Shown in pieces: positions 1 to 64,000 of a DNA stretch of 64,000 nt (within the stretch, counting starts at the first letter, position 1; each line of letters starts with the position of its first letter). Source of the DNA: Coprobacillaceae bacterium UN01-12pH3A (GTDB taxonomy: Bacteria > Bacillota_I > Bacilli_A > Erysipelotrichales > Coprobacillaceae); the NCBI GenBank assembly GCA_027676805.1, contig JAQENU010000001.1, positions 186,001 through 250,000 on the forward strand. The letters are read 5' to 3'. The notes below the pieces were generated by a model. That model searched no databases and had not been told where the DNA came from. It saw only the letters and a program-made list of their open reading frames with translations. Made by a program: the position numbers and the translations under genes.

Positions 1-24
1 AAAATCAATCATTACACCTCTTTC

Positions 25-2175
25 TTATATTTTCTTATTGATACGATAATTCAATGCGCCGATATCCTCATGAAAATCTGTGCTTTCAATTTCTGGAATA
101 TAGGCAATCAGTGGTCCATCGTTTCTGACCGGTTCTTCCAAATAAAATTTCAACGAATCGTAGAAATCATACTGACTGCAGTCTTCCAGCGTCGTCAGCA
201 TTGGGTTCATACGCATACGGATAACGATAGCTTTTCCATCTTCCAGCTTCATTAGTTCATTAGCATTTATCAGCGGTCTTGCCATCAATGAACGACTGAT
301 ATTCCCATGCGGATGCATCAAAAAAACAGACTCACCAGTCTGCTCACTTACGGATTCTGTTTCTATGGTCTTGCTGCCGATCTTATCGGATATTTCTTTT
401 GCTGTTTCCAAATTTTGAGTAGAGATATAGATCATCAGATTACAGTTTGCCTTGATCGTTGCTGTCATCTCTTTGCCATAGATCTCTTCCAGCTGTCCGA
501 AATCCTGAATATAGAGATGAAACTGAATATTCTTTCCTCTTGCAATACTCAACTTCTTGCCAAAATCGCCCTGTTTTCCTGATGCCGGCGTTTCATCCCA
601 GAAGTAATGAAACTTTCTTCTCAGTCTGCCATTTGTTTCATTAGCCTTGATGGAAAGTACACGATAGATCTCATCAATAAAAAGATTAGCCAAAGAATCC
701 ATATTTGACTTTTCATCCGGATTCACAAGAAAAACAGCTGTTGGTTTTGACGAAAACTGTGTCATATCAAAGGTAGACTTCATCGTCTGTTTAGCAACCA
801 GTGAACTGGAAAACATCCCCAGCGTAGCACATGCAGAAACGTAGAAACTCATACGTGTTCGATCCGTAGCCAATGCTGCAGGACCAAATGCAGTTCTTGC
901 AATATGACCAACTGGAAGATTGTTGAAATAATCATTCAAAGGCACATGGTCGTCTTCATCAGGCTGTCCAAGCGTTCCAAGGATCTGATAGCATGTATAA
1001 AGATTTTTCTGTTCTTCTGGACAGTCTGCTCCTGCTACTGCGAGGATCAGTGCTGCAATGATCGCCCGCTCTCCGTCTGTCCATATCTTCTCGCTCGCCT
1101 TGCTTTCCGGACAAAGCGCAGCAGCAATATCTTTCGCATACAAATCTGCCTCATCCACATTACCTTCATTTAGACAACGTATTACGGAACTCATTGGATT
1201 CCACTGATCGCCCGTCCATTGTTTTCTTAGATCAAGCAATATGACATGATATCCCTGTTCTACAAGGTAATTTCGATACATCTTGTAGAGTTCTTTCTTA
1301 GGATCATTTACAAAGAAAGATTCCTTATTGATGATCAGGTGTAGCGTAACTTTTGCCTTACCGGTTCCCCTTGCACTCAGTATATTGTTTTCATCGATTG
1401 TAACAGGACCAGCGCATGAAAAATTCTGTTCAATGTCCTCCATGTCTGTTATATCAAAATACTTGTTAAGATCAACAGTCATCTTGTCACTGATATAGAT
1501 GACATTTCGTTTACAGTGGAAAAAACCTGTAACTACATCTTTAACATGACTGATAAATCTCTTGAAATGATAAAGAACAAAGATGCCGGCAATATTGAAA
1601 TCATCCTGTCTCTGCATTCGGCTCATATATTTGTCATATGCCGCCTTGCTCAATATGATCAGTTTCAGATTTTTTGTATCTCTTACCTTTGCCTGTGTAG
1701 CAACCATGATTGAAGGTATCAGCGTTTTTCTAGTTTTACCAGAACTTGTCGTACCAATAATGATGCTGTGGATACATTCACATTCATGCCATATCCTCTG
1801 TCCAATCTTTCTAACAACCATACCTCCGGAGCTTTCTTTGCCACCTTTCAATCCATCGCGATATAGGATACGCTTTGTAAATATCCTATTGATTTCATGT
1901 TCATCCGCCCAGTGAGCAGAACCGTGTTCATCATGATTCTGCAACATAGCAAGACTTCTTGTCATCAAAAGAACGATCATTCCTGACAGACATAGCCAAA
2001 CGACCATATACTTCATAGCAGAGGTCAGACTATCATACAAATAAAATGGATCAAGGTAGTGATAAAACGCTCGCTGTGAAAGAGTAAAACTATCAAAAAC
2101 AAAAACGGTGATCATAGGTGCGATATAAAAGACCAATGCACCTAGTGAGAGATATGTTCCAATCCTTTTTCTCAA
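25..2175 (-). CDS. VirD4/TraG-type type IV secretion coupling protein
   Basis: This 716-residue coupling ATPase should link the relaxase-DNA complex to the secretion channel at the inner face of the membrane. The N-terminus has two hydrophobic segments (about residues 8-28 and 55-72), as in TraG/VirD4 proteins. A Walker A motif, GTTSSGKT, lies near residues 141-148 and a Walker B-like FHYFWDE near 522-528. The start is a TTG preceded by AAGGGG, and it overlaps the upstream stop codon (TTTGA), so translation is probably coupled. It is the last gene of the mobilisation operon visible here. Length and motifs fit the family, and no truncation is seen. Confidence 0.9.
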   Translation of the reverse strand: MRKRIGTYLSLGALVFYIAPMITVFVFDSFTLSQRAFYHYLDPFYLYDSLTSAMKYMVVWLCLSGMIVLLMTRSLAMLQNHDEHGSAHWADEHEINRIFTKRILYRDGLKGGKESSGGMVVRKIGQRIWHECECIHSIIIGTTSSGKTRKTLIPSIMVATQAKVRDTKNLKLIILSKAAYDKYMSRMQRQDDFNIAGIFVLYHFKRFISHVKDVVTGFFHCKRNVIYISDKMTVDLNKYFDITDMEDIEQNFSCAGPVTIDENNILSARGTGKAKVTLHLIINKESFFVNDPKKELYKMYRNYLVEQGYHVILLDLRKQWTGDQWNPMSSVIRCLNEGNVDEADLYAKDIAAALCPESKASEKIWTDGERAIIAALILAVAGADCPEEQKNLYTCYQILGTLGQPDEDDHVPLNDYFNNLPVGHIARTAFGPAALATDRTRMSFYVSACATLGMFSSSLVAKQTMKSTFDMTQFSSKPTAVFLVNPDEKSNMDSLANLFIDEIYRVLSIKANETNGRLRRKFHYFWDETPASGKQGDFGKKLSIARGKNIQFHLYIQDFGQLEEIYGKEMTATIKANCNLMIYISTQNLETAKEISDKIGSKTIETESVSEQTGESVFLMHPHGNISRSLMARPLINANELMKLEDGKAIVIRMRMNPMLTTLEDCSQYDFYDSLKFYLEEPVRNDGPLIAYIPEIESTDFHEDIGALNYRINKKI

Positions 2176-3578
2176 AGATCACGCCCCTTCTCCATATCCA
2201 GTCTTCCTTTTTCATTCAGTCTTATTTTCCTTTTTTCAGAAGCCATGGATTCCAGCTCCTTTTTAGAAAATTCACACTGTCTGTCTCCATATAAGAGGGT
2301 CACCTTATCAATATCACAAAAATCATCAAACTCCTTTAATGTTATTTCCAGAGAATCGCTCGTATTGAACACGATATAACCCTCTTCCTGTCTGACCTCA
2401 CCGATACGGTCTTTAACAATTTCATCAAAGTTGTTCATCTTGCTTATAAAATTATCCAACTCTTTCCTGCATTTAATCAATCCTTCATATTCCTTTGAAT
2501 ACAGATCATAAAGTATAGATGATATCGTTTCCTGACTGCAGGATACTCCAGTTTCATACTGATCACTTATTTCATTCAACAGATATGCCTTCAACCTTAA
2601 TTTATTCATCTTCTTGCTGTCCTTGGCAATGTTGGAAATATACTCCGCAAGGTACTCATCCTTATCAAAATATTTATGCTCATCGAATTTACCGCAGTCT
2701 GACAGAAAAAAGCTGACTTGATCCTTTGGTTCCTGAGCATTTTTATTGAAGATATGCATGAGATAGCCATAATAGCTTTTTTCTGATTTAAAGGATCTCA
2801 TATCCTCTTTACGCTGCTGCTCAGGAATATTAATCACCTTTTCCACAAAATCTGGATCATGACAATCACTCATGAGATCAAGATAAAACTGCAGATGTGC
2901 ATGTTCTTCTGATTTAAGACATACAGATATCTCATCATCATCCAGACCATTCTTGATCCCGCTGATCATTGCTTCAAAACCTTTTCTATCTTTAGCTTCA
3001 TCCAGGATCATCTGCACCTCTGATGGTAGGATTCCCTGCAGGACAGCATCTGTCATAGCTGGATAAAGTTCTGATTGATAGTCAAAATCACTGATTTCTG
3101 TAAATGGGAGCTCAGCTGCATGACATTCACGAATCGCCTTCATCGCTTCTGCGCTTTTCTGATCATCAAAAATATTTTCATAGTAATTCTTTTCCAGTTC
3201 TTTCTGCTTCAAGAACAGGCGCAGCTCATTCATCTGTTCTACGGAATATACTTCCGGCTTAGCATACAGAAGTATCTGTTCCTCTGTAAAACCATCCCTC
3301 AGTCCCTTATTGATCTGTTCAAGAACATCACTCTGTATTTGGGAATCCTGAAACATCTTCAGCAATTCCTTGATTTTCATGACCTCATTTTCTTTAATGA
3401 AGTTAAAATATTGCTCGATATGCTTTTCATCAAAGTCAGGCTTAGATATCAGTTTCAGACTTACTGCATTCATTCCACTGTCTACCGCTTTTCGAAGAAC
3501 ATCTCGCTGCCCTTTATTGAATTTCTTAGCATAGATCAGATCGATGTATATTCGATTTCTTTCAACCTTGCTTGCTAT
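2172..3578 (-). CDS. Tandem-repeat protein of unknown function (probable ATA start)
   Basis: The function is not recognised. The protein carries degenerate repeats of about 35-40 residues with the pattern 'VLxxIxxGLxxGxxxxQixxYAKPxxxxxQM', also seen in the proteins at 24434 and 31971. The first ATG in frame (3473) falls in the middle of a repeat unit. The 35 codons upstream of it continue the repeat (VLRKAVDSGMNAVSLKLISK), so the true start must be further upstream. No ATG, GTG or TTG occurs in that stretch. A perfect AAGGAGG sits 5 nt before an in-frame ATA at 3578, which is taken as the start and gives 468 residues. The gene overlaps its upstream neighbour by 17 nt and the coupling protein by 4 nt. 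A repeat role in protein contacts is a guess. Confidence 0.65.
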   Translation of the reverse strand: MASKVERNRIYIDLIYAKKFNKGQRDVLRKAVDSGMNAVSLKLISKPDFDEKHIEQYFNFIKENEVMKIKELLKMFQDSQIQSDVLEQINKGLRDGFTEEQILLYAKPEVYSVEQMNELRLFLKQKELEKNYYENIFDDQKSAEAMKAIRECHAAELPFTEISDFDYQSELYPAMTDAVLQGILPSEVQMILDEAKDRKGFEAMISGIKNGLDDDEISVCLKSEEHAHLQFYLDLMSDCHDPDFVEKVINIPEQQRKEDMRSFKSEKSYYGYLMHIFNKNAQEPKDQVSFFLSDCGKFDEHKYFDKDEYLAEYISNIAKDSKKMNKLRLKAYLLNEISDQYETGVSCSQETISSILYDLYSKEYEGLIKCRKELDNFISKMNNFDEIVKDRIGEVRQEEGYIVFNTSDSLEITLKEFDDFCDIDKVTLLYGDRQCEFSKKELESMASEKRKIRLNEKGRLDMEKGRDL

Positions 3579-3975
3579 AACAACCTCCTTTTTTTCTTGT
3601 TGTCTTACGTGTGAGATAATGGATCATATAACGATTTGTCCTCTTCTTTTTCGTGAAATGATGCAGGGAACAGAATCGCAGTAATTGGTTGATTCCCTTG
3701 ATATTGTAGAGAATAAACTTCATATTTAATAATCCATCGTCCATATCTTTCATGAGGTTGACCATCAATTCATCAACACAATTTTCTTTCATCGCAAGGA
3801 TCTTAACGTCCTCTGATTGTAAAAATTCCAATAAGGAACAATCAAGTAAAAAATCACAGACTTCCAACCGATTCCTGTTGATGAAAAAACAAGTATCCCT
3901 CCAGCTGTATATACGCACTGGAATGTTCCTCTCATTGTACTTCATTGTCATGATATATTTCATATCATGAAGCAT
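3562..3975 (-). CDS. Hypothetical basic protein downstream of relaxase
   Basis: The family is not recognised. The product is about 137 residues with a strongly basic C-terminus (runs such as KKKRTNRY and TRKTTRKKGG). The start is placed at the ATG at 3975, which follows GAGGTGG at a good distance and overlaps the last codons of the relaxase gene. A longer frame opens at 4011 but has no ribosome-binding site of its own. Its final codons, GGA GGT, double as the Shine-Dalgarno sequence of the next gene, so the two are likely translated together. Position between relaxase and coupling protein suggests a transfer-related role, which is inference only. Confidence 0.55.
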   Translation of the reverse strand: MLHDMKYIMTMKYNERNIPVRIYSWRDTCFFINRNRLEVCDFLLDCSLLEFLQSEDVKILAMKENCVDELMVNLMKDMDDGLLNMKFILYNIKGINQLLRFCSLHHFTKKKRTNRYMIHYLTRKTTRKKGGCYSKQG

Positions 3976-5218
3976 GTTCCACCTCTTCCTCTCGTCTTCT
4001 TTCCTTTTCAACTTCTTTCAGCATAAGCTGCTGATCACGCATCCTAATACGTGTCATCTGCTTCATTAAAGATATCTCGTGGCATAATGATCGCATACTG
4101 TAACGCATCAGATCAAAGCCATATGGCCTTATCATTTTTCTGATTTCTCTGTTATATTCTTTTTTAGGCAAATATTCAGAAAATCTCAATTCATGATTTT
4201 CTTCCTTCATTTCACGAAAGAGCTTGATCATTTTTAAGACTGCATTACCTAACGAGCCATAAAGACGATGTATCTGATCGTTGATATATTCTGATTGCTT
4301 GGTACCTTCACCATATAAGGACTCATTGCTCTGATGAACGTCTTCCAGTTGTTTAAGAAATATCCTATAATCATCTTTCATCCCATCCTGTTTCAATAGA
4401 ATCTCGATCATCTTATCCAGTTCCTCTTTGAATGGCTCCATAGCATGTGCATTATAGCTAAGTCTGCCTTTTTGTGGCAGCACTTCATCGAGATAGGCCA
4501 ACTGCTTGAAGAACTCATTTCTTAGTTTAAATCTAGGATGAAGAAATTCACGACTTTCAAATGTTCTTTCAGAACGATAGGATGCCAGCTGCTCAATGAG
4601 CATATCATCATTTAGCAGATTTCTGATATTCATCAGTACCTTTCTGCCAGCATCTTCCATATCTTTCAGCAGGACACTTCTATCTATGACTTCTCTTGCG
4701 ATAGCGGCTCTGATTCTAGTGATGGACTCCGACCTGAACAAAGTACGATCAAGTGGATCACTTCGGTTATAAAAATAAAAATGTACATGAGGGTGATCTG
4801 TATTCACATGATAGAACCCTCCCCAACAGACATCCTTCAAAGGAATGCCCTTTTCCTGTGCCATCTTAACCACGACCTTTCTTGTCAGCGAAACGAAATC
4901 CTTTTTTGTTTTTAGACCAAATTCAATGGCATCCTCTCTCGTAAACGATATGACACTCTGCCATATATAAGAAGGTCGATATGCCTGATACTCATCCATG
5001 ATTGCTTCATAAGATTTATCTCCCTGTGAATCAAAACCACCACAAGAGCCTTTACGATAAAAGTAATAAGAGAACATGTCTTCAGCATCATGTTCTCCTT
5101 TCTGCTCAAGCAATGTCTTATCAGCGCGATCATCTTTATTGAAATAGTCGATTGCCTGTTCAAAATCGTTGATCGAATTCATGGGTTTGTATCGTGTATT
5201 AAAAAATAGGGTACTCAT
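3965..5218 (-). CDS. MobL-type relaxase
   Basis: The product (417 residues) is the likely DNA-nicking transfer initiator. The metal-binding histidine motif of relaxases is visible as HVNTDHPHVHFYFYN near residues 134-148 (HxxxxHxHxH). The N-terminal part before it matches the general layout of Firmicute MobL relaxases, the family typified by the pLS20 relaxase. The C-terminal half is charged and helical, possibly coiled coil, ending in an Arg/Glu-rich tail. The catalytic tyrosine cannot be assigned with certainty from sequence alone. The ATG at 5218 lies inside a hairpin with a following U-run (5201-5230), which suggests control at this start. Assignment to MobL rather than another MOB family is moderately sure. 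Confidence 0.8.
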   Translation of the reverse strand: MSTLFFNTRYKPMNSINDFEQAIDYFNKDDRADKTLLEQKGEHDAEDMFSYYFYRKGSCGGFDSQGDKSYEAIMDEYQAYRPSYIWQSVISFTREDAIEFGLKTKKDFVSLTRKVVVKMAQEKGIPLKDVCWGGFYHVNTDHPHVHFYFYNRSDPLDRTLFRSESITRIRAAIAREVIDRSVLLKDMEDAGRKVLMNIRNLLNDDMLIEQLASYRSERTFESREFLHPRFKLRNEFFKQLAYLDEVLPQKGRLSYNAHAMEPFKEELDKMIEILLKQDGMKDDYRIFLKQLEDVHQSNESLYGEGTKQSEYINDQIHRLYGSLGNAVLKMIKLFREMKEENHELRFSEYLPKKEYNREIRKMIRPYGFDLMRYSMRSLCHEISLMKQMTRIRMRDQQLMLKEVEKERRREEEVEHAS

Positions 5219-5230
5219 GAGTAGCCCTAT
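5201..5230 (-). terminator. Terminator-like hairpin overlapping the relaxase start codon
   Basis: Read on the minus strand, ATAGGG pairs with CCCTAT and the inner TACT pairs with AGTA (one bulged C, loop CATG), followed directly by a run of T. This has the form of an intrinsic terminator. The loop contains the relaxase ATG. It could act as an attenuator: ribosomes initiating on the relaxase would melt the stem, while unoccupied mRNA would terminate. Confidence 0.5.
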
Positions 5231-5661
5231 CTCGTTCTATCATCTTTGATTCTTTTTTTGTCCTTCAACAGGTCAAGTGTTTTTCCATAAGCAACATACT
5301 CATCTTTCAAAGCAATGATCTTATTATTTGAACTCCTGCAAAATGATTCTGGTGCTTTGAACTGCTCATAATATTTTCTTGCTAAATCATCGTTTAAAGA
5401 AATAAAATCACCATCATCATCTATTCCACAAATAAAAAAATCTCCTGCAACAATATCATACATTTCATCATCCATGTACAATGCACGATTTAAAGGCAGT
5501 CCTAATAGCTTACCTTCCTCATTGCATATGATCGCTACCATATCATCATAAGGATATGTAGCCTGTATATCACCGCCTACCTCTTGCTGCAGCGAATCTA
5601 AGTCCTTACTGATTTCTTTCATATAAGGCAATTTCCCTGGTTCGATTTTAAGAACCTTCAT
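5227..5661 (-). CDS. DUF3846-like protein
   Basis: The product has 144 residues. It resembles DUF3846 proteins common on Firmicute mobile elements: an N-terminal strand ('MKVLKIEPGKLPYMKEI'), a central 'GGDIQATYPYDDMVAIICNEEGKL' region (cut here in description only by family memory), then 'LPLNRALYMDDEMYDIVAGDFFICG'-like elements. The function of the family is unknown. The start ATG follows AAAGGAG. The gene ends in DDRTR, 8 nt before the relaxase start. Its immediate linkage to the relaxase is typical of mobile-element cargo. Confidence in the domain name is good; any function is unassigned. Confidence 0.65.
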   Translation of the reverse strand: MKVLKIEPGKLPYMKEISKDLDSLQQEVGGDIQATYPYDDMVAIICNEEGKLLGLPLNRALYMDDEMYDIVAGDFFICGIDDDGDFISLNDDLARKYYEQFKAPESFCRSSNNKIIALKDEYVAYGKTLDLLKDKKRIKDDRTR

Positions 5662-5664
5662 CGA

Positions 5665-6657
5665 TCATCTCCTTTTCTCATATTCGTTTTGCTTTTCTTT
5701 GTACATTTTCTTTATTTCTTTTTCCACTGTATCCTTCATGGAATGTAGCTGTTTGCTGGCATCCTTTCGAACCAGTGAATCGTATCTTTTCTTTGTAATC
5801 TCTCCATAACTTCCAAGCATCTTCACAGGATCGATATGCAATAAGACTTTTATGTTATCGTCAGCACCTTTATACTCATAGCCTCTTCCGTAAATTGCGA
5901 TTGCCAAAGAACCTTCCTTGGTAATTCCAAAATCACAGCCATTTTTAAAATCATAGCCATATAAATGTTCGCTAAGTTCACTTACATCTGGTACTACGTA
6001 ATAGCGAACAGGAGAGTCTTTATATGCTACATCGACACATTCTGCTCGTATCGTTAATGCAGAAAGAAACAATGGTTCCTTATACAAAGAATCAAATATA
6101 GTATCAATCTCTTTTTCATGGATATCGATGATACGATCATCACATTCCATGATTGGAAATTTATGCATAGATTCATAACCTCTCGCTCGCAGGATATCAT
6201 CACTGCTGCGTTCGATACCAGGATATCTTCTTTTTAAAATAACTTTGGCATTATTACCAAGTTCAACTTTGCATCTGTAGTTTTCTTTCAATTCTCTCTC
6301 TTCTAAAACTTCCTGAATGATTTCAGCAAGTGATCTTGCTCTTTGCTGCTCACATTCCATTAAGTAATCATATGTTTCAGGACCGGCAAAATTATATTCA
6401 AAAACTGTCCATTCATCTTTTTCTTGGTTGTTATCGAATACTTTGCCAAATTCTCCGTCGGAAAGATTCAGAATAGTATAAACCTCTTCTATGTCCTCAA
6501 GCAGTTGAGCATCATCTCTGTTTACCATATAATCTTTGTAGAAGTCATTCACTGTGACATCTTTATCATCAACAGATATATAGACGCCATCTGTAAGCAT
6601 TTTGACCTGAAATGTTTCCAAATCCGTTTTCTGTTTGGCCTGTATTTTATATTTCAC
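5665..6657 (-). CDS. Hypothetical 330-residue protein
   Basis: The family is not recognised with confidence. It is acidic to neutral and soluble, without signal peptide or membrane segment. The C-terminal third (YYVVPDVSELSEHLYGYD, then an FGITKEGSLAIAIYGRG stretch) resembles the layout of DUF5688-type mobile-element proteins only vaguely. The start is a GTG that overlaps the upstream stop codon (TTAGTG), with AGG about 8 nt before it, so translation is likely coupled to the 95-residue protein upstream. It ends 3 nt before the DUF3846-like gene. Confidence 0.6.
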   Translation of the reverse strand: MKYKIQAKQKTDLETFQVKMLTDGVYISVDDKDVTVNDFYKDYMVNRDDAQLLEDIEEVYTILNLSDGEFGKVFDNNQEKDEWTVFEYNFAGPETYDYLMECEQQRARSLAEIIQEVLEERELKENYRCKVELGNNAKVILKRRYPGIERSSDDILRARGYESMHKFPIMECDDRIIDIHEKEIDTIFDSLYKEPLFLSALTIRAECVDVAYKDSPVRYYVVPDVSELSEHLYGYDFKNGCDFGITKEGSLAIAIYGRGYEYKGADDNIKVLLHIDPVKMLGSYGEITKKRYDSLVRKDASKQLHSMKDTVEKEIKKMYKEKQNEYEKRR

Positions 6658-6944
6658 TAACGATACCTGTCATCCCTCAACTTAGGCTTTGGCTCAGTTT
6701 CGCAAAATGGATTTCCAAGTAAACCGGCTCTATACCTATCGTCATAAAGCTTTTCATTACCAAGTAATTCTTTGAGAAATTTCTTTGACAGACCAGTTCC
6801 ACTACACAGCCAAGGACTGAGCTCTTCAAATGATACTTCTTCATACCAGTCGTTTGAAACCATATACTTTATCATATTGACCATTGCGCGATGAATTCCT
6901 TTTGGAATCTCTTTACCTTCATATATCAATTTCTTATTTTCCAT
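6657..6944 (-). CDS. Hypothetical 95-residue protein
   Basis: The family is not recognised. The N-terminal 60 residues look like a small helical domain (KGIHRAMVNMIKYMVSNDWY). The tail contains the peptide DDRYR twice, once internally and once as the C-terminus; the C-terminal DDRYR also ends the protein at 9775. The ATG is preceded by GAGGAAAGG. The gene lies between an XRE-RHH regulator and the GTG-started gene downstream, in the mobilisation operon. Confidence 0.6.
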   Translation of the reverse strand: MENKKLIYEGKEIPKGIHRAMVNMIKYMVSNDWYEEVSFEELSPWLCSGTGLSKKFLKELLGNEKLYDDRYRAGLLGNPFCETEPKPKLRDDRYR

Positions 6945-6961
6945 GTATCATCCTTTCCTCT

Positions 6962-7573
6962 TTACTGGTCTTTTCGCTTGCTACGATGATATTCCTCACG
7001 AGCCATATCTTTTGTATCACTCATGATCTGCTGAACTTCCATGCTATTCAGATGCAAAGCATCTCGCAGCATATATTTAGTAAGATACAAGTTCTGTAAA
7101 AGCAGCATAGGAATTTCTTTATTCTTCTGACTCTGCTTGTTCATGGTCCGCTCCAATGCTTCCTGCATCAACAGAATAATGGTATCCATAGACTTTGTGA
7201 TGAAGCCTTCTTGAACACCTTTTTCAAGTAGAAGACGAATATATCTGGCAACTTCCATATCATTATCACTTGCTTCTTTCTGCAGGTCTTCATATAGATC
7301 AGGTGGAAGTCGAATCGTCTTCGTAATCATTTTTTCTCTATTTTTGATTGGAATAAAATCTGTGATATCACATTCGAACACGGAATTGTATCTTTGAATC
7401 TGATAGTTTGACGGATTTCTTCGACCCGTTTCATGTGCGGATATTACGGAACGAGGAAGTCCTGTTTTTTCCGCCAATTCTTCCTGTTTCAGTTTTGCCC
7501 GAATTCGTAACGATCGAATGACCTCTCCTATCTGAAATTCATTCTCTTTGATATCTGCATCCTTCCTTTTCAT
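6962..7573 (-). CDS. XRE helix-turn-helix plus ribbon-helix-helix DNA-binding protein
   Basis: The 203-residue protein combines two DNA-binding folds. Residues about 14-65 form an XRE/Cro helix-turn-helix (IRAKLKQEELAEKTGLPRSV). Residues about 82-120 look like a ribbon-helix-helix (TIRLPPDLYEDLQKEASDND) of the Arc/MetJ class, which is common in relaxosome accessory proteins. A C-terminal helical part follows. In the pLS20 family an RHH auxiliary protein precedes the relaxase gene, so this is a candidate relaxosome accessory factor and/or operon repressor acting on the noncoding region at 8857-9347. The start ATG has little Shine-Dalgarno support and probably depends on coupling to the upstream gene. 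Confidence 0.75.
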   Translation of the reverse strand: MKRKDADIKENEFQIGEVIRSLRIRAKLKQEELAEKTGLPRSVISAHETGRRNPSNYQIQRYNSVFECDITDFIPIKNREKMITKTIRLPPDLYEDLQKEASDNDMEVARYIRLLLEKGVQEGFITKSMDTIILLMQEALERTMNKQSQKNKEIPMLLLQNLYLTKYMLRDALHLNSMEVQQIMSDTKDMAREEYHRSKRKDQ

Positions 7574-8248
7574 TTATCTTGAACGTAGTGTATCTTTTGT
7601 TCTATGATATCTTTTCATCTCAATCCTTTTTTCTTTTTCAGTATAAGGTACTAATTGGTCTTCATAAAACTCAGGTTGATATTCCTTATACTCTGGATAT
7701 TTCATTTCTTCACAGATTTCTATTTTATCTGAATCTTTCGCCCATTCACCAACCAGATGATCATTATTTCCTCTATAATCACCACCACCTAAACCATTTC
7801 CTAATGCTAATAAAAGTGGTAAAGGAGCAATCGTTGCATGATACCATTTACCACGATCTTGAAAAGCACCAAGATGAATATCTAAAGGACAGTGCTCCAT
7901 ATCAACAAAACGTTTTTGATTATGATTAAAAATATATCGGAAATCAATGCTGATATCTTCAGCATAATTCAACCTTTTAAATCGAGATTGAATATGAGAA
8001 TACAGTGAATTACATCCAAATTCTTTTTCTAAATCACGTATCAAATCTGAATGATACAGAGCACTTTCACTATCTGCATAATCACCTATCACGTATATAC
8101 GATCACCCTTCCATTCATTATCCATTAACTCTTCCAAAGATAATACAATAGGATTCCTATTATATGACCATTCCATCAATTTCACGAATCCATCGCCTTG
8201 CATATATTCTTGTTTATCTACATTTGCTACTAAATAATACTGACCCAT
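7574..8248 (-). CDS. Conserved 'MGQYYLVANVDK' mobile-element protein
   Basis: The function is unknown. The N-terminus MGQYYLVANVDKQEYMQGDG and the following 'KLMEW' element recall small conserved proteins often found on Gram-positive mobile elements. A longer frame opens at 8326 (ATGA overlap with the upstream stop codon), but a perfect AAAGGAGG lies 4 nt before the internal ATG at 8248, exactly where the recognisable domain begins. That start is used and gives 224 residues. A Gly-rich LLALGNGLGGGDYRG segment sits in the middle. The longer version cannot be excluded. Confidence 0.6.
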   Translation of the reverse strand: MGQYYLVANVDKQEYMQGDGFVKLMEWSYNRNPIVLSLEELMDNEWKGDRIYVIGDYADSESALYHSDLIRDLEKEFGCNSLYSHIQSRFKRLNYAEDISIDFRYIFNHNQKRFVDMEHCPLDIHLGAFQDRGKWYHATIAPLPLLLALGNGLGGGDYRGNNDHLVGEWAKDSDKIEICEEMKYPEYKEYQPEFYEDQLVPYTEKEKRIEMKRYHRTKDTLRSR

Positions 8249-8322
8249 CATTCCTCCTTTTGTTTTAATTTGGGTATCAAAAAAAGAAAGATTGCTCTTT
8301 CCTTTAAATTTATAATTATCAT

Positions 8323-8856
8323 TCATCTATCGCGTTGCTGATCATTAGACTTAACAGAATGCTTTTTGTTAATATCATTCGCAATATATATCATGATATC
8401 ATCCTTAGACACTTGTTTTTCTGCATCATCATAGCTGATTGCTTCACCTCTTATTGAAGATTCTTCTATCACAGCCAGCACTAATTCTTTCGGCGGATGT
8501 TCCGAATATTTTTCATAATCACAAAAAATTTTATTGACATCTTTTGCTTTCTGTTCATCTATCACTGGACGATGATTAACGCTTTTAAAACCAAATGGAA
8601 CTTTACTTTTTTCCTCTATTTGTTCTTTTCCAAATGCAGTATAGTCCTTACTTAGCTGTAGACTCTCCTTATTCCTATCGACAAAATCATAGAAATTTTT
8701 TCGCTCTTCCTTTGACAGTCTACTCAACATATTTTTTAACGAAATGAAATCATTATCTAATTCTACCAATTTAGCGATCAGTGGCAGTAATGATTTTGGA
8801 ATAGATAAATCAATAACGTCATCTTCATTATTTTTGTAATATGTTTTTTCATTCAT
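8323..8856 (-). CDS. Hypothetical protein with serine-recombinase-like segment
   Basis: The product has 177 residues. The middle part (VPFGFKSVNHRPVIDEQKAK, followed by a DVNKIF-type helix) resembles the start of the recombinase domain that follows the catalytic domain in large serine recombinases ('PYGYxxxxGxLxxDxxEAxxVxxIF'). There is no resolvase catalytic domain, so it is not an active recombinase by itself. It could be a domesticated DNA-binding fragment. It is the first gene of the mobilisation operon. The ATG follows GAGGGG, and an extended -10 promoter lies just upstream. Confidence 0.6.
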   Translation of the reverse strand: MNEKTYYKNNEDDVIDLSIPKSLLPLIAKLVELDNDFISLKNMLSRLSKEERKNFYDFVDRNKESLQLSKDYTAFGKEQIEEKSKVPFGFKSVNHRPVIDEQKAKDVNKIFCDYEKYSEHPPKELVLAVIEESSIRGEAISYDDAEKQVSKDDIMIYIANDINKKHSVKSNDQQRDR

Positions 8857-8886
8857 TTGCTAGTACCCCTCTCTTAGTTTTTTTTA

Positions 8887-8895
8887 ATTATACCA
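8887..8895 (-). promoter_or_regulatory. Extended -10 promoter of the mobilisation operon
   Basis: On the minus strand TGGTATAAT matches the extended -10 consensus (TGnTATAAT). It lies about 30 nt upstream of the ATG of the first gene of the operon. No good -35 box is visible at 17 nt, which fits an extended -10 promoter. Confidence 0.55.
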
Positions 8896-8995
8896 TATGA
8901 ATCTATTTATATTAGTAACTATCCTATTGTATAATTCTCTAATTCTTTGATTCAAATACCCTTAAAATACTTTAATCAGTATTTTAGCAGGATAA

Positions 8996-9058
8996 GGAAA
9001 GAGAGCGCACCGATGCACTCCTTTCCAGCTTGAACAACTCACTAGAAGTGAGTTTTTT
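8996..9058 (+). ncRNA. Candidate plus-strand small RNA with intrinsic terminator
   Basis: Two hairpins follow each other on the plus strand, opposite to all neighbouring genes. The first (8996-9026) pairs GGAAAG with CTTTCC, GAG with CTC and GCA with TGC around a CCGA loop. The second (9036-9054) is AACTCACT-AGA-AGTGAGTT followed by four more T, a clear intrinsic terminator. No open reading frame uses this terminator, so a short transcript of roughly 80 nt beginning near 8980 is plausible. Only a weak promoter (TTGATT near 8947) is seen. The GATGCACT of the first hairpin recurs at 9187-9194 in the presumed transfer origin region. Confidence 0.4.
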
Positions 9059-9347
9059 CCTTTGTTTATAAGCCTTTTACGATATTATGCATCGTGAACA
9101 TTTGTGTCGCAGACACAACCAAAAGAGATCGCATCATTAACGTATGTGCTTTCTCTGTAGTGCATTGGTCATAGGAATAGTCGTATGATGCACTTTTATC
9201 ATTTCAAGATACAGATTTATATGTGTCGGTGATACAGTGCTATTACTTCATAGACTACTTTTTATAATACATAGGGACATACATCCTAGAATTCTGAATA
9301 GATCACTGATTCAAGATACAAATCAATTACAGATTATAAGATTCATT
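9059..9347. other. Noncoding region with inverted repeats, candidate oriT
   Basis: No gene is visible here. The region contains a perfect inverted repeat TTGTGTC-GCA-GACACAA (9102-9118). It also has the pairs GCATCAT (9131-9137)/ATGATGC (9185-9191) and AGTGCAT (9159-9165)/ATGCACT (9188-9194). A TCAAGATACA direct repeat occurs near 9214 and 9312. It lies immediately upstream of the operon encoding the RHH protein and relaxase, which is where origins of transfer of MobL elements are placed. The nick site cannot be read from the sequence alone. Parts could instead be operators. Confidence 0.4.
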
Positions 9348-9791
9348 TTATCTTTCCCTCTCATCTCGCATCTTTAACTTTACCGTTTCAATTTCTTCAT
9401 CAGTGTGGATATCAACTTGGGTCAATGTCATTGTTGCTCTAACCGGCAATAAAAAACAATCATCGTTTTCATACCACAATGGTTCTATGAATGACAAAGG
9501 AAGATAATCACCATCATTCGTCATATAATTTTCTGTAATATCATCTGCGATATACACATCTTCCTCTATCTTATGCTGCATCACAAACAGGTAATCATCT
9601 GAGATCAGATCATAATCGCTCTTATATTTCTTTCCAAGTTCCTGTTCTATTTTCTTAAACTCAACAGGAGAAAACAAACTTGATTCCTCATGAAGTGTTT
9701 TGAGATTTTCATATGCCCTTTTTAAATAAAGCAGCTCAAGTTTAACTTCCATATGACACACACTTTCCTTTTTACTATCTATATCGGTCAT
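9348..9791 (-). CDS. Hypothetical 147-residue protein
   Basis: The family is not recognised. The protein is acidic, with a helical N-terminal half and a probable beta-rich C-terminal half ending in RDERER. The ATG lies in the last codons of the upstream gene and follows AGAGAGG, so the pair is translationally coupled. It is the last gene before the noncoding region at 8857-9347, placing it at the end of the secretion operon. Confidence 0.55.
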   Translation of the reverse strand: MTDIDSKKESVCHMEVKLELLYLKRAYENLKTLHEESSLFSPVEFKKIEQELGKKYKSDYDLISDDYLFVMQHKIEEDVYIADDITENYMTNDGDYLPLSFIEPLWYENDDCFLLPVRATMTLTQVDIHTDEEIETVKLKMRDERER

Positions 9792-10095
9792 CAGAAGACC
9801 TCTCTTTTTTCCATTCTTTATATTTGACTTTTGGAATTTTAGCTTTTCCCATCTGCATAGGAACCAGATATTTAAGTATATCTTCTCGTAGATATTTATT
9901 AGGAATCAGATCAGCAAATTTTCCCATCGTTGTTACTACACATTCATCATTAAGATCAATCAAAGCATAATCTTGAGTATATGGAGCAGAAGCTATGAAC
10001 GCTGCAATATTTTTGGGACTGCTCTCTATTTTACCTATAAATTTTGTTGGTCTTCTACAACTACTTTCATACACATCTAAATAATCTTTTTTCAA
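9775..10095 (-). CDS. Small conserved mobile-element protein, unknown function
   Basis: The product has about 106 residues. Features such as 'DYALIDLNDECVVTTMG' followed by 'YLREDILKYLVPMQMGKAKI' are reminiscent of small conserved proteins on Firmicute conjugative elements, but no function is known to me. The start is placed at the second of two TTG codons (10095), 6 nt after AAAGGG; the first TTG at 10101 directly abuts the Shine-Dalgarno sequence. It ends in SSDDRYR, sharing the DDRYR tail with the protein at 6657. Between 10096 and 10180 only an 18-codon frame and a GTACGTAC palindrome are seen. Confidence 0.55.
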   Translation of the reverse strand: MKKDYLDVYESSCRRPTKFIGKIESSPKNIAAFIASAPYTQDYALIDLNDECVVTTMGKFADLIPNKYLREDILKYLVPMQMGKAKIPKVKYKEWKKERSSDDRYR

Positions 10096-10180
10096 AATCA
10101 ACCCTTTCTTTCATTTTTAGTACGTACTTACCTTTTCGCATGCATTTCATTTTTTTCTAATGCAGACATATTTCTTCTCA

Positions 10181-11116
10181 TCATTTTCTAAAATCCCATA
10201 ACAATCTGGGATTGAAAAATATCTCCTTTTGTATCGAAAATCCATTTCTTACATTCTCAATATCTGTACTCCATGTCTCCATATGCAGATGTGGACCTGT
10301 TACATTTCCAGTAGCGCCACTGTATCCTACAAGTTCGCCTGCTTTGACTTTTTCTCCCACTTTACGAAAGGATAATTCTCTCATGTGACAGTAGATAATA
10401 ACCAGAGATCCATTTCGCATCATCAAAGTATTGCCTCCAACTTCAGAATAATAAACGACTTCGACAGTCACATCTGTTGCTGCATAGAGCTCTGTTCCAG
10501 TCGGCACAGCGATATCCATTCCATAGTGCATACTCCATTCACCAAACGGATTATACATGCCAACTTCCGCTATGCCCGACCATTCCTTCACAGGTAAAGT
10601 CAAGTTCAGCCTACGATACTCATTCAGTGATTTTGGAATATTTCCTATCGTTGTTGTATCTGCACTTTCTTCATTCTTTTCAATTAGCTCTTTGATTTTT
10701 TCTTTATTCAGTTTTTCAAATTCAGGTTGTTCAACAAGACGTTCGATGAATTTATCAAGTGATACTTCCGAATACTCCTCACCCTTTTTCTCAAGTGCCA
10801 GCATCACAATCTCCTTCGCTCGATCATATTTAATAATGAATGGATCTTTGATCATACACGAGGGAACAATCACCCATGCGATATGTATGCTGATATGGGT
10901 TTCTTCATAAACATCCTGTAATGGTTTTTGCCATACTTCCTTGTACAGTTTCTGTCCCATCTCTGAGGCGAGGATACCGTTCACACTCGTCACTTCATCT
11001 GCTGTCGTTGCACTGAAAGAACTCATTACCAGCAGCAAGATCACGATGATGATCATCAATGGTGCAGCTAATGAAATCAATGCTTTCTTTAATTCTCTTA
11101 ATCCTAATTCCTGCAT
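10181..11116 (-). CDS. Membrane-anchored M23 peptidase of the secretion system
   Basis: The 311-residue protein has a single N-terminal membrane segment (about residues 17-35) and a C-terminal peptidase M23 domain. Zinc ligands are visible in HYGMD near residues 196-200 and in HLHME near 276-280. Family knowledge says such proteins are peptidoglycan endopeptidases that open the cell wall for the conjugation channel. The gene overlaps the end of the VirB4 gene (TGATG), consistent with one operon. The linker between membrane segment and peptidase (about 130 residues) is helical and has no recognised domain. Confidence 0.85.
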   Translation of the reverse strand: MQELGLRELKKALISLAAPLMIIIVILLLVMSSFSATTADEVTSVNGILASEMGQKLYKEVWQKPLQDVYEETHISIHIAWVIVPSCMIKDPFIIKYDRAKEIVMLALEKKGEEYSEVSLDKFIERLVEQPEFEKLNKEKIKELIEKNEESADTTTIGNIPKSLNEYRRLNLTLPVKEWSGIAEVGMYNPFGEWSMHYGMDIAVPTGTELYAATDVTVEVVYYSEVGGNTLMMRNGSLVIIYCHMRELSFRKVGEKVKAGELVGYSGATGNVTGPHLHMETWSTDIENVRNGFSIQKEIFFNPRLLWDFRK

Positions 11117-13557
11117 CAGCTTCTCTGTTCATTTAATAGGAAAGAATCAAATAACTCTTTGCAAGAATCCGGCAGTACCACATCAATCTGTAGTGCGTTC
11201 GCACCTAGATCCATATGGCATTGACCGATTTCTGCATATTGCAGATACTCAGCATCCTTATCCGAGATGATCTTGTTCGTTTTCAGATATTGGATACTTT
11301 CAGCTTCCTGCTTGAAAAAGAATTTATAATTACTGTTCCCAATAATAGCTGTACCATATTCCTTTACATTCTCAGAAAGCATATCCAGAACTTCCTGTGT
11401 AGATGAAGTAAGTCCTCCATTGTATTTACGAATGACTTTGATCAGAAGTTTTTGAAACTGCATAACTTCTGGCATATTCTTGTTCAAAAGGATATGGCAT
11501 TCATCCTCATAGATCTGAATCCACTTTTTAAACTTTCCACTGATTATTTCTGTTAAGACATAAGACAGAATATTATAATACTGCGTTCTAAGGACTGTGG
11601 TATCTTTGTTCTGCAGTCCTGCAAGATTGAAGCAGATCGTATCATTATCAAGACTGACATTTGTATGACCATTAAACATTGGACTGTCTGCTCCGACTGC
11701 CATTCGCTTGATGAAGTTCTTAGCTATCTCCATTCGATTTTTCTTATCAAGATTATCTTTATCTGCTTTCTCAAAACGTTCTTCCATGATCTCATAAAGG
11801 TCCTTCATGACTGGAAAATCCGTAGGCAGTTTTTTGACGATATCCTCTGCTGTTGTTTCAAAAGAGAAGCCCCATTTCTTATATAACTCTTCTACTGCAT
11901 CCTCAACTTCACTCAGCATGATACGGTCAAGTCCTGTAAAATACATCCCAAAGAATGTACGTAAGAATTGAATATGCGATGCTAATGGAAAGATACGATG
12001 TAATGGAACTTTATCTCCTGAATCGTCATCATCGATAGTAATACGTATCTGCAATGGGTTGATGATACCAAGTACACCATTAGAACAGTTGATGATCTCA
12101 CCACCCAGATAGCGTGTGAGCTTATTCATCTGTTTACCTTCAACGTCAATGATGATCTGTTTCATTCCTCTCGTAAATCTATGCATGATCAGATACATCA
12201 GAAAATAAGTCTTACCAGATCCTGTACAGCCAAATACGACCTCATTGCTGTTCGTTCTGCTCCTGCTCTTGACCAGATGGTTGTAGAAGATTGCTCCTCC
12301 CATACTTCTGGAACGTCCGATCAGGATTGGCAGATGTTCATCAGACAATGATTCAAAAACAAATGGAAATCCCCAGGACAACACATTACAAACGACATCT
12401 CTTGTGTATTCCTTGATATGATTTCGACAGACCGGAGCAGATGATAAAAACAATTCCTTTTGATCAAAAAAGCCCTGACGTATCAGCATATCATAATTGC
12501 TTGTTTCCTGAACCAGAACATTTTCCAATTCCGTCAACTCTTCAATCGAAGCTGCTTCCAATCTCAGCGTAATGACAAAGCTAACTGATTTCTTCGTACC
12601 TCTTGATAGATTCTCAATCATGAGCTGTACGGATTCCATATCGTTCTTCAATTTCTCCTGTTCAGAACGCTTCGTTGCCTTGTCAAAATTCTTGCATAAA
12701 TTATTGTACTGTTTATCATAGGTCTTCACCAGTCTTGCTGAATCACAATCTTCCACATGTAGTGAAAAATCCACTCCACGAAATCCAGTCAGATAACTGA
12801 TCCATGCGAAGAATGGAAAATCCGGATAGGAATAGATATGAAAGGTCTTGCAGTAGACGCCATCTACATAGATACACTGTGATAGACCATTCTTATCTAC
12901 CTGCAAGCCTGTTGGCGAGATATAATCGATTGCTGTCAGGTCTTTCAGTGATCTGATATCCTTCGTCTCATACAGACTGCGGAATGGATTATAATAGCGA
13001 TAGATTGTTTGCAGATGCTCATAAAAACTGATTTCATTCGCTGAGAACACTGACTTAAATAGATACAATGCATCATGACAGATCTTTTTCAATTCTGTCA
13101 GATCCTTATGTCTAAAAATGATATAGAAATATTTATCGACCAGATCACGATTTCCTGTCGATGATGAGATGAATCGTTTTTCATTTTCCAGAATCTCAAA
13201 ACGTAGGCGATCGGCTTCACAGCTTAAAGCGAGTGGTTTCTGCAACTCATTCAACTGTTCTACATAGGTGTTGATATCCGAACCAGTTTCAGAACTGTAG
13301 ATCTGATAATTGGTGAATTTCTTGTTATTGACGAACGACTCAAATACATTTACATATTTCGTCTGCTCCCGTTCTCTCAGATTGAAAATATTGATCGGAC
13401 TGATTGCAATAGCCCCGATATATTCTTCTGTATCCTTTAACTGGATGGTCTCATTTTCTTCATCAATAATCAGATTCAGAAAATCCTTCGTATCCTCCAG
13501 CTTCTTTTTCTTTTTAAATTTCTTTAATTTTAATTTTGGTTTTTTAAATTTCGGCAC
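11116..13557 (-). CDS. VirB4/TraE-type conjugation ATPase
   Basis: The 813-residue protein is the main energising ATPase of the secretion system. Walker A is GCTGSGKT near residues 440-447, and the Walker B region is IQIYEDECHILL near 680-691. The N-terminal basic segment (PKFKKPKLKLKKFKKKKK) is unusual and probably interacts with membrane lipid or nucleic acid. Length and motif spacing are normal for VirB4. The start is a GTG immediately after the upstream stop codon, with a weak Shine-Dalgarno sequence, again suggesting coupling. It lies between the PrgI-like and M23 genes as in other Gram-positive conjugation operons. Confidence 0.9.
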   Translation of the reverse strand: MPKFKKPKLKLKKFKKKKKLEDTKDFLNLIIDEENETIQLKDTEEYIGAIAISPINIFNLREREQTKYVNVFESFVNNKKFTNYQIYSSETGSDINTYVEQLNELQKPLALSCEADRLRFEILENEKRFISSSTGNRDLVDKYFYIIFRHKDLTELKKICHDALYLFKSVFSANEISFYEHLQTIYRYYNPFRSLYETKDIRSLKDLTAIDYISPTGLQVDKNGLSQCIYVDGVYCKTFHIYSYPDFPFFAWISYLTGFRGVDFSLHVEDCDSARLVKTYDKQYNNLCKNFDKATKRSEQEKLKNDMESVQLMIENLSRGTKKSVSFVITLRLEAASIEELTELENVLVQETSNYDMLIRQGFFDQKELFLSSAPVCRNHIKEYTRDVVCNVLSWGFPFVFESLSDEHLPILIGRSRSMGGAIFYNHLVKSRSRTNSNEVVFGCTGSGKTYFLMYLIMHRFTRGMKQIIIDVEGKQMNKLTRYLGGEIINCSNGVLGIINPLQIRITIDDDDSGDKVPLHRIFPLASHIQFLRTFFGMYFTGLDRIMLSEVEDAVEELYKKWGFSFETTAEDIVKKLPTDFPVMKDLYEIMEERFEKADKDNLDKKNRMEIAKNFIKRMAVGADSPMFNGHTNVSLDNDTICFNLAGLQNKDTTVLRTQYYNILSYVLTEIISGKFKKWIQIYEDECHILLNKNMPEVMQFQKLLIKVIRKYNGGLTSSTQEVLDMLSENVKEYGTAIIGNSNYKFFFKQEAESIQYLKTNKIISDKDAEYLQYAEIGQCHMDLGANALQIDVVLPDSCKELFDSFLLNEQRS

Positions 13558-13965
13558 TTACACATCCAATCTCTGTTGTTTTCGTATCATTCCCTCTTTC
13601 AAAGAGGAAATATCTTTTTCTGTTTTTTTGTCATCTTTTTCATGAAGACAACTTCTTACCTTTTCATCAAAATCAAACAGCTGTAAGATGAAATCATCAT
13701 TGCAGATGATCTGATTCTGTAATTCTATGCAGCCATCCATATCACCGTCTTCAATAACAGTGATCATTTTTCTTTTCATAGCGAGATTACTGGAAAGCAG
13801 ACTTTGGATCAATGTCGGTGTGACATCCTCTTCGGCCATCTCCACATCTACAACTAATGATGGTATACCTATCTTTTTTTCTTTCACAGGATGATGCTTT
13901 CTAATCTCTATGATCAGAAGGGCTACTCCCAATAAGATAATAATGACATCTAATAAGATATCCAT
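13558..13965 (-). CDS. Small membrane protein of the secretion operon
   Basis: The product has 135 residues, with one N-terminal membrane helix (MDILLDVIIILLGVALLIIE) and a soluble acidic-helical domain. The family is not recognised. The start at 13965 follows GAGGAAGAG and sits just after the stop codon of the PrgI-like gene. A longer open frame upstream overlaps that gene completely and is not believed. Position between PrgI-like and VirB4 genes suggests a structural or assembly role in the channel. Confidence 0.65.
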   Translation of the reverse strand: MDILLDVIIILLGVALLIIEIRKHHPVKEKKIGIPSLVVDVEMAEEDVTPTLIQSLLSSNLAMKRKMITVIEDGDMDGCIELQNQIICNDDFILQLFDFDEKVRSCLHEKDDKKTEKDISSLKEGMIRKQQRLDV

Positions 13966-13967
13966 AC

Positions 13968-14273
13968 TCACTCTTCCTCTCTTCTTGTATCTTGTATATA
14001 TATCTTCTGGATAAAAAGGTAACGTATTCCTTTCAGGATGATATCCAGAAAACGCTGCTGTGTTGTCGGAACCTCTATAAGCAAAGCACCCATAAAAATC
14101 ACTAGCGTGATCGTCCACTGATATGCAAATCCTTTATCGTACAGCTGCAGAAAATAAAAACAGACTGCACCGCAGACTGCCATCAGCAACACTTCTTTTA
14201 AAGAAAAACCAAGGACAAAATTATCCTTAATCATCTTTTTCTTTGGTATGAAATAAATCGTATTCTCGTCTAT
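13968..14273 (-). CDS. PrgI family (VirB3-like) membrane protein, probable ATA start
   Basis: This small protein has two membrane helices and a C-terminal 'PTTQQRFLDIILKGIRYLFI' segment typical of PrgI/VirB3-like components. The ATG at 14234 has no Shine-Dalgarno sequence and would remove the conserved N-terminus. The 13 codons before it (reading xDENTIYFIPKKK) fit the usual '..Y.iPK' beginning of the family. In that stretch the only start-like codon is ATA at 14273, 6 nt after AAGGAG and overlapping the upstream stop as ATAG. With this start the product has 101 residues. The role is to anchor VirB4 at the membrane, by family knowledge. Confidence 0.7.
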   Translation of the reverse strand: MDENTIYFIPKKKMIKDNFVLGFSLKEVLLMAVCGAVCFYFLQLYDKGFAYQWTITLVIFMGALLIEVPTTQQRFLDIILKGIRYLFIQKIYIQDTRREEE

Positions 14274-15775
14274 CTGAATCTCCTTTCCTTGCTTGCTCTT
14301 GCTTTGTTCATCCGATCAGAAGTCGGCATCTTTGAAAACTGCCGATCTGTTTGGACTGGTCCAGACTCACCTGTTTTTCCACCAGACATACCTGAGGAAG
14401 AATCTCTTCCTCTTGGCGGAACCGCATCATGCAGCACATATGGATTTTTACCTCCAAACGCTGCTTTGACATCTGCTTCTTTTCTACCTCTTTTGAACTG
14501 ATCACCAAGACCTCCATTAGGATTTTTTAATTTGTTTCTGATACCATGATAGGCATCACTGCCTAATATCGCAGCAGCCCCGCCAGGACCACCACCATAT
14601 TTCATTGCATCCTTTACATGTGCTGAACTTCGCATGATGGAATCTTTGATTCCACCTGCTTTTGAGACACCAGCTCCTGCCATACGTGCACCAGCACCAG
14701 CCATGTTTGCAAGATGTTTTGGTGAATTTGCCAGCAGCTTCGCACCGCCGGCTGCCATGTGTCCAGCTTTCCTAACGCTGGAATTGACCACATGTCCTGC
14801 TGTCATTGCAGATGATGTCATCATCAAGACCTGCTGCATACCTGCAAGACCTTCCATGATACCAGCATTATATCCGCCAATCATACTAGCGACCTTATTC
14901 GGAATTGCAATGATGACGAGCAGTAGTGCTATCGTAAACAATAGTTTGGCAATACCTGATGTCTCCGCTCCCAGACCATCCAACAGTTTGAACATGAAAA
15001 GGAATAGAAATATCTGTACCATATTCATCAAGAAGGCACCCATGACATTATTCTTCCATACAGTGAATGCTGTTGGATTTTCTTTATTAGTCAAGGATAG
15101 AGCACATAAAGGTGTGATGATTTTAAAGAAAGCAAGTGAAACCTGCCTGCTTGCCATTTGAAGTCCTACGAAGAAAATAATCACCCACATGAAGATACCA
15201 ATAAACATTGGCATGATGAAATCAAAATCATAAACGTAGTTATCATCGTCATCGCGTTTATTGATGTCAAAATCATCACCAGTAAAATCTGTCATGAAGC
15301 TCTTTGCTTCATTACTATCCATACCGGTCGTCGCTACAAGCATCGTAACTGCAAAACCTTGCCCGGCTTCTTCTCCGCTTGTCGTTGATTGTCCATCCAC
15401 TACCTCTCCTGCCAACATTGCTGTGTTGATCTCTGCAACACTGTTACCAACCAATGTCAGTACAGGAGGTGTAGCAAGCAAGAGAACGGTGATCTGAAAG
15501 ACCGCCAGTATCTTGCCTGCCCACTTCTCCACTTCATTGCTGAGTACCAACCACATCCATTCATAGACCAGTTTTAATGGTAGGATTACTAAAGCAATCG
15601 TTACACATGTCGTATAACAGGTCGTAATAAATTCCAAATCGATAAAGCTGAATTTTGCTATCTCTGTAAGAATGATGTTGACAATATCGATAAGCCATCC
15701 CAAAACTGCACCAAGAGGTCCAAACAGGATCGACCTGATCGTATCGGATATGGCCTCAAAAATCCCATCAAACAT
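14270..15775 (-). CDS. VirB6/TrbL-like polytopic membrane protein
   Basis: The 501-residue protein has about six to seven hydrophobic helices in its first 310 residues and a long Gly/Ala/Met-rich, then basic, soluble tail. This is the architecture of VirB6/TrbL-like channel proteins of Gram-positive conjugation systems. Residues about 125-180 form an acidic external loop (DDFDINKRDDDDNYVYDFD). The ATG has no visible Shine-Dalgarno sequence. The gene ends in ERRFR at the ATAG overlap with the PrgI-like gene. The family assignment rests on topology and operon position, not on a sharp motif. Confidence 0.75.
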   Translation of the reverse strand: MFDGIFEAISDTIRSILFGPLGAVLGWLIDIVNIILTEIAKFSFIDLEFITTCYTTCVTIALVILPLKLVYEWMWLVLSNEVEKWAGKILAVFQITVLLLATPPVLTLVGNSVAEINTAMLAGEVVDGQSTTSGEEAGQGFAVTMLVATTGMDSNEAKSFMTDFTGDDFDINKRDDDDNYVYDFDFIMPMFIGIFMWVIIFFVGLQMASRQVSLAFFKIITPLCALSLTNKENPTAFTVWKNNVMGAFLMNMVQIFLFLFMFKLLDGLGAETSGIAKLLFTIALLLVIIAIPNKVASMIGGYNAGIMEGLAGMQQVLMMTSSAMTAGHVVNSSVRKAGHMAAGGAKLLANSPKHLANMAGAGARMAGAGVSKAGGIKDSIMRSSAHVKDAMKYGGGPGGAAAILGSDAYHGIRNKLKNPNGGLGDQFKRGRKEADVKAAFGGKNPYVLHDAVPPRGRDSSSGMSGGKTGESGPVQTDRQFSKMPTSDRMNKARASKERRFR

Positions 15776-15781
15776 ACTATA

Positions 15782-16015
15782 TTACACGAAGGAACGTAAC
15801 CACTTGATTACATCCGGTGCTAAGAATACTGCCAGCAGGATAGCACCGATTACTCGTATCCTCTTTAAATATTTCTGCTGATTCTGTTCATCGCTCACCT
15901 GACTGATGACTAAATAGCCTACGATCATACAGATTGCAATAGGCAGTGCCAACTGCTGTGCGTACCCCAGTAAGGCATTGACGATGTTTGTTATTACACT
16001 AACGACTCTTTCCAA
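15782..16015 (-). CDS. VirB2-like small membrane protein
   Basis: The product has 77 residues with two hydrophobic helices (about 22-38 and 54-68) separated by a short charged loop (DEQNQQKYLKRIR). This matches the VirB2/TrbC pilin fold. Start is a TTG at 16015 with GGAGGG 4 nt upstream. Unlike classical pilins there is no long cleavable signal peptide. In Gram-positive systems such proteins sit beside the VirB6-like gene, as here. The pilin role is inferred. Confidence 0.6.
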   Translation of the reverse strand: MERVVSVITNIVNALLGYAQQLALPIAICMIVGYLVISQVSDEQNQQKYLKRIRVIGAILLAVFLAPDVIKWLRSFV

Positions 16016-16033
16016 AAATCCCTCCTTCTTTTT

Positions 16034-16681
16034 TTACTGTATAGATAGTTCTTTATCATTGACTCTATCATTGATTTTATCACGATGGATCACAAAGTTT
16101 TTTAGTTCTACTTTGCCGCTACTGACAATAGCATCCATACTGTAATATTTGCGGTCGATACGATACTTATCTTTCTTGATTCTCCGAGCAAGAGAGCGTA
16201 TTGCTCCTGGTCGTTCTGCATGCTCCTTTAAATAAGTGCAGACATCAGAATAATCTGAAAGGATCTGATTGGCAATATATAATCTTTGCCATGCTTCCTT
16301 CAGATAATTTGATCGTACTTTTTCATTCCCCTTTACCATCTCCTGATCATTGAATCTGATCAGATTTTTCAAAGCATCATTCATTTTTGGATCTATGTTT
16401 TTTCTATCTTCTATTGAATGAAGTTCTGACTTGATATAATAAGCAGCCTGCTGCTTTCGAAAGCCTTCATCCAGCTCTTTATGCTCTCTTCGAGCATATG
16501 CTGAAACTTTGCTCTCATAACTGACCTCACGTGTATCTTTCAGGATCTGATCCACATGGAAAGACAACAGTTCCTGATCTTTTTTGTTTAGGCAGGCTGT
16601 ATCGATTTTTAAGATTCTAGCCAGGAGATTCCTTACATCATTCTCTGTTCTTTCACAAAGCTGCCTGTTTTCCTGTTTCAT
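16034..16681 (-). CDS. Hypothetical helical protein of the secretion operon
   Basis: The family is not recognised. It is 215 residues, highly charged and predicted to be almost entirely helical, without signal peptide or membrane helix, so it is probably cytoplasmic. The ATG follows GAGG. It sits 3 nt downstream of the 131-residue gene and 18 nt upstream of the VirB2-like gene, so it is part of the operon. Confidence 0.6.
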   Translation of the reverse strand: MKQENRQLCERTENDVRNLLARILKIDTACLNKKDQELLSFHVDQILKDTREVSYESKVSAYARREHKELDEGFRKQQAAYYIKSELHSIEDRKNIDPKMNDALKNLIRFNDQEMVKGNEKVRSNYLKEAWQRLYIANQILSDYSDVCTYLKEHAERPGAIRSLARRIKKDKYRIDRKYYSMDAIVSSGKVELKNFVIHRDKINDRVNDKELSIQ

Positions 16682-16684
16682 CTT

Positions 16685-17080
16685 CTAACCTCTCTCTTTC
16701 ATCATCGAATTCAATTCATGCATATGCTTCACATTTTCAAGATTTCTTTGATACTCTGCTGTCAGAATAGGTGTGATTTCATCCGGCTCCAGTTTTCTAT
16801 AAAAATAGATTTTATCCTTCAGAAATAGTTCCAGAAGTTCAAAAACATTATTGTAATGTTCTTTCTTCAACCTGACCTTCGTCTTTTGGAAGATACATAC
16901 ATCATCAATACTCAGCGTGATCAGAAGGTTATCCATTCCCGGAAAAAAACTTCTGTTTAAAAATGCTTCCACGCTTCTCCATCCAGCCATGATCATTTTC
17001 TTGCCTTCCTTATCCAGTTTCACAGATTTGATCTTACATAAATTCACATATCTGTTATCGATCGATAACTCGATTTTCAT
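16685..17080 (-). CDS. Hypothetical 131-residue protein of the secretion operon
   Basis: The family is not recognised. The N-terminal half is beta-rich (MKIELSIDNRYVNLCKIKSV), and the C-terminal part is helical and ends in MMKERG. It has no export signal. The ATG has a modest Shine-Dalgarno sequence (GCAGG). It lies between the lipoprotein gene and a cytoplasmic helical protein gene. Confidence 0.55.
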   Translation of the reverse strand: MKIELSIDNRYVNLCKIKSVKLDKEGKKMIMAGWRSVEAFLNRSFFPGMDNLLITLSIDDVCIFQKTKVRLKKEHYNNVFELLELFLKDKIYFYRKLEPDEITPILTAEYQRNLENVKHMHELNSMMKERG

Positions 17081-17095
17081 TCAACACCTGCCTTT

Positions 17096-17956
17096 TTACT
17101 TGAATATGACCTGATAGCCGATATACTCTTTTCCATCTTTGATAGGTGTACAGGTATAGCCGTTTGCTTTACCCTGTGCGACCATCTCTTTTGCGTAAGA
17201 AATGCCAGCCTGATAGCAGCTGTCATAGTCGTATCCTTCACTGAACAGAAACATTTTATTTTCAGCTGTAGCAGCGTTCTGATGATTCTGTCCATTGCCT
17301 TGGCTTTGCTGTGGTGGAACATCATTCTGCTGCTCTGTATATTTCTGCTGATGATTCCCTGTTTCTGTTTCTTCATTTGGTTTTGTCTCTTTCTGCTTTT
17401 CAGTTTTTTCCTCCTTTTGAATAATAACTGTTATCTCCTTCTCCAGCACATTGCCTGATTCATCCTCTGCATGGATCTTTACTGGATACTTTCCTGCCTG
17501 ATCATAGTTTATTTTTCCTTCTACAAAAAGTTTTTCTATAGCTGAATGTTCATCGGATATATCAAGTTTTTGAAGAAGGTCTTTTTCACTATCATTGATA
17601 TTCAATATGAGTTCATTACTCTTATATCCCATCACCGGTTTTATATCATCAATGATATTGATTTCCAATGGATATTCTCCATTCCTGTATGTAAATATCA
17701 AAGTCTTCTTTCCCATCTCATGCGTATCAAGAACAGGGCAGACGATCGCATCGTCCCCAACAACGATACGATCTCCATCCCAGTCAAACTTCGTAACCTT
17801 CTTTCCATTTACGGATTCGACCAATGAACATGTGTTGACATCACTATCCACAGATATCTCCGTAACTTTCTTGAAGCTGATATCATCTTTTGCAATACAG
17901 GCGCTAAGAATGATAAGTACTGAACAGGTCATGATCAGTCTATTTTTTCTTCCCAT
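17096..17956 (-). CDS. Lipoprotein with Ig/cadherin-like domain
   Basis: The 286-residue protein starts with a lipoprotein signal (positively charged N-terminus, hydrophobic core, lipobox LSAC near residues 17-20). Residues about 75-180 contain beta-rich segments with 'YEQAGKYPVKI-AEDESGN'-like phrasing (NYDQAGKYPVKIHAEDESGN), typical of bacterial Ig/cadherin-like domains. A Glu/Lys/Gln-rich linker follows, then a C-terminal domain (about 230-286) with 'CYQAGISYAKEMVAQGKANG'. It overlaps the end of the SpaA-type adhesin gene by 17 nt. It is likely a cell-surface component of the conjugation apparatus; the function is not assigned. Confidence 0.7.
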   Translation of the reverse strand: MGRKNRLIMTCSVLIILSACIAKDDISFKKVTEISVDSDVNTCSLVESVNGKKVTKFDWDGDRIVVGDDAIVCPVLDTHEMGKKTLIFTYRNGEYPLEINIIDDIKPVMGYKSNELILNINDSEKDLLQKLDISDEHSAIEKLFVEGKINYDQAGKYPVKIHAEDESGNVLEKEITVIIQKEEKTEKQKETKPNEETETGNHQQKYTEQQNDVPPQQSQGNGQNHQNAATAENKMFLFSEGYDYDSCYQAGISYAKEMVAQGKANGYTCTPIKDGKEYIGYQVIFK

Positions 17957-20900
17957 TTTTTCTGCGCAGTTTCATCGTAGTTAAGATCATGACTGATGAA
18001 ATTATGAATGCGCCAACCAAAACAGCTATATTGGTCGTATCACCTGTTTTGACGCTCTCACCAGATGCCGGCAGAAGTATATTCGTCATGGTTACGTGAT
18101 ATTGATGATCCTTAGAATCGCCAGTCAATTCAATTTTTATAACCTCATCAGAAAGTTCGTATCCTTTTCTGGCTTTTGTTTCCATGCAGTAATATACACC
18201 ATTCGGCATATCCTTGAATCGAGCAATACCATCTTCATCACTGACTGCTTTCAAGACCTTCTTCATATTTTTATCATATAAAGTAAACTCTACATCACTC
18301 AATGGTTCTTTAGTAATCTTATCAATCTTGGAAATGATGATATCCGTTCTTTTCAATTCATTGATAACTGTTTTATCTTCATCAAAAAGCTTGATTTCCT
18401 TGACATCTTTTCCCTGATAGGTAACTGCAAAATCATGTTCTGTATCATTGATGACGTAATTTCTATCCGTTGCGATTTCTTTCAGATAGAATTCGCCGAT
18501 AGGCATATCTGGTACATTTGTCAGATTTCCACTCTCATCAATACCACAGGTTGCAATCAGAGTATCTTTCTCAATACCGATTTCACCTGTATAGGTGAGA
18601 ACATCAGAACGTGCATAGATTCCAAACACGATATTTTTATATGTTTCTTTATACTCTTCTGCATAATAAGGATGCTCTTCCATGACCTTTTTCAGGTTAA
18701 GATTCACCTTAGCTCTTGTATTAAACAATTCGCTTTCAATAGTCTGTACTTCAGGACTCTGATTGTCTTCTACCTCGAAGTAATGCTTCTCTGTATCCTG
18801 TATAAACGTATCCGGTGTAACAGATTCTATATAATAGTATCTTCCTACTGGAAGTTCTTTACTTTCTACTGCTTCAGCACCACTTTTCAATGTTTCGATC
18901 AGTTCATCCTTTTCATAGTAAGTAATGTCATTTCCCAACGTGATATCCTCAGCAGCGTAGATACTAATTTCTGCATTGACGATATTTTGTTTCGTAAAGA
19001 CTGGTGTTTCTACCTTTCCTAATTCAGTCTGCAAAGTATCTGTATGAGTGAAGACTTCTCCTGTCTTGGTCCATCTCAATTTGCCCATGACAAGTTCATC
19101 CTTCAGCTCAACTTTTTGTACATCACCAGTATTGGAAACCGTAAATTCAACTTTCTGAGCTATTGCAAAACCATAAGGACTGCTGACTTCATAAAGCTCA
19201 TATGTCTTCCCAGGTTCTAGCCCTACAACGATATGTGGCTCATTGCCAGAGATCCATGTTTCAAAAATTGGACCATCCTTCTCCTTCAACGTAAGGTGTG
19301 CTCCCGGAAGTTCCTCAGAAGTTGTAGCATCCTTCTTTGATATTTCTGTTTTCGTTATTTCATTTTCAAACATTGCGCTCAGTTTAATCATTTCAATATC
19401 CTGACCTTGATAAGTTGCATCCAGTTCTATGACCTGCTCCGTTGAAGCATAGCCTATTGGTGCTTTGTTTTCTCTGATTTCAAACAAATTCAATGGAAGG
19501 TCCGAATTGAAGACTGCTTTTCCTTCACTATCAGTGGTGACCTGTTCGATCAAAGTACCTTCTTTTACAAGGACATTTCCTTCATATCCCAAGATTGCCT
19601 CTTTTGCGTATAGACCAAAAACAGCGCCTTGCAGCAGCTGTCCATTATCTTTATCCTTTTTGATTGCTGAAACTTCAACTTTTTGACGCTCGTTTTTATA
19701 GGAAGTACTTGTAAATACAACTGCTGTCTCTTCATCCTTATACTTCAATTCAACAGTCTTGATTTCTTTATTCAGAACGAAGTTATTACCAGCAACAGAT
19801 TCCTCAACCGTGTATTTCCCAAGCGGCAATTCAACCGTCTGTGCCTTACCATCTTTTGTAGTCACTTCAGCAGCGACAGAACCTTTTTTGTAGATAATAT
19901 CACCTTGATTATCTGCACTTAAGATATCCTCAGCCGCTTTGATAATGAATTTAGCACCATTCACTGGCTTATCTTCATAAACAAAGGAAATCGTTCCATC
20001 TTCAGCTGTTTCGATATCTACCAATTGTTCACCAATCTTCGTTACATTGATTTTTCCTTTGACAGAAACATCCTTCTTTGTAACCGTGATTACAGGTGTG
20101 ACACCATCCTGTGCGATCTCATAAGCTGTTTTTGAGCTTACTGTGAATTTGATCGGCGTATGATCGACAACATACCCATTTGGAGCATGGATCTCCTCTA
20201 ATTGGAAATTACCACTTCCCATGGAATCAGGAGTTGTAACTGTTCCCGATTTATCTGTTGTGAATGTGTCCACGTAATGTGGAATTGGAAACCAGACCCA
20301 CTGTCCGACATATTCTCCTGTATCCAGATTTTTGATTTTGAATGTCGTATCCGGCAAAAGAACCGTTTTACCAGTTTCAGAATCTACCTTGACTGCCTTA
20401 ATCAATGCTTTGAATGGAGCATCGTTAAATACCCTCCACACCTGTGGTTCTCTGCTGTCTTCTGTAATCTTCACTTCAAAATCAGGTACTGGAATAACAT
20501 TGTCAGGCACTTTCGTTTCCTTTACTGTATATGTTCCATAAGGGAGCTCAATTGATTTCGCATATCCCTTATTATCCGTTGACAGGACATTGTATGTCTT
20601 TGCCTTGTCCCATCCAACTTTTGCTACTTCTGATTTTAATTTGACCGTAAACTGAGCTGATGGCAGTATGACCGCCTCACCACTCTCATCTGTTGAAATC
20701 TTCAAAATCTGGAAAGCCTGCTTTTTAACCTGTTCTTTAGATGTCTGTGAACGTGTAACTACCTCAACACTCTGACCTTCATAGTCACAGTGAATATCAT
20801 ATGTTGAAGGATCAATCAGATAACCTTCACTTGCTGTTTTTTCTTTCAGCTGATAGAAACCTAAAGGAAGTCCATTTACCGGTTCCATGTTTCCGTTAGC

Positions 20901-22136
20901 ATCCGTATTTCTTGTTGCAACGACATCACCTTTGCTGTAGAACTTATGTGTCTTCGCTTTATTGTAGATATCCTCTGCCGCTGTCAACTGATAAACTGCG
21001 CCTTTCAGCGTTGCATCTCCTTGTGCAGTTCCAGAGGTTTCCTTATCCACTTTTTTAAATGTGATGTTAGCCGTTGGTTCTGCATTGGTCTGTTCAGCTG
21101 TACCTGTTATGACTGCTGTATTCTGATCCTTGTACGTCAATGTAACTGTAATCGGTTCAGAGTTCAGCAAGTAGCCTGAGGCTGCCTGAATTTCAACAAA
21201 GGTGTAGGTCCCCAAGCTCAGCCCCTTCAATGTTATCTTTCCATTCGTATCAGTTACGAATGTCTGATTATAACTGTTTGGACCTGTAACACGATAGCTC
21301 GTTCCGGCAATAGCAGCACTCTTATCATCGTTATACTTTGTCAGCGTGATCTCACCTGTAGGCTGCTTATTGACAAAACTATATACATGCTCAGACGGTT
21401 TATCTCCAGCCTTGACTGTTATCGTTCTTGGCGTGCTGTCAAGTAGATATCCGTTTGGACTGGACACTTCTTGAATTGTGTATTTTCCAGCTTTGATATT
21501 ATCAAATAACACCTTACCTGAATTATTAGTTGTAACATTCCTTACACTTCCATCGGGAAGAGTAATTTTGAATTTCGCTCCTGCGAGAGACTTACCTGCT
21601 TCATCCTGTTTTAGAATTGTAAAGCCTCCCTGATCTTCTACTGTCTTTATGACAGTCATGATTTGATATGTCGCGCCATCTTTGTCGATCAAACTGTTAT
21701 AGTTATTAATCTGTACCTTGTCACCGATAGCATGGATAACTTTGCCGTTTCCATAATATATGGCCACATGCTCTGCTTCACCATGATTACCAAAGAACAT
21801 CAAGTCTCCTGCATTCCATTTGCTCATATCAGACTTACTGATTTCTTTACCTGAGTTTATCAGTTGTTGTCTTTGCTGTTCTGCCGTTCTCTGTAAAGGA
21901 TAATCAATGGAATGCTTAAATACATATTGCGTATATCCGGAACAATCGAATGAATCTGGTCCAACAGCTCCCCAGACATATGGCTTTCCTATATGCTTTT
22001 CAGCTTCTTTTATAATGCTTATCCGTTCAGGATTGGAAAGTTCTTCTGCGTGTACCGCCATATTAGGAAGAAGATTGACCATAGTCATTAAAATCGTTAT
22101 CGCGATGATACATATTTTTCTTATTGTCTCTTTCAT
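17940..22136 (-). CDS. NlpC/P60 hydrolase fused to SpaA/Cna-B adhesin
   Basis: The protein has 1398 residues and a signal peptide (about 1-30). An NlpC/P60 domain (about 38-160) follows, with visible catalytic Cys65 in FDCSGY, His123 in HVAIYYGNG and His135. Then come about a dozen SpaA/Cna-B repeats, recognisable by recurring 'LPxGxYxxxE' and 'GYxL/I' elements. The C-terminus has a sorting-type signal: SVKTGD, a hydrophobic helix and RRKNGKKK. The motif is VKTGD rather than LPXTG, resembling non-canonical sortase substrates of Firmicutes. Fusion of a wall hydrolase to a stalk adhesin at the head of a secretion operon suggests a VirB1-like hydrolase that also contacts recipients. No sortase gene is seen in the window. 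Confidence 0.85.
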   Translation of the reverse strand: MKETIRKICIIAITILMTMVNLLPNMAVHAEELSNPERISIIKEAEKHIGKPYVWGAVGPDSFDCSGYTQYVFKHSIDYPLQRTAEQQRQQLINSGKEISKSDMSKWNAGDLMFFGNHGEAEHVAIYYGNGKVIHAIGDKVQINNYNSLIDKDGATYQIMTVIKTVEDQGGFTILKQDEAGKSLAGAKFKITLPDGSVRNVTTNNSGKVLFDNIKAGKYTIQEVSSPNGYLLDSTPRTITVKAGDKPSEHVYSFVNKQPTGEITLTKYNDDKSAAIAGTSYRVTGPNSYNQTFVTDTNGKITLKGLSLGTYTFVEIQAASGYLLNSEPITVTLTYKDQNTAVITGTAEQTNAEPTANITFKKVDKETSGTAQGDATLKGAVYQLTAAEDIYNKAKTHKFYSKGDVVATRNTDANGNMEPVNGLPLGFYQLKEKTASEGYLIDPSTYDIHCDYEGQSVEVVTRSQTSKEQVKKQAFQILKISTDESGEAVILPSAQFTVKLKSEVAKVGWDKAKTYNVLSTDNKGYAKSIELPYGTYTVKETKVPDNVIPVPDFEVKITEDSREPQVWRVFNDAPFKALIKAVKVDSETGKTVLLPDTTFKIKNLDTGEYVGQWVWFPIPHYVDTFTTDKSGTVTTPDSMGSGNFQLEEIHAPNGYVVDHTPIKFTVSSKTAYEIAQDGVTPVITVTKKDVSVKGKINVTKIGEQLVDIETAEDGTISFVYEDKPVNGAKFIIKAAEDILSADNQGDIIYKKGSVAAEVTTKDGKAQTVELPLGKYTVEESVAGNNFVLNKEIKTVELKYKDEETAVVFTSTSYKNERQKVEVSAIKKDKDNGQLLQGAVFGLYAKEAILGYEGNVLVKEGTLIEQVTTDSEGKAVFNSDLPLNLFEIRENKAPIGYASTEQVIELDATYQGQDIEMIKLSAMFENEITKTEISKKDATTSEELPGAHLTLKEKDGPIFETWISGNEPHIVVGLEPGKTYELYEVSSPYGFAIAQKVEFTVSNTGDVQKVELKDELVMGKLRWTKTGEVFTHTDTLQTELGKVETPVFTKQNIVNAEISIYAAEDITLGNDITYYEKDELIETLKSGAEAVESKELPVGRYYYIESVTPDTFIQDTEKHYFEVEDNQSPEVQTIESELFNTRAKVNLNLKKVMEEHPYYAEEYKETYKNIVFGIYARSDVLTYTGEIGIEKDTLIATCGIDESGNLTNVPDMPIGEFYLKEIATDRNYVINDTEHDFAVTYQGKDVKEIKLFDEDKTVINELKRTDIIISKIDKITKEPLSDVEFTLYDKNMKKVLKAVSDEDGIARFKDMPNGVYYCMETKARKGYELSDEVIKIELTGDSKDHQYHVTMTNILLPASGESVKTGDTTNIAVLVGAFIISSVMILTTMKLRRKNGKKK

Positions 22137-22182
22137 GTAGTTTCTCCTTTCTTTCTGCCTTCTACTATGAAATTTCTAATAT

Positions 22183-22201
22183 TAAAAGGGCTTTCGCCCT
22201 T
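22183..22201 (-). terminator. Hairpin between small gene and adhesin operon
   Basis: AAGGGC-GAAA-GCCCTT with a short following T stretch (TTAAT) forms a stable tetraloop hairpin on the minus strand. The T-run is weak, so it may be a partial terminator or mRNA 5' stabiliser ahead of the secretion operon. Confidence 0.4.
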
Positions 22202-22238
22202 ATGTATATCGCACCTTGTAATAATTGATATTTCACCC

Positions 22239-22526
22239 CTAACCTCTATCTCTACTTTTTTCAAACACTCCTTTTGCGAATTTTTCCATCTTCATTGGAT
22301 AATAGTCATTTCTGATGCAGTCATAAACGTACTTGTCATACACAGCATCCATTTTCTTAGCTTCCTGCACAGAACAGCGAAGCCTTTTTGCTATCATCTG
22401 TAAATATTCTTCTACACTGATTTCCAGTGTTTCGATGCCATACAAATCTTCATCATGGATGAAGCACTGATACTCATATCCTTCTACATTGGAAGGATAA
22501 ACTTTTCTTCGACATCGATAGCATAT
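22239..22526 (-). CDS. Small CxxC protein, start uncertain
   Basis: The function is unknown. A frame opening at the TTG at 22445 gives only 68 residues, but the frame continues upstream with convincing coding sequence including CYRCRRKVYP and EYQCFIHDEDLYG, a likely metal-binding Cys pair region. No ATG, GTG or TTG exists in this extension. An in-frame ATA at 22526 lies 5 nt after AAGG; an ACG at 22547, 7 nt after GAGGAG, is another option. The ATA is used here with low certainty (about 95 residues). The gene could also be a decayed remnant. It follows the terminator of the CAP-domain gene by only about 45 nt. Confidence 0.4.
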   Translation of the reverse strand: MCYRCRRKVYPSNVEGYEYQCFIHDEDLYGIETLEISVEEYLQMIAKRLRCSVQEAKKMDAVYDKYVYDCIRNDYYPMKMEKFAKGVFEKSRDRG

Positions 22527-22569
22527 CCTTACCTTATCATTTACCGTTTGATTTCTCCTCTCTTCTATG

Positions 22570-22597
22570 AAAAAAAGGTGCTTATATAAACACCTTT
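22570..22597 (-). terminator. Intrinsic terminator of the CAP-domain gene
   Basis: On the minus strand AAAGGTG and CACCTTT pair around a TTTATATAAG loop and are followed by further T. It lies directly after the stop codon at 22607. Confidence 0.8.
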
Positions 22598-22606
22598 AAC
22601 ATTAAA

Positions 22607-23587
22607 TCATTGCTGAAAATCAACTGATACAAAAACTTGCCCGCCAGAATAACGAACTCCGACACCCATGTACTGATTATAATCAGCTACAAATAATCTT
22701 TCATGACCCGGCGATGCTATAAAGCTGTTGACCACTGCTTCTGGTGTAAAACCAAGACTACCACCAAATACATTTTCACCGCCAGACTCTATTCCATAAT
22801 TGTCTGCTACCCAAAAATAATCAGCTGATGTTCCATCCGGTCTATTATGACTGGCATATCCCATTTGAGCCATATCATTAGCTCTCAAATTCGCTATGCT
22901 TTGAATCGTACCATTTGTGGAGAATGCCGGAAATCCCTTTCCAGTTCTGTAATTGTTGATGAGGGCATAAACCTGTGAAGCAAATTGTGCTTCAGTAAGT
23001 TCTGGTTGAACAGGCTGTTGTGGCTGTGAAGGTGTTGAACCTCCAGAATTTGTGTTGCCAGATGCTCCAGAACTGCCACCAGACGTGTTTGTATTGCCTG
23101 TGCCTGATGAATTGCTGCCAGATGAGTTAGATTCCTTGTTATCTGGTTTGTCTGATTTACTGGTCTTATGAGAGTTGTCATTACTTGCACTTTCTTCATT
23201 AGAATTATTTTCATCAGCTTCATCTGATTCATATTTCTTTTCCTCTTCACTCTTCTTACTATCGTCTTTATCTGTTTCTGCTTTTTCCACCTTGATCTCA
23301 GTAGAAAAATCTTTCGTTGTTTTACCTTTTACAGCAGTAACTGTAACCTTGATCTTACCGAGCTTATCAGTCGTACCATCCTTGATCGTTACTTTTTCAG
23401 CATTACTTTTTTCAATCAGAATATCGGTTGTCAATTTTTCATTCTGCTCAACAACAATTTCCTTTTTAAACTCCAGTTCGATCGTTTCCTGTTTTGTTGG
23501 ATTGAGTGCTAAAACAGCAATCAATCCTATGAGTAAAACTGCCGCAATTCCTGTGATAATCAATACTTTTTTCTTGTTTTTCAACAT
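22607..23587 (-). CDS. CAP (SCP-like) domain surface protein
   Basis: The protein has 326 residues. An N-terminal signal/membrane anchor (about 6-27) is followed by a small beta domain, a Ser/Asn/Gly/Asp-rich linker (about 110-195) and a CAP/SCP domain (about 200-326), recognisable by 'YALINNYRTGKG', 'MGYASHNRPDG' and 'SPGHERLFVADYNQYMGVG'. CAP proteins are secreted; their activity in bacteria is mostly unknown. The ATG follows AAGGGGTG. The gene has its own promoter (23610-23638) of the same type as the parA promoter, and its own terminator, so it is a single-gene unit in the element. Confidence 0.85.
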   Translation of the reverse strand: MLKNKKKVLIITGIAAVLLIGLIAVLALNPTKQETIELEFKKEIVVEQNEKLTTDILIEKSNAEKVTIKDGTTDKLGKIKVTVTAVKGKTTKDFSTEIKVEKAETDKDDSKKSEEEKKYESDEADENNSNEESASNDNSHKTSKSDKPDNKESNSSGSNSSGTGNTNTSGGSSGASGNTNSGGSTPSQPQQPVQPELTEAQFASQVYALINNYRTGKGFPAFSTNGTIQSIANLRANDMAQMGYASHNRPDGTSADYFWVADNYGIESGGENVFGGSLGFTPEAVVNSFIASPGHERLFVADYNQYMGVGVRYSGGQVFVSVDFQQ

Positions 23588-23609
23588 ATACTTTCACCCC
23601 TTCACTGTT

Positions 23610-23638
23610 ACTATGTCATGTTATTGCCATAGTGTCAG
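23610..23638 (-). promoter_or_regulatory. Promoter of the CAP gene, shared-type
   Basis: On the minus strand CTGACA and CATAGT are separated by exactly 17 nt, with GCTGACA at -35 and GA directly before the -10. The same arrangement is found upstream of three genes in the partition region (56221, 59550, 60086). Confidence 0.6.
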
Positions 23639-23719
23639 CAGTGAATATCAAATTGATTCTTTCCCTACCTTAATTTTAAACGATTTAACCATATAAAACA
23701 AATAATAGAGTAGATTTTC

Positions 23720-24409
23720 TTACATTTCTTTGATCTTTCCATGTGGGGTACATTTAAGCAATGTCAGGTTCAGCTTCTGCTTAACTATATCAGATAATTT
23801 CAGCCATTCCTTCTCATACACTGGATTACTCATGATGAGCAGTGAGCTTTTTTCTGCAGTATCATCGAATTGAACCAGCAGATCGAATATTTTCTTTGTG
23901 AATCCATTTTTCGGCCCTTTCTTAGCATAGTCGATATATATCTTCCAGATACCATATTCTCCCTGTGCAAGAATTATATGATCCTTGATCTCATAGCTGA
24001 TTTCACAATCCTTGAGATGGCTGATAATAGCCTCTTTAAGAGAAAGATGCAGCTGTTCTTTTTTCACAGAGTTCGCCTTTTTTTCTTGCTTGTAACCAAT
24101 AGGTCTACCTCTTCTTTTTGGTAGATTCACAAAGGTACGATTCTTTCTATCTGTTATACAATATCTGATTCTCAATTTAGTGGAACTGCCGGAAGCATTA
24201 TCTGTTTCCGCCAGTATCTCATCGCCTTCTCTCATGACTCTTCTCATAGCTGAACAGCATGTTGGCAGCGTAGGTTTTTCAGACAATGCTTCATGAAGCT
24301 CCTTGGCGAGGATTTCTATATATTCCAGCTGTTCTTTTTCTGCTTCATTAAATCTTTGTTCCAGATAATCCACATAATCTTTTGTTTTTGCATATTCCTT
24401 CATAATCAT
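23720..24409 (-). CDS. Hypothetical protein with AT-hook-like motif
   Basis: The family is not recognised. The 229-residue protein has a helical N-terminal part (about 1-60), a basic segment KRRGRPIGY near residue 100 that resembles an AT-hook (RGRP), and a mixed alpha/beta C-terminal domain (about 120-229). DNA binding is possible but unproven. The ATG follows GGAG. It is the last gene of the long replication-region operon starting near 33.5 kb. Confidence 0.55.
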   Translation of the reverse strand: MIMKEYAKTKDYVDYLEQRFNEAEKEQLEYIEILAKELHEALSEKPTLPTCCSAMRRVMREGDEILAETDNASGSSTKLRIRYCITDRKNRTFVNLPKRRGRPIGYKQEKKANSVKKEQLHLSLKEAIISHLKDCEISYEIKDHIILAQGEYGIWKIYIDYAKKGPKNGFTKKIFDLLVQFDDTAEKSSLLIMSNPVYEKEWLKLSDIVKQKLNLTLLKCTPHGKIKEM

Positions 24410-24433
24410 TATACTCCTTCTCTTTTCTTTTTT

Positions 24434-25105
24434 TTAAATTGCCCTATCCTGTAGTATCAAATGGCTTTTCTTTTTTTCATTGAGAATCTTTCTTTTTTCT
24501 TTTTGGACTGCATGGTAAATGGAATCTGCAGGAAGGTCCGGCTGTGCATATTCCATGGCAGTCTGGAAATCAACTCCATACTCAAACCCTCTTCGTATAT
24601 AATACATCTTTTCCGATGAGAATCGCGCATCACAATAAAGACACACTTGTTTAAAGGATAACCCATGTTCAAAGCCAGTCCTTATCTCGTGCATCTGTTC
24701 CACGGTATAGAATGGTTCAGCATACAATTCCACGTGGAGATAGGGCAGATGATTTCCTTTCCGGATCTGAATCATCTGCTGCTGATCAAGCCCTTTTTGA
24801 AGTAGCAGACCAACCAAATGTCGCTCATCTTCTTTCATTAGTGCAAATCGGATCTGATCCATTGCCTCAACACTCATATCGGTCTGTGTATATAGTTTGA
24901 CTTCATCCGGGTTTAAACCATACATAAGACCATATAATATCCGTCTCATCTGTTCAGGAACCAGATGCTCATCCAGCAAAAGAAAAAGATGTTCATCCTC
25001 AATGCCATGATCTATAGCATATTGTATCACATCTACCTGTTTCTCATTGTATTTTTCCTTGCTGCAAATCTTCTCAGCGGATCGTTCTTTCGTTCTGCCA
25101 CTCAT
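24434..25105 (-). CDS. Tandem-repeat protein, same family as the one at 2172
   Basis: The product has 223 residues with about five repeats of roughly 38-40 residues of the type 'xxYxxEQMxxIRxGFExGLxxxxVxLYAxPxF' (for example EQMHEIRTGFEHGLSFKQVC). The function is unknown; the alpha-helical repeat layout suggests a scaffold. The ATG follows GAGGGGAGG and overlaps the end of the upstream broken gene. Related repeats occur in the proteins at 2172 and, more divergent, at 31971. Confidence 0.65.
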   Translation of the reverse strand: MSGRTKERSAEKICSKEKYNEKQVDVIQYAIDHGIEDEHLFLLLDEHLVPEQMRRILYGLMYGLNPDEVKLYTQTDMSVEAMDQIRFALMKEDERHLVGLLLQKGLDQQQMIQIRKGNHLPYLHVELYAEPFYTVEQMHEIRTGFEHGLSFKQVCLYCDARFSSEKMYYIRRGFEYGVDFQTAMEYAQPDLPADSIYHAVQKEKRKILNEKKKSHLILQDRAI

Positions 25106-25958
25106 CGATTCCTCCCCTCTTTCTTGTCTTTTTCATATTTCTTTGAATAGCCTGTATACCTTCTTCATGCAGTTTGTCTATCAATGCATAAAATTCTCCC
25201 CTTTCTATGGATGGTCTGAATGTAACAGACTCATAATCGATCCATTTACCATTCTGATTGATGAGCGTCCAGTATTCATCTCCACCATTGCCCTGCTGAA
25301 TGAATGCCATATCTTCAAACAGGAATCCATCACGTATAGCCCAGCTTACATGCTCCAGATGATTCATAAGATCAAGACATCTTTAACAACGCAGGAAGTT
25401 ATATCCATATTCCTCTTCTGAGAATGATCCATCCTGAAACTCATAACCATCATATTTCAGCCAGCCATTCTTTTGACATATGGCAATAAGGTCTTCTTTT
25501 TCTTTTCCTTCGATCTCCTGCATGTAGTTTCTGCTGTGTTCATATGTAAGGATCTCCTTGAATCCTCCGACATTTTCTACGCTATCCAGGAATAGATCAA
25601 CTTTGTCACTATCCAGCATTTCAATATTTCCATATCCATTCAAATAGTAATAATCATCTTGACTCATTTCATCATATTGGCTTAAAAACACCTTTATACT
25701 TGATGCTCCTTCATTTGCATGAGACCTGACCATTGAATCAAGGAACCCTCTGTCAATAATAGTGTTTCTTATTTCCAGATTACTTCTATCATCGAAATCG
25801 TTCAGATATTGGATCAGATTCCGTATACATTTCATGCGGTCTCTCTTGATCTGCCATCCTGCTTTGATCTCCTGCAGCAACTCATAACGATTTCGCAGCG
25901 ATTCCAGATCACTGTCAAACGAATAGATATTATTATCTGTTTCTGTCGTTTTTACCAC
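25074..25958 (-). pseudogene. Nonsense-split paralogue of the gene at 25933
   Basis: Two adjacent open frames (25383-25958, 191 codons, and 25074-25367, 97 codons) lie in the same reading frame, separated by one TAA at 25383-25385 and five further codons. Joined, they align end to end with the C-terminal half of the neighbouring 510-residue protein: 'EKEDLIAICQKNGWLKY' against 'EKEDLIAVCQKNDVLKY', then NFLRC-stop-RCLDLMNH against NFVKFEKRLDVMNY, then 'FEDMAFIQ' in both. The TAA replaces a Glu (GAA to TAA). So this is a tandem partial duplicate broken by one base change. Start is GTG with AAAAGGA upstream. Two separate half-proteins could still be made. Confidence 0.8.
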
Positions 25959-27465
25959 CTTTCATCCTTTTCATTTGTTCCTTCTCCCTTTTATGTCCAA
26001 TGGCCTTGATACTGTCAATGTTCATATTCTCAAGATCACCAAAGAAATTTCCTCTTTTCAATACATCTATCATTTGCACTCCTCCTATAGAAAACCACTG
26101 ACCCTCATCACGCTTCATAAAATGATAGAAATCCCTGGCATCATCCATTTGAATAAACGCCATATCTTCAAATATGACACCTTCTCTGATTGGATGATAT
26201 TGACGGAAATAATTCATTACATCAAGACGCTTTTCAAATTTAACAAAGTTATATTCTGTAGTAGTGTCCAGAACTTTTTCCTCTGACCAGAAAGACTTTC
26301 CATATTTGAGAACATCATTCTTCTGACATACTGCAATAAGGTCCTCTTTCTCCTTGTCAGTGACTTCTTTCATATGCTGCATACTATGCTCAAGTGTCTG
26401 CACTTCCTGAAATCGATCAAGCTGTTCCAGACTGTCAAAAACATGTTTCATATCCCGATACTCAAGATTCTTGATACTGCCAGTTTCAGTGCGATATACA
26501 TAATCATAACTCATATATGGTTCATATCCATACAGCATGTAGATCACCTTATCAGCACCTTCTTTTGCAGATGCTAAGACAAGTTCATCAAGCTCATCTT
26601 TGTCTAATATACGATGACGTATAGCAATCGCATCTCTATCCTGTATCCGTTCAAGATACTGATCAAGATCCTGTATCATCTTCATATCGTCTTTGCTTTT
26701 GATCCAATCCTTTTTTATATCCAGCAGCTGCTCAATTTGTTCGCGTACATCCATTTCATCACAGACAACTGTTTCTGCATAAGCTTTCAATTTATCAATT
26801 GTAGGTACATTGGGATTGAATCTGAGTGCATACAAAAGATTTCTGTAATCAACATCACATGCGATATCAGATTCCTCATAGTCAACTTTAAAAACAGCGA
26901 GTGGATATTTGTCTTCTTTATCTGCATAGAGTTCAATATTCAGACCCGGCTTATCACTTAGAAACTCCTTTGGCAGCATCATAAGTTCCTTATAGATACT
27001 GTCTTCTATCTGATAATATGTCTTTGGTTCAATAATATTAAAACACGCTGCAACATTGCTTTCATGAATATTCAAAAAGCCAATCGACATCTCATAGACA
27101 TATGGTATGTAATCCTCCGGCAGATATCTTGATAGAAGCCTTTTCAGATTTCTGTTTCTCAAAGCTGCATCCTGTTCTTCCAATATTTGATCGACCTTTT
27201 TGACAAGTTCTGTTCTTGTGATCTCTTCATCAGCAAATGCCAAGGTGAGTTTCAGCATATCTTCCAGCTGATCTTCTTTCATCCTTTCGAAGTTCTCGAA
27301 CGGAATGAAACCGTAAAATTCATAATGTTCTCTTAATTCACTCAACAGCCGCATTTTATATTCAGACATCATTGCACAATCATACTTTTTTATTTGCTGT
27401 TTCGATAATCTTGAATCTAAAAGTTCACAATGAAGTTGATCATCCTTTTTCAATAAATTTTCTAT
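25933..27465 (-). CDS. Large hypothetical protein, probable ATA start
   Basis: The family is not recognised. The 510-residue soluble protein seems built of two parts: an N-terminal helical part (about 1-230) and a C-terminal module (about 240-510) that has been duplicated as the neighbouring broken gene. The TTG at 27453 lies 17 nt from the Shine-Dalgarno sequence, whereas an in-frame ATA at 27465 lies 5 nt after a perfect AGGAGG that begins with the upstream stop codon (TAGGAGG). No other start exists before the in-frame stop. ATA is therefore used. The C-terminus is NDRNR. It belongs to the replication-region operon. Confidence 0.6.
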   Translation of the reverse strand: MENLLKKDDQLHCELLDSRLSKQQIKKYDCAMMSEYKMRLLSELREHYEFYGFIPFENFERMKEDQLEDMLKLTLAFADEEITRTELVKKVDQILEEQDAALRNRNLKRLLSRYLPEDYIPYVYEMSIGFLNIHESNVAACFNIIEPKTYYQIEDSIYKELMMLPKEFLSDKPGLNIELYADKEDKYPLAVFKVDYEESDIACDVDYRNLLYALRFNPNVPTIDKLKAYAETVVCDEMDVREQIEQLLDIKKDWIKSKDDMKMIQDLDQYLERIQDRDAIAIRHRILDKDELDELVLASAKEGADKVIYMLYGYEPYMSYDYVYRTETGSIKNLEYRDMKHVFDSLEQLDRFQEVQTLEHSMQHMKEVTDKEKEDLIAVCQKNDVLKYGKSFWSEEKVLDTTTEYNFVKFEKRLDVMNYFRQYHPIREGVIFEDMAFIQMDDARDFYHFMKRDEGQWFSIGGVQMIDVLKRGNFFGDLENMNIDSIKAIGHKREKEQMKRMKGGKNDRNR

Positions 27466-27474
27466 TGCAGCCTC

Positions 27475-28230
27475 CTATTCTTTATAATTCAAACTTTCAA
27501 TAAATTTTTGTTTCAAAAACGGCTGGCTATCTTTTTTGTCATGCAGTGAGACATTGATGACATTGACACCGCCTGTATCATAATCAACGATAGAATAACC
27601 AATGATCTTGGCACTGCCACTGATGCAGCATCTTCCATGCAGACTGGCATGTTCTTTTATGACTGCCCTGTCCTTGACTGTTATAAAACCTTCGATATGT
27701 GTGTGACCACCGATGACTGCTTCGCCAATGACTTCAACATGTCCTTTTAATTGTGCTTTTCCATACAAATATGCATGTCCACCGATACGACATTGTCCAA
27801 GGATAGTGACATCACCAGTTACAGCTGCGTTCTCAAAGACTCTGACTTTATCCTGCAGAATGACATTTCCTTCAACGATGGCATTATCCTCGATTACCGT
27901 TTCTCCACCGATGATCGCATTTTCTCTTATGATCGAACAGCCGAGCACTTTCGCATAACCTGCAATCTCTACATCATCACTGATACTGCAGCTTCCTTTG
28001 ATATAGGCATTTTCAAGTATCTTTGCCTGACCAAAGACTCTGACATTATCATCGATCCAGCAGTTTCCTTCCTGTGAAAGATTATGATATCCACTCACAT
28101 AACCACCGATTGAGCCTTTTTTTATGACCCTTTCGATAGTCTCAAATGTTTTTAATGCAACGATGCGATGCAGGATCACACCATGTTCTATGTCCAAAAT
28201 GGATTGATCACTTAATTTATATTTATCTAT
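27475..28230 (-). CDS. Hexapeptide-repeat (left-handed beta-helix) protein, probable ATA start
   Basis: The 251-residue protein is made of isoleucine-rich hexapeptide repeats ('VRVFGQAKILENAYIKG', 'AIIGGETVIEDNAIVEG') that build a left-handed beta-helix as in acyltransferases and polymer-forming YdcK-like proteins. The phrase YHNLSQEGNCWIDDNVRVFG is typical of the YdcK-like group. No catalytic residue for acyl transfer is identified. A TTG at 28197 would cut off KYKLSDQSI, which belongs to the conserved N-terminus. The only upstream candidate is ATA at 28230, 8 nt after GAGGAG and overlapping the preceding stop as ATAG. It is an odd cargo for a conjugative element. Confidence 0.75.
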   Translation of the reverse strand: MDKYKLSDQSILDIEHGVILHRIVALKTFETIERVIKKGSIGGYVSGYHNLSQEGNCWIDDNVRVFGQAKILENAYIKGSCSISDDVEIAGYAKVLGCSIIRENAIIGGETVIEDNAIVEGNVILQDKVRVFENAAVTGDVTILGQCRIGGHAYLYGKAQLKGHVEVIGEAVIGGHTHIEGFITVKDRAVIKEHASLHGRCCISGSAKIIGYSIVDYDTGGVNVINVSLHDKKDSQPFLKQKFIESLNYKE

Positions 28231-28886
28231 GAATCACTCTCCTCTTCCTTTTCTGGATGACTGTACCAGCTAGTTGGATGCGCGATTGCATTCTTGACTC
28301 TTTTTCGATACCACGACAGTATCGTATAGTAGTGCGATTTATATTTACGACCTGTCGATGCGATATGATAGGATAGATCGCTGATCAAAATAGATGTCTG
28401 TTCATGTCCACATCGCCTGATCAGTTTTCTGTATTCATCATCAGAAAGATATATATTCTGTGCTTCCCCATAGATACCCTGAAAGGGTTTCTCTATAGTA
28501 TTAGATATAATATTATCTTTCGCATTTTCAGCAAGGGTGACTTCGCATAAACAAGATGGGTCAGCTGCATCAGTAGGAGGCTCCAGATAATGAAATGCTT
28601 CACACAGATTCTGTTCTATATAGATCTTCCGACAATTCACATGAGCTCCTTCTTTTAGATATTCACAACGGATATATCCCTTTTCCTCCAGCTGATGTAT
28701 CCACCTTGACACAGTACTGATCGAAACGTGAAAGATATCTGCAAAATAACGATTTCCTGCAAAACAGTAACCTTTCTGACTTGCCAGTGCAGTGATCTCT
28801 GTATAGATGATCTTTGCACTGGAAGGAAGATCATCATCATAACGAACAGCTGCCGGTAATATAGAATAAAAATTATTCTTAGCGAT
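28227..28886 (-). CDS. Winged-helix replication-type protein, probable ATC start
   Basis: The N-terminal domain reads NNFYSILPAAVRYDDDLPSS, then KIIYTEITALASQKGYCFAG and a helix-turn-helix VSISTVSRWIHQLEEKGYI. This is the classic N-terminus of plasmid/phage replication initiator or DnaD-like proteins. The first canonical start (GTG 28712) lies inside the recognition helix. Upstream the frame is closed by TGA only four codons before ATC at 28886, and no ATG, GTG or TTG is present. The ATC lies 5 nt after GAGAGG and overlaps the end of the primase gene. With it the product has 219 residues. It probably acts with the primase next to it in element replication. Confidence 0.75.
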   Translation of the reverse strand: MAKNNFYSILPAAVRYDDDLPSSAKIIYTEITALASQKGYCFAGNRYFADIFHVSISTVSRWIHQLEEKGYIRCEYLKEGAHVNCRKIYIEQNLCEAFHYLEPPTDAADPSCLCEVTLAENAKDNIISNTIEKPFQGIYGEAQNIYLSDDEYRKLIRRCGHEQTSILISDLSYHIASTGRKYKSHYYTILSWYRKRVKNAIAHPTSWYSHPEKEEESDS

Positions 28887-30264
28887 GAACGCCTCTCAAC
28901 GTTCTTGTACCATACCGTGATACTGCCTCATCCTGTGGCATTTCTCTGATCGTCTTTTGTTTTTGAATATTGACGATCTCACTATAGACTGCTTTGATAC
29001 TCTCCCTGTCGATATCATAGACCTCTGTCATCATCGATGTGAGATGCGCAAGATCAAAAGCATCACGCTGCTGCCTGCTGAACAAGTTCAACATGAGCTT
29101 CATTTGCTCCTTCTGCTTCATAAAACTTGGTTCCGAATGCTGTTTGCAGTAATCAAGAGCAAATTCATAGCCATAATGATAACTGCTGAGAAGTACATCC
29201 ATCTTTTCTTTATCTGATCTGAATAGATCATCTGGATCTCTGCCTTCCGGTAAACATACAAATTTTGCATCAAGACCAGCTTCCACTGACTGCGCATAGA
29301 TTCGAAACATACTTGCCTGACCAGCCTTATCTCCATCCAGCACGAATACGATATCCTTATCCTTCAGTTGTTTTAGCTGATTGATATGTTCCTGTGTAAG
29401 TGCTGTTCCCATCAAAGCAACACAGTTGTCATAGCTATTGATCGTCATTGCAACGACATCCATATAGCCTTCAACGATATATAATGCCTTCTTACTACGC
29501 AGTGCATTTCTGGCATGATACAGATTATACAGAACTTTGCTTTTTTCAAAAAGTTCTGTTGTCGATGGATTGATGTATTTTCCATCCATAAAGGTTTCTG
29601 CATATGCCTTCCTCCCTGCAAATCCGATCAGGTGATTGTATCTGTCAAAAATAGGAATCGTGATGCGATGCTCAAATGGGCTGAACAACCCTCTTTCGTT
29701 ATATCTAAAGAAGTCATTCATTTTCATTTCTTCTACGGTAAAGCCAAACTTCTTTTCAAGAAAGTTGATCACAGGCTTGATATCATCAAGATACCCAATT
29801 CCAAATTTTTTCAGACAATCATCCTGCAGACCTCTTTCTCTTACATAATCCAAACTCTTTTCCATATTGGTATGTAGTCGATATTCCAGATATTTCTGAA
29901 TACTATCATTCATCTCGATCTGTCGCTTCTGCTTTTCATCATAAGGATCATATGTTGGTTCCTGTACGATCTTCATCTTCCAGTCCTCATTCAGACCAGC
30001 AAGTTCAATCAGCTTATTGTAAGCTGTTTTAAAATCGCAGTGCTCCATTTTCTGTATGAAGCTGATTGCATTGCCTCCTTCATTACAGGTAAAGCATTTA
30101 TATATGCGTTTCTCTTTGCTGACGCTCAAAGAAGGATTGGTATCTTCGTGAAAAGGACATAGTCCTATATAACTTTTCCCTTTTTTGGTCAAAGGAATGT
30201 AATTCTGTATGACATCAACGATATCGACCTGTTCAAGTACCTTATCGATTATACTTTGTTCCAC
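28879..30264 (-). CDS. DnaG-type primase, short form
   Basis: The 461-residue primase has a CHC2-type zinc finger (Cys36, His39, Cys57, Cys60) and a catalytic Toprim domain (VEGYMDV near 265 and DGDKAG near 310). It stops before the C-terminal DnaB-helicase-interacting domain of chromosomal DnaG (about 600 residues), as in many mobile-element primases. Start is GTG after AAAGGGGAG. It makes RNA primers for element replication or for the transferred strand. It overlaps both neighbours. Confidence 0.9.
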   Translation of the reverse strand: MEQSIIDKVLEQVDIVDVIQNYIPLTKKGKSYIGLCPFHEDTNPSLSVSKEKRIYKCFTCNEGGNAISFIQKMEHCDFKTAYNKLIELAGLNEDWKMKIVQEPTYDPYDEKQKRQIEMNDSIQKYLEYRLHTNMEKSLDYVRERGLQDDCLKKFGIGYLDDIKPVINFLEKKFGFTVEEMKMNDFFRYNERGLFSPFEHRITIPIFDRYNHLIGFAGRKAYAETFMDGKYINPSTTELFEKSKVLYNLYHARNALRSKKALYIVEGYMDVVAMTINSYDNCVALMGTALTQEHINQLKQLKDKDIVFVLDGDKAGQASMFRIYAQSVEAGLDAKFVCLPEGRDPDDLFRSDKEKMDVLLSSYHYGYEFALDYCKQHSEPSFMKQKEQMKLMLNLFSRQQRDAFDLAHLTSMMTEVYDIDRESIKAVYSEIVNIQKQKTIREMPQDEAVSRYGTRTLRGVHR

Positions 30265-31619
30265 AACTCCCCTTTCTTATTAAACAGCTGACCAAGCAAT
30301 GCTTCTAATACATCAACTACGATTGAATTACCGGCCTGTCTGATCAGCTGTACTTCACTTACTCCTGCTTTCCTCATTTCCTCCACATCATGGTCATCAA
30401 ATCCCATCAGACGAAAAGCCTCCAAAGCAGTCAGTCGGCGAACAAGCCTACCTCTGATAACACCGAGTTCTCTACCATCAAGGACTATTTTTTCGACTTT
30501 TTCTGATACCGCCAACTCAATTGGGACTCGTACATCGGATACCAGATAATATCCTGTATAACCAGTTGTCAGCGTCACAGCGATCCCTTCTGAATCGAGA
30601 ATCCTATTTGTCTGAGATACACGACTTCCATTCTTTAAAAAACTGTTGATACAAATGATGTCACGTTTAGACTGATTCTTCCTAATGGTATTGATCGTTG
30701 TATCACCTGATGATATATCTTTATTCAATACTGGCATCAAACCGATTTCCTTTTCTTTTGGATTGGTCAAAAAATTACACACAGATCGATACGTCTGAAA
30801 ATAACGAATATCGATTTCATCTTCCAGCAAATCCTTCATCTGCATATGTAATTTCCTACATGTTGGAAAAGAATAGGAATATTCCCCTATGATAGAGATC
30901 ATGAAACATCTCTCCCGATGCTGTGGAATGCCATGATCAGCTGCATCAACGATCTTGAAGTATGACTGATACCCCAAACGTTCAAGTTTATAAAACCATG
31001 ACATAAAATTATGTCTATTTCTAGTACCGATCACCTCTGGCACATTTTCCATCAGCAGCAGCTTTGGCAGACGATTCAATCTTTCTGCCTCCTCAAGGAT
31101 GCGTTCGATCTCCCATAGCAGTCCAGAGCGTGTATGGTCATCCTTATCCATACCTTTCATTCTCCCAGCCCGGCTTAGATCCTGACAGGGAAAAGAGTAT
31201 GTCAAAAGATCGATATCAGGTAGATCCTTTGCATGTATCTGCGCCACATTACCAAAGTTACCTGATAGAACATTTGCCAGATAATACTTTTTCAGCATTG
31301 CCGGTCTTGTCTTTTCTGTAATCGTATGCCGATTATTCTTAAAATCAAAGCCGACATCCATTTGCTGCAGTTCATGGATCATCACTTCTTTTTCTGGAAA
31401 CTCATAGGTATCCAGTACTTCATTCAGTTGACAATGTATGGCAGCATATGACAGGATCGCATCCTTATCGATCTCGCTGATGCCCGTAATAATGTGAGGT
31501 ACACGCAACCGTTCAAGTGATTTTGCCTGTGCACCAACTCCTGCGAATGTTTCAAATACATGGAGTATTTGGTCATCAGGCCATCTATATAAAGGGTGTA
31601 TGATCTCATAAAGATTCAA
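30249..31619 (-). CDS. DNA (cytosine-5) methyltransferase
   Basis: The 456-residue protein contains the C5-methyltransferase motifs in order: SAM-binding FETFAGVGAQ (about 22-31), catalytic SFPCQDLS (about 143-150), LLMENVPEV (about 188-196), QHRERCF (about 228-234) and a C-terminal RQAGNSIVV (about 430-438). It seems complete. No restriction endonuclease gene is seen nearby, so it is probably an orphan enzyme protecting the element from host restriction or altering methylation. Start is TTG with AGGG upstream. The target sequence cannot be read. Confidence 0.9.
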   Translation of the reverse strand: MNLYEIIHPLYRWPDDQILHVFETFAGVGAQAKSLERLRVPHIITGISEIDKDAILSYAAIHCQLNEVLDTYEFPEKEVMIHELQQMDVGFDFKNNRHTITEKTRPAMLKKYYLANVLSGNFGNVAQIHAKDLPDIDLLTYSFPCQDLSRAGRMKGMDKDDHTRSGLLWEIERILEEAERLNRLPKLLLMENVPEVIGTRNRHNFMSWFYKLERLGYQSYFKIVDAADHGIPQHRERCFMISIIGEYSYSFPTCRKLHMQMKDLLEDEIDIRYFQTYRSVCNFLTNPKEKEIGLMPVLNKDISSGDTTINTIRKNQSKRDIICINSFLKNGSRVSQTNRILDSEGIAVTLTTGYTGYYLVSDVRVPIELAVSEKVEKIVLDGRELGVIRGRLVRRLTALEAFRLMGFDDHDVEEMRKAGVSEVQLIRQAGNSIVVDVLEALLGQLFNKKGELWNKV

Positions 31620-31636
31620 TCGACCCTGCTAACTTT

Positions 31637-32002
31637 TTAAGTAACATTCACGCTGCCAATCTTTTTCAGCGTGTTCAAAGCATCTTTTAACTCTAACCTG
31701 ATCTCATAGCCTTCCTTCGTTTCCACTATGATGATCATTTCTTTTTTTGCAAGTTCATATCCTGTAATCTCAATCATCGTTTGTCTTCCATCCATGATCA
31801 GATTCATTCTGCTGCCGATCGGATATGGTATCTCCAGCAGTTCTTCATTGATTGCTTTCTTTTCCAGCATTGCAAGCTGTTCAATGGCTTCCAGCAAAAC
31901 TCTTGAGATTGCCGGAGAAAGCATATCAAAATCAATATCCTTTTTTACAAGTTTGATCGTTCCATTACGATCATCCCTGGTCAGTCTTTTTACTTTCAAC
32001 AT
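31637..32002 (-). CDS. Hypothetical beta-rich protein
   Basis: The family is not recognised. It has 121 residues: a short N-terminal basic part, a helix and a C-terminal beta-rich region (GSRMNLIMDGRQTMIEITGY). The ATG directly follows GAGGG and lies inside the end of the upstream gene. It belongs to the replication-region operon, immediately upstream of the methyltransferase gene. Confidence 0.55.
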   Translation of the reverse strand: MLKVKRLTRDDRNGTIKLVKKDIDFDMLSPAISRVLLEAIEQLAMLEKKAINEELLEIPYPIGSRMNLIMDGRQTMIEITGYELAKKEMIIIVETKEGYEIRLELKDALNTLKKIGSVNVT

Positions 32003-32675
32003 CCCTCATTTCTTTCTTCATATTTATGATTTTATCAATACTGCATCCATTCGAAGCAGCATGATACAGTTTGTATGCATTTCCTGTGGTTAACATAACA
32101 TCTGCATATAGTCTGATCACGTTCCGTTCCAAGCCTTCCAGCAGTCCTTTCCGGACAAGGAACATGACATAAGGATGCATATCTGGTTTTGCAAGCATCA
32201 ATATATCCGCATATGATATTCCCCCCATCATACATTTTGTAATCTCGATCAACTGCAGATGGCCAAAGCATCCCTGTCTGATCATTTTCTCAATCGAATC
32301 ATGACTGTAATCTTCTATTGCCAAACATTTAGATGCAGTCTCTTTATTTATCTCTGCAGTTGCATGATGTTCAGCCGCCTTCATCAGTTCCATTCCTTCT
32401 GTTTTCATGCTCTCGCCTGTGCTCATCAATTCTTTAGCAAAACGATATATCTCATCACGATCATTCGATAATTTATATCCTTTATTTGATTTGATGATGA
32501 GCAGCGGCAGTTTATCTTCTTTATAGAGCATTCTGCACTCCTTCACGAGTTGACGCAATGCACGGGACTTATAATCCCGTCTATACTTTGTTTTCAAGAT
32601 TTCAAGCAGGTCTTTTTGGATGATCCATGCATCTTCATGTATCGAACCATAGACCTCTTGCTGTCTGTCGTTCAT
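31971..32675 (-). CDS. Hypothetical protein with divergent helical repeats
   Basis: The product has about 234 residues. The N-terminal part (about 1-70) looks like a winged-helix or small DNA-binding fold (IQKDLLEILKTKYRRDYKS). The C-terminal part has divergent repeats similar to those in the proteins at 2172 and 24434 (GISYADILMLAKPDMHPYVM, then 'VRKGLLEGL'). The ATG at 32675 is 4 nt after GGAGG; a TTG just upstream is less likely. The function is unknown. Confidence 0.55.
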   Translation of the reverse strand: MNDRQQEVYGSIHEDAWIIQKDLLEILKTKYRRDYKSRALRQLVKECRMLYKEDKLPLLIIKSNKGYKLSNDRDEIYRFAKELMSTGESMKTEGMELMKAAEHHATAEINKETASKCLAIEDYSHDSIEKMIRQGCFGHLQLIEITKCMMGGISYADILMLAKPDMHPYVMFLVRKGLLEGLERNVIRLYADVMLTTGNAYKLYHAASNGCSIDKIINMKKEMRDVESKKTDQG

Positions 32676-33154
32676 CAATCCTCCTTTGTGATTTTAAGTC
32701 TTTGCTTTATACAGCTTTTCAGAATTGCTTTCACTTTATATCTAAGTCCACTTTCAGTAATTCCCATACCGGTTGCGATCATATCATTCGTTTCACGAGG
32801 CATTCGATTGATCAAAGCAGATTCGATAAATGCTCGATCTTTATCATTCAGCTGATCAAGCAGGTCATTCACATGTTCAACCTTATCTTTGATGATGTAG
32901 ATTTCTCGTTCAAGCTCATTCTTTTCCATAATGAATCGCGTCAGCATATGTTCACGATTTGATGTGCTCTTCTTCCCCATAGAATCACCATATCTGACAG
33001 CTGATATATCATACATCTTCGTATTCAAAAGTTTCAGCCTATCCTCAAGCTGTATTAAATAGATGCTCCAATACCGGTACTCTCGGAGCTCACTTTCATA
33101 AGATTTAACTATTTTATCGATGATATCTTCAAGTTCAGTCATAAATGAGTTCAT
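32675..33154 (-). CDS. Sigma-70 region 4-like / ArpU-like protein
   Basis: The 159-residue protein has a coiled-coil-like N-terminal two thirds and a C-terminal helix-turn-helix. 'LNDKDRAFIESALINRMPRE' followed by 'TGMGITESGLRYKVKAIL' resembles region 4 of sigma factors and phage ArpU-like regulators. It may act as a regulator of late or transfer genes. It overlaps the previous gene by 20 nt. An internal ATG (33142) is also possible as a start. Confidence 0.6.
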   Translation of the reverse strand: MNSFMTELEDIIDKIVKSYESELREYRYWSIYLIQLEDRLKLLNTKMYDISAVRYGDSMGKKSTSNREHMLTRFIMEKNELEREIYIIKDKVEHVNDLLDQLNDKDRAFIESALINRMPRETNDMIATGMGITESGLRYKVKAILKSCIKQRLKITKED

Positions 33155-33503
33155 CCACTTCCGAAAATTTAAGGATGGCTTTTCGAATCTTCTTATAACA
33201 ATCTTGTGGTGTTGACTTATACTTGCTTCGAAGGTCTTCCATCGTTGCTTGTTCCTTCTTCAAGTAGACATCATATAATAGTTCACGCTCTTTATGAGGT
33301 AACTTTTCGATCCTGTTCTCTACAAATTCCAGATTGTCGTTGATTCTGATAAGATCCCTTTTCAGAAATGATGTATTGATTTCGATATCTTGTGTTTCCA
33401 GCAATTTAAGATAACATTCCTTCAATTCTGAATCTGATTGATAACTTTCCAGAATGAATCTCATTGTTATATGCTTTCTAGTGTAAAGATAACCATATCT
33501 CAT
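33135..33503 (-). CDS. Sigma-like helix-turn-helix protein
   Basis: The product has 122 residues. 'IEKLPHKERELLYDVYLKKE' followed by 'YKSTPQDCYKKIRKAILKF' resembles sigma region 4 helix-turn-helix proteins. The start at 33503 has GGAGGG 8 nt upstream; a longer frame to 33560 has none. It is the first gene of the operon that runs to 23720 and follows a leader with two terminators. Paired with its neighbour at 32675 it may form a regulator pair. Confidence 0.6.
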   Translation of the reverse strand: MRYGYLYTRKHITMRFILESYQSDSELKECYLKLLETQDIEINTSFLKRDLIRINDNLEFVENRIEKLPHKERELLYDVYLKKEQATMEDLRSKYKSTPQDCYKKIRKAILKFSEVDELIYD

Positions 33504-33557
33504 GATGTCCACCCTCCTCCTGCTGCTAGTTAAATCTGACCTTATGAATCGTTGACG

Positions 33558-33591
33558 CAAAAAAACCTCTTGAATTTAGCATCCAAAAGGT
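33558..33591 (-). terminator. Second terminator in the leader of the 33.5-kb operon
   Basis: On the minus strand ACCTTTTG pairs with CAAGAGGT (one G-U pair) around an 11-nt loop and is followed by seven T. It lies between the presumed promoter region and the first gene, so it may be an attenuator. Confidence 0.7.
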
Positions 33592-33623
33592 CTTTCAAAA
33601 TCGATATTTATACTCCTTACAGC

Positions 33624-33647
33624 AAAAAAGAGCCTCGCAGCTCCTTT
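33624..33647 (-). terminator. First terminator in the leader of the 33.5-kb operon
   Basis: GAGC-TGCGAG-GCTC on the minus strand is followed by six T, with three further A-T pairs across a bulge. It precedes the second terminator by about 35 nt. Confidence 0.6.
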
Positions 33648-33665
33648 CCAACTATATTCATAAGC

Positions 33666-33684
33666 GGTGATATACTTTATCACC
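33666..33684. promoter_or_regulatory. Inverted repeat, candidate operator
   Basis: GGTGATA and TATCACC form perfect 7-bp arms around TACTT. A tandem ACTATCAT repeat follows at once. A second palindrome, AAGACCATGGTCTT, lies near 33809-33822. No gene is seen between 33504 and 33921, so this whole stretch is leader or regulatory sequence. Confidence 0.4.
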
Positions 33685-33836
33685 ACTATCATACTATCAT
33701 AAAGAAATGGTTACTTACGTAGTAATTTACATTTTCTTCCATTTTCATAAACGTGATAGTTACATTACCAGGAAGATAGGATGCGATCGTGATATAGATT
33801 CAGTTAATAAGACCATGGTCTTGCGTAAATAAAGAT

Positions 33837-33867
33837 AGGGCCCGTTTTGAAAGTACATACGAGCCCT
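33837..33867 (-). terminator. Terminator after the resolvase-like gene
   Basis: On the minus strand AGGGCTCG pairs with CGGGCCCT (one G-U pair) around a 15-nt loop and is followed by ATCTTTATTT. It closes the transcription unit containing the genes at 33922 and 34502. Confidence 0.6.
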
Positions 33868-33921
33868 TCTGCTTTTGAGGATCAATCGACCATGATACCA
33901 ACTTGATTCTTTTCACCTCAA

Positions 33922-34407
33922 CTAATTCTGTTCAAATTTGTCAAAATTTTCTGCGATCATTTTCTTTTTTATGCTTTTCGCATACTTGTAAAATGTTGAT
34001 TTCTTCATTTCTATTTCTTCACAATAATCACTTAATGGATGATTGTTCTCGAAACAATCTTTGACTCTATCGGTAAAACCATCTGGCAGGATTATTTTGG
34101 GTCTTCCATATGTTCCATTGCCTTCATATTTTCTCTGCAATGCTTTTTCGATTCCAAGTTTTTGTCCTCTTTTTATCTGCACATATCTCTTTTCCAATAT
34201 CATTTCATTTATCTTATCCATCCAGTGCGGATCAACAACCTTACCATAAACGGTGACTTCTATTCTGTTCTTCTGACAGATATGAAGTACTTCACTAAAA
34301 TCAACATTTTCATCCTTTACATATTTGGATAACTCTAAACTATGATCGGGAATATTTGAAACATCCGCTAAAATCATCTGCTCTTTGTCTCTATCTACAT
34401 CGCTCAT
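33922..34407 (-). CDS. Resolvase-like DNA-binding protein lacking a clear catalytic domain
   Basis: The protein has about 161 residues. Its second half (GQKLGIEKALQRKYEGNG, then YGRPKIILPDGF and a helix-turn-helix 'MKKSTFYKYAKSI') matches the linker and C-terminal DNA-binding part of small serine recombinases. The N-terminal half has no visible catalytic serine motif (Y-x-R-x-S), so it is probably catalytically dead and perhaps a regulator. The ATG at 34407 has GAGGAG 8 nt upstream. It lies downstream of a 48-residue gene and ends before a terminator. Confidence 0.6.
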   Translation of the reverse strand: MSDVDRDKEQMILADVSNIPDHSLELSKYVKDENVDFSEVLHICQKNRIEVTVYGKVVDPHWMDKINEMILEKRYVQIKRGQKLGIEKALQRKYEGNGTYGRPKIILPDGFTDRVKDCFENNHPLSDYCEEIEMKKSTFYKYAKSIKKKMIAENFDKFEQN

Positions 34408-34501
34408 ATACATCTCTCCTCATTTCAACACATTTCCTGAATAAAGAGTTTTGGTTCTTCATCCTGCAGAATCATTGAATCTGATTTGCCGTTATTCGCT
34501 T

Positions 34502-34648
34502 TTATTTTTCATGCTCTAAATTCATGTTTATTAAAGTACCTTTCGGATAAACTCTAACATCATTTTCTCCGCATTTGATAATGAGTTTATCTGAATTTTT
34601 ATTTTTCCGTTTTTCCTTTTTATATTTGTTTTTTATAACTAATTTCAT
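34502..34648 (-). CDS. Small Lys-rich protein (48 residues)
   Basis: A short complete frame starts with ATG at 34648, 8-10 nt after AAAAGGAT, and encodes 48 residues. The N-terminus is very basic (MKLVIKNKYKKEKRKNKNSD), followed by a small beta-like part with a Cys (LIIKCGENDVRVYPKGT). The family is not recognised. The good ribosome-binding site and its place 95 nt upstream of the resolvase-like gene support it as real. Confidence 0.5.
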   Translation of the reverse strand: MKLVIKNKYKKEKRKNKNSDKLIIKCGENDVRVYPKGTLINMNLEHEK

Positions 34649-34684
34649 TATTATTGATCCTTTTCAGCTCATTCGCTTGATATG

Positions 34685-34735
34685 AATAAATGATAAAGAG
34701 TGCGAATATATACATAATGCCAATTTCACACTCTT
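34685..34735 (-). terminator. Possible terminator of the giant surface-protein gene
   Basis: On the minus strand AAGAGTG and CACTCTT pair around a 26-nt interval with some inner pairing (GAAAT/ATTCG), followed by a loose T-rich stretch. It is 15 nt after the stop codon of the giant gene. The T-run is poor, so confidence is limited. Confidence 0.4.
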
Positions 34736-34750
34736 CATCTTGATTTCAGC

Positions 34751-37700
34751 TTACTTCTTAGCTGCTTTGTGTTTGATTTTTGCTATGAAGGCAATGCATA
34801 TCGCTAATAATAACGCAATTGGAATCAGGAAGAAGTAAACTGTATTCTTTGCCTCTTCTTTTTCCTTAGCCTTTTCCTTCTCAGTCTTTTCTAATTTCTT
34901 TTCTGGCTCTTCTTCCTTTGCAGTCACCTGTTCATCTCCTGCAGCAGGCTGCTGTGCCGTTAAAGAATGATCTCCTTTCTTGATCTCATTTAGATCAGTT
35001 TTTGGTTTATCAACTGGACCAACAACTGGTTCATCCTTGCTTACATCTTTATAACAAAGGATATAGCTTGAGAATGCATCACTTTCAAATGTTACTGTTT
35101 CAAGTTTCTCATCCAAATCATCCAGTAGTGCATTATTTCCTTCATGGATTCTGAGCACTTTGAATTCTCGTGTAACTCCAGTTTCCGGATATAATTCTTC
35201 CGGTACATCTAAAACGATATGAATTGGATGTTGCAGCGTTTCTACGGTGACTTCATCCTTATCACCAACTGTCTTATAGACTGTAATGTCATAATAGTTT
35301 GATGGCGTTCTTCCATCCAACAGATTCATAACTTCTTTGTCTTCAATTTTATCAATTGGTTTACAGCTGATTCTCACCATGACATCTGTTCCACTCAGAT
35401 ATTCTTTATACTCATCTTCTTGAAGGACAGCTTCAATCAATTCATCCGGTTTATTGTTTATTTCCACCAGACTGTCCTCAGTATCAACGGATACCTTTCC
35501 TTTGACATAATAGATGAATGTTGCAACACTGCTGTCTGCACAACCGTCTTTTACAGCAATGGCTTTGATTGTCATCGTTTCATTGACAATGATACCATTA
35601 TTGTATTTCTCACTACTCTTGCTAGGCTCTTTTCCATCTACTGTAAAGTAGATATCAGCGCCTTTAGGTGCAGTCAGTTTAACAGTATCACCTTTGTTGA
35701 TATTTGTTTCTGACTTGGTATCTGATTCTACAGACTTCAGTATTTCTTTATAACCGGCATATAGGGTTGTCTTGCCTGTAACTACATTTTTATCAAAATT
35801 CCATGCCTTTGTACACTCTTTATCAGAATACCAGCCATTGAAGACATAGCCTGCTTTGACAGGTTCCTTTTCAGGTCTTGTGATCTTGTCTCCATGTTGA
35901 ACCGTTATAGAAGCAATCACATCATCACTGTTTGTTTTAAAATCGACTGCGTACTCATTCAGCTTCCAATTTGCTGTATAGCTCAATGCCTCATGAGTAC
36001 CTTTGATGATTGTGACGGTCATTTTTGGTTCACTCTGACCTTTATACGTCCATCCAAGGAACGTATAGTTCTTTTTCACAGGAGCCTTTAATGTAATTTC
36101 ATCTTCAACTGTATATGCTGCGGGATTGTCTTTGTGGTTCTCTCCACCATCCAGATCATACGTGATGTCGTATTTCACTGGTGTCCATTTTGCATAAAGA
36201 GTCGTCGTTGCTTTGATTGCAGAATCAAACTTAAATTCCTTAGTCAGTTTTTCATCACTGTACCATCCTGCAAATGCATAATACTCTTTTGTAGGATCGG
36301 CAGGTTTATTTGCCTTTGCTCCATGATCGATCGTCTGCTTATCTACGGCACTTCCACCATTTGTGTCAAACGTGACGTCATAATGATTGATCTCCCATTT
36401 CGCATGAAGCGTCATATTACCCATCACATTGTCATCGAAGTTCCACTCTGTTTCATAGACTGCACTTGTATACCAGCCTTTAAATGTATAACCTTCTCTA
36501 GTTGGATCATCCGGTTGTGAAATCGGTATTTCATAAGCAGCAAGTGCATCTTCTATCACTGATCCACCGTGTGTATCAAATTTCACTGTTAGATTACTTT
36601 TTACCCAGTTTGCTTTGTAAGCTTTATTTCCTGTAGTGCCTGAATCAATTTTAACAATCAGTTCCTTGGTATCATGACCATCCCATGTCCAGCCGGTAAA
36701 CACATGATTTTTCCAGCTCGGTGCTTTCAGTGTGATTTCACTGCTTTCTATTGTATAAGTAAGTGGGTTGTCTTTATGATTGACAGCTTCGCTACTGCTT
36801 CCATCATTCAGATCGTAAGTGATCGTATAATCAACGGTCTTCCACTGTGCATAGTAGGTCGCACCATCAAGTGGCATCTTTGTCGTCGTCAGAATCTTTG
36901 TGCCACCTGTTTTTTCGGTATACCAGCCTTCAAATGTATAGCCTTCTCTAGTCGATGTTGGCAATGTTCCAAGTTCACTGTCATAATCTGCAGTGATCTC
37001 TGTTCCATTACTTCCACCATTTCCATCAAACTTCACTGTATACTGATTGATCGTCCAATGGGCATAATACGTGACATCCTTTGCCGGAACCTTTGTAGTC
37101 GTTTCTACTTTCGTACCACCAATCTTTTCTGTATACCAGCCTGCGAATGTATAACCTGCTCTGCTTGATGTTGGTAATGTTGCAAGCTCACTATCATAAT
37201 CTGCAGTGATGTCCGTTCCATTACTTCCACCATTTCCATCGAATTTCACAGTGTACTGATTGATTGTCCACTGCGCATAATACGTAGTCCCATCAAGTGG
37301 CATCTTCGTTTTATCAGTAATCTGATTCCCACCTGTTGCGGCAGTGAACCATCCTGCGAAACTATATCCGGTTCTGGTTGCGGTTGGTAGAGTTCCTAAT
37401 TCCTCCAGATAGTCTTTTTCAATGCTTTCAGGACTGACCGTATCTCCTTCATTCTTGTCAAATAGTGCAGTATAACGGTTCGCAGTCCACTTCGCATACA
37501 GCGTTGTTTCATCGCTCACTACATCCTTGTCAAACTCCCATACATTTTCACATGCTGTTTCTTTATACCAGCCTGCGAATGTATAGCCAGCTTTTGTTGG
37601 ATCAGATGGCTTTGTGATTTTTTCTTCGTATTTGATAGCTGCAGCTTCAACTGCACTGCCGCCTTTGGAATCAAAGGTAACGGTATAGGATTTCTTTTCC

Positions 37701-40700
37701 CATACGGCCTTATAACTCAAATCACCACTTGTTCCTTTAGTGATGGTAACAGTTGTTTCTGCCTTACTATCATCTCCTGTTGACCAGCCTTTAAATTCAT
37801 AACCGGTCTTCGTTGGGTTGTTTAATGTGAATGATTCTGTTTCTACAGTGTAGAATATTGGATTCAGTTTATCCAATGTGACGCTTCCACCATCAAGATC
37901 ATACGTAATGTTATAGATTACTGGTGTCCATTTCGCATAGATCGTTGTCTCACCTTTGATTTCTGTATTTGCAAAATCAAATTCAGTCGTCAACTTGTCA
38001 TCGCCATACCAGCCTGCAAACTCATAATGCTCTCTTGTAGGTTCCGTTGGCAACGCTGCTTTATTTCCATGATCGACAGTCTGTGCATCTACACTGCTGC
38101 CACCATTTGTATTGAAGCTAACGGCATAATGATTGATTTCCCATTTTGCATACAATGGCATATTTCCCATTACTGCATCCTCAAAGTTCCATGCTACAGC
38201 ATATTCCTTTGTTGTATACCAACCTTTGAAGGTATAGCCTTCTTTTACTGGATCACTCGGTTGTGCAATTGGCTTACCATGCTGTGCTGGCACATCGGCA
38301 ACGTCAGAACCGCCCTGCGAATCAAACGTTACGGTGTAAGCAGCTAATTCCCAATTTGCTTTATATGTCTTATTTCCGGTTGTTCCTTTATCAATTGTCA
38401 CAACCAGTTCCTTGGTGTCATGACCGTCCCATGTCCAGCCTGCAAAGACACGTCCTGTCCAGGTTGGATTCTGCAGTGTGATAGCATTGCTCTCTATCGT
38501 ATAAGTGGTTGGGTTATCCTCATGATTCTTAGCATCGCCACTGCTTCCATCGTTTAGATCATATGTGATCGTATAATCAACCGTTTTCCAATGAGCATAA
38601 TATGTAGCTCCATCAAGTGGCATCTTTGTTGTAGTCAGAATCTTTGTACCACCTGTTTTTGCTGTATACCAGCCATCAAATGTGTAGCCTGCTCTGGTCG
38701 ATGTTGGCAATGTTTGCAACTCACTGTCATAATCTGCCGTAATAGCAGTTCCATTACTTCCACCATTTCCATCAAATGTTACGGTATACTGGTTGATTGT
38801 CCAATGAGCATAATAGGTTGTATTCTTTGATGGTATCTTTGAAGCCTCTGTGATTTTTGTACCACCACTCTTTTCTGTATACCAGCCATCAAAGGTATAC
38901 CCTGTTCTAGTCGAAGAAGGTAACTCTCCTATTGCTACATCATAGTCCTTCTTGATTTCAGCTCCGTCACTTCCTTTGTTTCCGTCAAACTTCACGGTAT
39001 ACTGATTGATCGTCCAATGTGCATAGTAAGTTGCACCGTTCACTGGCATCTTTGTCGTAGCTGAGATTTCATCTCCGTCTGTTGCGGCAGTGAACCATCC
39101 CGCGAAACTGTATCCTGTTCTTGTTGCGACTGGTAATGCTCCAAGTTCTTCCTGATAGTTCTTTGTGATTGTGGCAGGATCGACTGAATCACCACCATTG
39201 ACATCGAAAGTTGCCGTATACTGATTGACTGTCCATTTTGCGTACAATGTTATATTGGCTGTGACAACATCATTGTCAAAGTTCCACTCATTATCAAGTG
39301 TTGTTTCATTGAACCATCCCGCAAATGTATAACCTTCTTTTGTTGGATCAGTCGGTTTCGTAATCTTTTCTTCAAACTTTACACCAGCCTGTGAAACTGC
39401 ACTGCCTTCTTTAGAATCGAAGATGACTGTATATTCAACCTTTTCCCATGTTGCCGTATAAGAAAGATTTCCTGTGCTGCCACTTGCGATAGTCACTGTT
39501 TCTAATGCTTCTCCAGCACCATCTGCCTTCCAGCCTTTAAATACATAGCCAGTGCGTGTCGGTGCTTTTAATGTAATATCAGCATCTGTAATCTTGTAGC
39601 CTGATGGATTGTCTGCGTGGTTTGTTCCACCATCCATAATATATGTGATCGTATACGTAGTTGCTTCCCAGATTGCCGTATAAGACTTCGCTCCGCTTGA
39701 TCCTTTTGCGATTGTCACAGTCTGTATCGGATTATTATCATCTCCTGATGACCAACCCTTGAAGGTGTAACCCGTTCTTGTCGGATTGTTCAATGTGATA
39801 CTGTCCGATTCGATCGTGTATTTCTCTGGATTCGTTTTTCCCGTTTCCAGCTCTCCATTATCCAGATTATACGTAATTGTATACTCAGTTGCTTTCCAGT
39901 TTGCTGTATAAGTCATATCCCCTATACTTCCTTTATTGATAACTGGTGCTTTGTCCGGTTCCGTTTGACCATCCCATGTCCAGCCCAAGAAATCATATCC
40001 CATTTTTGTAGGCTCTCCGATTGTGATTTTCTCACTTTCAACTGTGTATTTAACTGGGTTAGAAACAGCGTTAGTTCCACCACCAAGTTCATAGGAAATC
40101 TCATACTCATTCAATTTCCAATTTGCTGTAAAGCTCTTATTACCAAAGCTACTCTGCTCTACTTGAACAGTCATCTGTGGTGTAGTTTCATCAGCCCATG
40201 TCCATCCTGTAAACGTATAACCTTTTTTCTCTGGATTGTACAGAGTGAATGTTGCATCTTCGATCGTATAGGTTGTCGGATTGGTTTCGCCCTCTTTTAG
40301 TGTTCCATTATTCAGGTTATAACTTATAGAATAATCAAGCAGTTTCCAGCAGGATTTGACATCTATATCCTTAGTTGTGTTCTTTGGTATCGTGATCTTC
40401 TTTGTTGCAGTACTGATTTCTAATGCTTCACTTGTCCAGCCTAAGAACTCATATCCTGGTCTGCTGGCATCTTTTAACTCGATTGCCTCACTAAGCTCTG
40501 TAAATTCACTTGCATTATCATTTGTGATCTGACTATGCTCATTCTCTACATCTGATGTATACGTGATGGAATGCGTTGTATCCTTCCATGTACTTGTACC
40601 TTGTGTTTTAACAGACTGCTCACCTGATCTGTACTCCTGTGTTTCTGCATATCTTGCATGAAGGTAATATGCTTTGTTTTCATCAAGTCCTGTAAAGGTA

Positions 40701-43700
40701 TGAATATTCTTTCCTGACTCATCCGGAGTCAGCTTCTGCCATTCTCCCTCATCAGCTGATGCAATATTGGTACTGCTGTTATTGAGCACATATTCCAGAT
40801 CATCCGATATCTCTGCAGTTAATGATGTCTTACTGAACTGCACAATACTCAGATTCGGTGTTCCTGCTGAATTAGGATTCTGCGGTTTTGCGACTTCCTG
40901 CGTACTCTTTTCGATATAGCCACCGTATGTGCCTGCATCAGCATTCGCATGATACTCGATGACGATATTGCTTCCGATATCATCACTTGTAACAGTATAT
41001 TCTATTGTACTCGTACCGCTTCTGAACAGTGATTTCTTGGTAATAGTTGCTTTTGGTTGTTCTGACAAAGGTGTTCCATCGCTGCGCTTGATAACAAAAT
41101 ATCCTTCATCATGCCCGCTTCCAGTAAATGTTGCAGTGACGATGCTTCCCGTTTCAAATACATCCTTTGTATTTGTAACTTCTATACTTAAGTGGTCGAC
41201 ATCGAAAGACTGATTTTCAGTTTTGACCGTGATGACTTCACCATATGCACTTGGCTCATATTCAGACGTTCCTTCAAAGCGTACTCTCACTTCATATTCT
41301 GTGTTTGCTTTTAGATCCTTGATCCATGCATCACTCACACCATTTTTCTGCCAGTCATTCTGACCTTTGATCGTATACTCAAGTCTTGGCTGTGCAATCG
41401 TCTTACCTTCTGTCTTCATATTTGCGGGCAGGCTGATCTGAACATTCGTTCCATTGACCTGTTTGAGAGTAATGGCTTCCGGTGTTGTCTGTTCCGCACG
41501 CTTGATATAACTGATCTTACTGCTCTCTACACTGCCTGAGAAGGTTCCCGTAGGTGCACCTGTATAGACGGCATAGAGTTTCTTTCCAACGTCTTCTGAT
41601 GTTGGCGTATAATGGTCTGTTCTTCCTACTGTATCATTCTCTCTTGAAATTTTTTCATAGGTATTGCTGTTGATGGCTGTTTCTCGATACCATGTCCAGA
41701 TTCCATTTTCTTCATCTTTGATGTCGTTGCCTTCAGCATCTTTTGCATAGACATAGTTCACTGTAATTGGCACAAAGACCTGACTGGAATCTCCTGTACT
41801 GATTTCAGCACTACCTTTAATCTGTGTTCCGATGATTGTTTCAGTTGAAACATAGCTTTGACTTCCTTCATAGTCTCCACGCCCTGTAAAAACTGCCTTG
41901 ATATAGAAACCATTTGCATATTTCAATGGAACATTGACCTTCGTATAAGAATATGAATCTGTTGTTCCTTCTTCTGTATTAACTTTGACTTCAGAAGTAA
42001 TATTCTGCCATGTACTATCATCAGCCTTGTTCTGTGTCACATAATACTGCCACACACCATCAATAGATTTGGTGTTATTGCTGATTCTTAATTCTTTATT
42101 CTGTAGTATCTTCCACTTTGTATCATCCGCTTCTGTAATGGAGATATCCCTAATCAAACTCAGATTTTCTTTGGCAGTTTTGACTGCACGCTGTGAAATA
42201 ACGCCACTGCTTTGATGTTCTCCATCTTCCAGTCTCGCTACATAGACAACGTATTCTGTATTGGCATCAAGACCAGATAGTGTTACATCGCCTGTAGCTT
42301 TGAACCATTGATCAGGCTTGGCTTCATTTTCTTCCGCAAGACTGCTTGTGGTCGTCGTTGGTACGGTTGCGTTGCTTGCCTTTTGAACATAATAGAAGAC
42401 ATTATCGAATTCTGTGCTTGTGATCTGCAGCCCACTTCCTGCTTTTCCATCTTCCGCTAATGCTGTAACAGTAGGGAGCGTGTTTGGTGCCTCATAAGCA
42501 GGCTTTGTCAGTGTACCAATGCTTGCCATTCTTGATTCCTTGAAATTACTATCGCCATTTGCAATATATTTGACAGTAATTTCAACATCGCCTTCCATTG
42601 GCCGAATTTTATAGGTATCTGTAGTGGCATCTTGGATTTCCTTATTGTTCGCATACCACTGCCAGTGTCCTGCATTTTCATCGGTTCCTGCCTGTGCATA
42701 CATTCCTTTAAGATATTTTGCTTTATATGTTACACCAACATCTGCCACACCAACTTTTGCAGGCTTTTCTTCTTTTCCATCCAAAATGACATATTCAACA
42801 GTTCCTGTTAATGTACTTCTATCTGTCTTCTGTGTAGTAATCAGCTTCCATTCGCCTGCGTCATAACCTGTCTTGGCTGCCTTTCTGACATAGATATCAT
42901 ATTCCGTATTTCTTGCTAATCCGGTAATCGCAATATTTGTTTTTGCTGTACCTGTCGCCTCAACGGTTGTAATTGTGTTTACATCCTGACCTTTTAATGC
43001 ATAGCCGAACTGATAAGTAGACGTTCCATCATTTGCCTGTATATTGAAAGAGTAATCCTTCAATGAACTGACGGTCGCTTTTGTTGGCATATCTGCAATA
43101 TCCTGCGATGCATTCATGACAATATCCGTTGTATGGGTGATATGTTCCTTGAAATCACCATTCCCTGTAAACGTCACTCTCAGTTTGTTTCCTGCATCTT
43201 TAGGATCGATTTTATATGATAATGCAGTGTTGTTTGTAATCGTATAGCTGCTCGGAGAAATCGTTGTTGCACTTTCGCTTTCTTCAACGGTAGTTACTCT
43301 TTCCAGCTTCCATGTTCCTGTTAGATTTTCAATTGCTGGAGTCGTAAATATGATGGTACCATTTACTACTACTCCACTACCCAATTCTGTAACATTGCCT
43401 GTAACTGCAGTTTGTGAAGTTTTTGCAATCAAAGTTTCACTCCATGAACTCGTTGCTGTTGCATCTGTTTCAGAATATCTAGCATAGATATAGTAATCTG
43501 TATTACGTTTTAAGTCTACAATAGTTACTTCAGTACCTTCAGTGACTTTCTCTTTAACAATCTTTTTTTCTCCGCTTGTTGAATCAGAATACCCTATATC
43601 GTAGGTTCCTGCTTTCTCCATCTTAATGGTGACGGTTGTATCTGTTTCACTGACTTTAACAGGAGATTCTGGTTTATCCTTTGTTTCTTTCTGAACGACA

Positions 43701-46700
43701 TCAGAAACTACACTTTCTACAGTTCCTTCAAAATCATCTCTTCCTGTAAAGATCGCCTGGATTCTTTTTCCCACATCTTCCTTACCAAGAGTATACGCGG
43801 TAACATTCTCTTTAGATGTAAATGAAATATCTTGTTCAGTTCCATCATCAGAGATACGTTTCAATGACCATGTTCCTGTCTGACCATTGGTTGCTTCCAT
43901 GGTGAGTGACAACTCTGTGCCATTATTGATACCTGTACCAAGTTTTGGTTTTCCTTCGATTTTTGTCTTTAAAGTTGTTTCACTTGTTGCAAGACTCCAG
44001 TCACCAGCATCATAGCTTCCATCCGCTGCCTTAGCAATACGTACATAGAAATCATATTCTTTATTTCTTTGCAGGTTCTTGACTTCAACGAGTTCATCTT
44101 TTGTATATGTTCCAGTGATTTGTGTAATCATTGCATTCTGGTCATGTCTCATATAGCCAAACTCATATTTGAATGAATCACTGCCGTTTGTTGCCTTCAG
44201 TTTCACACTGCTATCTGTGATTTCAGAAACAGTGGGTGCATCTGGCTGAATAGAAACGACTGCTTTTGTATAGTTGCTATATGTTGAAGCATAATCATTA
44301 GCATTTACAAGTACACAGAATTCATATCCAACATCTTTTGATGTTAGAGTATAGGTTTGGCTTGTAGCATCTTTAATCGCTTCACTTTCAGTTGTCCCAC
44401 TCTTTCTACGGTACCATTGATAACTGATTCCATGCATAGTAGTATCGGTAGCAATATTAGTTTTTAAAGTCTGATTCATTTGAGGGCTTGGTAAAGTCGC
44501 TGTTTTATCACTCGATGTATATGCAGTTTCCTCTGTATCCACAATATCAAAGTTATCCATGGCTTTGACTTGTTCTTTTACGGTGAATTCATAAGTATTC
44601 TTGGCACTACCACCAATCGTTTCATCAGGTTCAGTATATGTGATTTCTACTGTAGCTTTTTCACCAGCATTTCCGACTGGGATGATTGTACCATTATCAC
44701 CTTTTTTCAAAACTGATTCATCTTCAATTCCAAATGAATTTAAAATCTTGATGGAATAGTCCTTTGTCTGTAACTCTGTTGGTATTTGTATAACACCTGA
44801 AATATCACCATTAAACATATCATCATATAGAGTTTGGCCATCAACTGATATGAAAGCTCCTCTAGTTACTGAATAAAGCAAAACCACTGGGTGATTTTCA
44901 ATCCATGTTAAACGAGGATATATACCCTTTTTATAAGTCCATGTATTGTCGTTGCCGTTATATGAATCAAATGAATTTTGTAATTCAGTTCCAATCATAT
45001 TTGGAGTTGATTTAGGGATTCCTTTGTGAACATCATTTATAGTTTGATTTGAATAATTTTGATACAAACTTGGATTTGGCGATAATGTTTGGTCATAAAA
45101 AATATTGCTTGTTTCAACAGATGTGCCAGCGTTTTGTCCAAAAGCTCCGCCATCTGCTGTATTATTACTTTCTATTGCTGATGCTGCATATACATTATAA
45201 GCGGGTCCTCTACCTCCTCCAATTACACCACCTACCATTCCCCCGTTTTGAGTCGCCGTAACAATTGTAGAGACTGAATATGAGTTAGAGACTTTTGCTA
45301 TCCCTTCATATGTTAAACCATTGCCATCTAACCATCCTGCCAAACTGCCTGCAGAAAAAGCTGTAGTACTAGCAGAACCTCCTACGGAACCACAACTCTC
45401 TATATCTCCATTCCATAATAATCCAACGAGAAATCCTGTATTTCTTCCTGAACTTACATTTGAATCAACCATAAAACATTGATAAAATGTTGTATACTTT
45501 GCTTCTCTAGTTATAACAGAAGCTGAAGCATTTGTTCCGCTTCCTAATGAAACTGTATCAATATCAGAATTAAATGAAATTATGTTTTTTATAGTAGCAT
45601 TATTTGTAAGAGCAAATAATGGATTTTTTGTTCCTACAATTGTATGGTAATCTCCATCTAAAGTACTTGCAAAAGTATTTTCTGAGTATTTAATTATCCC
45701 CTTACCAGAGATATTTATATTATCCGTAATAACGTAACTTGCATTTCTACTTCTATCAGTATAACTTCCCGTTTGTTTCATAAATGCTTCTAAATCATCA
45801 GCATTGCTAATCGGAATACCGTAAGTGTAGTTAAATGAAGTTTCAGTACTCATCTTACTGTTTATTGTTTGTGTTGCTATAGGCTTAAAGTCACTATCTA
45901 CAAATAGCTCAATAATTTTTGGTGTACTAATTTCTGCTGTGATTTCTTTTCCATCTAAACTCTTATAGGTATCATCGTTTGGCATTGTATAGGTGAATTT
46001 ACCCCTTGATTTTGAAATGCCATCTTTGATAATGGTATCTCCAATCTTGAATTGAACTGTATCTCGATTGATATCGCCTGTTTCCGCATAGTTATTGATT
46101 GTACCTGAAATGACACTGTTTGCATATGCTTTTGGATTTTTGTTTCCATCTTGTGTAGAACTTGTAATCGTTAATGTTTCATTATAGATTTTTTTAACAA
46201 ATTGTGGTTCCGTACTGCTGACTGCACCACTGTAGTTGTATTCTTCATTTGCTACAAACTCAGCTCTGATATAATGTGCGAACATATCTTCTGTCAAGTT
46301 TAATTCACTATAATCAGTATCAAGAATAGCTGAGAATCCACTCGTGATTTCTTCCCAGTCTTCTGCTGCATTAACTGATGGCATAGTTGTGGTACTCGTT
46401 CCATCATATGTAGATGTGCTCATGTACCATTTCCATGTTCCTCTTTTATTCTTGCTGTCAGTCAGTGTTGCCTTGACAGTCTGTCCAGCTACAAACGTTT
46501 CCTTGCCATCACTTGCCTTTTCAAACGTAATGGTTCCTTTCTGTGTATACGTCCCCATTTTATGCTGCATGGAAAGAATTGAACTTGGCTCTTCTGTATC
46601 CGTTGCTGTCTTAATGAAGTAGATGTTATAGGTTGTATTTGGTTCTAAATCAAAGTTATTCGCATCCTGCTCCACTGTAATGGTGGTGCTATCTACTGGC

Positions 46701-49700
46701 TTCCAGTCTCTTACAATTTCTTCCTCTGTTGGAAATCTTGATGGAGGCACTGCATCAGATCTCTGTACACGATAGTAGATATGCTGTTCATTTTCACTTG
46801 CTGTACCGGTGATTTCCATGCTCATCTTTCCTGATGCATTCTCTTTATCTTTAATATCTGTTATTTTCGGACTTACGCATACTGCCTTTTTGATTTCTGC
46901 TGTTTTTGTATCCACATGACCTCTAAAACTGTTATTTTCTGGTATTGTATATTCAACTCGAATCACTTGTCCGATATCTTCTTGAACAAGTTTATATGTA
47001 GTAGATCTTGCGTCAGGAATTGCCGTATCACCTCGATACCATTGCCATGTTCCATCCTCATCGCTGTCACTTCCTGTAGACGCATAAGTCGCAGAATTAT
47101 ATACTGCTGTTAATGTTTCATTATATCGGGTTGTCCCTGAAACGGATACATATCCTGCAATTTCTGTTTTTTCTGTCGTCACAGATTTATTCTCAGTTTT
47201 GGCTGTTGAATATGCAAAATCACTGGCTGTTCCATTTTCATCTTCGACACGCTGCACTCTGACGATATACTCTGTGTTTCTGTCTAAGCCATCGATCACG
47301 ACATCCACATTCGCAAAGACATTTTTTCCTGTATCTCCATCCGCTGTTAATTCTTTATAGCCATCATTAGGATCATTAAATGTTTTATTTAAAAGACCAA
47401 CAAACGAATCCCAAGGATTCTGATCTGCTTTCTTATACCAGAAACGATATTGTCCTTCACCTGCAATCATTTTGACCTTGATGCTTGTATCATCGATTGC
47501 CTCCATGGAAATGTTTTCCTGATTCGGAGTTTTGTTTTGTACCTTTTCTACTTTGACCACTTCATCACTTGTAGCTTCAATACTTCCTGTGTATCCTACA
47601 TTTGCTTCAAAGGTGACTTTATATTTCGTCCCGATTTCCTCACTGTCCGGTACAGTATAGCTTGTACCAACATGTCCATTCTCAAATGTCTTGATGGTAA
47701 AGTTATTGATGACTTCTGTCGTTCCATCTTTATTGATTTTTATCCATGTCCAGTTTCCTTTGTTATTGAATGATGAATCAGTAGGTATCAATTCAGCATT
47801 GATCGTTTTTCCCTGCATCACAGAGATTTGACTTGTCTCATAGGTAAATTCAATTTTTCCTTTGAAGTCTTTTTTTTCAGTTCTCTGTTTAATGACCTTA
47901 TCTGTTTTGATCCAGTCGGATTTTTGATGGGTCTCATTTTCTGCATATCGTACAGACAGATAATAATCCGTATCTCTGCTCAACCCCGTAATGATATACG
48001 TTTCTCCTGAGCCAAATGTCAATAGTTTGTGATCTGCATCTAATTGCTCGATTGGAACACCCTGCTGCGTCGTACTGATTCCAATGATATATTTCTCTTC
48101 ATCTGCATTGGTTGGCAAAGTTACCTTGATGGTCGTATCCCTATTCTCACTATACTCACCTATAGTCAGATTATCAGTTGGTGCGCTCTTTTCTTCCTTA
48201 TCAATAGAATCTGTAATCGTAGAGATTTCTCCACTGTAATCTCCTGTTCCTTCATAAACAACTTCAATCTTAGATTTAATATCTTTTTTTACTAATTTAT
48301 ATTCTGCTGTACCTGTCGCAAGCGGTGTTGCTTCTCTTTTTCCATCACTGTCCAAACGATACCATACGAACCACCCTGTCTGTGTGTCAGGATTATTTGT
48401 GATACTTGCTGTCAATGTCTGATTATAGATCGTATTACCACTGATGATGACATCTCCTTTAACATGGTCATTATCTGTTTTGACTGTAATATAATCATTG
48501 CTCCATGCACTGTCTGAATATCCATTCTCACCTACCTGCTGAACATAGAAATAATACGTTGTATGTGCGCTTAAACCTGTAATCGTTGTATTCGTTTTAT
48601 TTCTTGAAAGCACACTGTATGGTGTGATAGCTTCGTCTGGATTAGTTTTATAACCATAGCGATATAATCCACTGTCGGTATTCATGCTTAAAGTGACAGT
48701 AATATCATCATTACTGACTTTTGTTAAATGATCTGTTGCGACTGGTTGATCACATTGAATGGCTAAGACTTCTGATGTCGGTGAACTGTTTTTATAATCT
48801 TTGAAATCTCCATCACTCTTGGCTACTGCTTTAACATATAATTTCTTACCAACATCATCGCCCTTGATTTGATAGTTACGTCCTGTTGCGATAGGTGTCT
48901 CTGCATTTCCACCCTCATAAAACCATTGAAAGATGACTTCATTTTCTTTGTCTGCTGGTTTCATATTCGCAACAAGTTCATCATTGAATGTAAAAGTCCC
49001 ATCGCTTTTTGTCTTATTTTCAATGGTCACTTCTGTAATCGCCTGTTTAATGATACTGTCGGTAGAAACTGTTAATGTTCCCTTATAGCCTGTTGTATCG
49101 TCAGCCACAAAACGTGCTCTTAAATATTTGGATGATTCACTGTTTGTCACTTTATATGTATCTGTAGTACTATCGATCGCAGTTGTTTGAACTACTGTCC
49201 ATACTGCGTCTTTATTGAGTGTGTCTGCTGTTTCCCATATCATGGTACCTTTTGTTGTATTTGTACCTGATAAGGTCGCAGTCATTGTTTCGTTAAAATC
49301 ATAAATACCAGTTAAAGAAACTTTACCGCCATTCTTTCCATATGCAGTTTTAATGATTCCATCAGTACTGACTGTTTCAAGATTTGTACTGTATACTTTA
49401 TATTCTGTATTCCATTCTAGTCCACTTTGTTTATAGCTTCCAGACCAGTACATAATCTTCCATCCTGATTCAATAGCTGCTTTATGACTTGCAGGTAATG
49501 TTGGTGCTTTTTCACTTGATTTGACAACTTTATAATAAGTACCCATTGTTGTTGGAAATGTCACCTGTGTTGTTTTCGCATCGGTTGATGTACCAGCAGT
49601 AATAGAGGTTACTGGTGCTGCATCCTTTAACGCAAAGCGATTGATGATTTCGTTACTTTCGGCTGTGATCTCATCCTTACCTTTATCCCACTCAATACCT

Positions 49701-51115
49701 TCAACTTCTTCTGTTTCAACCTTTCCTTCAAGTGCTGACAGGTTACTTTTTGTCTTAACAGAAAGTACACTTAAACTAGACACACTTTGTGCCTTTTCTT
49801 TAAAGTCTTCACTCTTTTTAAGAGTTGGATATTGTCCTTCTGTTTCAGTGAATGCTTCATTGTTTAGTTTTCCTGAAATCATATCCTTTGTATAATATGG
49901 TGTTGCCTTGTTATCTTCTAAATCATTGATCTGTGCATCATAGAAGCAGTCTGTATGTTCACCTTCGGAGAACAGCACCCTTTTCTTTCCTAGAAGAGAA
50001 GCTGTGATATAACTGTTCTTGACGTTGACTTCCTTACCAAATCCATAGGCATCTTCCTTGGCATTGATATAGCCGCTGACATAGCTGTCCTCGATACTTC
50101 CTGTTCCATTTAATATGAATCCTGCTGCATTCTTCCCTTCTACGTTCATGAATGCAAAGCTATTCTGTATTCTTACATCCGTTCCATTCAAAATAACTGC
50201 AGTATTTTTTTCTGCATCATTTGCCTCTACATAGAAACCTGTATTTGTTATATCTGTATTGACTGCATTGTCTGACAGTCTTCCTTTGATGACGATATTA
50301 GTTATCTTCGCATTGGTTACTGTATCAAATAATTGATTGGTGATTCCACTGATTGTATAACCATCACCATTTAAAGTACCAGTGAAATTGATATTACTTA
50401 ATATGTCTTCTTTGAGTTCAATATCCTGATCCAGTATAAAGGAACCAGACGGATTTGCAATAATCTGCTTCAGATCATCAGCTGTACTGATGATCGTATC
50501 TCCAGTTTCTGAGATATTAGGTATGTCTGTAAATGACAGCTCACTGCTATCCAATACTTTACCATCTGCATCAACTACTGAGAACTCATAGGTTCCGTTC
50601 TTTGGTACAACATAGGTTGCCTGATAAACGCCACTAGACACTTCTGCAGCACCAAGGCTGTCTTTCCCATTGACTGTAATATCAAAAGTTGAATGATATC
50701 GTGATACGATCGTTACTGTATGAGTTGCTTCATCTTGTTCGATCATGAGATCATCAAAGGAATCAACATGAACGCTTTCTTCTCCTTGTTTTGTATCAGT
50801 ATCATTGAATCCTACCAGCACATAGTCCCCATTTTTATGCACATCAAAACTCAGTGATTCACTCACTGGCTTTGTTTCAATCAGGGTGCCATCCTTATAA
50901 AGTTCAACCTTCGTTATGCCTTCCCTGACCTGACTGATATTGATCTTCTGGGTGTGAATGTCTGTCTCTTCACTTATGGTTGTATGCATATAGCCATTTG
51001 ACTGTGCAAAAACATAATTTCCCATTGGAAACTGTCCAGCGATCATCATGATGCAGACAAATATGATCATGATCTGATTTCTGTACTTTCCTACTATTCC
51101 TTTTCGCTTGTTCAT
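34751..51115 (-). CDS. Giant repeat surface protein (5454 residues)
   Basis: The protein has a signal peptide (about 10-38) and a GLUG-like beta-solenoid patch (about 215-390, with a second near 1700-1900). About 25 Ig/fibronectin-like units follow, recognisable by recurring 'GTWxWY' and 'YxLxxxDVGxxIxVxYxGxxxYxG'. From about residue 3510 to 5125 there are about 22 InlB B-type (Listeria-Bacteroides) repeats ('YTVTFDxxGG...GYTFxGWYT...LYAKW'). A chitobiase-C-like domain (PKGADIYFTVDGKEPSKSS), a Lys/Glu-rich stretch and one C-terminal membrane helix with a basic tail follow. No LPXTG motif is present, so it seems membrane anchored. The ATG follows AGAGG. It is the last gene of the recombinase-flanked c-di-GMP/LytTR set. 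It is likely an adhesin acting in aggregation or mating contact. Confidence 0.9.
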   Translation of the reverse strand: MNKRKGIVGKYRNQIMIIFVCIMMIAGQFPMGNYVFAQSNGYMHTTISEETDIHTQKINISQVREGITKVELYKDGTLIETKPVSESLSFDVHKNGDYVLVGFNDTDTKQGEESVHVDSFDDLMIEQDEATHTVTIVSRYHSTFDITVNGKDSLGAAEVSSGVYQATYVVPKNGTYEFSVVDADGKVLDSSELSFTDIPNISETGDTIISTADDLKQIIANPSGSFILDQDIELKEDILSNINFTGTLNGDGYTISGITNQLFDTVTNAKITNIVIKGRLSDNAVNTDITNTGFYVEANDAEKNTAVILNGTDVRIQNSFAFMNVEGKNAAGFILNGTGSIEDSYVSGYINAKEDAYGFGKEVNVKNSYITASLLGKKRVLFSEGEHTDCFYDAQINDLEDNKATPYYTKDMISGKLNNEAFTETEGQYPTLKKSEDFKEKAQSVSSLSVLSVKTKSNLSALEGKVETEEVEGIEWDKGKDEITAESNEIINRFALKDAAPVTSITAGTSTDAKTTQVTFPTTMGTYYKVVKSSEKAPTLPASHKAAIESGWKIMYWSGSYKQSGLEWNTEYKVYSTNLETVSTDGIIKTAYGKNGGKVSLTGIYDFNETMTATLSGTNTTKGTMIWETADTLNKDAVWTVVQTTAIDSTTDTYKVTNSESSKYLRARFVADDTTGYKGTLTVSTDSIIKQAITEVTIENKTKSDGTFTFNDELVANMKPADKENEVIFQWFYEGGNAETPIATGRNYQIKGDDVGKKLYVKAVAKSDGDFKDYKNSSPTSEVLAIQCDQPVATDHLTKVSNDDITVTLSMNTDSGLYRYGYKTNPDEAITPYSVLSRNKTNTTITGLSAHTTYYFYVQQVGENGYSDSAWSNDYITVKTDNDHVKGDVIISGNTIYNQTLTASITNNPDTQTGWFVWYRLDSDGKREATPLATGTAEYKLVKKDIKSKIEVVYEGTGDYSGEISTITDSIDKEEKSAPTDNLTIGEYSENRDTTIKVTLPTNADEEKYIIGISTTQQGVPIEQLDADHKLLTFGSGETYIITGLSRDTDYYLSVRYAENETHQKSDWIKTDKVIKQRTEKKDFKGKIEFTYETSQISVMQGKTINAELIPTDSSFNNKGNWTWIKINKDGTTEVINNFTIKTFENGHVGTSYTVPDSEEIGTKYKVTFEANVGYTGSIEATSDEVVKVEKVQNKTPNQENISMEAIDDTSIKVKMIAGEGQYRFWYKKADQNPWDSFVGLLNKTFNDPNDGYKELTADGDTGKNVFANVDVVIDGLDRNTEYIVRVQRVEDENGTASDFAYSTAKTENKSVTTEKTEIAGYVSVSGTTRYNETLTAVYNSATYASTGSDSDEDGTWQWYRGDTAIPDARSTTYKLVQEDIGQVIRVEYTIPENNSFRGHVDTKTAEIKKAVCVSPKITDIKDKENASGKMSMEITGTASENEQHIYYRVQRSDAVPPSRFPTEEEIVRDWKPVDSTTITVEQDANNFDLEPNTTYNIYFIKTATDTEEPSSILSMQHKMGTYTQKGTITFEKASDGKETFVAGQTVKATLTDSKNKRGTWKWYMSTSTYDGTSTTTMPSVNAAEDWEEITSGFSAILDTDYSELNLTEDMFAHYIRAEFVANEEYNYSGAVSSTEPQFVKKIYNETLTITSSTQDGNKNPKAYANSVISGTINNYAETGDINRDTVQFKIGDTIIKDGISKSRGKFTYTMPNDDTYKSLDGKEITAEISTPKIIELFVDSDFKPIATQTINSKMSTETSFNYTYGIPISNADDLEAFMKQTGSYTDRSRNASYVITDNINISGKGIIKYSENTFASTLDGDYHTIVGTKNPLFALTNNATIKNIISFNSDIDTVSLGSGTNASASVITREAKYTTFYQCFMVDSNVSSGRNTGFLVGLLWNGDIESCGSVGGSASTTAFSAGSLAGWLDGNGLTYEGIAKVSNSYSVSTIVTATQNGGMVGGVIGGGRGPAYNVYAASAIESNNTADGGAFGQNAGTSVETSNIFYDQTLSPNPSLYQNYSNQTINDVHKGIPKSTPNMIGTELQNSFDSYNGNDNTWTYKKGIYPRLTWIENHPVVLLYSVTRGAFISVDGQTLYDDMFNGDISGVIQIPTELQTKDYSIKILNSFGIEDESVLKKGDNGTIIPVGNAGEKATVEITYTEPDETIGGSAKNTYEFTVKEQVKAMDNFDIVDTEETAYTSSDKTATLPSPQMNQTLKTNIATDTTMHGISYQWYRRKSGTTESEAIKDATSQTYTLTSKDVGYEFCVLVNANDYASTYSNYTKAVVSIQPDAPTVSEITDSSVKLKATNGSDSFKYEFGYMRHDQNAMITQITGTYTKDELVEVKNLQRNKEYDFYVRIAKAADGSYDAGDWSLATSETTLKTKIEGKPKLGTGINNGTELSLTMEATNGQTGTWSLKRISDDGTEQDISFTSKENVTAYTLGKEDVGKRIQAIFTGRDDFEGTVESVVSDVVQKETKDKPESPVKVSETDTTVTIKMEKAGTYDIGYSDSTSGEKKIVKEKVTEGTEVTIVDLKRNTDYYIYARYSETDATATSSWSETLIAKTSQTAVTGNVTELGSGVVVNGTIIFTTPAIENLTGTWKLERVTTVEESESATTISPSSYTITNNTALSYKIDPKDAGNKLRVTFTGNGDFKEHITHTTDIVMNASQDIADMPTKATVSSLKDYSFNIQANDGTSTYQFGYALKGQDVNTITTVEATGTAKTNIAITGLARNTEYDIYVRKAAKTGYDAGEWKLITTQKTDRSTLTGTVEYVILDGKEEKPAKVGVADVGVTYKAKYLKGMYAQAGTDENAGHWQWYANNKEIQDATTDTYKIRPMEGDVEITVKYIANGDSNFKESRMASIGTLTKPAYEAPNTLPTVTALAEDGKAGSGLQITSTEFDNVFYYVQKASNATVPTTTTSSLAEENEAKPDQWFKATGDVTLSGLDANTEYVVYVARLEDGEHQSSGVISQRAVKTAKENLSLIRDISITEADDTKWKILQNKELRISNNTKSIDGVWQYYVTQNKADDSTWQNITSEVKVNTEEGTTDSYSYTKVNVPLKYANGFYIKAVFTGRGDYEGSQSYVSTETIIGTQIKGSAEISTGDSSQVFVPITVNYVYAKDAEGNDIKDEENGIWTWYRETAINSNTYEKISRENDTVGRTDHYTPTSEDVGKKLYAVYTGAPTGTFSGSVESSKISYIKRAEQTTPEAITLKQVNGTNVQISLPANMKTEGKTIAQPRLEYTIKGQNDWQKNGVSDAWIKDLKANTEYEVRVRFEGTSEYEPSAYGEVITVKTENQSFDVDHLSIEVTNTKDVFETGSIVTATFTGSGHDEGYFVIKRSDGTPLSEQPKATITKKSLFRSGTSTIEYTVTSDDIGSNIVIEYHANADAGTYGGYIEKSTQEVAKPQNPNSAGTPNLSIVQFSKTSLTAEISDDLEYVLNNSSTNIASADEGEWQKLTPDESGKNIHTFTGLDENKAYYLHARYAETQEYRSGEQSVKTQGTSTWKDTTHSITYTSDVENEHSQITNDNASEFTELSEAIELKDASRPGYEFLGWTSEALEISTATKKITIPKNTTKDIDVKSCWKLLDYSISYNLNNGTLKEGETNPTTYTIEDATFTLYNPEKKGYTFTGWTWADETTPQMTVQVEQSSFGNKSFTANWKLNEYEISYELGGGTNAVSNPVKYTVESEKITIGEPTKMGYDFLGWTWDGQTEPDKAPVINKGSIGDMTYTANWKATEYTITYNLDNGELETGKTNPEKYTIESDSITLNNPTRTGYTFKGWSSGDDNNPIQTVTIAKGSSGAKSYTAIWEATTYTITYIMDGGTNHADNPSGYKITDADITLKAPTRTGYVFKGWKADGAGEALETVTIASGSTGNLSYTATWEKVEYTVIFDSKEGSAVSQAGVKFEEKITKPTDPTKEGYTFAGWFNETTLDNEWNFDNDVVTANITLYAKWTVNQYTATFDVNGGDSVDPATITKNYQEELGALPVATRTGYSFAGWFTAATDGDEISATTKMPVNGATYYAHWTINQYTVKFDGNKGSDGAEIKKDYDVAIGELPSSTRTGYTFDGWYTEKSGGTKITEASKIPSKNTTYYAHWTINQYTVTFDGNGGSNGTAITADYDSELQTLPTSTRAGYTFDGWYTAKTGGTKILTTTKMPLDGATYYAHWKTVDYTITYDLNDGSSGDAKNHEDNPTTYTIESNAITLQNPTWTGRVFAGWTWDGHDTKELVVTIDKGTTGNKTYKANWELAAYTVTFDSQGGSDVADVPAQHGKPIAQPSDPVKEGYTFKGWYTTKEYAVAWNFEDAVMGNMPLYAKWEINHYAVSFNTNGGSSVDAQTVDHGNKAALPTEPTREHYEFAGWYGDDKLTTEFDFANTEIKGETTIYAKWTPVIYNITYDLDGGSVTLDKLNPIFYTVETESFTLNNPTKTGYEFKGWSTGDDSKAETTVTITKGTSGDLSYKAVWEKKSYTVTFDSKGGSAVEAAAIKYEEKITKPSDPTKAGYTFAGWYKETACENVWEFDKDVVSDETTLYAKWTANRYTALFDKNEGDTVSPESIEKDYLEELGTLPTATRTGYSFAGWFTAATGGNQITDKTKMPLDGTTYYAQWTINQYTVKFDGNGGSNGTDITADYDSELATLPTSSRAGYTFAGWYTEKIGGTKVETTTKVPAKDVTYYAHWTINQYTVKFDGNGGSNGTEITADYDSELGTLPTSTREGYTFEGWYTEKTGGTKILTTTKMPLDGATYYAQWKTVDYTITYDLNDGSSSEAVNHKDNPLTYTIESSEITLKAPSWKNHVFTGWTWDGHDTKELIVKIDSGTTGNKAYKANWVKSNLTVKFDTHGGSVIEDALAAYEIPISQPDDPTREGYTFKGWYTSAVYETEWNFDDNVMGNMTLHAKWEINHYDVTFDTNGGSAVDKQTIDHGAKANKPADPTKEYYAFAGWYSDEKLTKEFKFDSAIKATTTLYAKWTPVKYDITYDLDGGENHKDNPAAYTVEDEITLKAPVKKNYTFLGWTYKGQSEPKMTVTIIKGTHEALSYTANWKLNEYAVDFKTNSDDVIASITVQHGDKITRPEKEPVKAGYVFNGWYSDKECTKAWNFDKNVVTGKTTLYAGYKEILKSVESDTKSETNINKGDTVKLTAPKGADIYFTVDGKEPSKSSEKYNNGIIVNETMTIKAIAVKDGCADSSVATFIYYVKGKVSVDTEDSLVEINNKPDELIEAVLQEDEYKEYLSGTDVMVRISCKPIDKIEDKEVMNLLDGRTPSNYYDITVYKTVGDKDEVTVETLQHPIHIVLDVPEELYPETGVTREFKVLRIHEGNNALLDDLDEKLETVTFESDAFSSYILCYKDVSKDEPVVGPVDKPKTDLNEIKKGDHSLTAQQPAAGDEQVTAKEEEPEKKLEKTEKEKAKEKEEAKNTVYFFLIPIALLLAICIAFIAKIKHKAAKK
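35967..39430 (-). repeat. Two tandem ~1.73-kb super-repeats of eight InlB-type units
   Basis: Inside the giant gene the order of InlB-type units, judged by their joining residues (VEYT/KSYT, NQYT/NRYT, NQYT, NQYT, VDYT, AAYT/SNLT, NHYA/NHYD, VIYN/VKYD), repeats once. Boundaries near 39430, 37690 and 35967 give two blocks of about 1.74 and 1.72 kb (about 580 codons each). This points to a segmental duplication of eight units. Boundaries are estimates. Confidence 0.7.
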
Positions 51116-51153
51116 ATCGATACCTCTTTCATGAATGTCTCATTTAAATTGAT

Positions 51154-51336
51154 TCATTGTTTGTTTAGTTTCTTTTCTTCCATATACCTTTGCGTGATCG
51201 CATCAGCTTCCTCTTTTGTGATTACCTTCCCCTGATGATAGAACAGAACTTCCTGTTCTCTGTTCACCAAATGCACGACCTTCGCCTTGCGATAGTCCAG
51301 ATGTGTGAACTCACTGCTGCCTTCTATCTTTTTCAT
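51154..51336 (-). CDS. Small hypothetical protein between LytTR regulator and giant adhesin
   Basis: The product has 60 charged residues (MKKIEGSSEFTHLDYRKAKV, then a C-terminal helix ITKEEADAITQRYMEEKKL). It has no signal peptide or membrane helix. The ATG follows GGGAGGG. The family is not recognised. Its place between regulator and adhesin suggests a regulatory or chaperone-like accessory role, which is inference. Confidence 0.65.
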   Translation of the reverse strand: MKKIEGSSEFTHLDYRKAKVVHLVNREQEVLFYHQGKVITKEEADAITQRYMEEKKLNKQ

Positions 51337-51348
51337 ATTACCCTCCCA

Positions 51349-52155
51349 CTACATATGCAAATGTGCTTTGACTTCTGTGTATTTTGCTTTTGATACCGGC
51401 ACAATGAATTGATCGGCCAGACATAGTTCAAATGCTTTTATACTTGTGACATAAAAGCGATTGACACAGAAGCTCTTATGGACTCTTACAAACATATCTT
51501 CCTGCAATTGGCTGATCTGCCGCTCCAGTTCTGTAATACTCCCTCTGGCAAATGTATCTCCATCCAATGCATGAATCAGTGTATTCACATTGAATGCTTC
51601 CAGATAAAGGATGTTACTGGTCTGAATTTTATGTGTGACATTATCTCGATCCTTGATCATTAGATGACCGGAGCGCTCTACCTCTTTTTTGATCAGCATA
51701 TCAACATATTTTCTTGTGAATTTTCCTACGCCATGTGGAAAGATTTCATCACGTTCCACATTGGTCAAAGGATTTGATACATGCATATGCGTGAGATATA
51801 GTGTTCCTTTCTCCTCTTTCCATGTAAAAGTAACACGCTGCATATCACGATATATTTCTCCGCTTGCTTCATCGGTGATTCCTATATATCTTCCGGCGAT
51901 AACGCAGCTGTTTCGATCATGTGATACACATTGAAAATCCTTAGATGACAGACTGATTTGCGGCAGTGCCGTTTTCTCTTTTTCTAATTGTTGTAGGATC
52001 ATCGCCCTTCCCTGATAATATTCAATGTCATTGGAACCGATCCATAAGCAGTCTTCATGAAGATGCTCAACAACAAGACGATGATCTCCACGATAATGTG
52101 CTGTCAGCATATCATCTGTCAACTGTATACACTCTGCAATTTTCTCTTTTTTCAT
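51349..52155 (-). CDS. NTF2-like sensor plus LytTR DNA-binding regulator
   Basis: The 268-residue regulator has an N-terminal NTF2/SnoaL-like domain (about 1-130; 'HLHEDCLWIGSNDIEYYQGR') and a C-terminal LytTR domain (about 160-265; 'DNVTHKIQTSNILYLEAFNV', 'VRVHKSFCVNR'). LytTR proteins bind direct repeats and often control surface proteins and competence-like functions. The start at 52155 overlaps the stop of the EAL gene as ATGA. Its N-terminal domain resembles the N-terminal domain of the EAL protein encoded next to it, including 'ITWIGTGKNEV'-like phrasing, so both may sense the same ligand. Confidence 0.8.
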   Translation of the reverse strand: MKKEKIAECIQLTDDMLTAHYRGDHRLVVEHLHEDCLWIGSNDIEYYQGRAMILQQLEKEKTALPQISLSSKDFQCVSHDRNSCVIAGRYIGITDEASGEIYRDMQRVTFTWKEEKGTLYLTHMHVSNPLTNVERDEIFPHGVGKFTRKYVDMLIKKEVERSGHLMIKDRDNVTHKIQTSNILYLEAFNVNTLIHALDGDTFARGSITELERQISQLQEDMFVRVHKSFCVNRFYVTSIKAFELCLADQFIVPVSKAKYTEVKAHLHM

Positions 52156-53927
52156 ACCTTCATCACTTCCTTGTTCTTCTCCCATATATCTGTGAATTCA
52201 TCGGCATGTACTGGTTTCCCGACCAGATACCCCTGTCCGATATCACATCCAGCTGCTCTCACGAACTCCAGCTGTTCTCTTGTTTCTATTCCTTCGCATA
52301 TGACTGTCATATTCATTTGATGCGCCAGTTCTATGATTTTTTCCATAATGATCTTGGATCTTGGATTTGTATGACAATCGATCAGTAAAGATCGATCAAT
52401 CTTCAATATATCCGCAGATACCACACTTAAAAGATTCAAAGAAGCATAGCCTGTCCCAAAATCATCGATTGCTAATTGAAACCCTTTTTTATGTAATTCA
52501 TTAGCCAGCTGCATCATCCGCTCACTGCTCTCAACAAATGCAGATTCTGTCAGTTCAAATGCAATATAATGATGCGGTATCTCGTATTTATCGACTACCG
52601 AACAAAAATCATTCAAATAGCTTTTTTCTTCGATATGCAACCGTGATTGATTGATGGAGATTGGGGCTATCTGAATATTTCTATCGATCCACATACGGAT
52701 GCGCTGACATACCTTTTCCAACATATAAAAGTCAAAACTCAATATCATTCCATATTCCTCGAATACAGGCACGAAATCATCCGGCATACGTAGGTTGCCA
52801 TTCTTAAGTTTCCAACGAGTCAGTGCTTCTCCGGATATGATTTCTAATGTATGTATATTGAATTGTGGCTGTATATACAGTTGGAACTCATCATCATCCA
52901 TAGCGACCGGTGCATCTTCCAGAATCTTGCTTTTATAATACTGACGACTCATCATTCCATCTTCATAATAAACATAATGACTTCCAGATAGTGTCTTGCT
53001 GATACTCTGCATCGCCATAAGCGCACGATCCGTCATATCCTTGATATATTCTTTACGATTGTCTTTGATTAAATAAAGTCCTGCATTCAAATGGATTTCC
53101 ATTCCAAGCTCTCTTACCATCCTGCGATCGATCAATTGTTTGCGAACATTCTCTAGTCGCTCTTCAAGCTGTTCCTTATTTTCGTATCGGTATAGCATTG
53201 CAAAGATATCTTTTTCCATACGGCCACATGTTTCATTCTCATGCAGTGTCTTTTTTAAATTTTCCGCAATATTTTTTAGCACCTGATCGCCTGTCTGATA
53301 ACTGAACTTGCGATTGACGAACCGAAAATCACGAATACCAAACTTAATCAGTACATAATGCTGATCATATTCTTTCTGTAGAATTTCATTGGCTGAATAC
53401 TCGAATCCTTGTAGATTATTGATTTTTGTCAATGGATCTATAAAGGAAGCTCTTCGTATATCATCCGCCATTTTTGCATATTGCGATTTCGCAACATTAT
53501 AATTAAAATAGAATTCCTCTCCCTGTATCCCTGCAGGAATGGAATTATGCACATGGATGATCTTCCAACCGTTCGTCTGCTTGATCCAAACAACACTGAA
53601 ACGCAGTAACCCATCTTCTGGAAGAATCATTTCTTCATCTTCTCCACGTACTTTCAATACTGCCAATGTGAGGCAGACATCGTTAGCCAATTGACGCACT
53701 TCATACCATTCATTAAGAACGATAAAGTGTCCTCCATAAATATCCATTTCCTTTTGAAAGAAATTATGTGCCTCTTCTACACTTAAGCAAACTTCATTTT
53801 TACCAGTTCCTATCCATGTAATCTGGTCACTAAGATAAAAAGAAAGCCGAGCATAATCACGCTCCTTAAAATAAAGTTCAGTTACTTCACGACTCAAACA
53901 CTCTATCTGATTTTCTACCGTAATCAT
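52152..53927 (-). CDS. c-di-GMP phosphodiesterase (NTF2-like, degenerate GGDEF, EAL)
   Basis: The 591-residue protein has an N-terminal NTF2-like domain (about 1-140), a GGDEF domain (about 165-325) whose signature is degenerate (GRMEKDIF where R-GGDEF is expected), and an EAL domain (about 335-585). The EAL catalytic motifs are intact: GEALTRW, ELTES, DDFGTG, KIDRS, EGIET and QGYLVGKP. It should therefore hydrolyse c-di-GMP rather than make it. No membrane helix is seen, so it is cytoplasmic. The ATG follows GAGGA. The segment bounded by inverted 22-bp sites begins 107 nt upstream, so expression may be phase variable. Confidence 0.9.
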   Translation of the reverse strand: MITVENQIECLSREVTELYFKERDYARLSFYLSDQITWIGTGKNEVCLSVEEAHNFFQKEMDIYGGHFIVLNEWYEVRQLANDVCLTLAVLKVRGEDEEMILPEDGLLRFSVVWIKQTNGWKIIHVHNSIPAGIQGEEFYFNYNVAKSQYAKMADDIRRASFIDPLTKINNLQGFEYSANEILQKEYDQHYVLIKFGIRDFRFVNRKFSYQTGDQVLKNIAENLKKTLHENETCGRMEKDIFAMLYRYENKEQLEERLENVRKQLIDRRMVRELGMEIHLNAGLYLIKDNRKEYIKDMTDRALMAMQSISKTLSGSHYVYYEDGMMSRQYYKSKILEDAPVAMDDDEFQLYIQPQFNIHTLEIISGEALTRWKLKNGNLRMPDDFVPVFEEYGMILSFDFYMLEKVCQRIRMWIDRNIQIAPISINQSRLHIEEKSYLNDFCSVVDKYEIPHHYIAFELTESAFVESSERMMQLANELHKKGFQLAIDDFGTGYASLNLLSVVSADILKIDRSLLIDCHTNPRSKIIMEKIIELAHQMNMTVICEGIETREQLEFVRAAGCDIGQGYLVGKPVHADEFTDIWEKNKEVMKV

Positions 53928-54033
53928 TCCGATTCCTCAACTATCCGCCTGCGTTCATATCTACATACAACTTTCGATATTCTCAAGCAACCTCTCCCAC
54001 GATTTACATTCACAAGTTCACATGAAACTCCCA

Positions 54034-54055
54034 CCACATAATGTGTATTATGTGG
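54034..54055 (+). repeat. Inverted site A (22 bp) bounding the recombinase-adjacent segment
   Basis: Arms CCACATAAT and ATTATGTGG (9 bp, perfect) flank an asymmetric centre GTGT. This is the structure expected of a core site for a tyrosine recombinase. It matches site B (54531-54552) in inverse orientation at 20 of 22 positions. Confidence 0.65.
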
Positions 54056-54530
54056 TTTTGAGAATAAAAAAGCATACTGTACTAACAAACACATGTATTA
54101 ATATGGGAATTTTTACCTTTAAAAATATGAATTATGGCGTAAAAAAAAGTCAATAAACTTTGGCTTCTCTTATCTGATTTTATTATAAGTGCCTATTTAT
54201 GGGCGATTAGAGCTATTTTTTAGTCATCTCATGATGAACTATTTTCAGTATGCCCATCAAATTGTAAACATTATTTGACAAAATAGAACAATTCACAAAT
54301 ATATCAGCCCATTCACAATAAACGGTTGTAAAGATTTTAAATCGTGTTAATATGTTCATAGAATAGGTGTTTTGTATGATTTTTCTGTGACATTTCATAT
54401 TGATTAAAAATCATATGACATCTTATTAAAAACTGCTGTTTATGCCCATTTTATCGTCTAATTTAAAGATAGTAAGAATGATAAAATAGCCTATAACAGT
54501 TGTTCAAATATATAAATCTAAAGCTCATCA

Positions 54531-54552
54531 CAACATAATACACATTATGTTG
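54531..54552 (-). repeat. Inverted site B (22 bp) bounding the recombinase-adjacent segment
   Basis: Arms CAACATAAT and ATTATGTTG flank ACAC. The reverse complement has the centre GTGT and matches site A at 20 of 22 positions, the two differences being symmetric (second base of each arm). It lies 8 bp past the recombinase stop codon. Confidence 0.65.
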
Positions 54553-54559
54553 TTTTATT

Positions 54560-55420
54560 TTATATGCTCAAGGGTATCACTAAATCCATTTTTGAAAGTG
54601 ATTTCTGGCATTCCTTACCTGTAATCATTGTGTAGATTCTCGTTGTCTCAATACTGGCATGACCAAGCAGATCTGCAAGTCTTACTACATCTTTCTGAAG
54701 ACGATAATAAGTCAATGCAAATAAGTGTCTCAAGTTATGAGGAAATACTTTTTTAGAATCCACTCTCGCATCCTGACATAATTTCTTCATTGCGTTCCAG
54801 ATATTACTGCGATCCATAGGTTTACCATTCTTTGTAATGAATACTGCTCCTGATGAAATATTTTCCTGTTTGCAATAATCTTTCAGCATCCTTTTCAGTT
54901 TCTTTGGGATGAATATTGTTCTTATCTTGCCTTTATTATGGACAACTGCTTTTCCTTCCTTGATTGCCTCCACTGTGATATATTTATGTTCCGATACTCT
55001 TATACCGGTACCACAAATTGTTTGCAGCAACATATACAGACGTTTGTTATCATTCCTTAGTGCTGTATCTAATAAACGCTTATACTCATCTTTAGTTAGT
55101 TCTTTGTCTTCCTCATAAAAAACAGATCGCTGTACCTTGTGAAGTTTCAATTTCAAATCACTCAACTTCATATATTCGAGGAGTCCATTTAGAGCTACCA
55201 GCATACTGTTGATGCTAGAGACTTTGTAAACCTCTGAAAGACTGTTCTTATAAGCAACAAGTTTTTCTTTTGTTATCACTTTGTCATCTTCTGGCATATA
55301 CTCATAAAAGCGTATGACATCTCTCATATATTTATCGATCGTTGCTTCACTTCTTTCTTCCCCATATAAAAATTTTCTGAAGTTCCCCACAACTTTCAAA
55401 TCTAATACCGTTCTCTTCAT
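54560..55420 (-). CDS. Tyrosine recombinase (XerC/integrase family)
   Basis: The 286-residue recombinase has a SAM-like N-terminal core-binding domain (about 1-95) and a catalytic domain with visible residues: Arg in GTGIRVSE (about 138), HxxR in HNLRH (about 228), His in LLGHAS (about 254) and the nucleophile Tyr in TRIYT (about 262). The start at 55420 has AAAGGAG upstream; a longer frame to 55507 has no support. At under 300 residues and without an AP2-like arm-binding domain it is more like XerC/FimB-type inversion or resolution enzymes than ICE integrases. The neighbouring inverted 22-bp sites suggest DNA inversion as its job. Confidence 0.8.
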   Translation of the reverse strand: MKRTVLDLKVVGNFRKFLYGEERSEATIDKYMRDVIRFYEYMPEDDKVITKEKLVAYKNSLSEVYKVSSINSMLVALNGLLEYMKLSDLKLKLHKVQRSVFYEEDKELTKDEYKRLLDTALRNDNKRLYMLLQTICGTGIRVSEHKYITVEAIKEGKAVVHNKGKIRTIFIPKKLKRMLKDYCKQENISSGAVFITKNGKPMDRSNIWNAMKKLCQDARVDSKKVFPHNLRHLFALTYYRLQKDVVRLADLLGHASIETTRIYTMITGKECQKSLSKMDLVIPLSI

Positions 55421-55555
55421 TCTATCCTGCTCCTTTAATAATTTTAATTTCATGATAGCATTTTGTGATAGTAGAATCACTGGTAATAAATGGAATTTAT
55501 ATATCAAAACAGAAATTTATTTGATAAATACTATGAAAATTATTCCTATAAAAAT

Positions 55556-55586
55556 TTAAAAAAAAGATGCTCACTGTAAGCATCTT
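55556..55586 (-). terminator. Intrinsic terminator after the 55604 gene
   Basis: On the minus strand AAGATGCT-TACAGTG-AGCATCTT is followed by a run of at least six T. It separates the XRE gene pair from the recombinase gene. Confidence 0.85.
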
Positions 55587-55603
55587 GACATTGGAATGAT
55601 ATA

Positions 55604-55939
55604 TTATTCCATATTACTTTCTTTTTTTGTCTTGTTTCGCATCTGCAGCATCAAATCCACATATATATTTCTATCATGAATGTTCTGAATGAAGTTCATT
55701 GCTGTACAAAAACCATTTTCAAAATCATATGGAGAAGCTATATTGATTATATCCAGACAAAGATCAGATAATTCTTCCACCAGTTTCTTTTGTTCATCAT
55801 TTGCATTTTCCCTCAAGCTATTTAATAGATTTTCCATTTTTACAAAATAGTCCTTATAATCTTCAGATTCGAAACAACGCGAATGATTACCAAGTTCACA
55901 TAGCTCATAAAAAGAGTGTATTAGATTTTCATCTTCCAT
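55604..55939 (-). CDS. Small helical protein, DUF6809-like
   Basis: The product has 111 residues and is all helical (YFVKMENLLNSLRENANDEQ, 'LVEELSDLCLDIINI', 'FENGFCTAMNFIQNI'). It resembles small DUF6809-type proteins frequent on Firmicute mobile elements; their function is unknown. The start at 55939 has GGAGG 5 nt upstream and overlaps the XRE gene upstream, so the two form a pair. Confidence 0.55.
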   Translation of the reverse strand: MEDENLIHSFYELCELGNHSRCFESEDYKDYFVKMENLLNSLRENANDEQKKLVEELSDLCLDIINIASPYDFENGFCTAMNFIQNIHDRNIYVDLMLQMRNKTKKESNME

Positions 55940-56201
55940 AATTACCTCCAAAGAAATCTGATAAAGAAATATCTAAAGCTTTGGTCATATGATGCAGACA
56001 TAATAGAGAGGGATTTTGCGATCCTTTCTCAACGATACATATAAAATTTTTATGTAGGCCAGCCATTTCTGCCAATTCGTTTTGTGTTAGCTTTCTTTCG
56101 ATCCTTAGATTGTGTATTCTCCTTCCTACATTTTCCAAAAACGCTCTATCCTCACTATTATATGGAATCGGTCTGATTCTCTTCGTATTTTTTAATTTCA
56201 T
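55929..56201 (-). CDS. XRE family transcriptional regulator
   Basis: The product has 90 residues with a clear Cro/C1-type helix-turn-helix (about 22-75; 'IHNLRIERKLTQNELAEMAG', 'NFICIVEKGSQNPSLL'). The ATG at 56201 has GGAGGTG 6 nt upstream. It is transcribed from a promoter of the shared GCTGACA type (56221-56249), also present before parA and the gene at 59679, so it may be the regulator of that promoter set. It is cotranscribed with the small helical gene. Confidence 0.75.
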   Translation of the reverse strand: MKLKNTKRIRPIPYNSEDRAFLENVGRRIHNLRIERKLTQNELAEMAGLHKNFICIVEKGSQNPSLLCLHHMTKALDISLSDFFGGNYGR

Positions 56202-56220
56202 ACATTTCACCTCCATATTC

Positions 56221-56249
56221 ATTATGTCGTGTTGCCTTTGCTATGTCAG
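56221..56249 (-). promoter_or_regulatory. Shared-type promoter of the XRE gene
   Basis: Minus strand: CTGACA, 17 nt, CATAAT, with GCTGACA at -35 and CACGA directly before the -10. It shares these extra bases with the promoters at 59550 and 60086. Confidence 0.7.
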
Positions 56250-56259
56250 CGTACAAAAT

Positions 56260-56288
56260 AAAAAACTTTCCGTATTCGTTACAGAAAG
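56260..56288 (-). terminator. Intrinsic terminator after the 56290 gene
   Basis: On the minus strand CTTTCTGTA pairs with TACGGAAAG (one G-U pair) around ACGAA, followed by six T, immediately after the stop codon. Confidence 0.75.
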
Positions 56289-56289
56289 C

Positions 56290-56559
56290 CTAATCAATAT
56301 CTGAATTTAATTTGATTCCTGATTTTTCTTCGATAGAATCTACATATGTTTCTAAATCTATGTAGCCTTTTGTTAGGTTCTCAACTTTCTCTGTCAATAG
56401 TCCTAAGATATATCCTATCTCGTCTTTTGATAATTTAGTATCATCCATTAAAACGATATCACACAGTACATCAACAAGTGATGATATGTATATACGGCTT
56501 ACCGTTTCTGTAATCTTTTGCTCTCTTATTTTTCTAAGTTGTTCTTCTCTTCTGCTCAT
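56290..56559 (-). CDS. Hypothetical 89-residue helical protein
   Basis: The family is not recognised. The N-terminus is basic and helical (MSRREEQLRKIREQKITETV), the rest acidic and helical. The ATG has AAAAGGAAG upstream. It lies between a candidate parS site and a terminator, within the partition region, and might be a small partition or regulatory accessory protein. Confidence 0.55.
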   Translation of the reverse strand: MSRREEQLRKIREQKITETVSRIYISSLVDVLCDIVLMDDTKLSKDEIGYILGLLTEKVENLTKGYIDLETYVDSIEEKSGIKLNSDID

Positions 56560-56656
56560 ATGATCGCTTCCTTTTTAAATATTATTGCACTAATCAATGG
56601 AAAGTTCAAACTTCACAATGTCTTAATTGATGAACACATATAGACCTTACGACTTC

Positions 56657-56680
56657 TACATGTTCAAATTTGAACATGTA
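56657..56680. repeat. Candidate parS site 1
   Basis: A perfect 24-bp palindrome centred on the invariant core TGTTCAAATTTGAACA. It lies 4 bp from the stop codon of the ligase gene. Four copies of the core occur, all within 3.6 kb around parAB. Confidence 0.7.
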
Positions 56681-56683
56681 ATC

Positions 56684-57637
56684 TCAGCTAACATCTGGGC
56701 CGCAAATACATTCTTCGGCTTTTTTATCATCTCTGAATCCCTTTAGCACTGGCTGTCTTAACTTCCCAGTATCTTTATACATATAATTTATAGTACAGAC
56801 TACTATTGGCATCAACCATATGATTCCTTTTATTTTCAAGAAGGGAAAAATAGGATCATGTGATTTTAAAACATTATAGTTTTTCATAAACATAAGATTA
56901 TTGACTCCCAAGGAGACATTTCCTCGATACATCAGATTTCCTTCCTTACTATATTGTCCTAATATGAAAGTTAATCCTTCCTTATTATTTTGATAAAAGT
57001 ATCCACAAATAATAAAATCATTATCATTGGTATTTTTAATTTTTATCCAGTCAACACTTCTCTTACCAGGGCGATAGATACTGTCTTTTCTTTTGGCTAC
57101 TACTCCTTCTAAGTTTCGTTTTAGAACAGCTTCATAATAAAGTTCTCCTTGCTCTTCAATATACCTGGATACATATATTCGCTCACCATCACGAACATTC
57201 AAACTCAAACGATTCTTTCGTTCGATTAAAGGAAGATTCATGATAGTTTCTTCGTTTAATTCAAGTATGTCAAATGCAACAAAAGATACAGGTGCTTCTG
57301 ATGCTGCTATTTTGATTTTGAATGAATCTTTTAAGATTGATCGCTTCTGCATTCGGTGGAAGTTTGGGACTCCTTTTTCAAATAAAACCAGTTCGCCATC
57401 TAAAATGCATTTATGTTTGACACATGTATGGATATCCTTTAATTCCGGATATAATCGAATTAGTGATATGTTTCTTTTATTTCTAAGATCTGTACCTTTT
57501 TCAGGATTAAGATATGCGATGCATCGCAATCCGTCCATTTTTAACTCAAAGATATAATCCGGATCACTGAATGGCTGATGCTGTTCTTTGATCAACATAG
57601 GCTCAATGTTCTTTTCGATAAACAGTTTATTTTTCAT
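56684..57637 (-). CDS. ATP-dependent DNA ligase
   Basis: The 317-residue enzyme shows the nucleotidyltransferase motif I, ELKMDGLRC, with Lys33 as the AMP-accepting residue. Further motifs are 'LDGELVLFEKGVP' (about 75), 'EGVVAKRKDSIYRPGKRS' (about 175) and 'DWIKIKNTNDNDFIICGY' (about 190), then an OB-fold domain. This is the LigC/LigD-like bacterial ATP-dependent type, while the host will have an NAD-dependent LigA. It may seal nicks during replication or transfer of the element. The ATG has only a weak Shine-Dalgarno sequence. It lies between two candidate parS sites. Confidence 0.85.
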   Translation of the reverse strand: MKNKLFIEKNIEPMLIKEQHQPFSDPDYIFELKMDGLRCIAYLNPEKGTDLRNKRNISLIRLYPELKDIHTCVKHKCILDGELVLFEKGVPNFHRMQKRSILKDSFKIKIAASEAPVSFVAFDILELNEETIMNLPLIERKNRLSLNVRDGERIYVSRYIEEQGELYYEAVLKRNLEGVVAKRKDSIYRPGKRSVDWIKIKNTNDNDFIICGYFYQNNKEGLTFILGQYSKEGNLMYRGNVSLGVNNLMFMKNYNVLKSHDPIFPFLKIKGIIWLMPIVVCTINYMYKDTGKLRQPVLKGFRDDKKAEECICGPDVS

Positions 57638-57675
57638 ATTATTATTTTATCCACAAAGATGTGTGTGATTCATCT

Positions 57676-57703
57676 ATTCTCATGTTCAAATTTGAACATG
57701 AGA
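57676..57703. repeat. Candidate parS site 2
   Basis: A perfect 28-bp palindrome around the same 16-bp core, located between the ligase gene and the end of parB. Confidence 0.7.
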
Positions 57704-57712
57704 AAGCAATAA

Positions 57713-57745
57713 AACAAAAAAGCAATCGTCAATTGACAAATTGCT
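57713..57745 (-). terminator. Terminator of the parAB operon
   Basis: On the minus strand AGCAAT and ATTGCT pair (with an inner TTGTCAATTGAC that can fold further) and are followed by six T. The stem includes the parB stop codon. Confidence 0.65.
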
Positions 57746-58715
57746 CTTCCAATAACAACTCAGGCAGTTTTTGATAGACCTTTTCTAGTATATCAATAAT
57801 ATATGCATTTGGGTCTTTACTTACCTGTATATGGTGCTCCTTAAACCAGTTTGGTAGAAGCTGCTGTGTAAATTCAAGTGATTTATTTATCACTGTATCA
57901 TCAAATTCTTTAGACTCTTTCTTCATTTTGCTGCCTTCATCGTCCTGTTCGCTATCTTCTTTTGATTGTGTCAGGTCAGTCATCTGAATTGTCTCTACAC
58001 TATCATCCATAGCAAGTTTTTTTATCTCTTTTGCTGTTTTGATGCTGACATCACCCGAATATTCTTTTAGACATTCATAAACCTTTATTTGCTGTTTTTC
58101 ATCCAAAGCTGCAAATACCAAAGCAACAGATACTTTTACTATGCCCAGATCCAAGCAATCCAGTAACTCAGGTATGAGTTTACTCAGTGTTAGATATCTT
58201 TGCATCTTGGAATCAGTCATCTCATACATATCTGCAAGATATGTTCGCACTACATTTCCTGCCATATCATCTTTATTGTTTTTCTTCTCTCGCAGCAATA
58301 CCTCATATTCCATCCTGAATGCTTTCGCCAACTCGGATAAGCTGAAATCACGTGTTCCTCGTTGAAAGAAATTTGTAAAATTGATAATTTCTACCTGCTG
58401 TACTTTTGTAAGGTTCCTTTTCACAATAGCCATTATCGTCTCTTTATGAGCAAGTTTACATCCCTCTACTCGATTATACCCTGCAAGCAGAAACAGCTCT
58501 CCATTCTGCTCATATGCAATGACAGGCTGTAATATCCCAACTGCGTTAATACTTTCAACCATTTTCTGCATTCGGATATCACTATAAAGTTTAAAACCAT
58601 GTCCAGGATAAGGTTTCAAATCAGAAATCTGTATTTCGTTCAATTCTGTATCAGATATGATTGGAGAACCATCATCCCCAAAAATACTATCCAGATCTCG
58701 TGGTCTTCTAACCAT
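57729..58715 (-). CDS. parB: ParB-family partition protein
   Basis: The 328-residue protein has an N-terminal ParB domain (about 25-120) with 'LKPYPGHGFKLY', 'MVESINAVGILQPVIA' and AGYNRVEGCKLA, a central helix-turn-helix region (about 130-230) and a charged linker leading to a C-terminal dimerisation region. The box corresponding to GERRxRA reads GYNRVEG, so CTP-binding residues differ from chromosomal ParB. It is 4 bp downstream of parA. It should bind the four palindromes nearby. The start ATG has GGGG upstream. Confidence 0.85.
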   Translation of the reverse strand: MVRRPRDLDSIFGDDGSPIISDTELNEIQISDLKPYPGHGFKLYSDIRMQKMVESINAVGILQPVIAYEQNGELFLLAGYNRVEGCKLAHKETIMAIVKRNLTKVQQVEIINFTNFFQRGTRDFSLSELAKAFRMEYEVLLREKKNNKDDMAGNVVRTYLADMYEMTDSKMQRYLTLSKLIPELLDCLDLGIVKVSVALVFAALDEKQQIKVYECLKEYSGDVSIKTAKEIKKLAMDDSVETIQMTDLTQSKEDSEQDDEGSKMKKESKEFDDTVINKSLEFTQQLLPNWFKEHHIQVSKDPNAYIIDILEKVYQKLPELLLEEQFVN

Positions 58716-58719
58716 ATCA

Positions 58720-59529
58720 CTAGACCCCCTTTACAACTTCAAGTGCTAATTTCTCAAATGCGATGGATGCCTTATCCTTGCTCCTATGCTGCAAGACACT
58801 CTTTGCATTTGTTGTCGCCTTAGCAACACAGGCACGACATGGAATCACGGTATCAAATACACGTACATATTTTTGATAGGACTGTCTTATATCCGCTTCA
58901 TACTCTTTGTGATCACTCCAGCCAAAATTCATCTTATTGATAACGATGCCAAGCAGCTTTAAATCTTTATTCGTCTTTTTCTTGGCTATCTGTGCAATTT
59001 CAATAGCATCTATGACACCATCAGAACTATATAATGATGGTTCCGATACGATCAGAATCTGTGTTGCAGCCGTATATGCCTGAACATTTTCAGCACCAGC
59101 TGTTGGTGGACAATCAATAAGGATGAAATCATATGCATCTCTGATACCTTCAAATATATTTCGATAGACTGTATTCCTATCAGACCTCTCATTAAAATCT
59201 TTTAAATATTTATACAGTGCTCGATTACCAGCAATGATATCTACATATCTTGTATGCGTAATAAATTTTTTGACCTGAAATTTCTTATCATCGAGGATAT
59301 TCTGAAGTATGACTCCTAGATCCTTGTTTTCAATAGTTTCAGACCTTTTAATAAGTCCACTGGTCATATTGACCTGTTTGTCACCATCAACACAAAGTAC
59401 CTTATAACCTAGCTTACTTAAAGCTACACCAAGATTGATTGTTACCGTCGTTTTTCCACATCCCCCTTTCTGATTCGTAACAGCAATAACTTCGCCTAAA
59501 TAACTGCTTTTTTGAACATCGTTTTTCAT
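58720..59529 (-). CDS. parA: ParA-family partition ATPase
   Basis: The 269-residue Walker-type ATPase shows the deviant Walker A motif KGGCGKTT (about residues 22-29), Walker A' VLCVDGDKQVN and Walker B 'FILIDCPPTAG'. It lacks an N-terminal DNA-binding domain, so it is the short (type Ib or Soj-like) form. The start at 59529 has AAGAGG 8 nt upstream; two further starts lie just upstream. It drives segregation of the circular or replicating form of the element. Confidence 0.9.
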   Translation of the reverse strand: MKNDVQKSSYLGEVIAVTNQKGGCGKTTVTINLGVALSKLGYKVLCVDGDKQVNMTSGLIKRSETIENKDLGVILQNILDDKKFQVKKFITHTRYVDIIAGNRALYKYLKDFNERSDRNTVYRNIFEGIRDAYDFILIDCPPTAGAENVQAYTAATQILIVSEPSLYSSDGVIDAIEIAQIAKKKTNKDLKLLGIVINKMNFGWSDHKEYEADIRQSYQKYVRVFDTVIPCRACVAKATTNAKSVLQHRSKDKASIAFEKLALEVVKGV

Positions 59530-59549
59530 TTTCATCACCTCTTAACATC

Positions 59550-59578
59550 ATTATGTCGTGCTTTTAGATGAATGTCAG
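59550..59578 (-). promoter_or_regulatory. Shared-type promoter of parAB
   Basis: Minus strand: CTGACA, 17 nt, CATAAT, with GCACGA before the -10 and G before the -35, as at 60086 and 56221. A candidate parS palindrome lies 14 bp upstream, so ParB spreading could repress it. Confidence 0.7.
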
Positions 59579-59591
59579 CGCCTAAAGCACG

Positions 59592-59619
59592 TTTTCATGT
59601 TCAAATTTGAACATGAAAA
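59592..59619. repeat. Candidate parS site 3
   Basis: A perfect 28-bp palindrome around the 16-bp core, between the parA promoter and the terminator of the gene at 59679. Confidence 0.7.
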
Positions 59620-59655
59620 AAGCATAGACACATCTTGTAACATATCTATGCTTTT
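59616..59655 (-). terminator. Terminator after the 59679 gene
   Basis: AAAGCATAGA and TCTATGCTTT pair around a 16-nt loop; on the minus strand six T follow. On the plus strand it also has a short T-run and may work in both directions. Confidence 0.75.
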
Positions 59656-59678
59656 CTGACATATTCAACTTTGATAAT

Positions 59679-60065
59679 TCATAGACTCCTTGTCCTTTTT
59701 TTCAGATAATCTATTGCTGCTTCCACCGTTAAACCAATCATTTTATTATCATTTATATCCTCCGCTATAATTGGATACTTTCTTTTTTTATTATCAAATC
59801 TCTTCAACTTGTATTTACCATTACGAATAGAGATTATTGAATTGTAATCTTCTTCAGCTAATCCATAATACACACAATTCTTTTTCCAGTTAACAAAATC
59901 AGCATCTATATCAGTGCGTTTAGCCTCCAATTTACATGTAAATGCTTCTTCACTATAGCTGATATTTCCCATATTGATTTCAATCCCAAACTTACTTTCA
60001 ACTTCTTTTAATGCCTGCTTTGCATTTTCGCGAAATTCCATAAAATCTTTTTTGTTAAATTCCAT
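59679..60065 (-). CDS. Hypothetical 128-residue protein of the partition region
   Basis: The family is not recognised. It is a small soluble protein with a helical N-terminus (KDFMEFRENAKQALKEVESK), a beta-rich middle and a C-terminal helix 'GLTVEAAIDYLKKRTRSL'. The ATG at 60065 has GGAGG 8 nt upstream. It has its own shared-type promoter and terminator and lies nearest the chromosomal junction. Position at the element end might suggest a role in replication or excision control; there is no direct evidence. Confidence 0.6.
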   Translation of the reverse strand: MEFNKKDFMEFRENAKQALKEVESKFGIEINMGNISYSEEAFTCKLEAKRTDIDADFVNWKKNCVYYGLAEEDYNSIISIRNGKYKLKRFDNKKRKYPIIAEDINDNKMIGLTVEAAIDYLKKRTRSL

Positions 60066-60085
60066 TTTAAACACCTCCTAAAATC

Positions 60086-60114
60086 ATTATGTCGTGCTAT
60101 TGATTTTTTGTCAG
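60086..60114 (-). promoter_or_regulatory. Shared-type promoter of the 59679 gene
   Basis: Minus strand: CTGACA, 17 nt, CATAAT, with GCACGA directly before the -10, nearly identical to the parA promoter. Confidence 0.7.
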
Positions 60115-60180
60115 CGTCTTAATAACTCTTTTGTATAATTTTTTTATACCAATTGCACAGTATTAAATAAGGGGGTATTT

Positions 60181-60198
60181 ATGTTCAAATTTGAACAT
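60181..60198. repeat. Candidate parS site 4
   Basis: An 18-bp perfect palindrome with the same core TGTTCAAATTTGAACA (60182-60197). It is the outermost copy. Confidence 0.7.
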
Positions 60199-60199
60199 G

Positions 60200-60234
60200 A
60201 AAAAACATAGACAAATCTACGTATCTATGTTTTT
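60200..60234. terminator. Bidirectional hairpin terminator near the element end
   Basis: AAAAACATAGA and TCTATGTTTTT pair around a 12-nt loop. A-rich and T-rich flanks allow termination in both directions. It is the same design as the one at 59616. Confidence 0.6.
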
Positions 60235-60602
60235 AACACTACTTTTTCTAATAATTTTTACTTCATTTGCTTCTAAAAAGCCTTTGTCCACTTATTATAT
60301 TTTCTTCTATTACTGGATATATACAGTAATCCTAAATGACTTCTGCTGATATTGACAACAAAATAGGTATCACTTTATTGCTAGTATTTGAATCAAGCAA
60401 AGATATATTCTTATTTAAATTTATCATAGCTATACACTAAATATAGGTCGTGTGTATTGTTATAACTTTGTACATTAAATATTTCACTTTTTTTTCAAGG
60501 TACAAAAAAATCACAATATAATGTGCTAAAATCAACAATTTTCATCTAATTTAAAAAAGGTGAAAAGTGAAAAAAAGCCTTTGTTTATCATGGTTTTTCC
60601 AA
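60235..60602. other. AT-rich junction region with plus-strand promoter and truncated frame
   Basis: No complete gene is visible in this very AT-rich stretch. On the plus strand a perfect TATAAT (60517-60522) with a poor -35 (TTCAAG, 17 nt before) is followed by AAAAGGTG and a GTG at 60567. This opens a 16-codon frame (residues after Met read KKSLCLSWFFQLFST) that stops at 60617, inside the 3' end of the rlmD gene on the other strand. The start looks like the beginning of an exported or membrane protein that is cut short, as would be expected at an integration junction. Confidence 0.35.
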
Positions 60603-61739
60603 TTATTTTCTACATAGCAACGCTATTGACTCCACATGCTCCGTCATGGGAAACATATCCACCGGAATCATCGTATCAAACGCATACCCCGCCTCTTTAA
60701 ACATCACCAGATCACGCACCTGTGTAGACGGATCACAGGAAATATAAACCACCTGTTTAGGTTTCAACGCTTTTACCGCATTGATAAAGTCCGGTGTAGT
60801 CCCGCTTCGCGGCGGATCCATAATCACCGCATCAATCTCCACCTTCTCCCTTGCCAGTTCCACCATAAACGCCGTTGCATCTTCATTGATGAAACGAATA
60901 TTTTTGATGTTATTCATCTTGGCATTATAAATCGCATCCTTCACCGCATCTTTATTCAGTTCCACACCAATAACCTGCTTCGCCTTTTTAGAAGCCACCA
61001 TTCCAATCGTCCCAATACCGCAATAAGTATCAATAACTGTTTCACTGCCTTTTAAGTCCAATAAAGACAACGCCTTATTATAAAGCACCTCACACTGATC
61101 ACGATTAATCTGATAAAATGATTTAGGTGAAACCTTAAATTTCAATCCACACAACTCATCTTCAATATAGCCTTTACCAAAAAGAACCTTTTCATCATTC
61201 CCTAACACAATACTCGTTTTTCTTGTGTTAATATTCATGACAATGGTTTTAATACTTTTAAACTGCGAAGTCAATTCCTTCACAAAATTCTTAGAACCAG
61301 GAAAAACAGACGAAGTCGTCACTAAAACCACCATTGTCTGATTTGTTTTAATACCTCGGCGAATCAGTACATGACGCAAGAACCCCTTACGGCGATCCTC
61401 ATTATAAATCTGAATTTTATATTTACGCAATAAAGAAGCAATTTTTTGGATAATCGCATCACTTTCTTCATCATGCAGCAAACACGTTGTATAGGGAATA
61501 ATCTTATGCGAATTTTCTTCATAAAAACCCGCTTCATTGCGCTGATTAAACCCCACAATCACCTTGTTTCGATAATGATAAGGACCTTTCGCTCCAATCG
61601 TATCTGCCACTTTAACCTGTGACAATTTCGCTTTTTTCACAAGCTGAACACAATATTCCCTCTTCTTTTTTAACTGCTCCTCATAAGCTAGATGCAAATA
61701 ATCACAGCTCCCACATTGTTTAAATATCTTACAGTTCAT
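60603..61739 (-). CDS. rlmD: 23S rRNA (uracil-C5)-methyltransferase, RlmD/RumA type
   Basis: The 378-residue SAM-dependent RNA methyltransferase begins with a Cys cluster (Cys3, Cys9, Cys12) that can carry an iron-sulfur centre. It has 'DTYCGIGTIGM' (SAM binding, about 240), 'DPPRSGTTPDF' (about 310) and 'ISCDPSTQVRDL' with the catalytic Cys (about 340). It ends with EHVESIALLCRK, the conserved C-terminus. It is a housekeeping gene; its 3' end is a well-known integration hotspot of conjugative elements in streptococci (rum). Here it directly borders the element. Whether it is RlmD or RlmCD cannot be decided from the sequence. Confidence 0.85.
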   Translation of the reverse strand: MNCKIFKQCGSCDYLHLAYEEQLKKKREYCVQLVKKAKLSQVKVADTIGAKGPYHYRNKVIVGFNQRNEAGFYEENSHKIIPYTTCLLHDEESDAIIQKIASLLRKYKIQIYNEDRRKGFLRHVLIRRGIKTNQTMVVLVTTSSVFPGSKNFVKELTSQFKSIKTIVMNINTRKTSIVLGNDEKVLFGKGYIEDELCGLKFKVSPKSFYQINRDQCEVLYNKALSLLDLKGSETVIDTYCGIGTIGMVASKKAKQVIGVELNKDAVKDAIYNAKMNNIKNIRFINEDATAFMVELAREKVEIDAVIMDPPRSGTTPDFINAVKALKPKQVVYISCDPSTQVRDLVMFKEAGYAFDTMIPVDMFPMTEHVESIALLCRK

Positions 61740-61751
61740 GTTATCCTCTTT

Positions 61752-62012
61752 CTAATGATGATTTCTTCCTCGCCAGCAATCATTCGAGCGATTATTGCCA
61801 TTATTAACAACAATTGCCAACACTTCTTTCATCCCTAAATCATTCAAAACCGTTAAGCGCTTATGTCCATCGATACAACGATATCCATTTTCCTTTACTT
61901 CTACCCTAATCGGAAAAGACAATCCAATCCTTTCCACACTGCTTTTTAATAAATCGTCATATTCTTTATTTATAAATTCAATCGTTTGAATCTGCAATTT
62001 TATAATCCGCAT
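61752..62012 (-). CDS. Small ParB-domain (ParB/Srx-like) protein
   Basis: The product has 86 residues and consists essentially of a ParB N-terminal-like domain: 'LLKSSVERIGLSFPIRVEVKENG' and 'CIDGHKRLTVLNDLGMKEV', where DGHKRL takes the place of GERR. A His/Asn/Arg-rich tail follows. The ATG at 62012 lies 5 nt after AAAGG. It is 12 bp upstream of the rRNA methyltransferase gene and 4 bp downstream of cardiolipin synthase, so it is a chromosomal operon member. The function is unknown. Confidence 0.65.
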   Translation of the reverse strand: MRIIKLQIQTIEFINKEYDDLLKSSVERIGLSFPIRVEVKENGYRCIDGHKRLTVLNDLGMKEVLAIVVNNGNNRSNDCWRGRNHH

Positions 62013-62022
62013 ATTCACCTTT

Positions 62023-63552
62023 CTACATTAACGGTGCAAACAGCTTTAAAAGGACCGCAATGATTCTTAAATACCATGGTTTTGATTTAAAATAACCAAT
62101 AAAAACAGGCTGAGAAACTTCCAATGTTTCATAATAATCTTTTTTAATATCGTAAACAGCACTGGTTCCCAGCATATATGTCCCACATTCAAAATGATGC
62201 ACCAAGCTGCGATAATCTAAATTAATAGTCCCCACCGTTGCCACAAAGTCATCACTGATAAACGTTTTAGCATGAATAAATCCCGGTGTATACTCATAAA
62301 TCTTAACCCCTGCTTTAAGCAATTGATCATAGCTTGCCTGACCAATCAAATGCACATACCACTTATCAGGAATAAAAGGCATAATGATACGAACATCTAC
62401 ACCACGCTTCGCCGCATTGCATAAAGCAATCATTAAATCATTATCGATAATTAAATATGGTGTTGTGATATAAACATAATGATTCGCCTGATTAATAATA
62501 TTGAGATAGACATTTTCTCCTACCAGTTCATAATCCAAAGGACTGTCTTCATAGCATTGTACATAACCGTTTTCAATCGGGAGACTTTCTTTATCATATA
62601 GGAAGACAGAAAAATCCTCATCTTCATCCATATAATAATTCCATGTTTCTAAAAACATTAAAGTGAAATCATTAACACCCTCCCCTTCCAGCATAACCGC
62701 ATTATCTTTCCAATGACCGAAGCGACGAACCTTATTTATATATTCATCGGCAATATTAATACCCCCATTAAAAGCAATCTCACCATCAATAACGGTAATC
62801 TTGCGATGATCACGATTATTATGCACGATAGATAAAATCGGTTCAAAGGGATTAAATGCCATTGCTTTTATTCCATGAGATCTTAAATAACGGAAGTATT
62901 CAGGCGGCAGTGTCGTTAAACAGCCAAGATCGTCATAGATAAAACGCACTTCTACCCCCTCTTTTACTTTATCGATCAAAATATCCAGCACCGTCTGAAG
63001 CATATACCCTTCATCTACAATAAAGCTTTCAATAAAGATATACTTTTTAGCTTGCTTCATTTTTTCACACATAGCTTCAAACATATTCTCACCTAAGGGG
63101 AAATAAGTCGTTTTCGTATGAGCATAGACTCTCGCATTTGAATAATTCCGTAAATAATTAACCTGTCCGATATAATGCGGGAAATCTATTTGCAGTTGTT
63201 TAAATGTTTCTTGATCGCTGTAAGATGCACTGTTTCTTAAAGCGTATAATTTATTATTTTCTTTCTTTAAAGCTTTAGATACATGGTTTTGTCCAAATAA
63301 TAAATACAAGGCCCCTCCAAATAACGGTATCAACATCATAATCACTAGCCAAGGCAGTTTTAAAGAAGGCGATGTCTCTTTATTTATTAAATAAAGAACC
63401 ATGATAATGCTTAATAAAATAAAGAAAATATAAATATATGTAAACACATGGGAAAAGCTGTTAATCAAAACTAATAGTATAATAGCCTGAATAATAATCA
63501 GCAAAATCGTTACCATGCGTCGGCTTAAAACCAGATTGGTAAATTTTCTCAT
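62023..63552 (-). CDS. cls: Cardiolipin synthase
   Basis: The 509-residue phospholipase-D-family enzyme has two N-terminal membrane helices (about 12-60), a third hydrophobic segment (about 65-90) and two HKD motifs, HRKITVIDGEIAFNGG (about 250) and HAKTFISDDFVATVG (about 429). It joins two phosphatidylglycerol molecules into cardiolipin at the membrane. The ATG follows AAAGAGG. It is a chromosomal gene with normal length for the family. Confidence 0.92.
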   Translation of the reverse strand: MRKFTNLVLSRRMVTILLIIIQAIILLVLINSFSHVFTYIYIFFILLSIIMVLYLINKETSPSLKLPWLVIMMLIPLFGGALYLLFGQNHVSKALKKENNKLYALRNSASYSDQETFKQLQIDFPHYIGQVNYLRNYSNARVYAHTKTTYFPLGENMFEAMCEKMKQAKKYIFIESFIVDEGYMLQTVLDILIDKVKEGVEVRFIYDDLGCLTTLPPEYFRYLRSHGIKAMAFNPFEPILSIVHNNRDHRKITVIDGEIAFNGGINIADEYINKVRRFGHWKDNAVMLEGEGVNDFTLMFLETWNYYMDEDEDFSVFLYDKESLPIENGYVQCYEDSPLDYELVGENVYLNIINQANHYVYITTPYLIIDNDLMIALCNAAKRGVDVRIIMPFIPDKWYVHLIGQASYDQLLKAGVKIYEYTPGFIHAKTFISDDFVATVGTINLDYRSLVHHFECGTYMLGTSAVYDIKKDYYETLEVSQPVFIGYFKSKPWYLRIIAVLLKLFAPLM

Positions 63553-63576
63553 ATTTATACCTCTTTCTAGTCATTT

Positions 63577-63585
63577 ATTATAACA
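63577..63585 (-). promoter_or_regulatory. Extended -10 promoter of the cls operon
   Basis: On the minus strand TGTTATAAT matches the extended -10 consensus (TGnTATAAT), about 25 nt before the cls start codon. Confidence 0.5.
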
Positions 63586-63628
63586 TAATTTGACTAGATT
63601 GCATATTCATAACTGAAAGGATGATAAT

Positions 63629-63889
63629 ATGTTCTATGTTGACTTTGATTTAGGACCGATTGATTTCGGTTTCACCTATCCGCCATTTGGTCCGGGTCCA
63701 TTTTGGGGACCTCGCCCTCCTTTTGGTCCACCACCGCCAATTTGGGGACCACGTCCACCATTCGGACCATGGGGTCCAGGTCCAGGAGGTCCAGGTCGTC
63801 CACCGTTTGGCCCAGGTCCAGGAGGTCCAGGTCGTCCGCCATTCGGTCCAGGTCCGGGAGGTCCAAGACCGGGAGGTCGCCCATACTAA
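63629..63889 (+). CDS. Pro/Gly-rich repeat peptide
   Basis: This 86-residue protein is over half Pro and Gly. It opens with MFYVDFDLGPIDFGFTYPPF and continues with repeats of PPFGPGPGGPGR and 'WGPRPPFGP'. It has no signal peptide or membrane helix. The ATG follows GAAAGGATG, and an intrinsic terminator follows at once, so it is a single-gene unit. Similar spore-coat-like or surface Pro/Gly-rich peptides occur in Firmicutes, but no function can be assigned. The DNA repeats (GGTCCAGG units) make it prone to length change. Confidence 0.65.
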   Translation: MFYVDFDLGPIDFGFTYPPFGPGPFWGPRPPFGPPPPIWGPRPPFGPWGPGPGGPGRPPFGPGPGGPGRPPFGPGPGGPRPGGRPY

Positions 63890-63915
63890 AAAAGCAACTT
63901 CAAAGTTGCTTTTTA
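63888..63915. terminator. Bidirectional intrinsic terminator
   Basis: AAAGCAACT-TCAA-AGTTGCTTT with A- and T-runs on both sides lies between two convergent genes. Confidence 0.85.
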
Positions 63916-63918
63916 TTA

Positions 63919-64000
63919 TTATTCAAGATAATTGACGATCGTTTGATTCAATGTTTCACAGCTGCGATTAAATTTATTCTTATCATTTTCATTTAATTCT
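63919..64000 (-). CDS. C-terminal end of an unidentified gene (partial)
   Basis: An open frame enters from the right edge of the window and ends with TAA at 63919-63921. The visible 26 residues are charged and helical (NENDKNKFNRSCETLNQTIV) and would fit the C-terminal helix of a small regulator. It is too short to identify. It converges on the Pro/Gly-rich gene and shares its terminator. Confidence 0.45.
   Translation of the reverse strand, partial: ELNENDKNKFNRSCETLNQTIVNYLE

Follow-up and report, generated by a model that had tools for sequence, protein, structure and literature searches.

Segment 54057–54529 of the window (the whole 64,000-nucleotide stretch of DNA analysed here) is probably flipped by an adjacent Xer-like tyrosine recombinase at two dif-like sites, which would switch an operon that encodes a phosphodiesterase (PDE), a LytTR regulator, a 60-aa protein and a large surface protein. 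An inversion switch had already been suspected in a first-pass annotation of this DNA, and the reading, drawn from sequence comparison, gains from relatives of the recombinase, namely from their site centres (matched at 73 of 73 testable loci), contig ends, orthologous loci with inverted segments, promoter directions and a second such module at locus L106; no strong promoter was found in the window segment itself.

Recombinase, sites and operon in the window

In the order of minus-strand transcription, the window has the recombinase gene, a site, the segment, the inverted site, a leader, and the genes for the PDE, the LytTR regulator, the 60-aa protein and the surface protein. The features are as follows.

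55564..55586, minus strand: terminator-like hairpin preceding the recombinase gene
54560..55420, minus strand: Xer-like tyrosine recombinase, proposed invertase (286 aa; PF00589 and PF02899)
54530..54553: recombinase-proximal site ACAACATAAT-ACAC-ATTATGTTGT, with the family motif
54057..54529: segment proposed to invert (473 bp, 26% GC; no strong promoter of the sigma-A type detected either way)
54033..54056: cargo-proximal site ACCACATAAT-GTGT-ATTATGTGGT, inverted relative to the other site, with the family motif
52152..53927, minus strand: SnoaL-like, degenerate GGDEF and EAL protein, first gene of the proposed operon
51349..52185, minus strand: LytTR transcription regulator with a DUF4440/SnoaL-type N-terminus, overlapping the PDE gene by 34 bp
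51154..51336, minus strand: 60-aa conserved protein, without a Pfam or NCBIfam match; 49% homologue in L106
34751..51115, minus strand: 5454-aa surface protein with fn3/Ig-like matches and 20 Listeria-Bacteroides repeat stretches

The first-pass annotation had described a recombinase of 286 residues adjoining a dyad site, two inverted 22-bp sites (20/22 identical, 475 bp between them), an asymmetric GTGT/ACAC centre between their arms, noncoding DNA inside the pair and four codirectional genes downstream, and all of these are present. Counted as 24-mers, the sites lie at 54033–54056 and 54530–54553 with 473 bp between them, and the largest ORF inside the segment, the only one of at least 60 aa, has 61 aa. 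The recombinase gene ends 6 bp from the proximal 24-bp site, and a leader of 105 bp separates the distal site from the PDE start. Each site is a perfect dyad with 10-bp arms. A pattern derived from the two window sites themselves (≤3 mismatches) matched exactly twice in the window and not once in 100 dinucleotide shuffles, so the pair is not a chance occurrence. The sites are each self-symmetric and their arms differ from one site to the other; inversion at the centre would therefore yield hybrid sites, and with these the switching rates might be unequal by direction.

Residues R141, K163, H228, R231, H254 and Y263 of the recombinase, which we take to be the catalytic set, are invariant in 31 aligned sequences. 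The best NCBIfam models are XerA (143.4 of 220 bits) and XerD (118.9 of 329.6 bits), both scoring far below their cut-offs, and the nearest PDB chains are an XerC-like protein, XerA and XerD. The terminator-like hairpin upstream of the gene, one of five such in 50900–57000 (1.9 expected), suggests that the recombinase gene is transcribed on its own.

A family of paired sites beside related recombinases

The motif ACATAAT-N4-ATTATGT occurs in pairs beside homologous recombinases, and N4 varies between loci. When sites were picked by their arms alone, the N4 centres matched in inverted orientation at 73 of 73 testable loci and in direct orientation at none, a chance match being expected about once in 256 with even base use. 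These 73 loci were obtained from 109 recombinase hits in 108 sequences (window included), among the matches listed, after setting aside 6 duplicates, 16 hits followed by <700 bp of sequence and 14 whose two best sites were weak in the arms; the look-alikes L085 and L086 were counted separately, and L039 has two recombinases. The genome scan with the recombinase alignment gave at least 80 loci of 46–58% identity (closer relatives may exist) and the viral scan with the recombinase 11, with further loci coming from other genomes. Two good consensus sites were missing at 14 of the 87 loci with enough sequence, several of which have diverged pairs, and a third site is present at some loci, e.g., L018, L037 and L056. 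Self-complementary centres, which would leave a site directionless, were seen in 2 of 79 pairs against 5 by chance, a difference too small to use.

One genome, that of Hungatella hathewayi WAL-18680 (G003, L108–L144), has 37 recombinase matches, among which 26 have matched-centre pairs, 7 are spoilt by N runs and 4 are without a pair. The idea that each switch within a genome has a private N4 was rejected, as the 26 H. hathewayi pairs have 18 centres, with ATGA, ATGT and AAGT used three times each. Many distal arms in this genome have diverged (ACCCCATAAT proximal; ACTCTGTAAT or ACCCTCTAAT distal). The same recombinase family is found on 11 IMG/VR contigs (L081–L091), 9 of them with a site pair (≤2 mismatches between copies), and phages or prophages may also use the switch. 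Searches for close relatives returned none in plasmid, phage and viral collections, and none in 392 genomes of the order of G002 at E ≤ 1e-95 (up to 6 candidates scored per listed genome); they returned 3 of 395 genomes in the class of G001 at 1e-70, 1 of 43 in the order of G001 (G001 itself), 3 of 244 in the order of G312 at 1e-95, and 3 of 43 in the family of G412 at 1e-85, the same three.

A site-first scan of 315 genomes of one order found a perfect site in 31 and 11 close pairs in 6, all 11 with inverted centres. The recombinase (E ≤ 1e-25) is present in 6/6 genomes with pairs versus 6/25 whose perfect sites are all unpaired (Fisher p 0.0013). As for the latter six, the site lies beside the gene in G483, G544, G560 and G586, a near-perfect pair adjoins the recombinase in G413, and site and gene are on different contigs in G440.

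Likeness of the sites to dif

The Escherichia coli and Bacillus subtilis dif sequences given in PMC3025954 share 16 and 13, respectively, of the 18 core positions of the window site; in dif, a 6-bp centre is flanked by half-sites of 11 bp each (PMC2731167). The CATAA...TTATG core, the 11-bp half-sites, the 6-bp centre and, putatively, a Xer-type recombinase are common to both systems (PMC2731167, PMC3025954), whereas the window differs in that the half-sites are alike, the sites form close inverted pairs, their centres vary but match within a pair, and the proposed product is a local inversion. Instead of the single site near the terminus that characterizes dif, the window has a close inverted pair before an operon. 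Because the half-sites are alike, they fit one recombinase rather than XerC plus XerD, and the likeness of the core to dif suggests a single Xer-type recombinase acting on palindromic dif-like sites; the site family itself appears to be derived from dif.

Signs of inversion in relatives

Mixed orientations of a switch would break assembly, as repeats generally can too, and contig ends fall in the 300 bp after the recombinase at 13 of 80 loci, where the rate elsewhere predicts 1.07, and in the 300 bp before it at 1 of 80, both counts being among the matches listed. Loci L037 and L056 have co-oriented flanks (+/+), with 96.8% identity over 62 bp at the recombinase end and 74% over 625 bp in the first cargo gene, and their first cargo proteins are 75% identical, each with a weak TetR_N match; the segment between these flanks aligns inverted (74.6% over 323 bp, 3e-33). 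The segment is likewise inverted between L056 and L067 (72% over 296 bp), and no inverted segment was found between L037 and L067. The search of relatives for an inverted form, advised in the first-pass annotation, was thus rewarded at the orthologous loci L037/L056 and L056/L067 and not for the window element, of which plasmid, phage and viral collections held no second copy and whose segment was seen in a single orientation.

Promoters were scored by a weighted scheme of our own with a threshold of 12. Scores of at least 12 were reached by 44 hits in 82 segments, compared with 2.2 in shuffles (largest 6), and in 41 of the 44 the end of the -10 element is 15–65 bp from the site faced. Of the 82 segments, 41 have a strong promoter-like sequence close to one site and within the segment, pointing away from the cargo in 35, towards it in 6 and both ways in none; when best scores are compared, a looser criterion, away is favoured in 53 of 80, towards in 16 and neither in 11. 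The first ORF beyond the distal site is codirectional, reading away from the switch, at 70 of 78 loci, with two further loci having no ORF. The commonest matches among 67 cargo proteins are to the Listeria-Bacteroides repeat (7), BspA-type LRR (5), SLH (4) and dockerin (4); GGDEF matches occur in 3 of the proteins and EAL matches in 2. This set omits 12 of the 77 entries from relatives, takes four second genes in place of the first and includes two proteins from L106.

By these measures, the window segment is among the 41 of 82 without a strong promoter near a site and among the 11 of 80 favouring neither direction. Its sites are also widely spaced, as only one of the 73 spacings (range 147–534 bp, median 260) exceeds its 497 bp. 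No promoter in it reaches the threshold of 12, the best scoring 9.3 towards the cargo and 8.7 away from it. The promoter-like elements noticed in the first pass do exist and are weak; 53850–54620 has 10 of them, where shuffles average 5.5 (sd 2.1). The RNA structure of the leader is no more stable than that of shuffles (z -0.94), and Rfam gave no match in the window.

The downstream operon and the surrounding element

The first gene had been called an EAL phosphodiesterase; the EAL domain is indeed there, accompanied by a GGDEF domain and, at the N-terminus, a SnoaL-like one, both of which the name leaves out. The EAL, DDFGTG and CEGIE motifs are all present and, because the GGDEF motif position reads EKDIF, the product is probably a c-di-GMP phosphodiesterase only, a degenerate GGDEF with intact EAL motifs being what we take to denote a phosphodiesterase without cyclase activity. 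Comparison of the PDE and LytTR N-termini by BLASTP gave nothing (E 4.3), and the evidence for a shared sensor consists of the Pfam DUF4440/SnoaL matches. As for LytTR binding repeats, the window stretch has a single weak pair where 0.77 would be expected, L106 has none against an expected 0.58, L156 none against 0.79, and one lies upstream of the L155 PDE against 0.22; these counts do not support the presence of such repeats. The 5454-aa protein has a hydrophobic N-terminal segment and a C-terminal hydrophobic segment with a basic tail (both judged by eye), has no LPXTG-like motif in its last 120 residues and, by its architecture, is a possible adhesin. No terminator-like site was detected on the minus strand at 33800–35000, beyond its gene, and there may be read-through from this large gene into the codirectional transfer region.

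The proposed switch is situated on a conjugative element with the following genes.

25-2175: T4SS coupling protein
3965-5218: MobL relaxase
11116-13557: TraG P-loop/VirB4-like protein
28879-30264: DnaG-type primase
30249-31619: C5 methylase
56684-57637: ATP-dependent DNA ligase
57729-58715: ParB
58720-59538: ParA-like protein

The transfer region also encodes a second large surface-type protein, an NlpC/P60 protein of 1398 aa with 11 SpaA prealbumin-like stretches (17940-22136). The tRNA/rRNA uracil-5-methyltransferase-like gene and the phospholipase-D-type gene at 60603-63552 are chromosomal in appearance, and the element may therefore end near 60 kb; uracil-5-methyltransferase genes of this kind are known as insertion sites of ICEs.

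The PDE/LytTR module in other genomes

Locus L106 (G407, 3.6 Mb) has, in this order, a recombinase (60% identity), a site pair with the centre GAGT, and homologues of the LytTR regulator (44%), the 60-aa protein (49%) and the PDE (53%), so that the 60-aa homologue sits between the LytTR and PDE genes. Beyond the PDE gene come proteins with a weak signal-peptidase match and then CarboxypepD_reg-type repeats. The L106 sites have 411 bp between them and the best promoter score there, 10.0, is weak; long segments with weak promoter scores may be usual where the cargo is of the PDE/LytTR type.

At E ≤ 1e-110, the PDE has homologues in 2 of the 315 genomes of the order. In G412, an inverted site pair lies directly upstream of a 47% PDE homologue (L156), and a second homologue (L155, 49%) is without such a pair. 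There are six perfect sites in this genome in all, and they make up three pairs whose centres match in inverted orientation; the two remaining pairs precede an LRR-type protein and a large repeat protein. Its sole family recombinase (L105), which at 73% is the closest in a genome among the matches listed, has no adjoining sites and lies about 88 kb from the pair before the 47% PDE; the recombinase may thus act in trans. A streptomycin adenylyltransferase gene (PF04439; L105:7548-8429) is located about 1 kb upstream of this site-less recombinase gene.

LytTR homologues at E ≤ 1e-20 number 34 (425 candidates). Five are on contigs >10 kb that equal recombinase-cluster contigs in length (25130, 39381, 16971, 58528 and 24609 bp), a match made by eye between the 34 homologues and the best 120 of 7996 clusters, and only a hint of linkage. 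The equal 1615-bp contigs for LytTR and recombinase were dismissed as coincidence, both genes together being too big to fit.

Proposed mechanism and alternatives

In the mechanism that we propose, the Xer-like recombinase would act at the two palindromic sites, each with two like half-sites around a 6-bp centre T-N4-A, and the identity of the centres in inverted orientation would permit strand exchange. Inversion would turn a promoter, or another regulatory sequence, towards or away from the operon, and the outcome would be heritable ON and OFF cells, with the ON cells expressing the PDE, the regulator and the surface protein together. We infer that the window copy flips, by the local recombinase and with a promoter inside the segment; on/off control of its operon is, in our judgement, probable.

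Both dyads might instead be operators bound by a DNA-looping repressor or activator, one candidate being the HTH protein encoded nearby at 55929-56222, with no inversion at all, and perfect dyads with 10-bp arms do suit dimeric regulators. Yet a matched asymmetric centre is superfluous for operators, and the 73 testable loci all match inverted; in addition, orthologous loci have the segment inverted and close pairs track the recombinase (6/6 genomes with a pair versus 6/25 with unpaired sites), which leaves this account very improbable. The segment may, on the other hand, have inverted formerly and now be frozen in the window element, with the operon driven by another promoter. The want of a strong promoter in an unusually long segment speaks for such a history; the intact recombinase residues and the near-perfect sites with an identical centre speak against it, as does the L106 module, which is also long (411 bp) and weak in promoter scores (best 10.0), and we rate the chance of a frozen segment as just as low as that of paired operators.

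The least probable account, by a hair, has the segment inverted by host XerC/XerD instead of the local recombinase, the sites being dif-like: over the 18-bp core they agree with E. coli dif at 16 positions (sequence from PMC3025954). Three site pairs of G412 are also without an adjoining family recombinase, but that genome does have one, which shares a contig with one of the pairs. A dedicated recombinase beside the sites argues against host enzymes, although the loci were collected by recombinase; the site-first scan of the order does so as well (recombinase in 6/6 paired versus 6/25 unpaired genomes). To our knowledge, XerCD is to be expected in nearly all genomes, and near-universal XerCD alone would not explain the association of pairs with the recombinase.

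We accordingly prefer inversion by the local recombinase. The first-pass annotation further raised the possibility of a link between conjugation and aggregation; the element does carry T4SS and MobL genes, and the surface protein might conceivably help mating. A broader scenario, which we regard as rather doubtful, is one of bet-hedging, in which the private dif-derived switch of the element, hosted by an Erysipelotrichaceae-like bacterium of the gut, would stochastically make only some carriers lower c-di-GMP, make the LytTR regulator, show the 5454-aa adhesin and become sticky mating partners. The rule of ACATAAT-N4-ATTATGT, the same N4 in an inverted copy and a Xer-like gene should allow promoter-flip switches to be spotted without reads in Clostridia and Erysipelotrichales, and suggests a path from chromosome-dimer-resolution sites to phase variation. 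Since the conjugative element has this candidate switch in front of its c-di-GMP, LytTR and surface-protein genes, whether phase variation is tied to transfer can be tested.

Comparison with known systems

Among the open-access titles and abstract openings surveyed, none was on this site family or on an invertible switch with a PDE, a LytTR regulator and an adhesin on a conjugative element. We know of no c-di-GMP enzyme or regulator in front of cwpV of Clostridioides difficile. What cwpV and the proposal for the window have in common, by description and with site and recombinase left aside, is a large surface protein under a DNA switch, in cwpV a phase-variable cell-wall protein (PMC2784873, PMC3080850), where the protein promotes aggregation (PMC3080850).

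Surveys of gut invertons tie inverted-repeat groups to tyrosine recombinases (PMC11892184), and the invertible sites of Clostridia are reported to lie chiefly close to genes for signalling and chemotaxis (PMC5903667). Invertons of gut Firmicutes_A and Clostridia resemble the proposed window switch in being short and in having tyrosine recombinases and genes for surface or signalling proteins close by (PMC11892184, PMC5903667); the comparison is one of descriptions, and motif groups such as Firmicutes_A 139 or 125 could include the window family (PMC11892184). The IncI plasmid shufflon is likewise a recombinase-driven inversion on a conjugative element that affects an adhesin, PilV, but it makes PilV variants, whereas the window segment is intergenic and before an operon (PMC9045228, PMC5430464). 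Segments encoding alternative protein ends, as in a shufflon, were not found in the window segment, which has only a 61-aa ORF and itself lies 105 bp before the PDE start.

The invertible promoter of C. difficile pdcB (Cdi2) precedes a c-di-GMP phosphodiesterase with a degenerate GGDEF, and its recombinase is given as unidentified (PMC9286219). Shared with the window are the invertible-promoter reading, a degenerate GGDEF and EAL protein and short inverted repeats, whereas a 174-bp segment, imperfect repeats of 19 bp, a distance of 840 bp from the gene and a PAS sensor domain are particular to pdcB (PMC9286219). The portion of that paper used here, to which the window was likened by description, site sequences aside, mentions no operon with LytTR and surface-protein genes. 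The proposed window switch is a variant of known invertible promoters such as those of C. difficile pdcB and cwpV.
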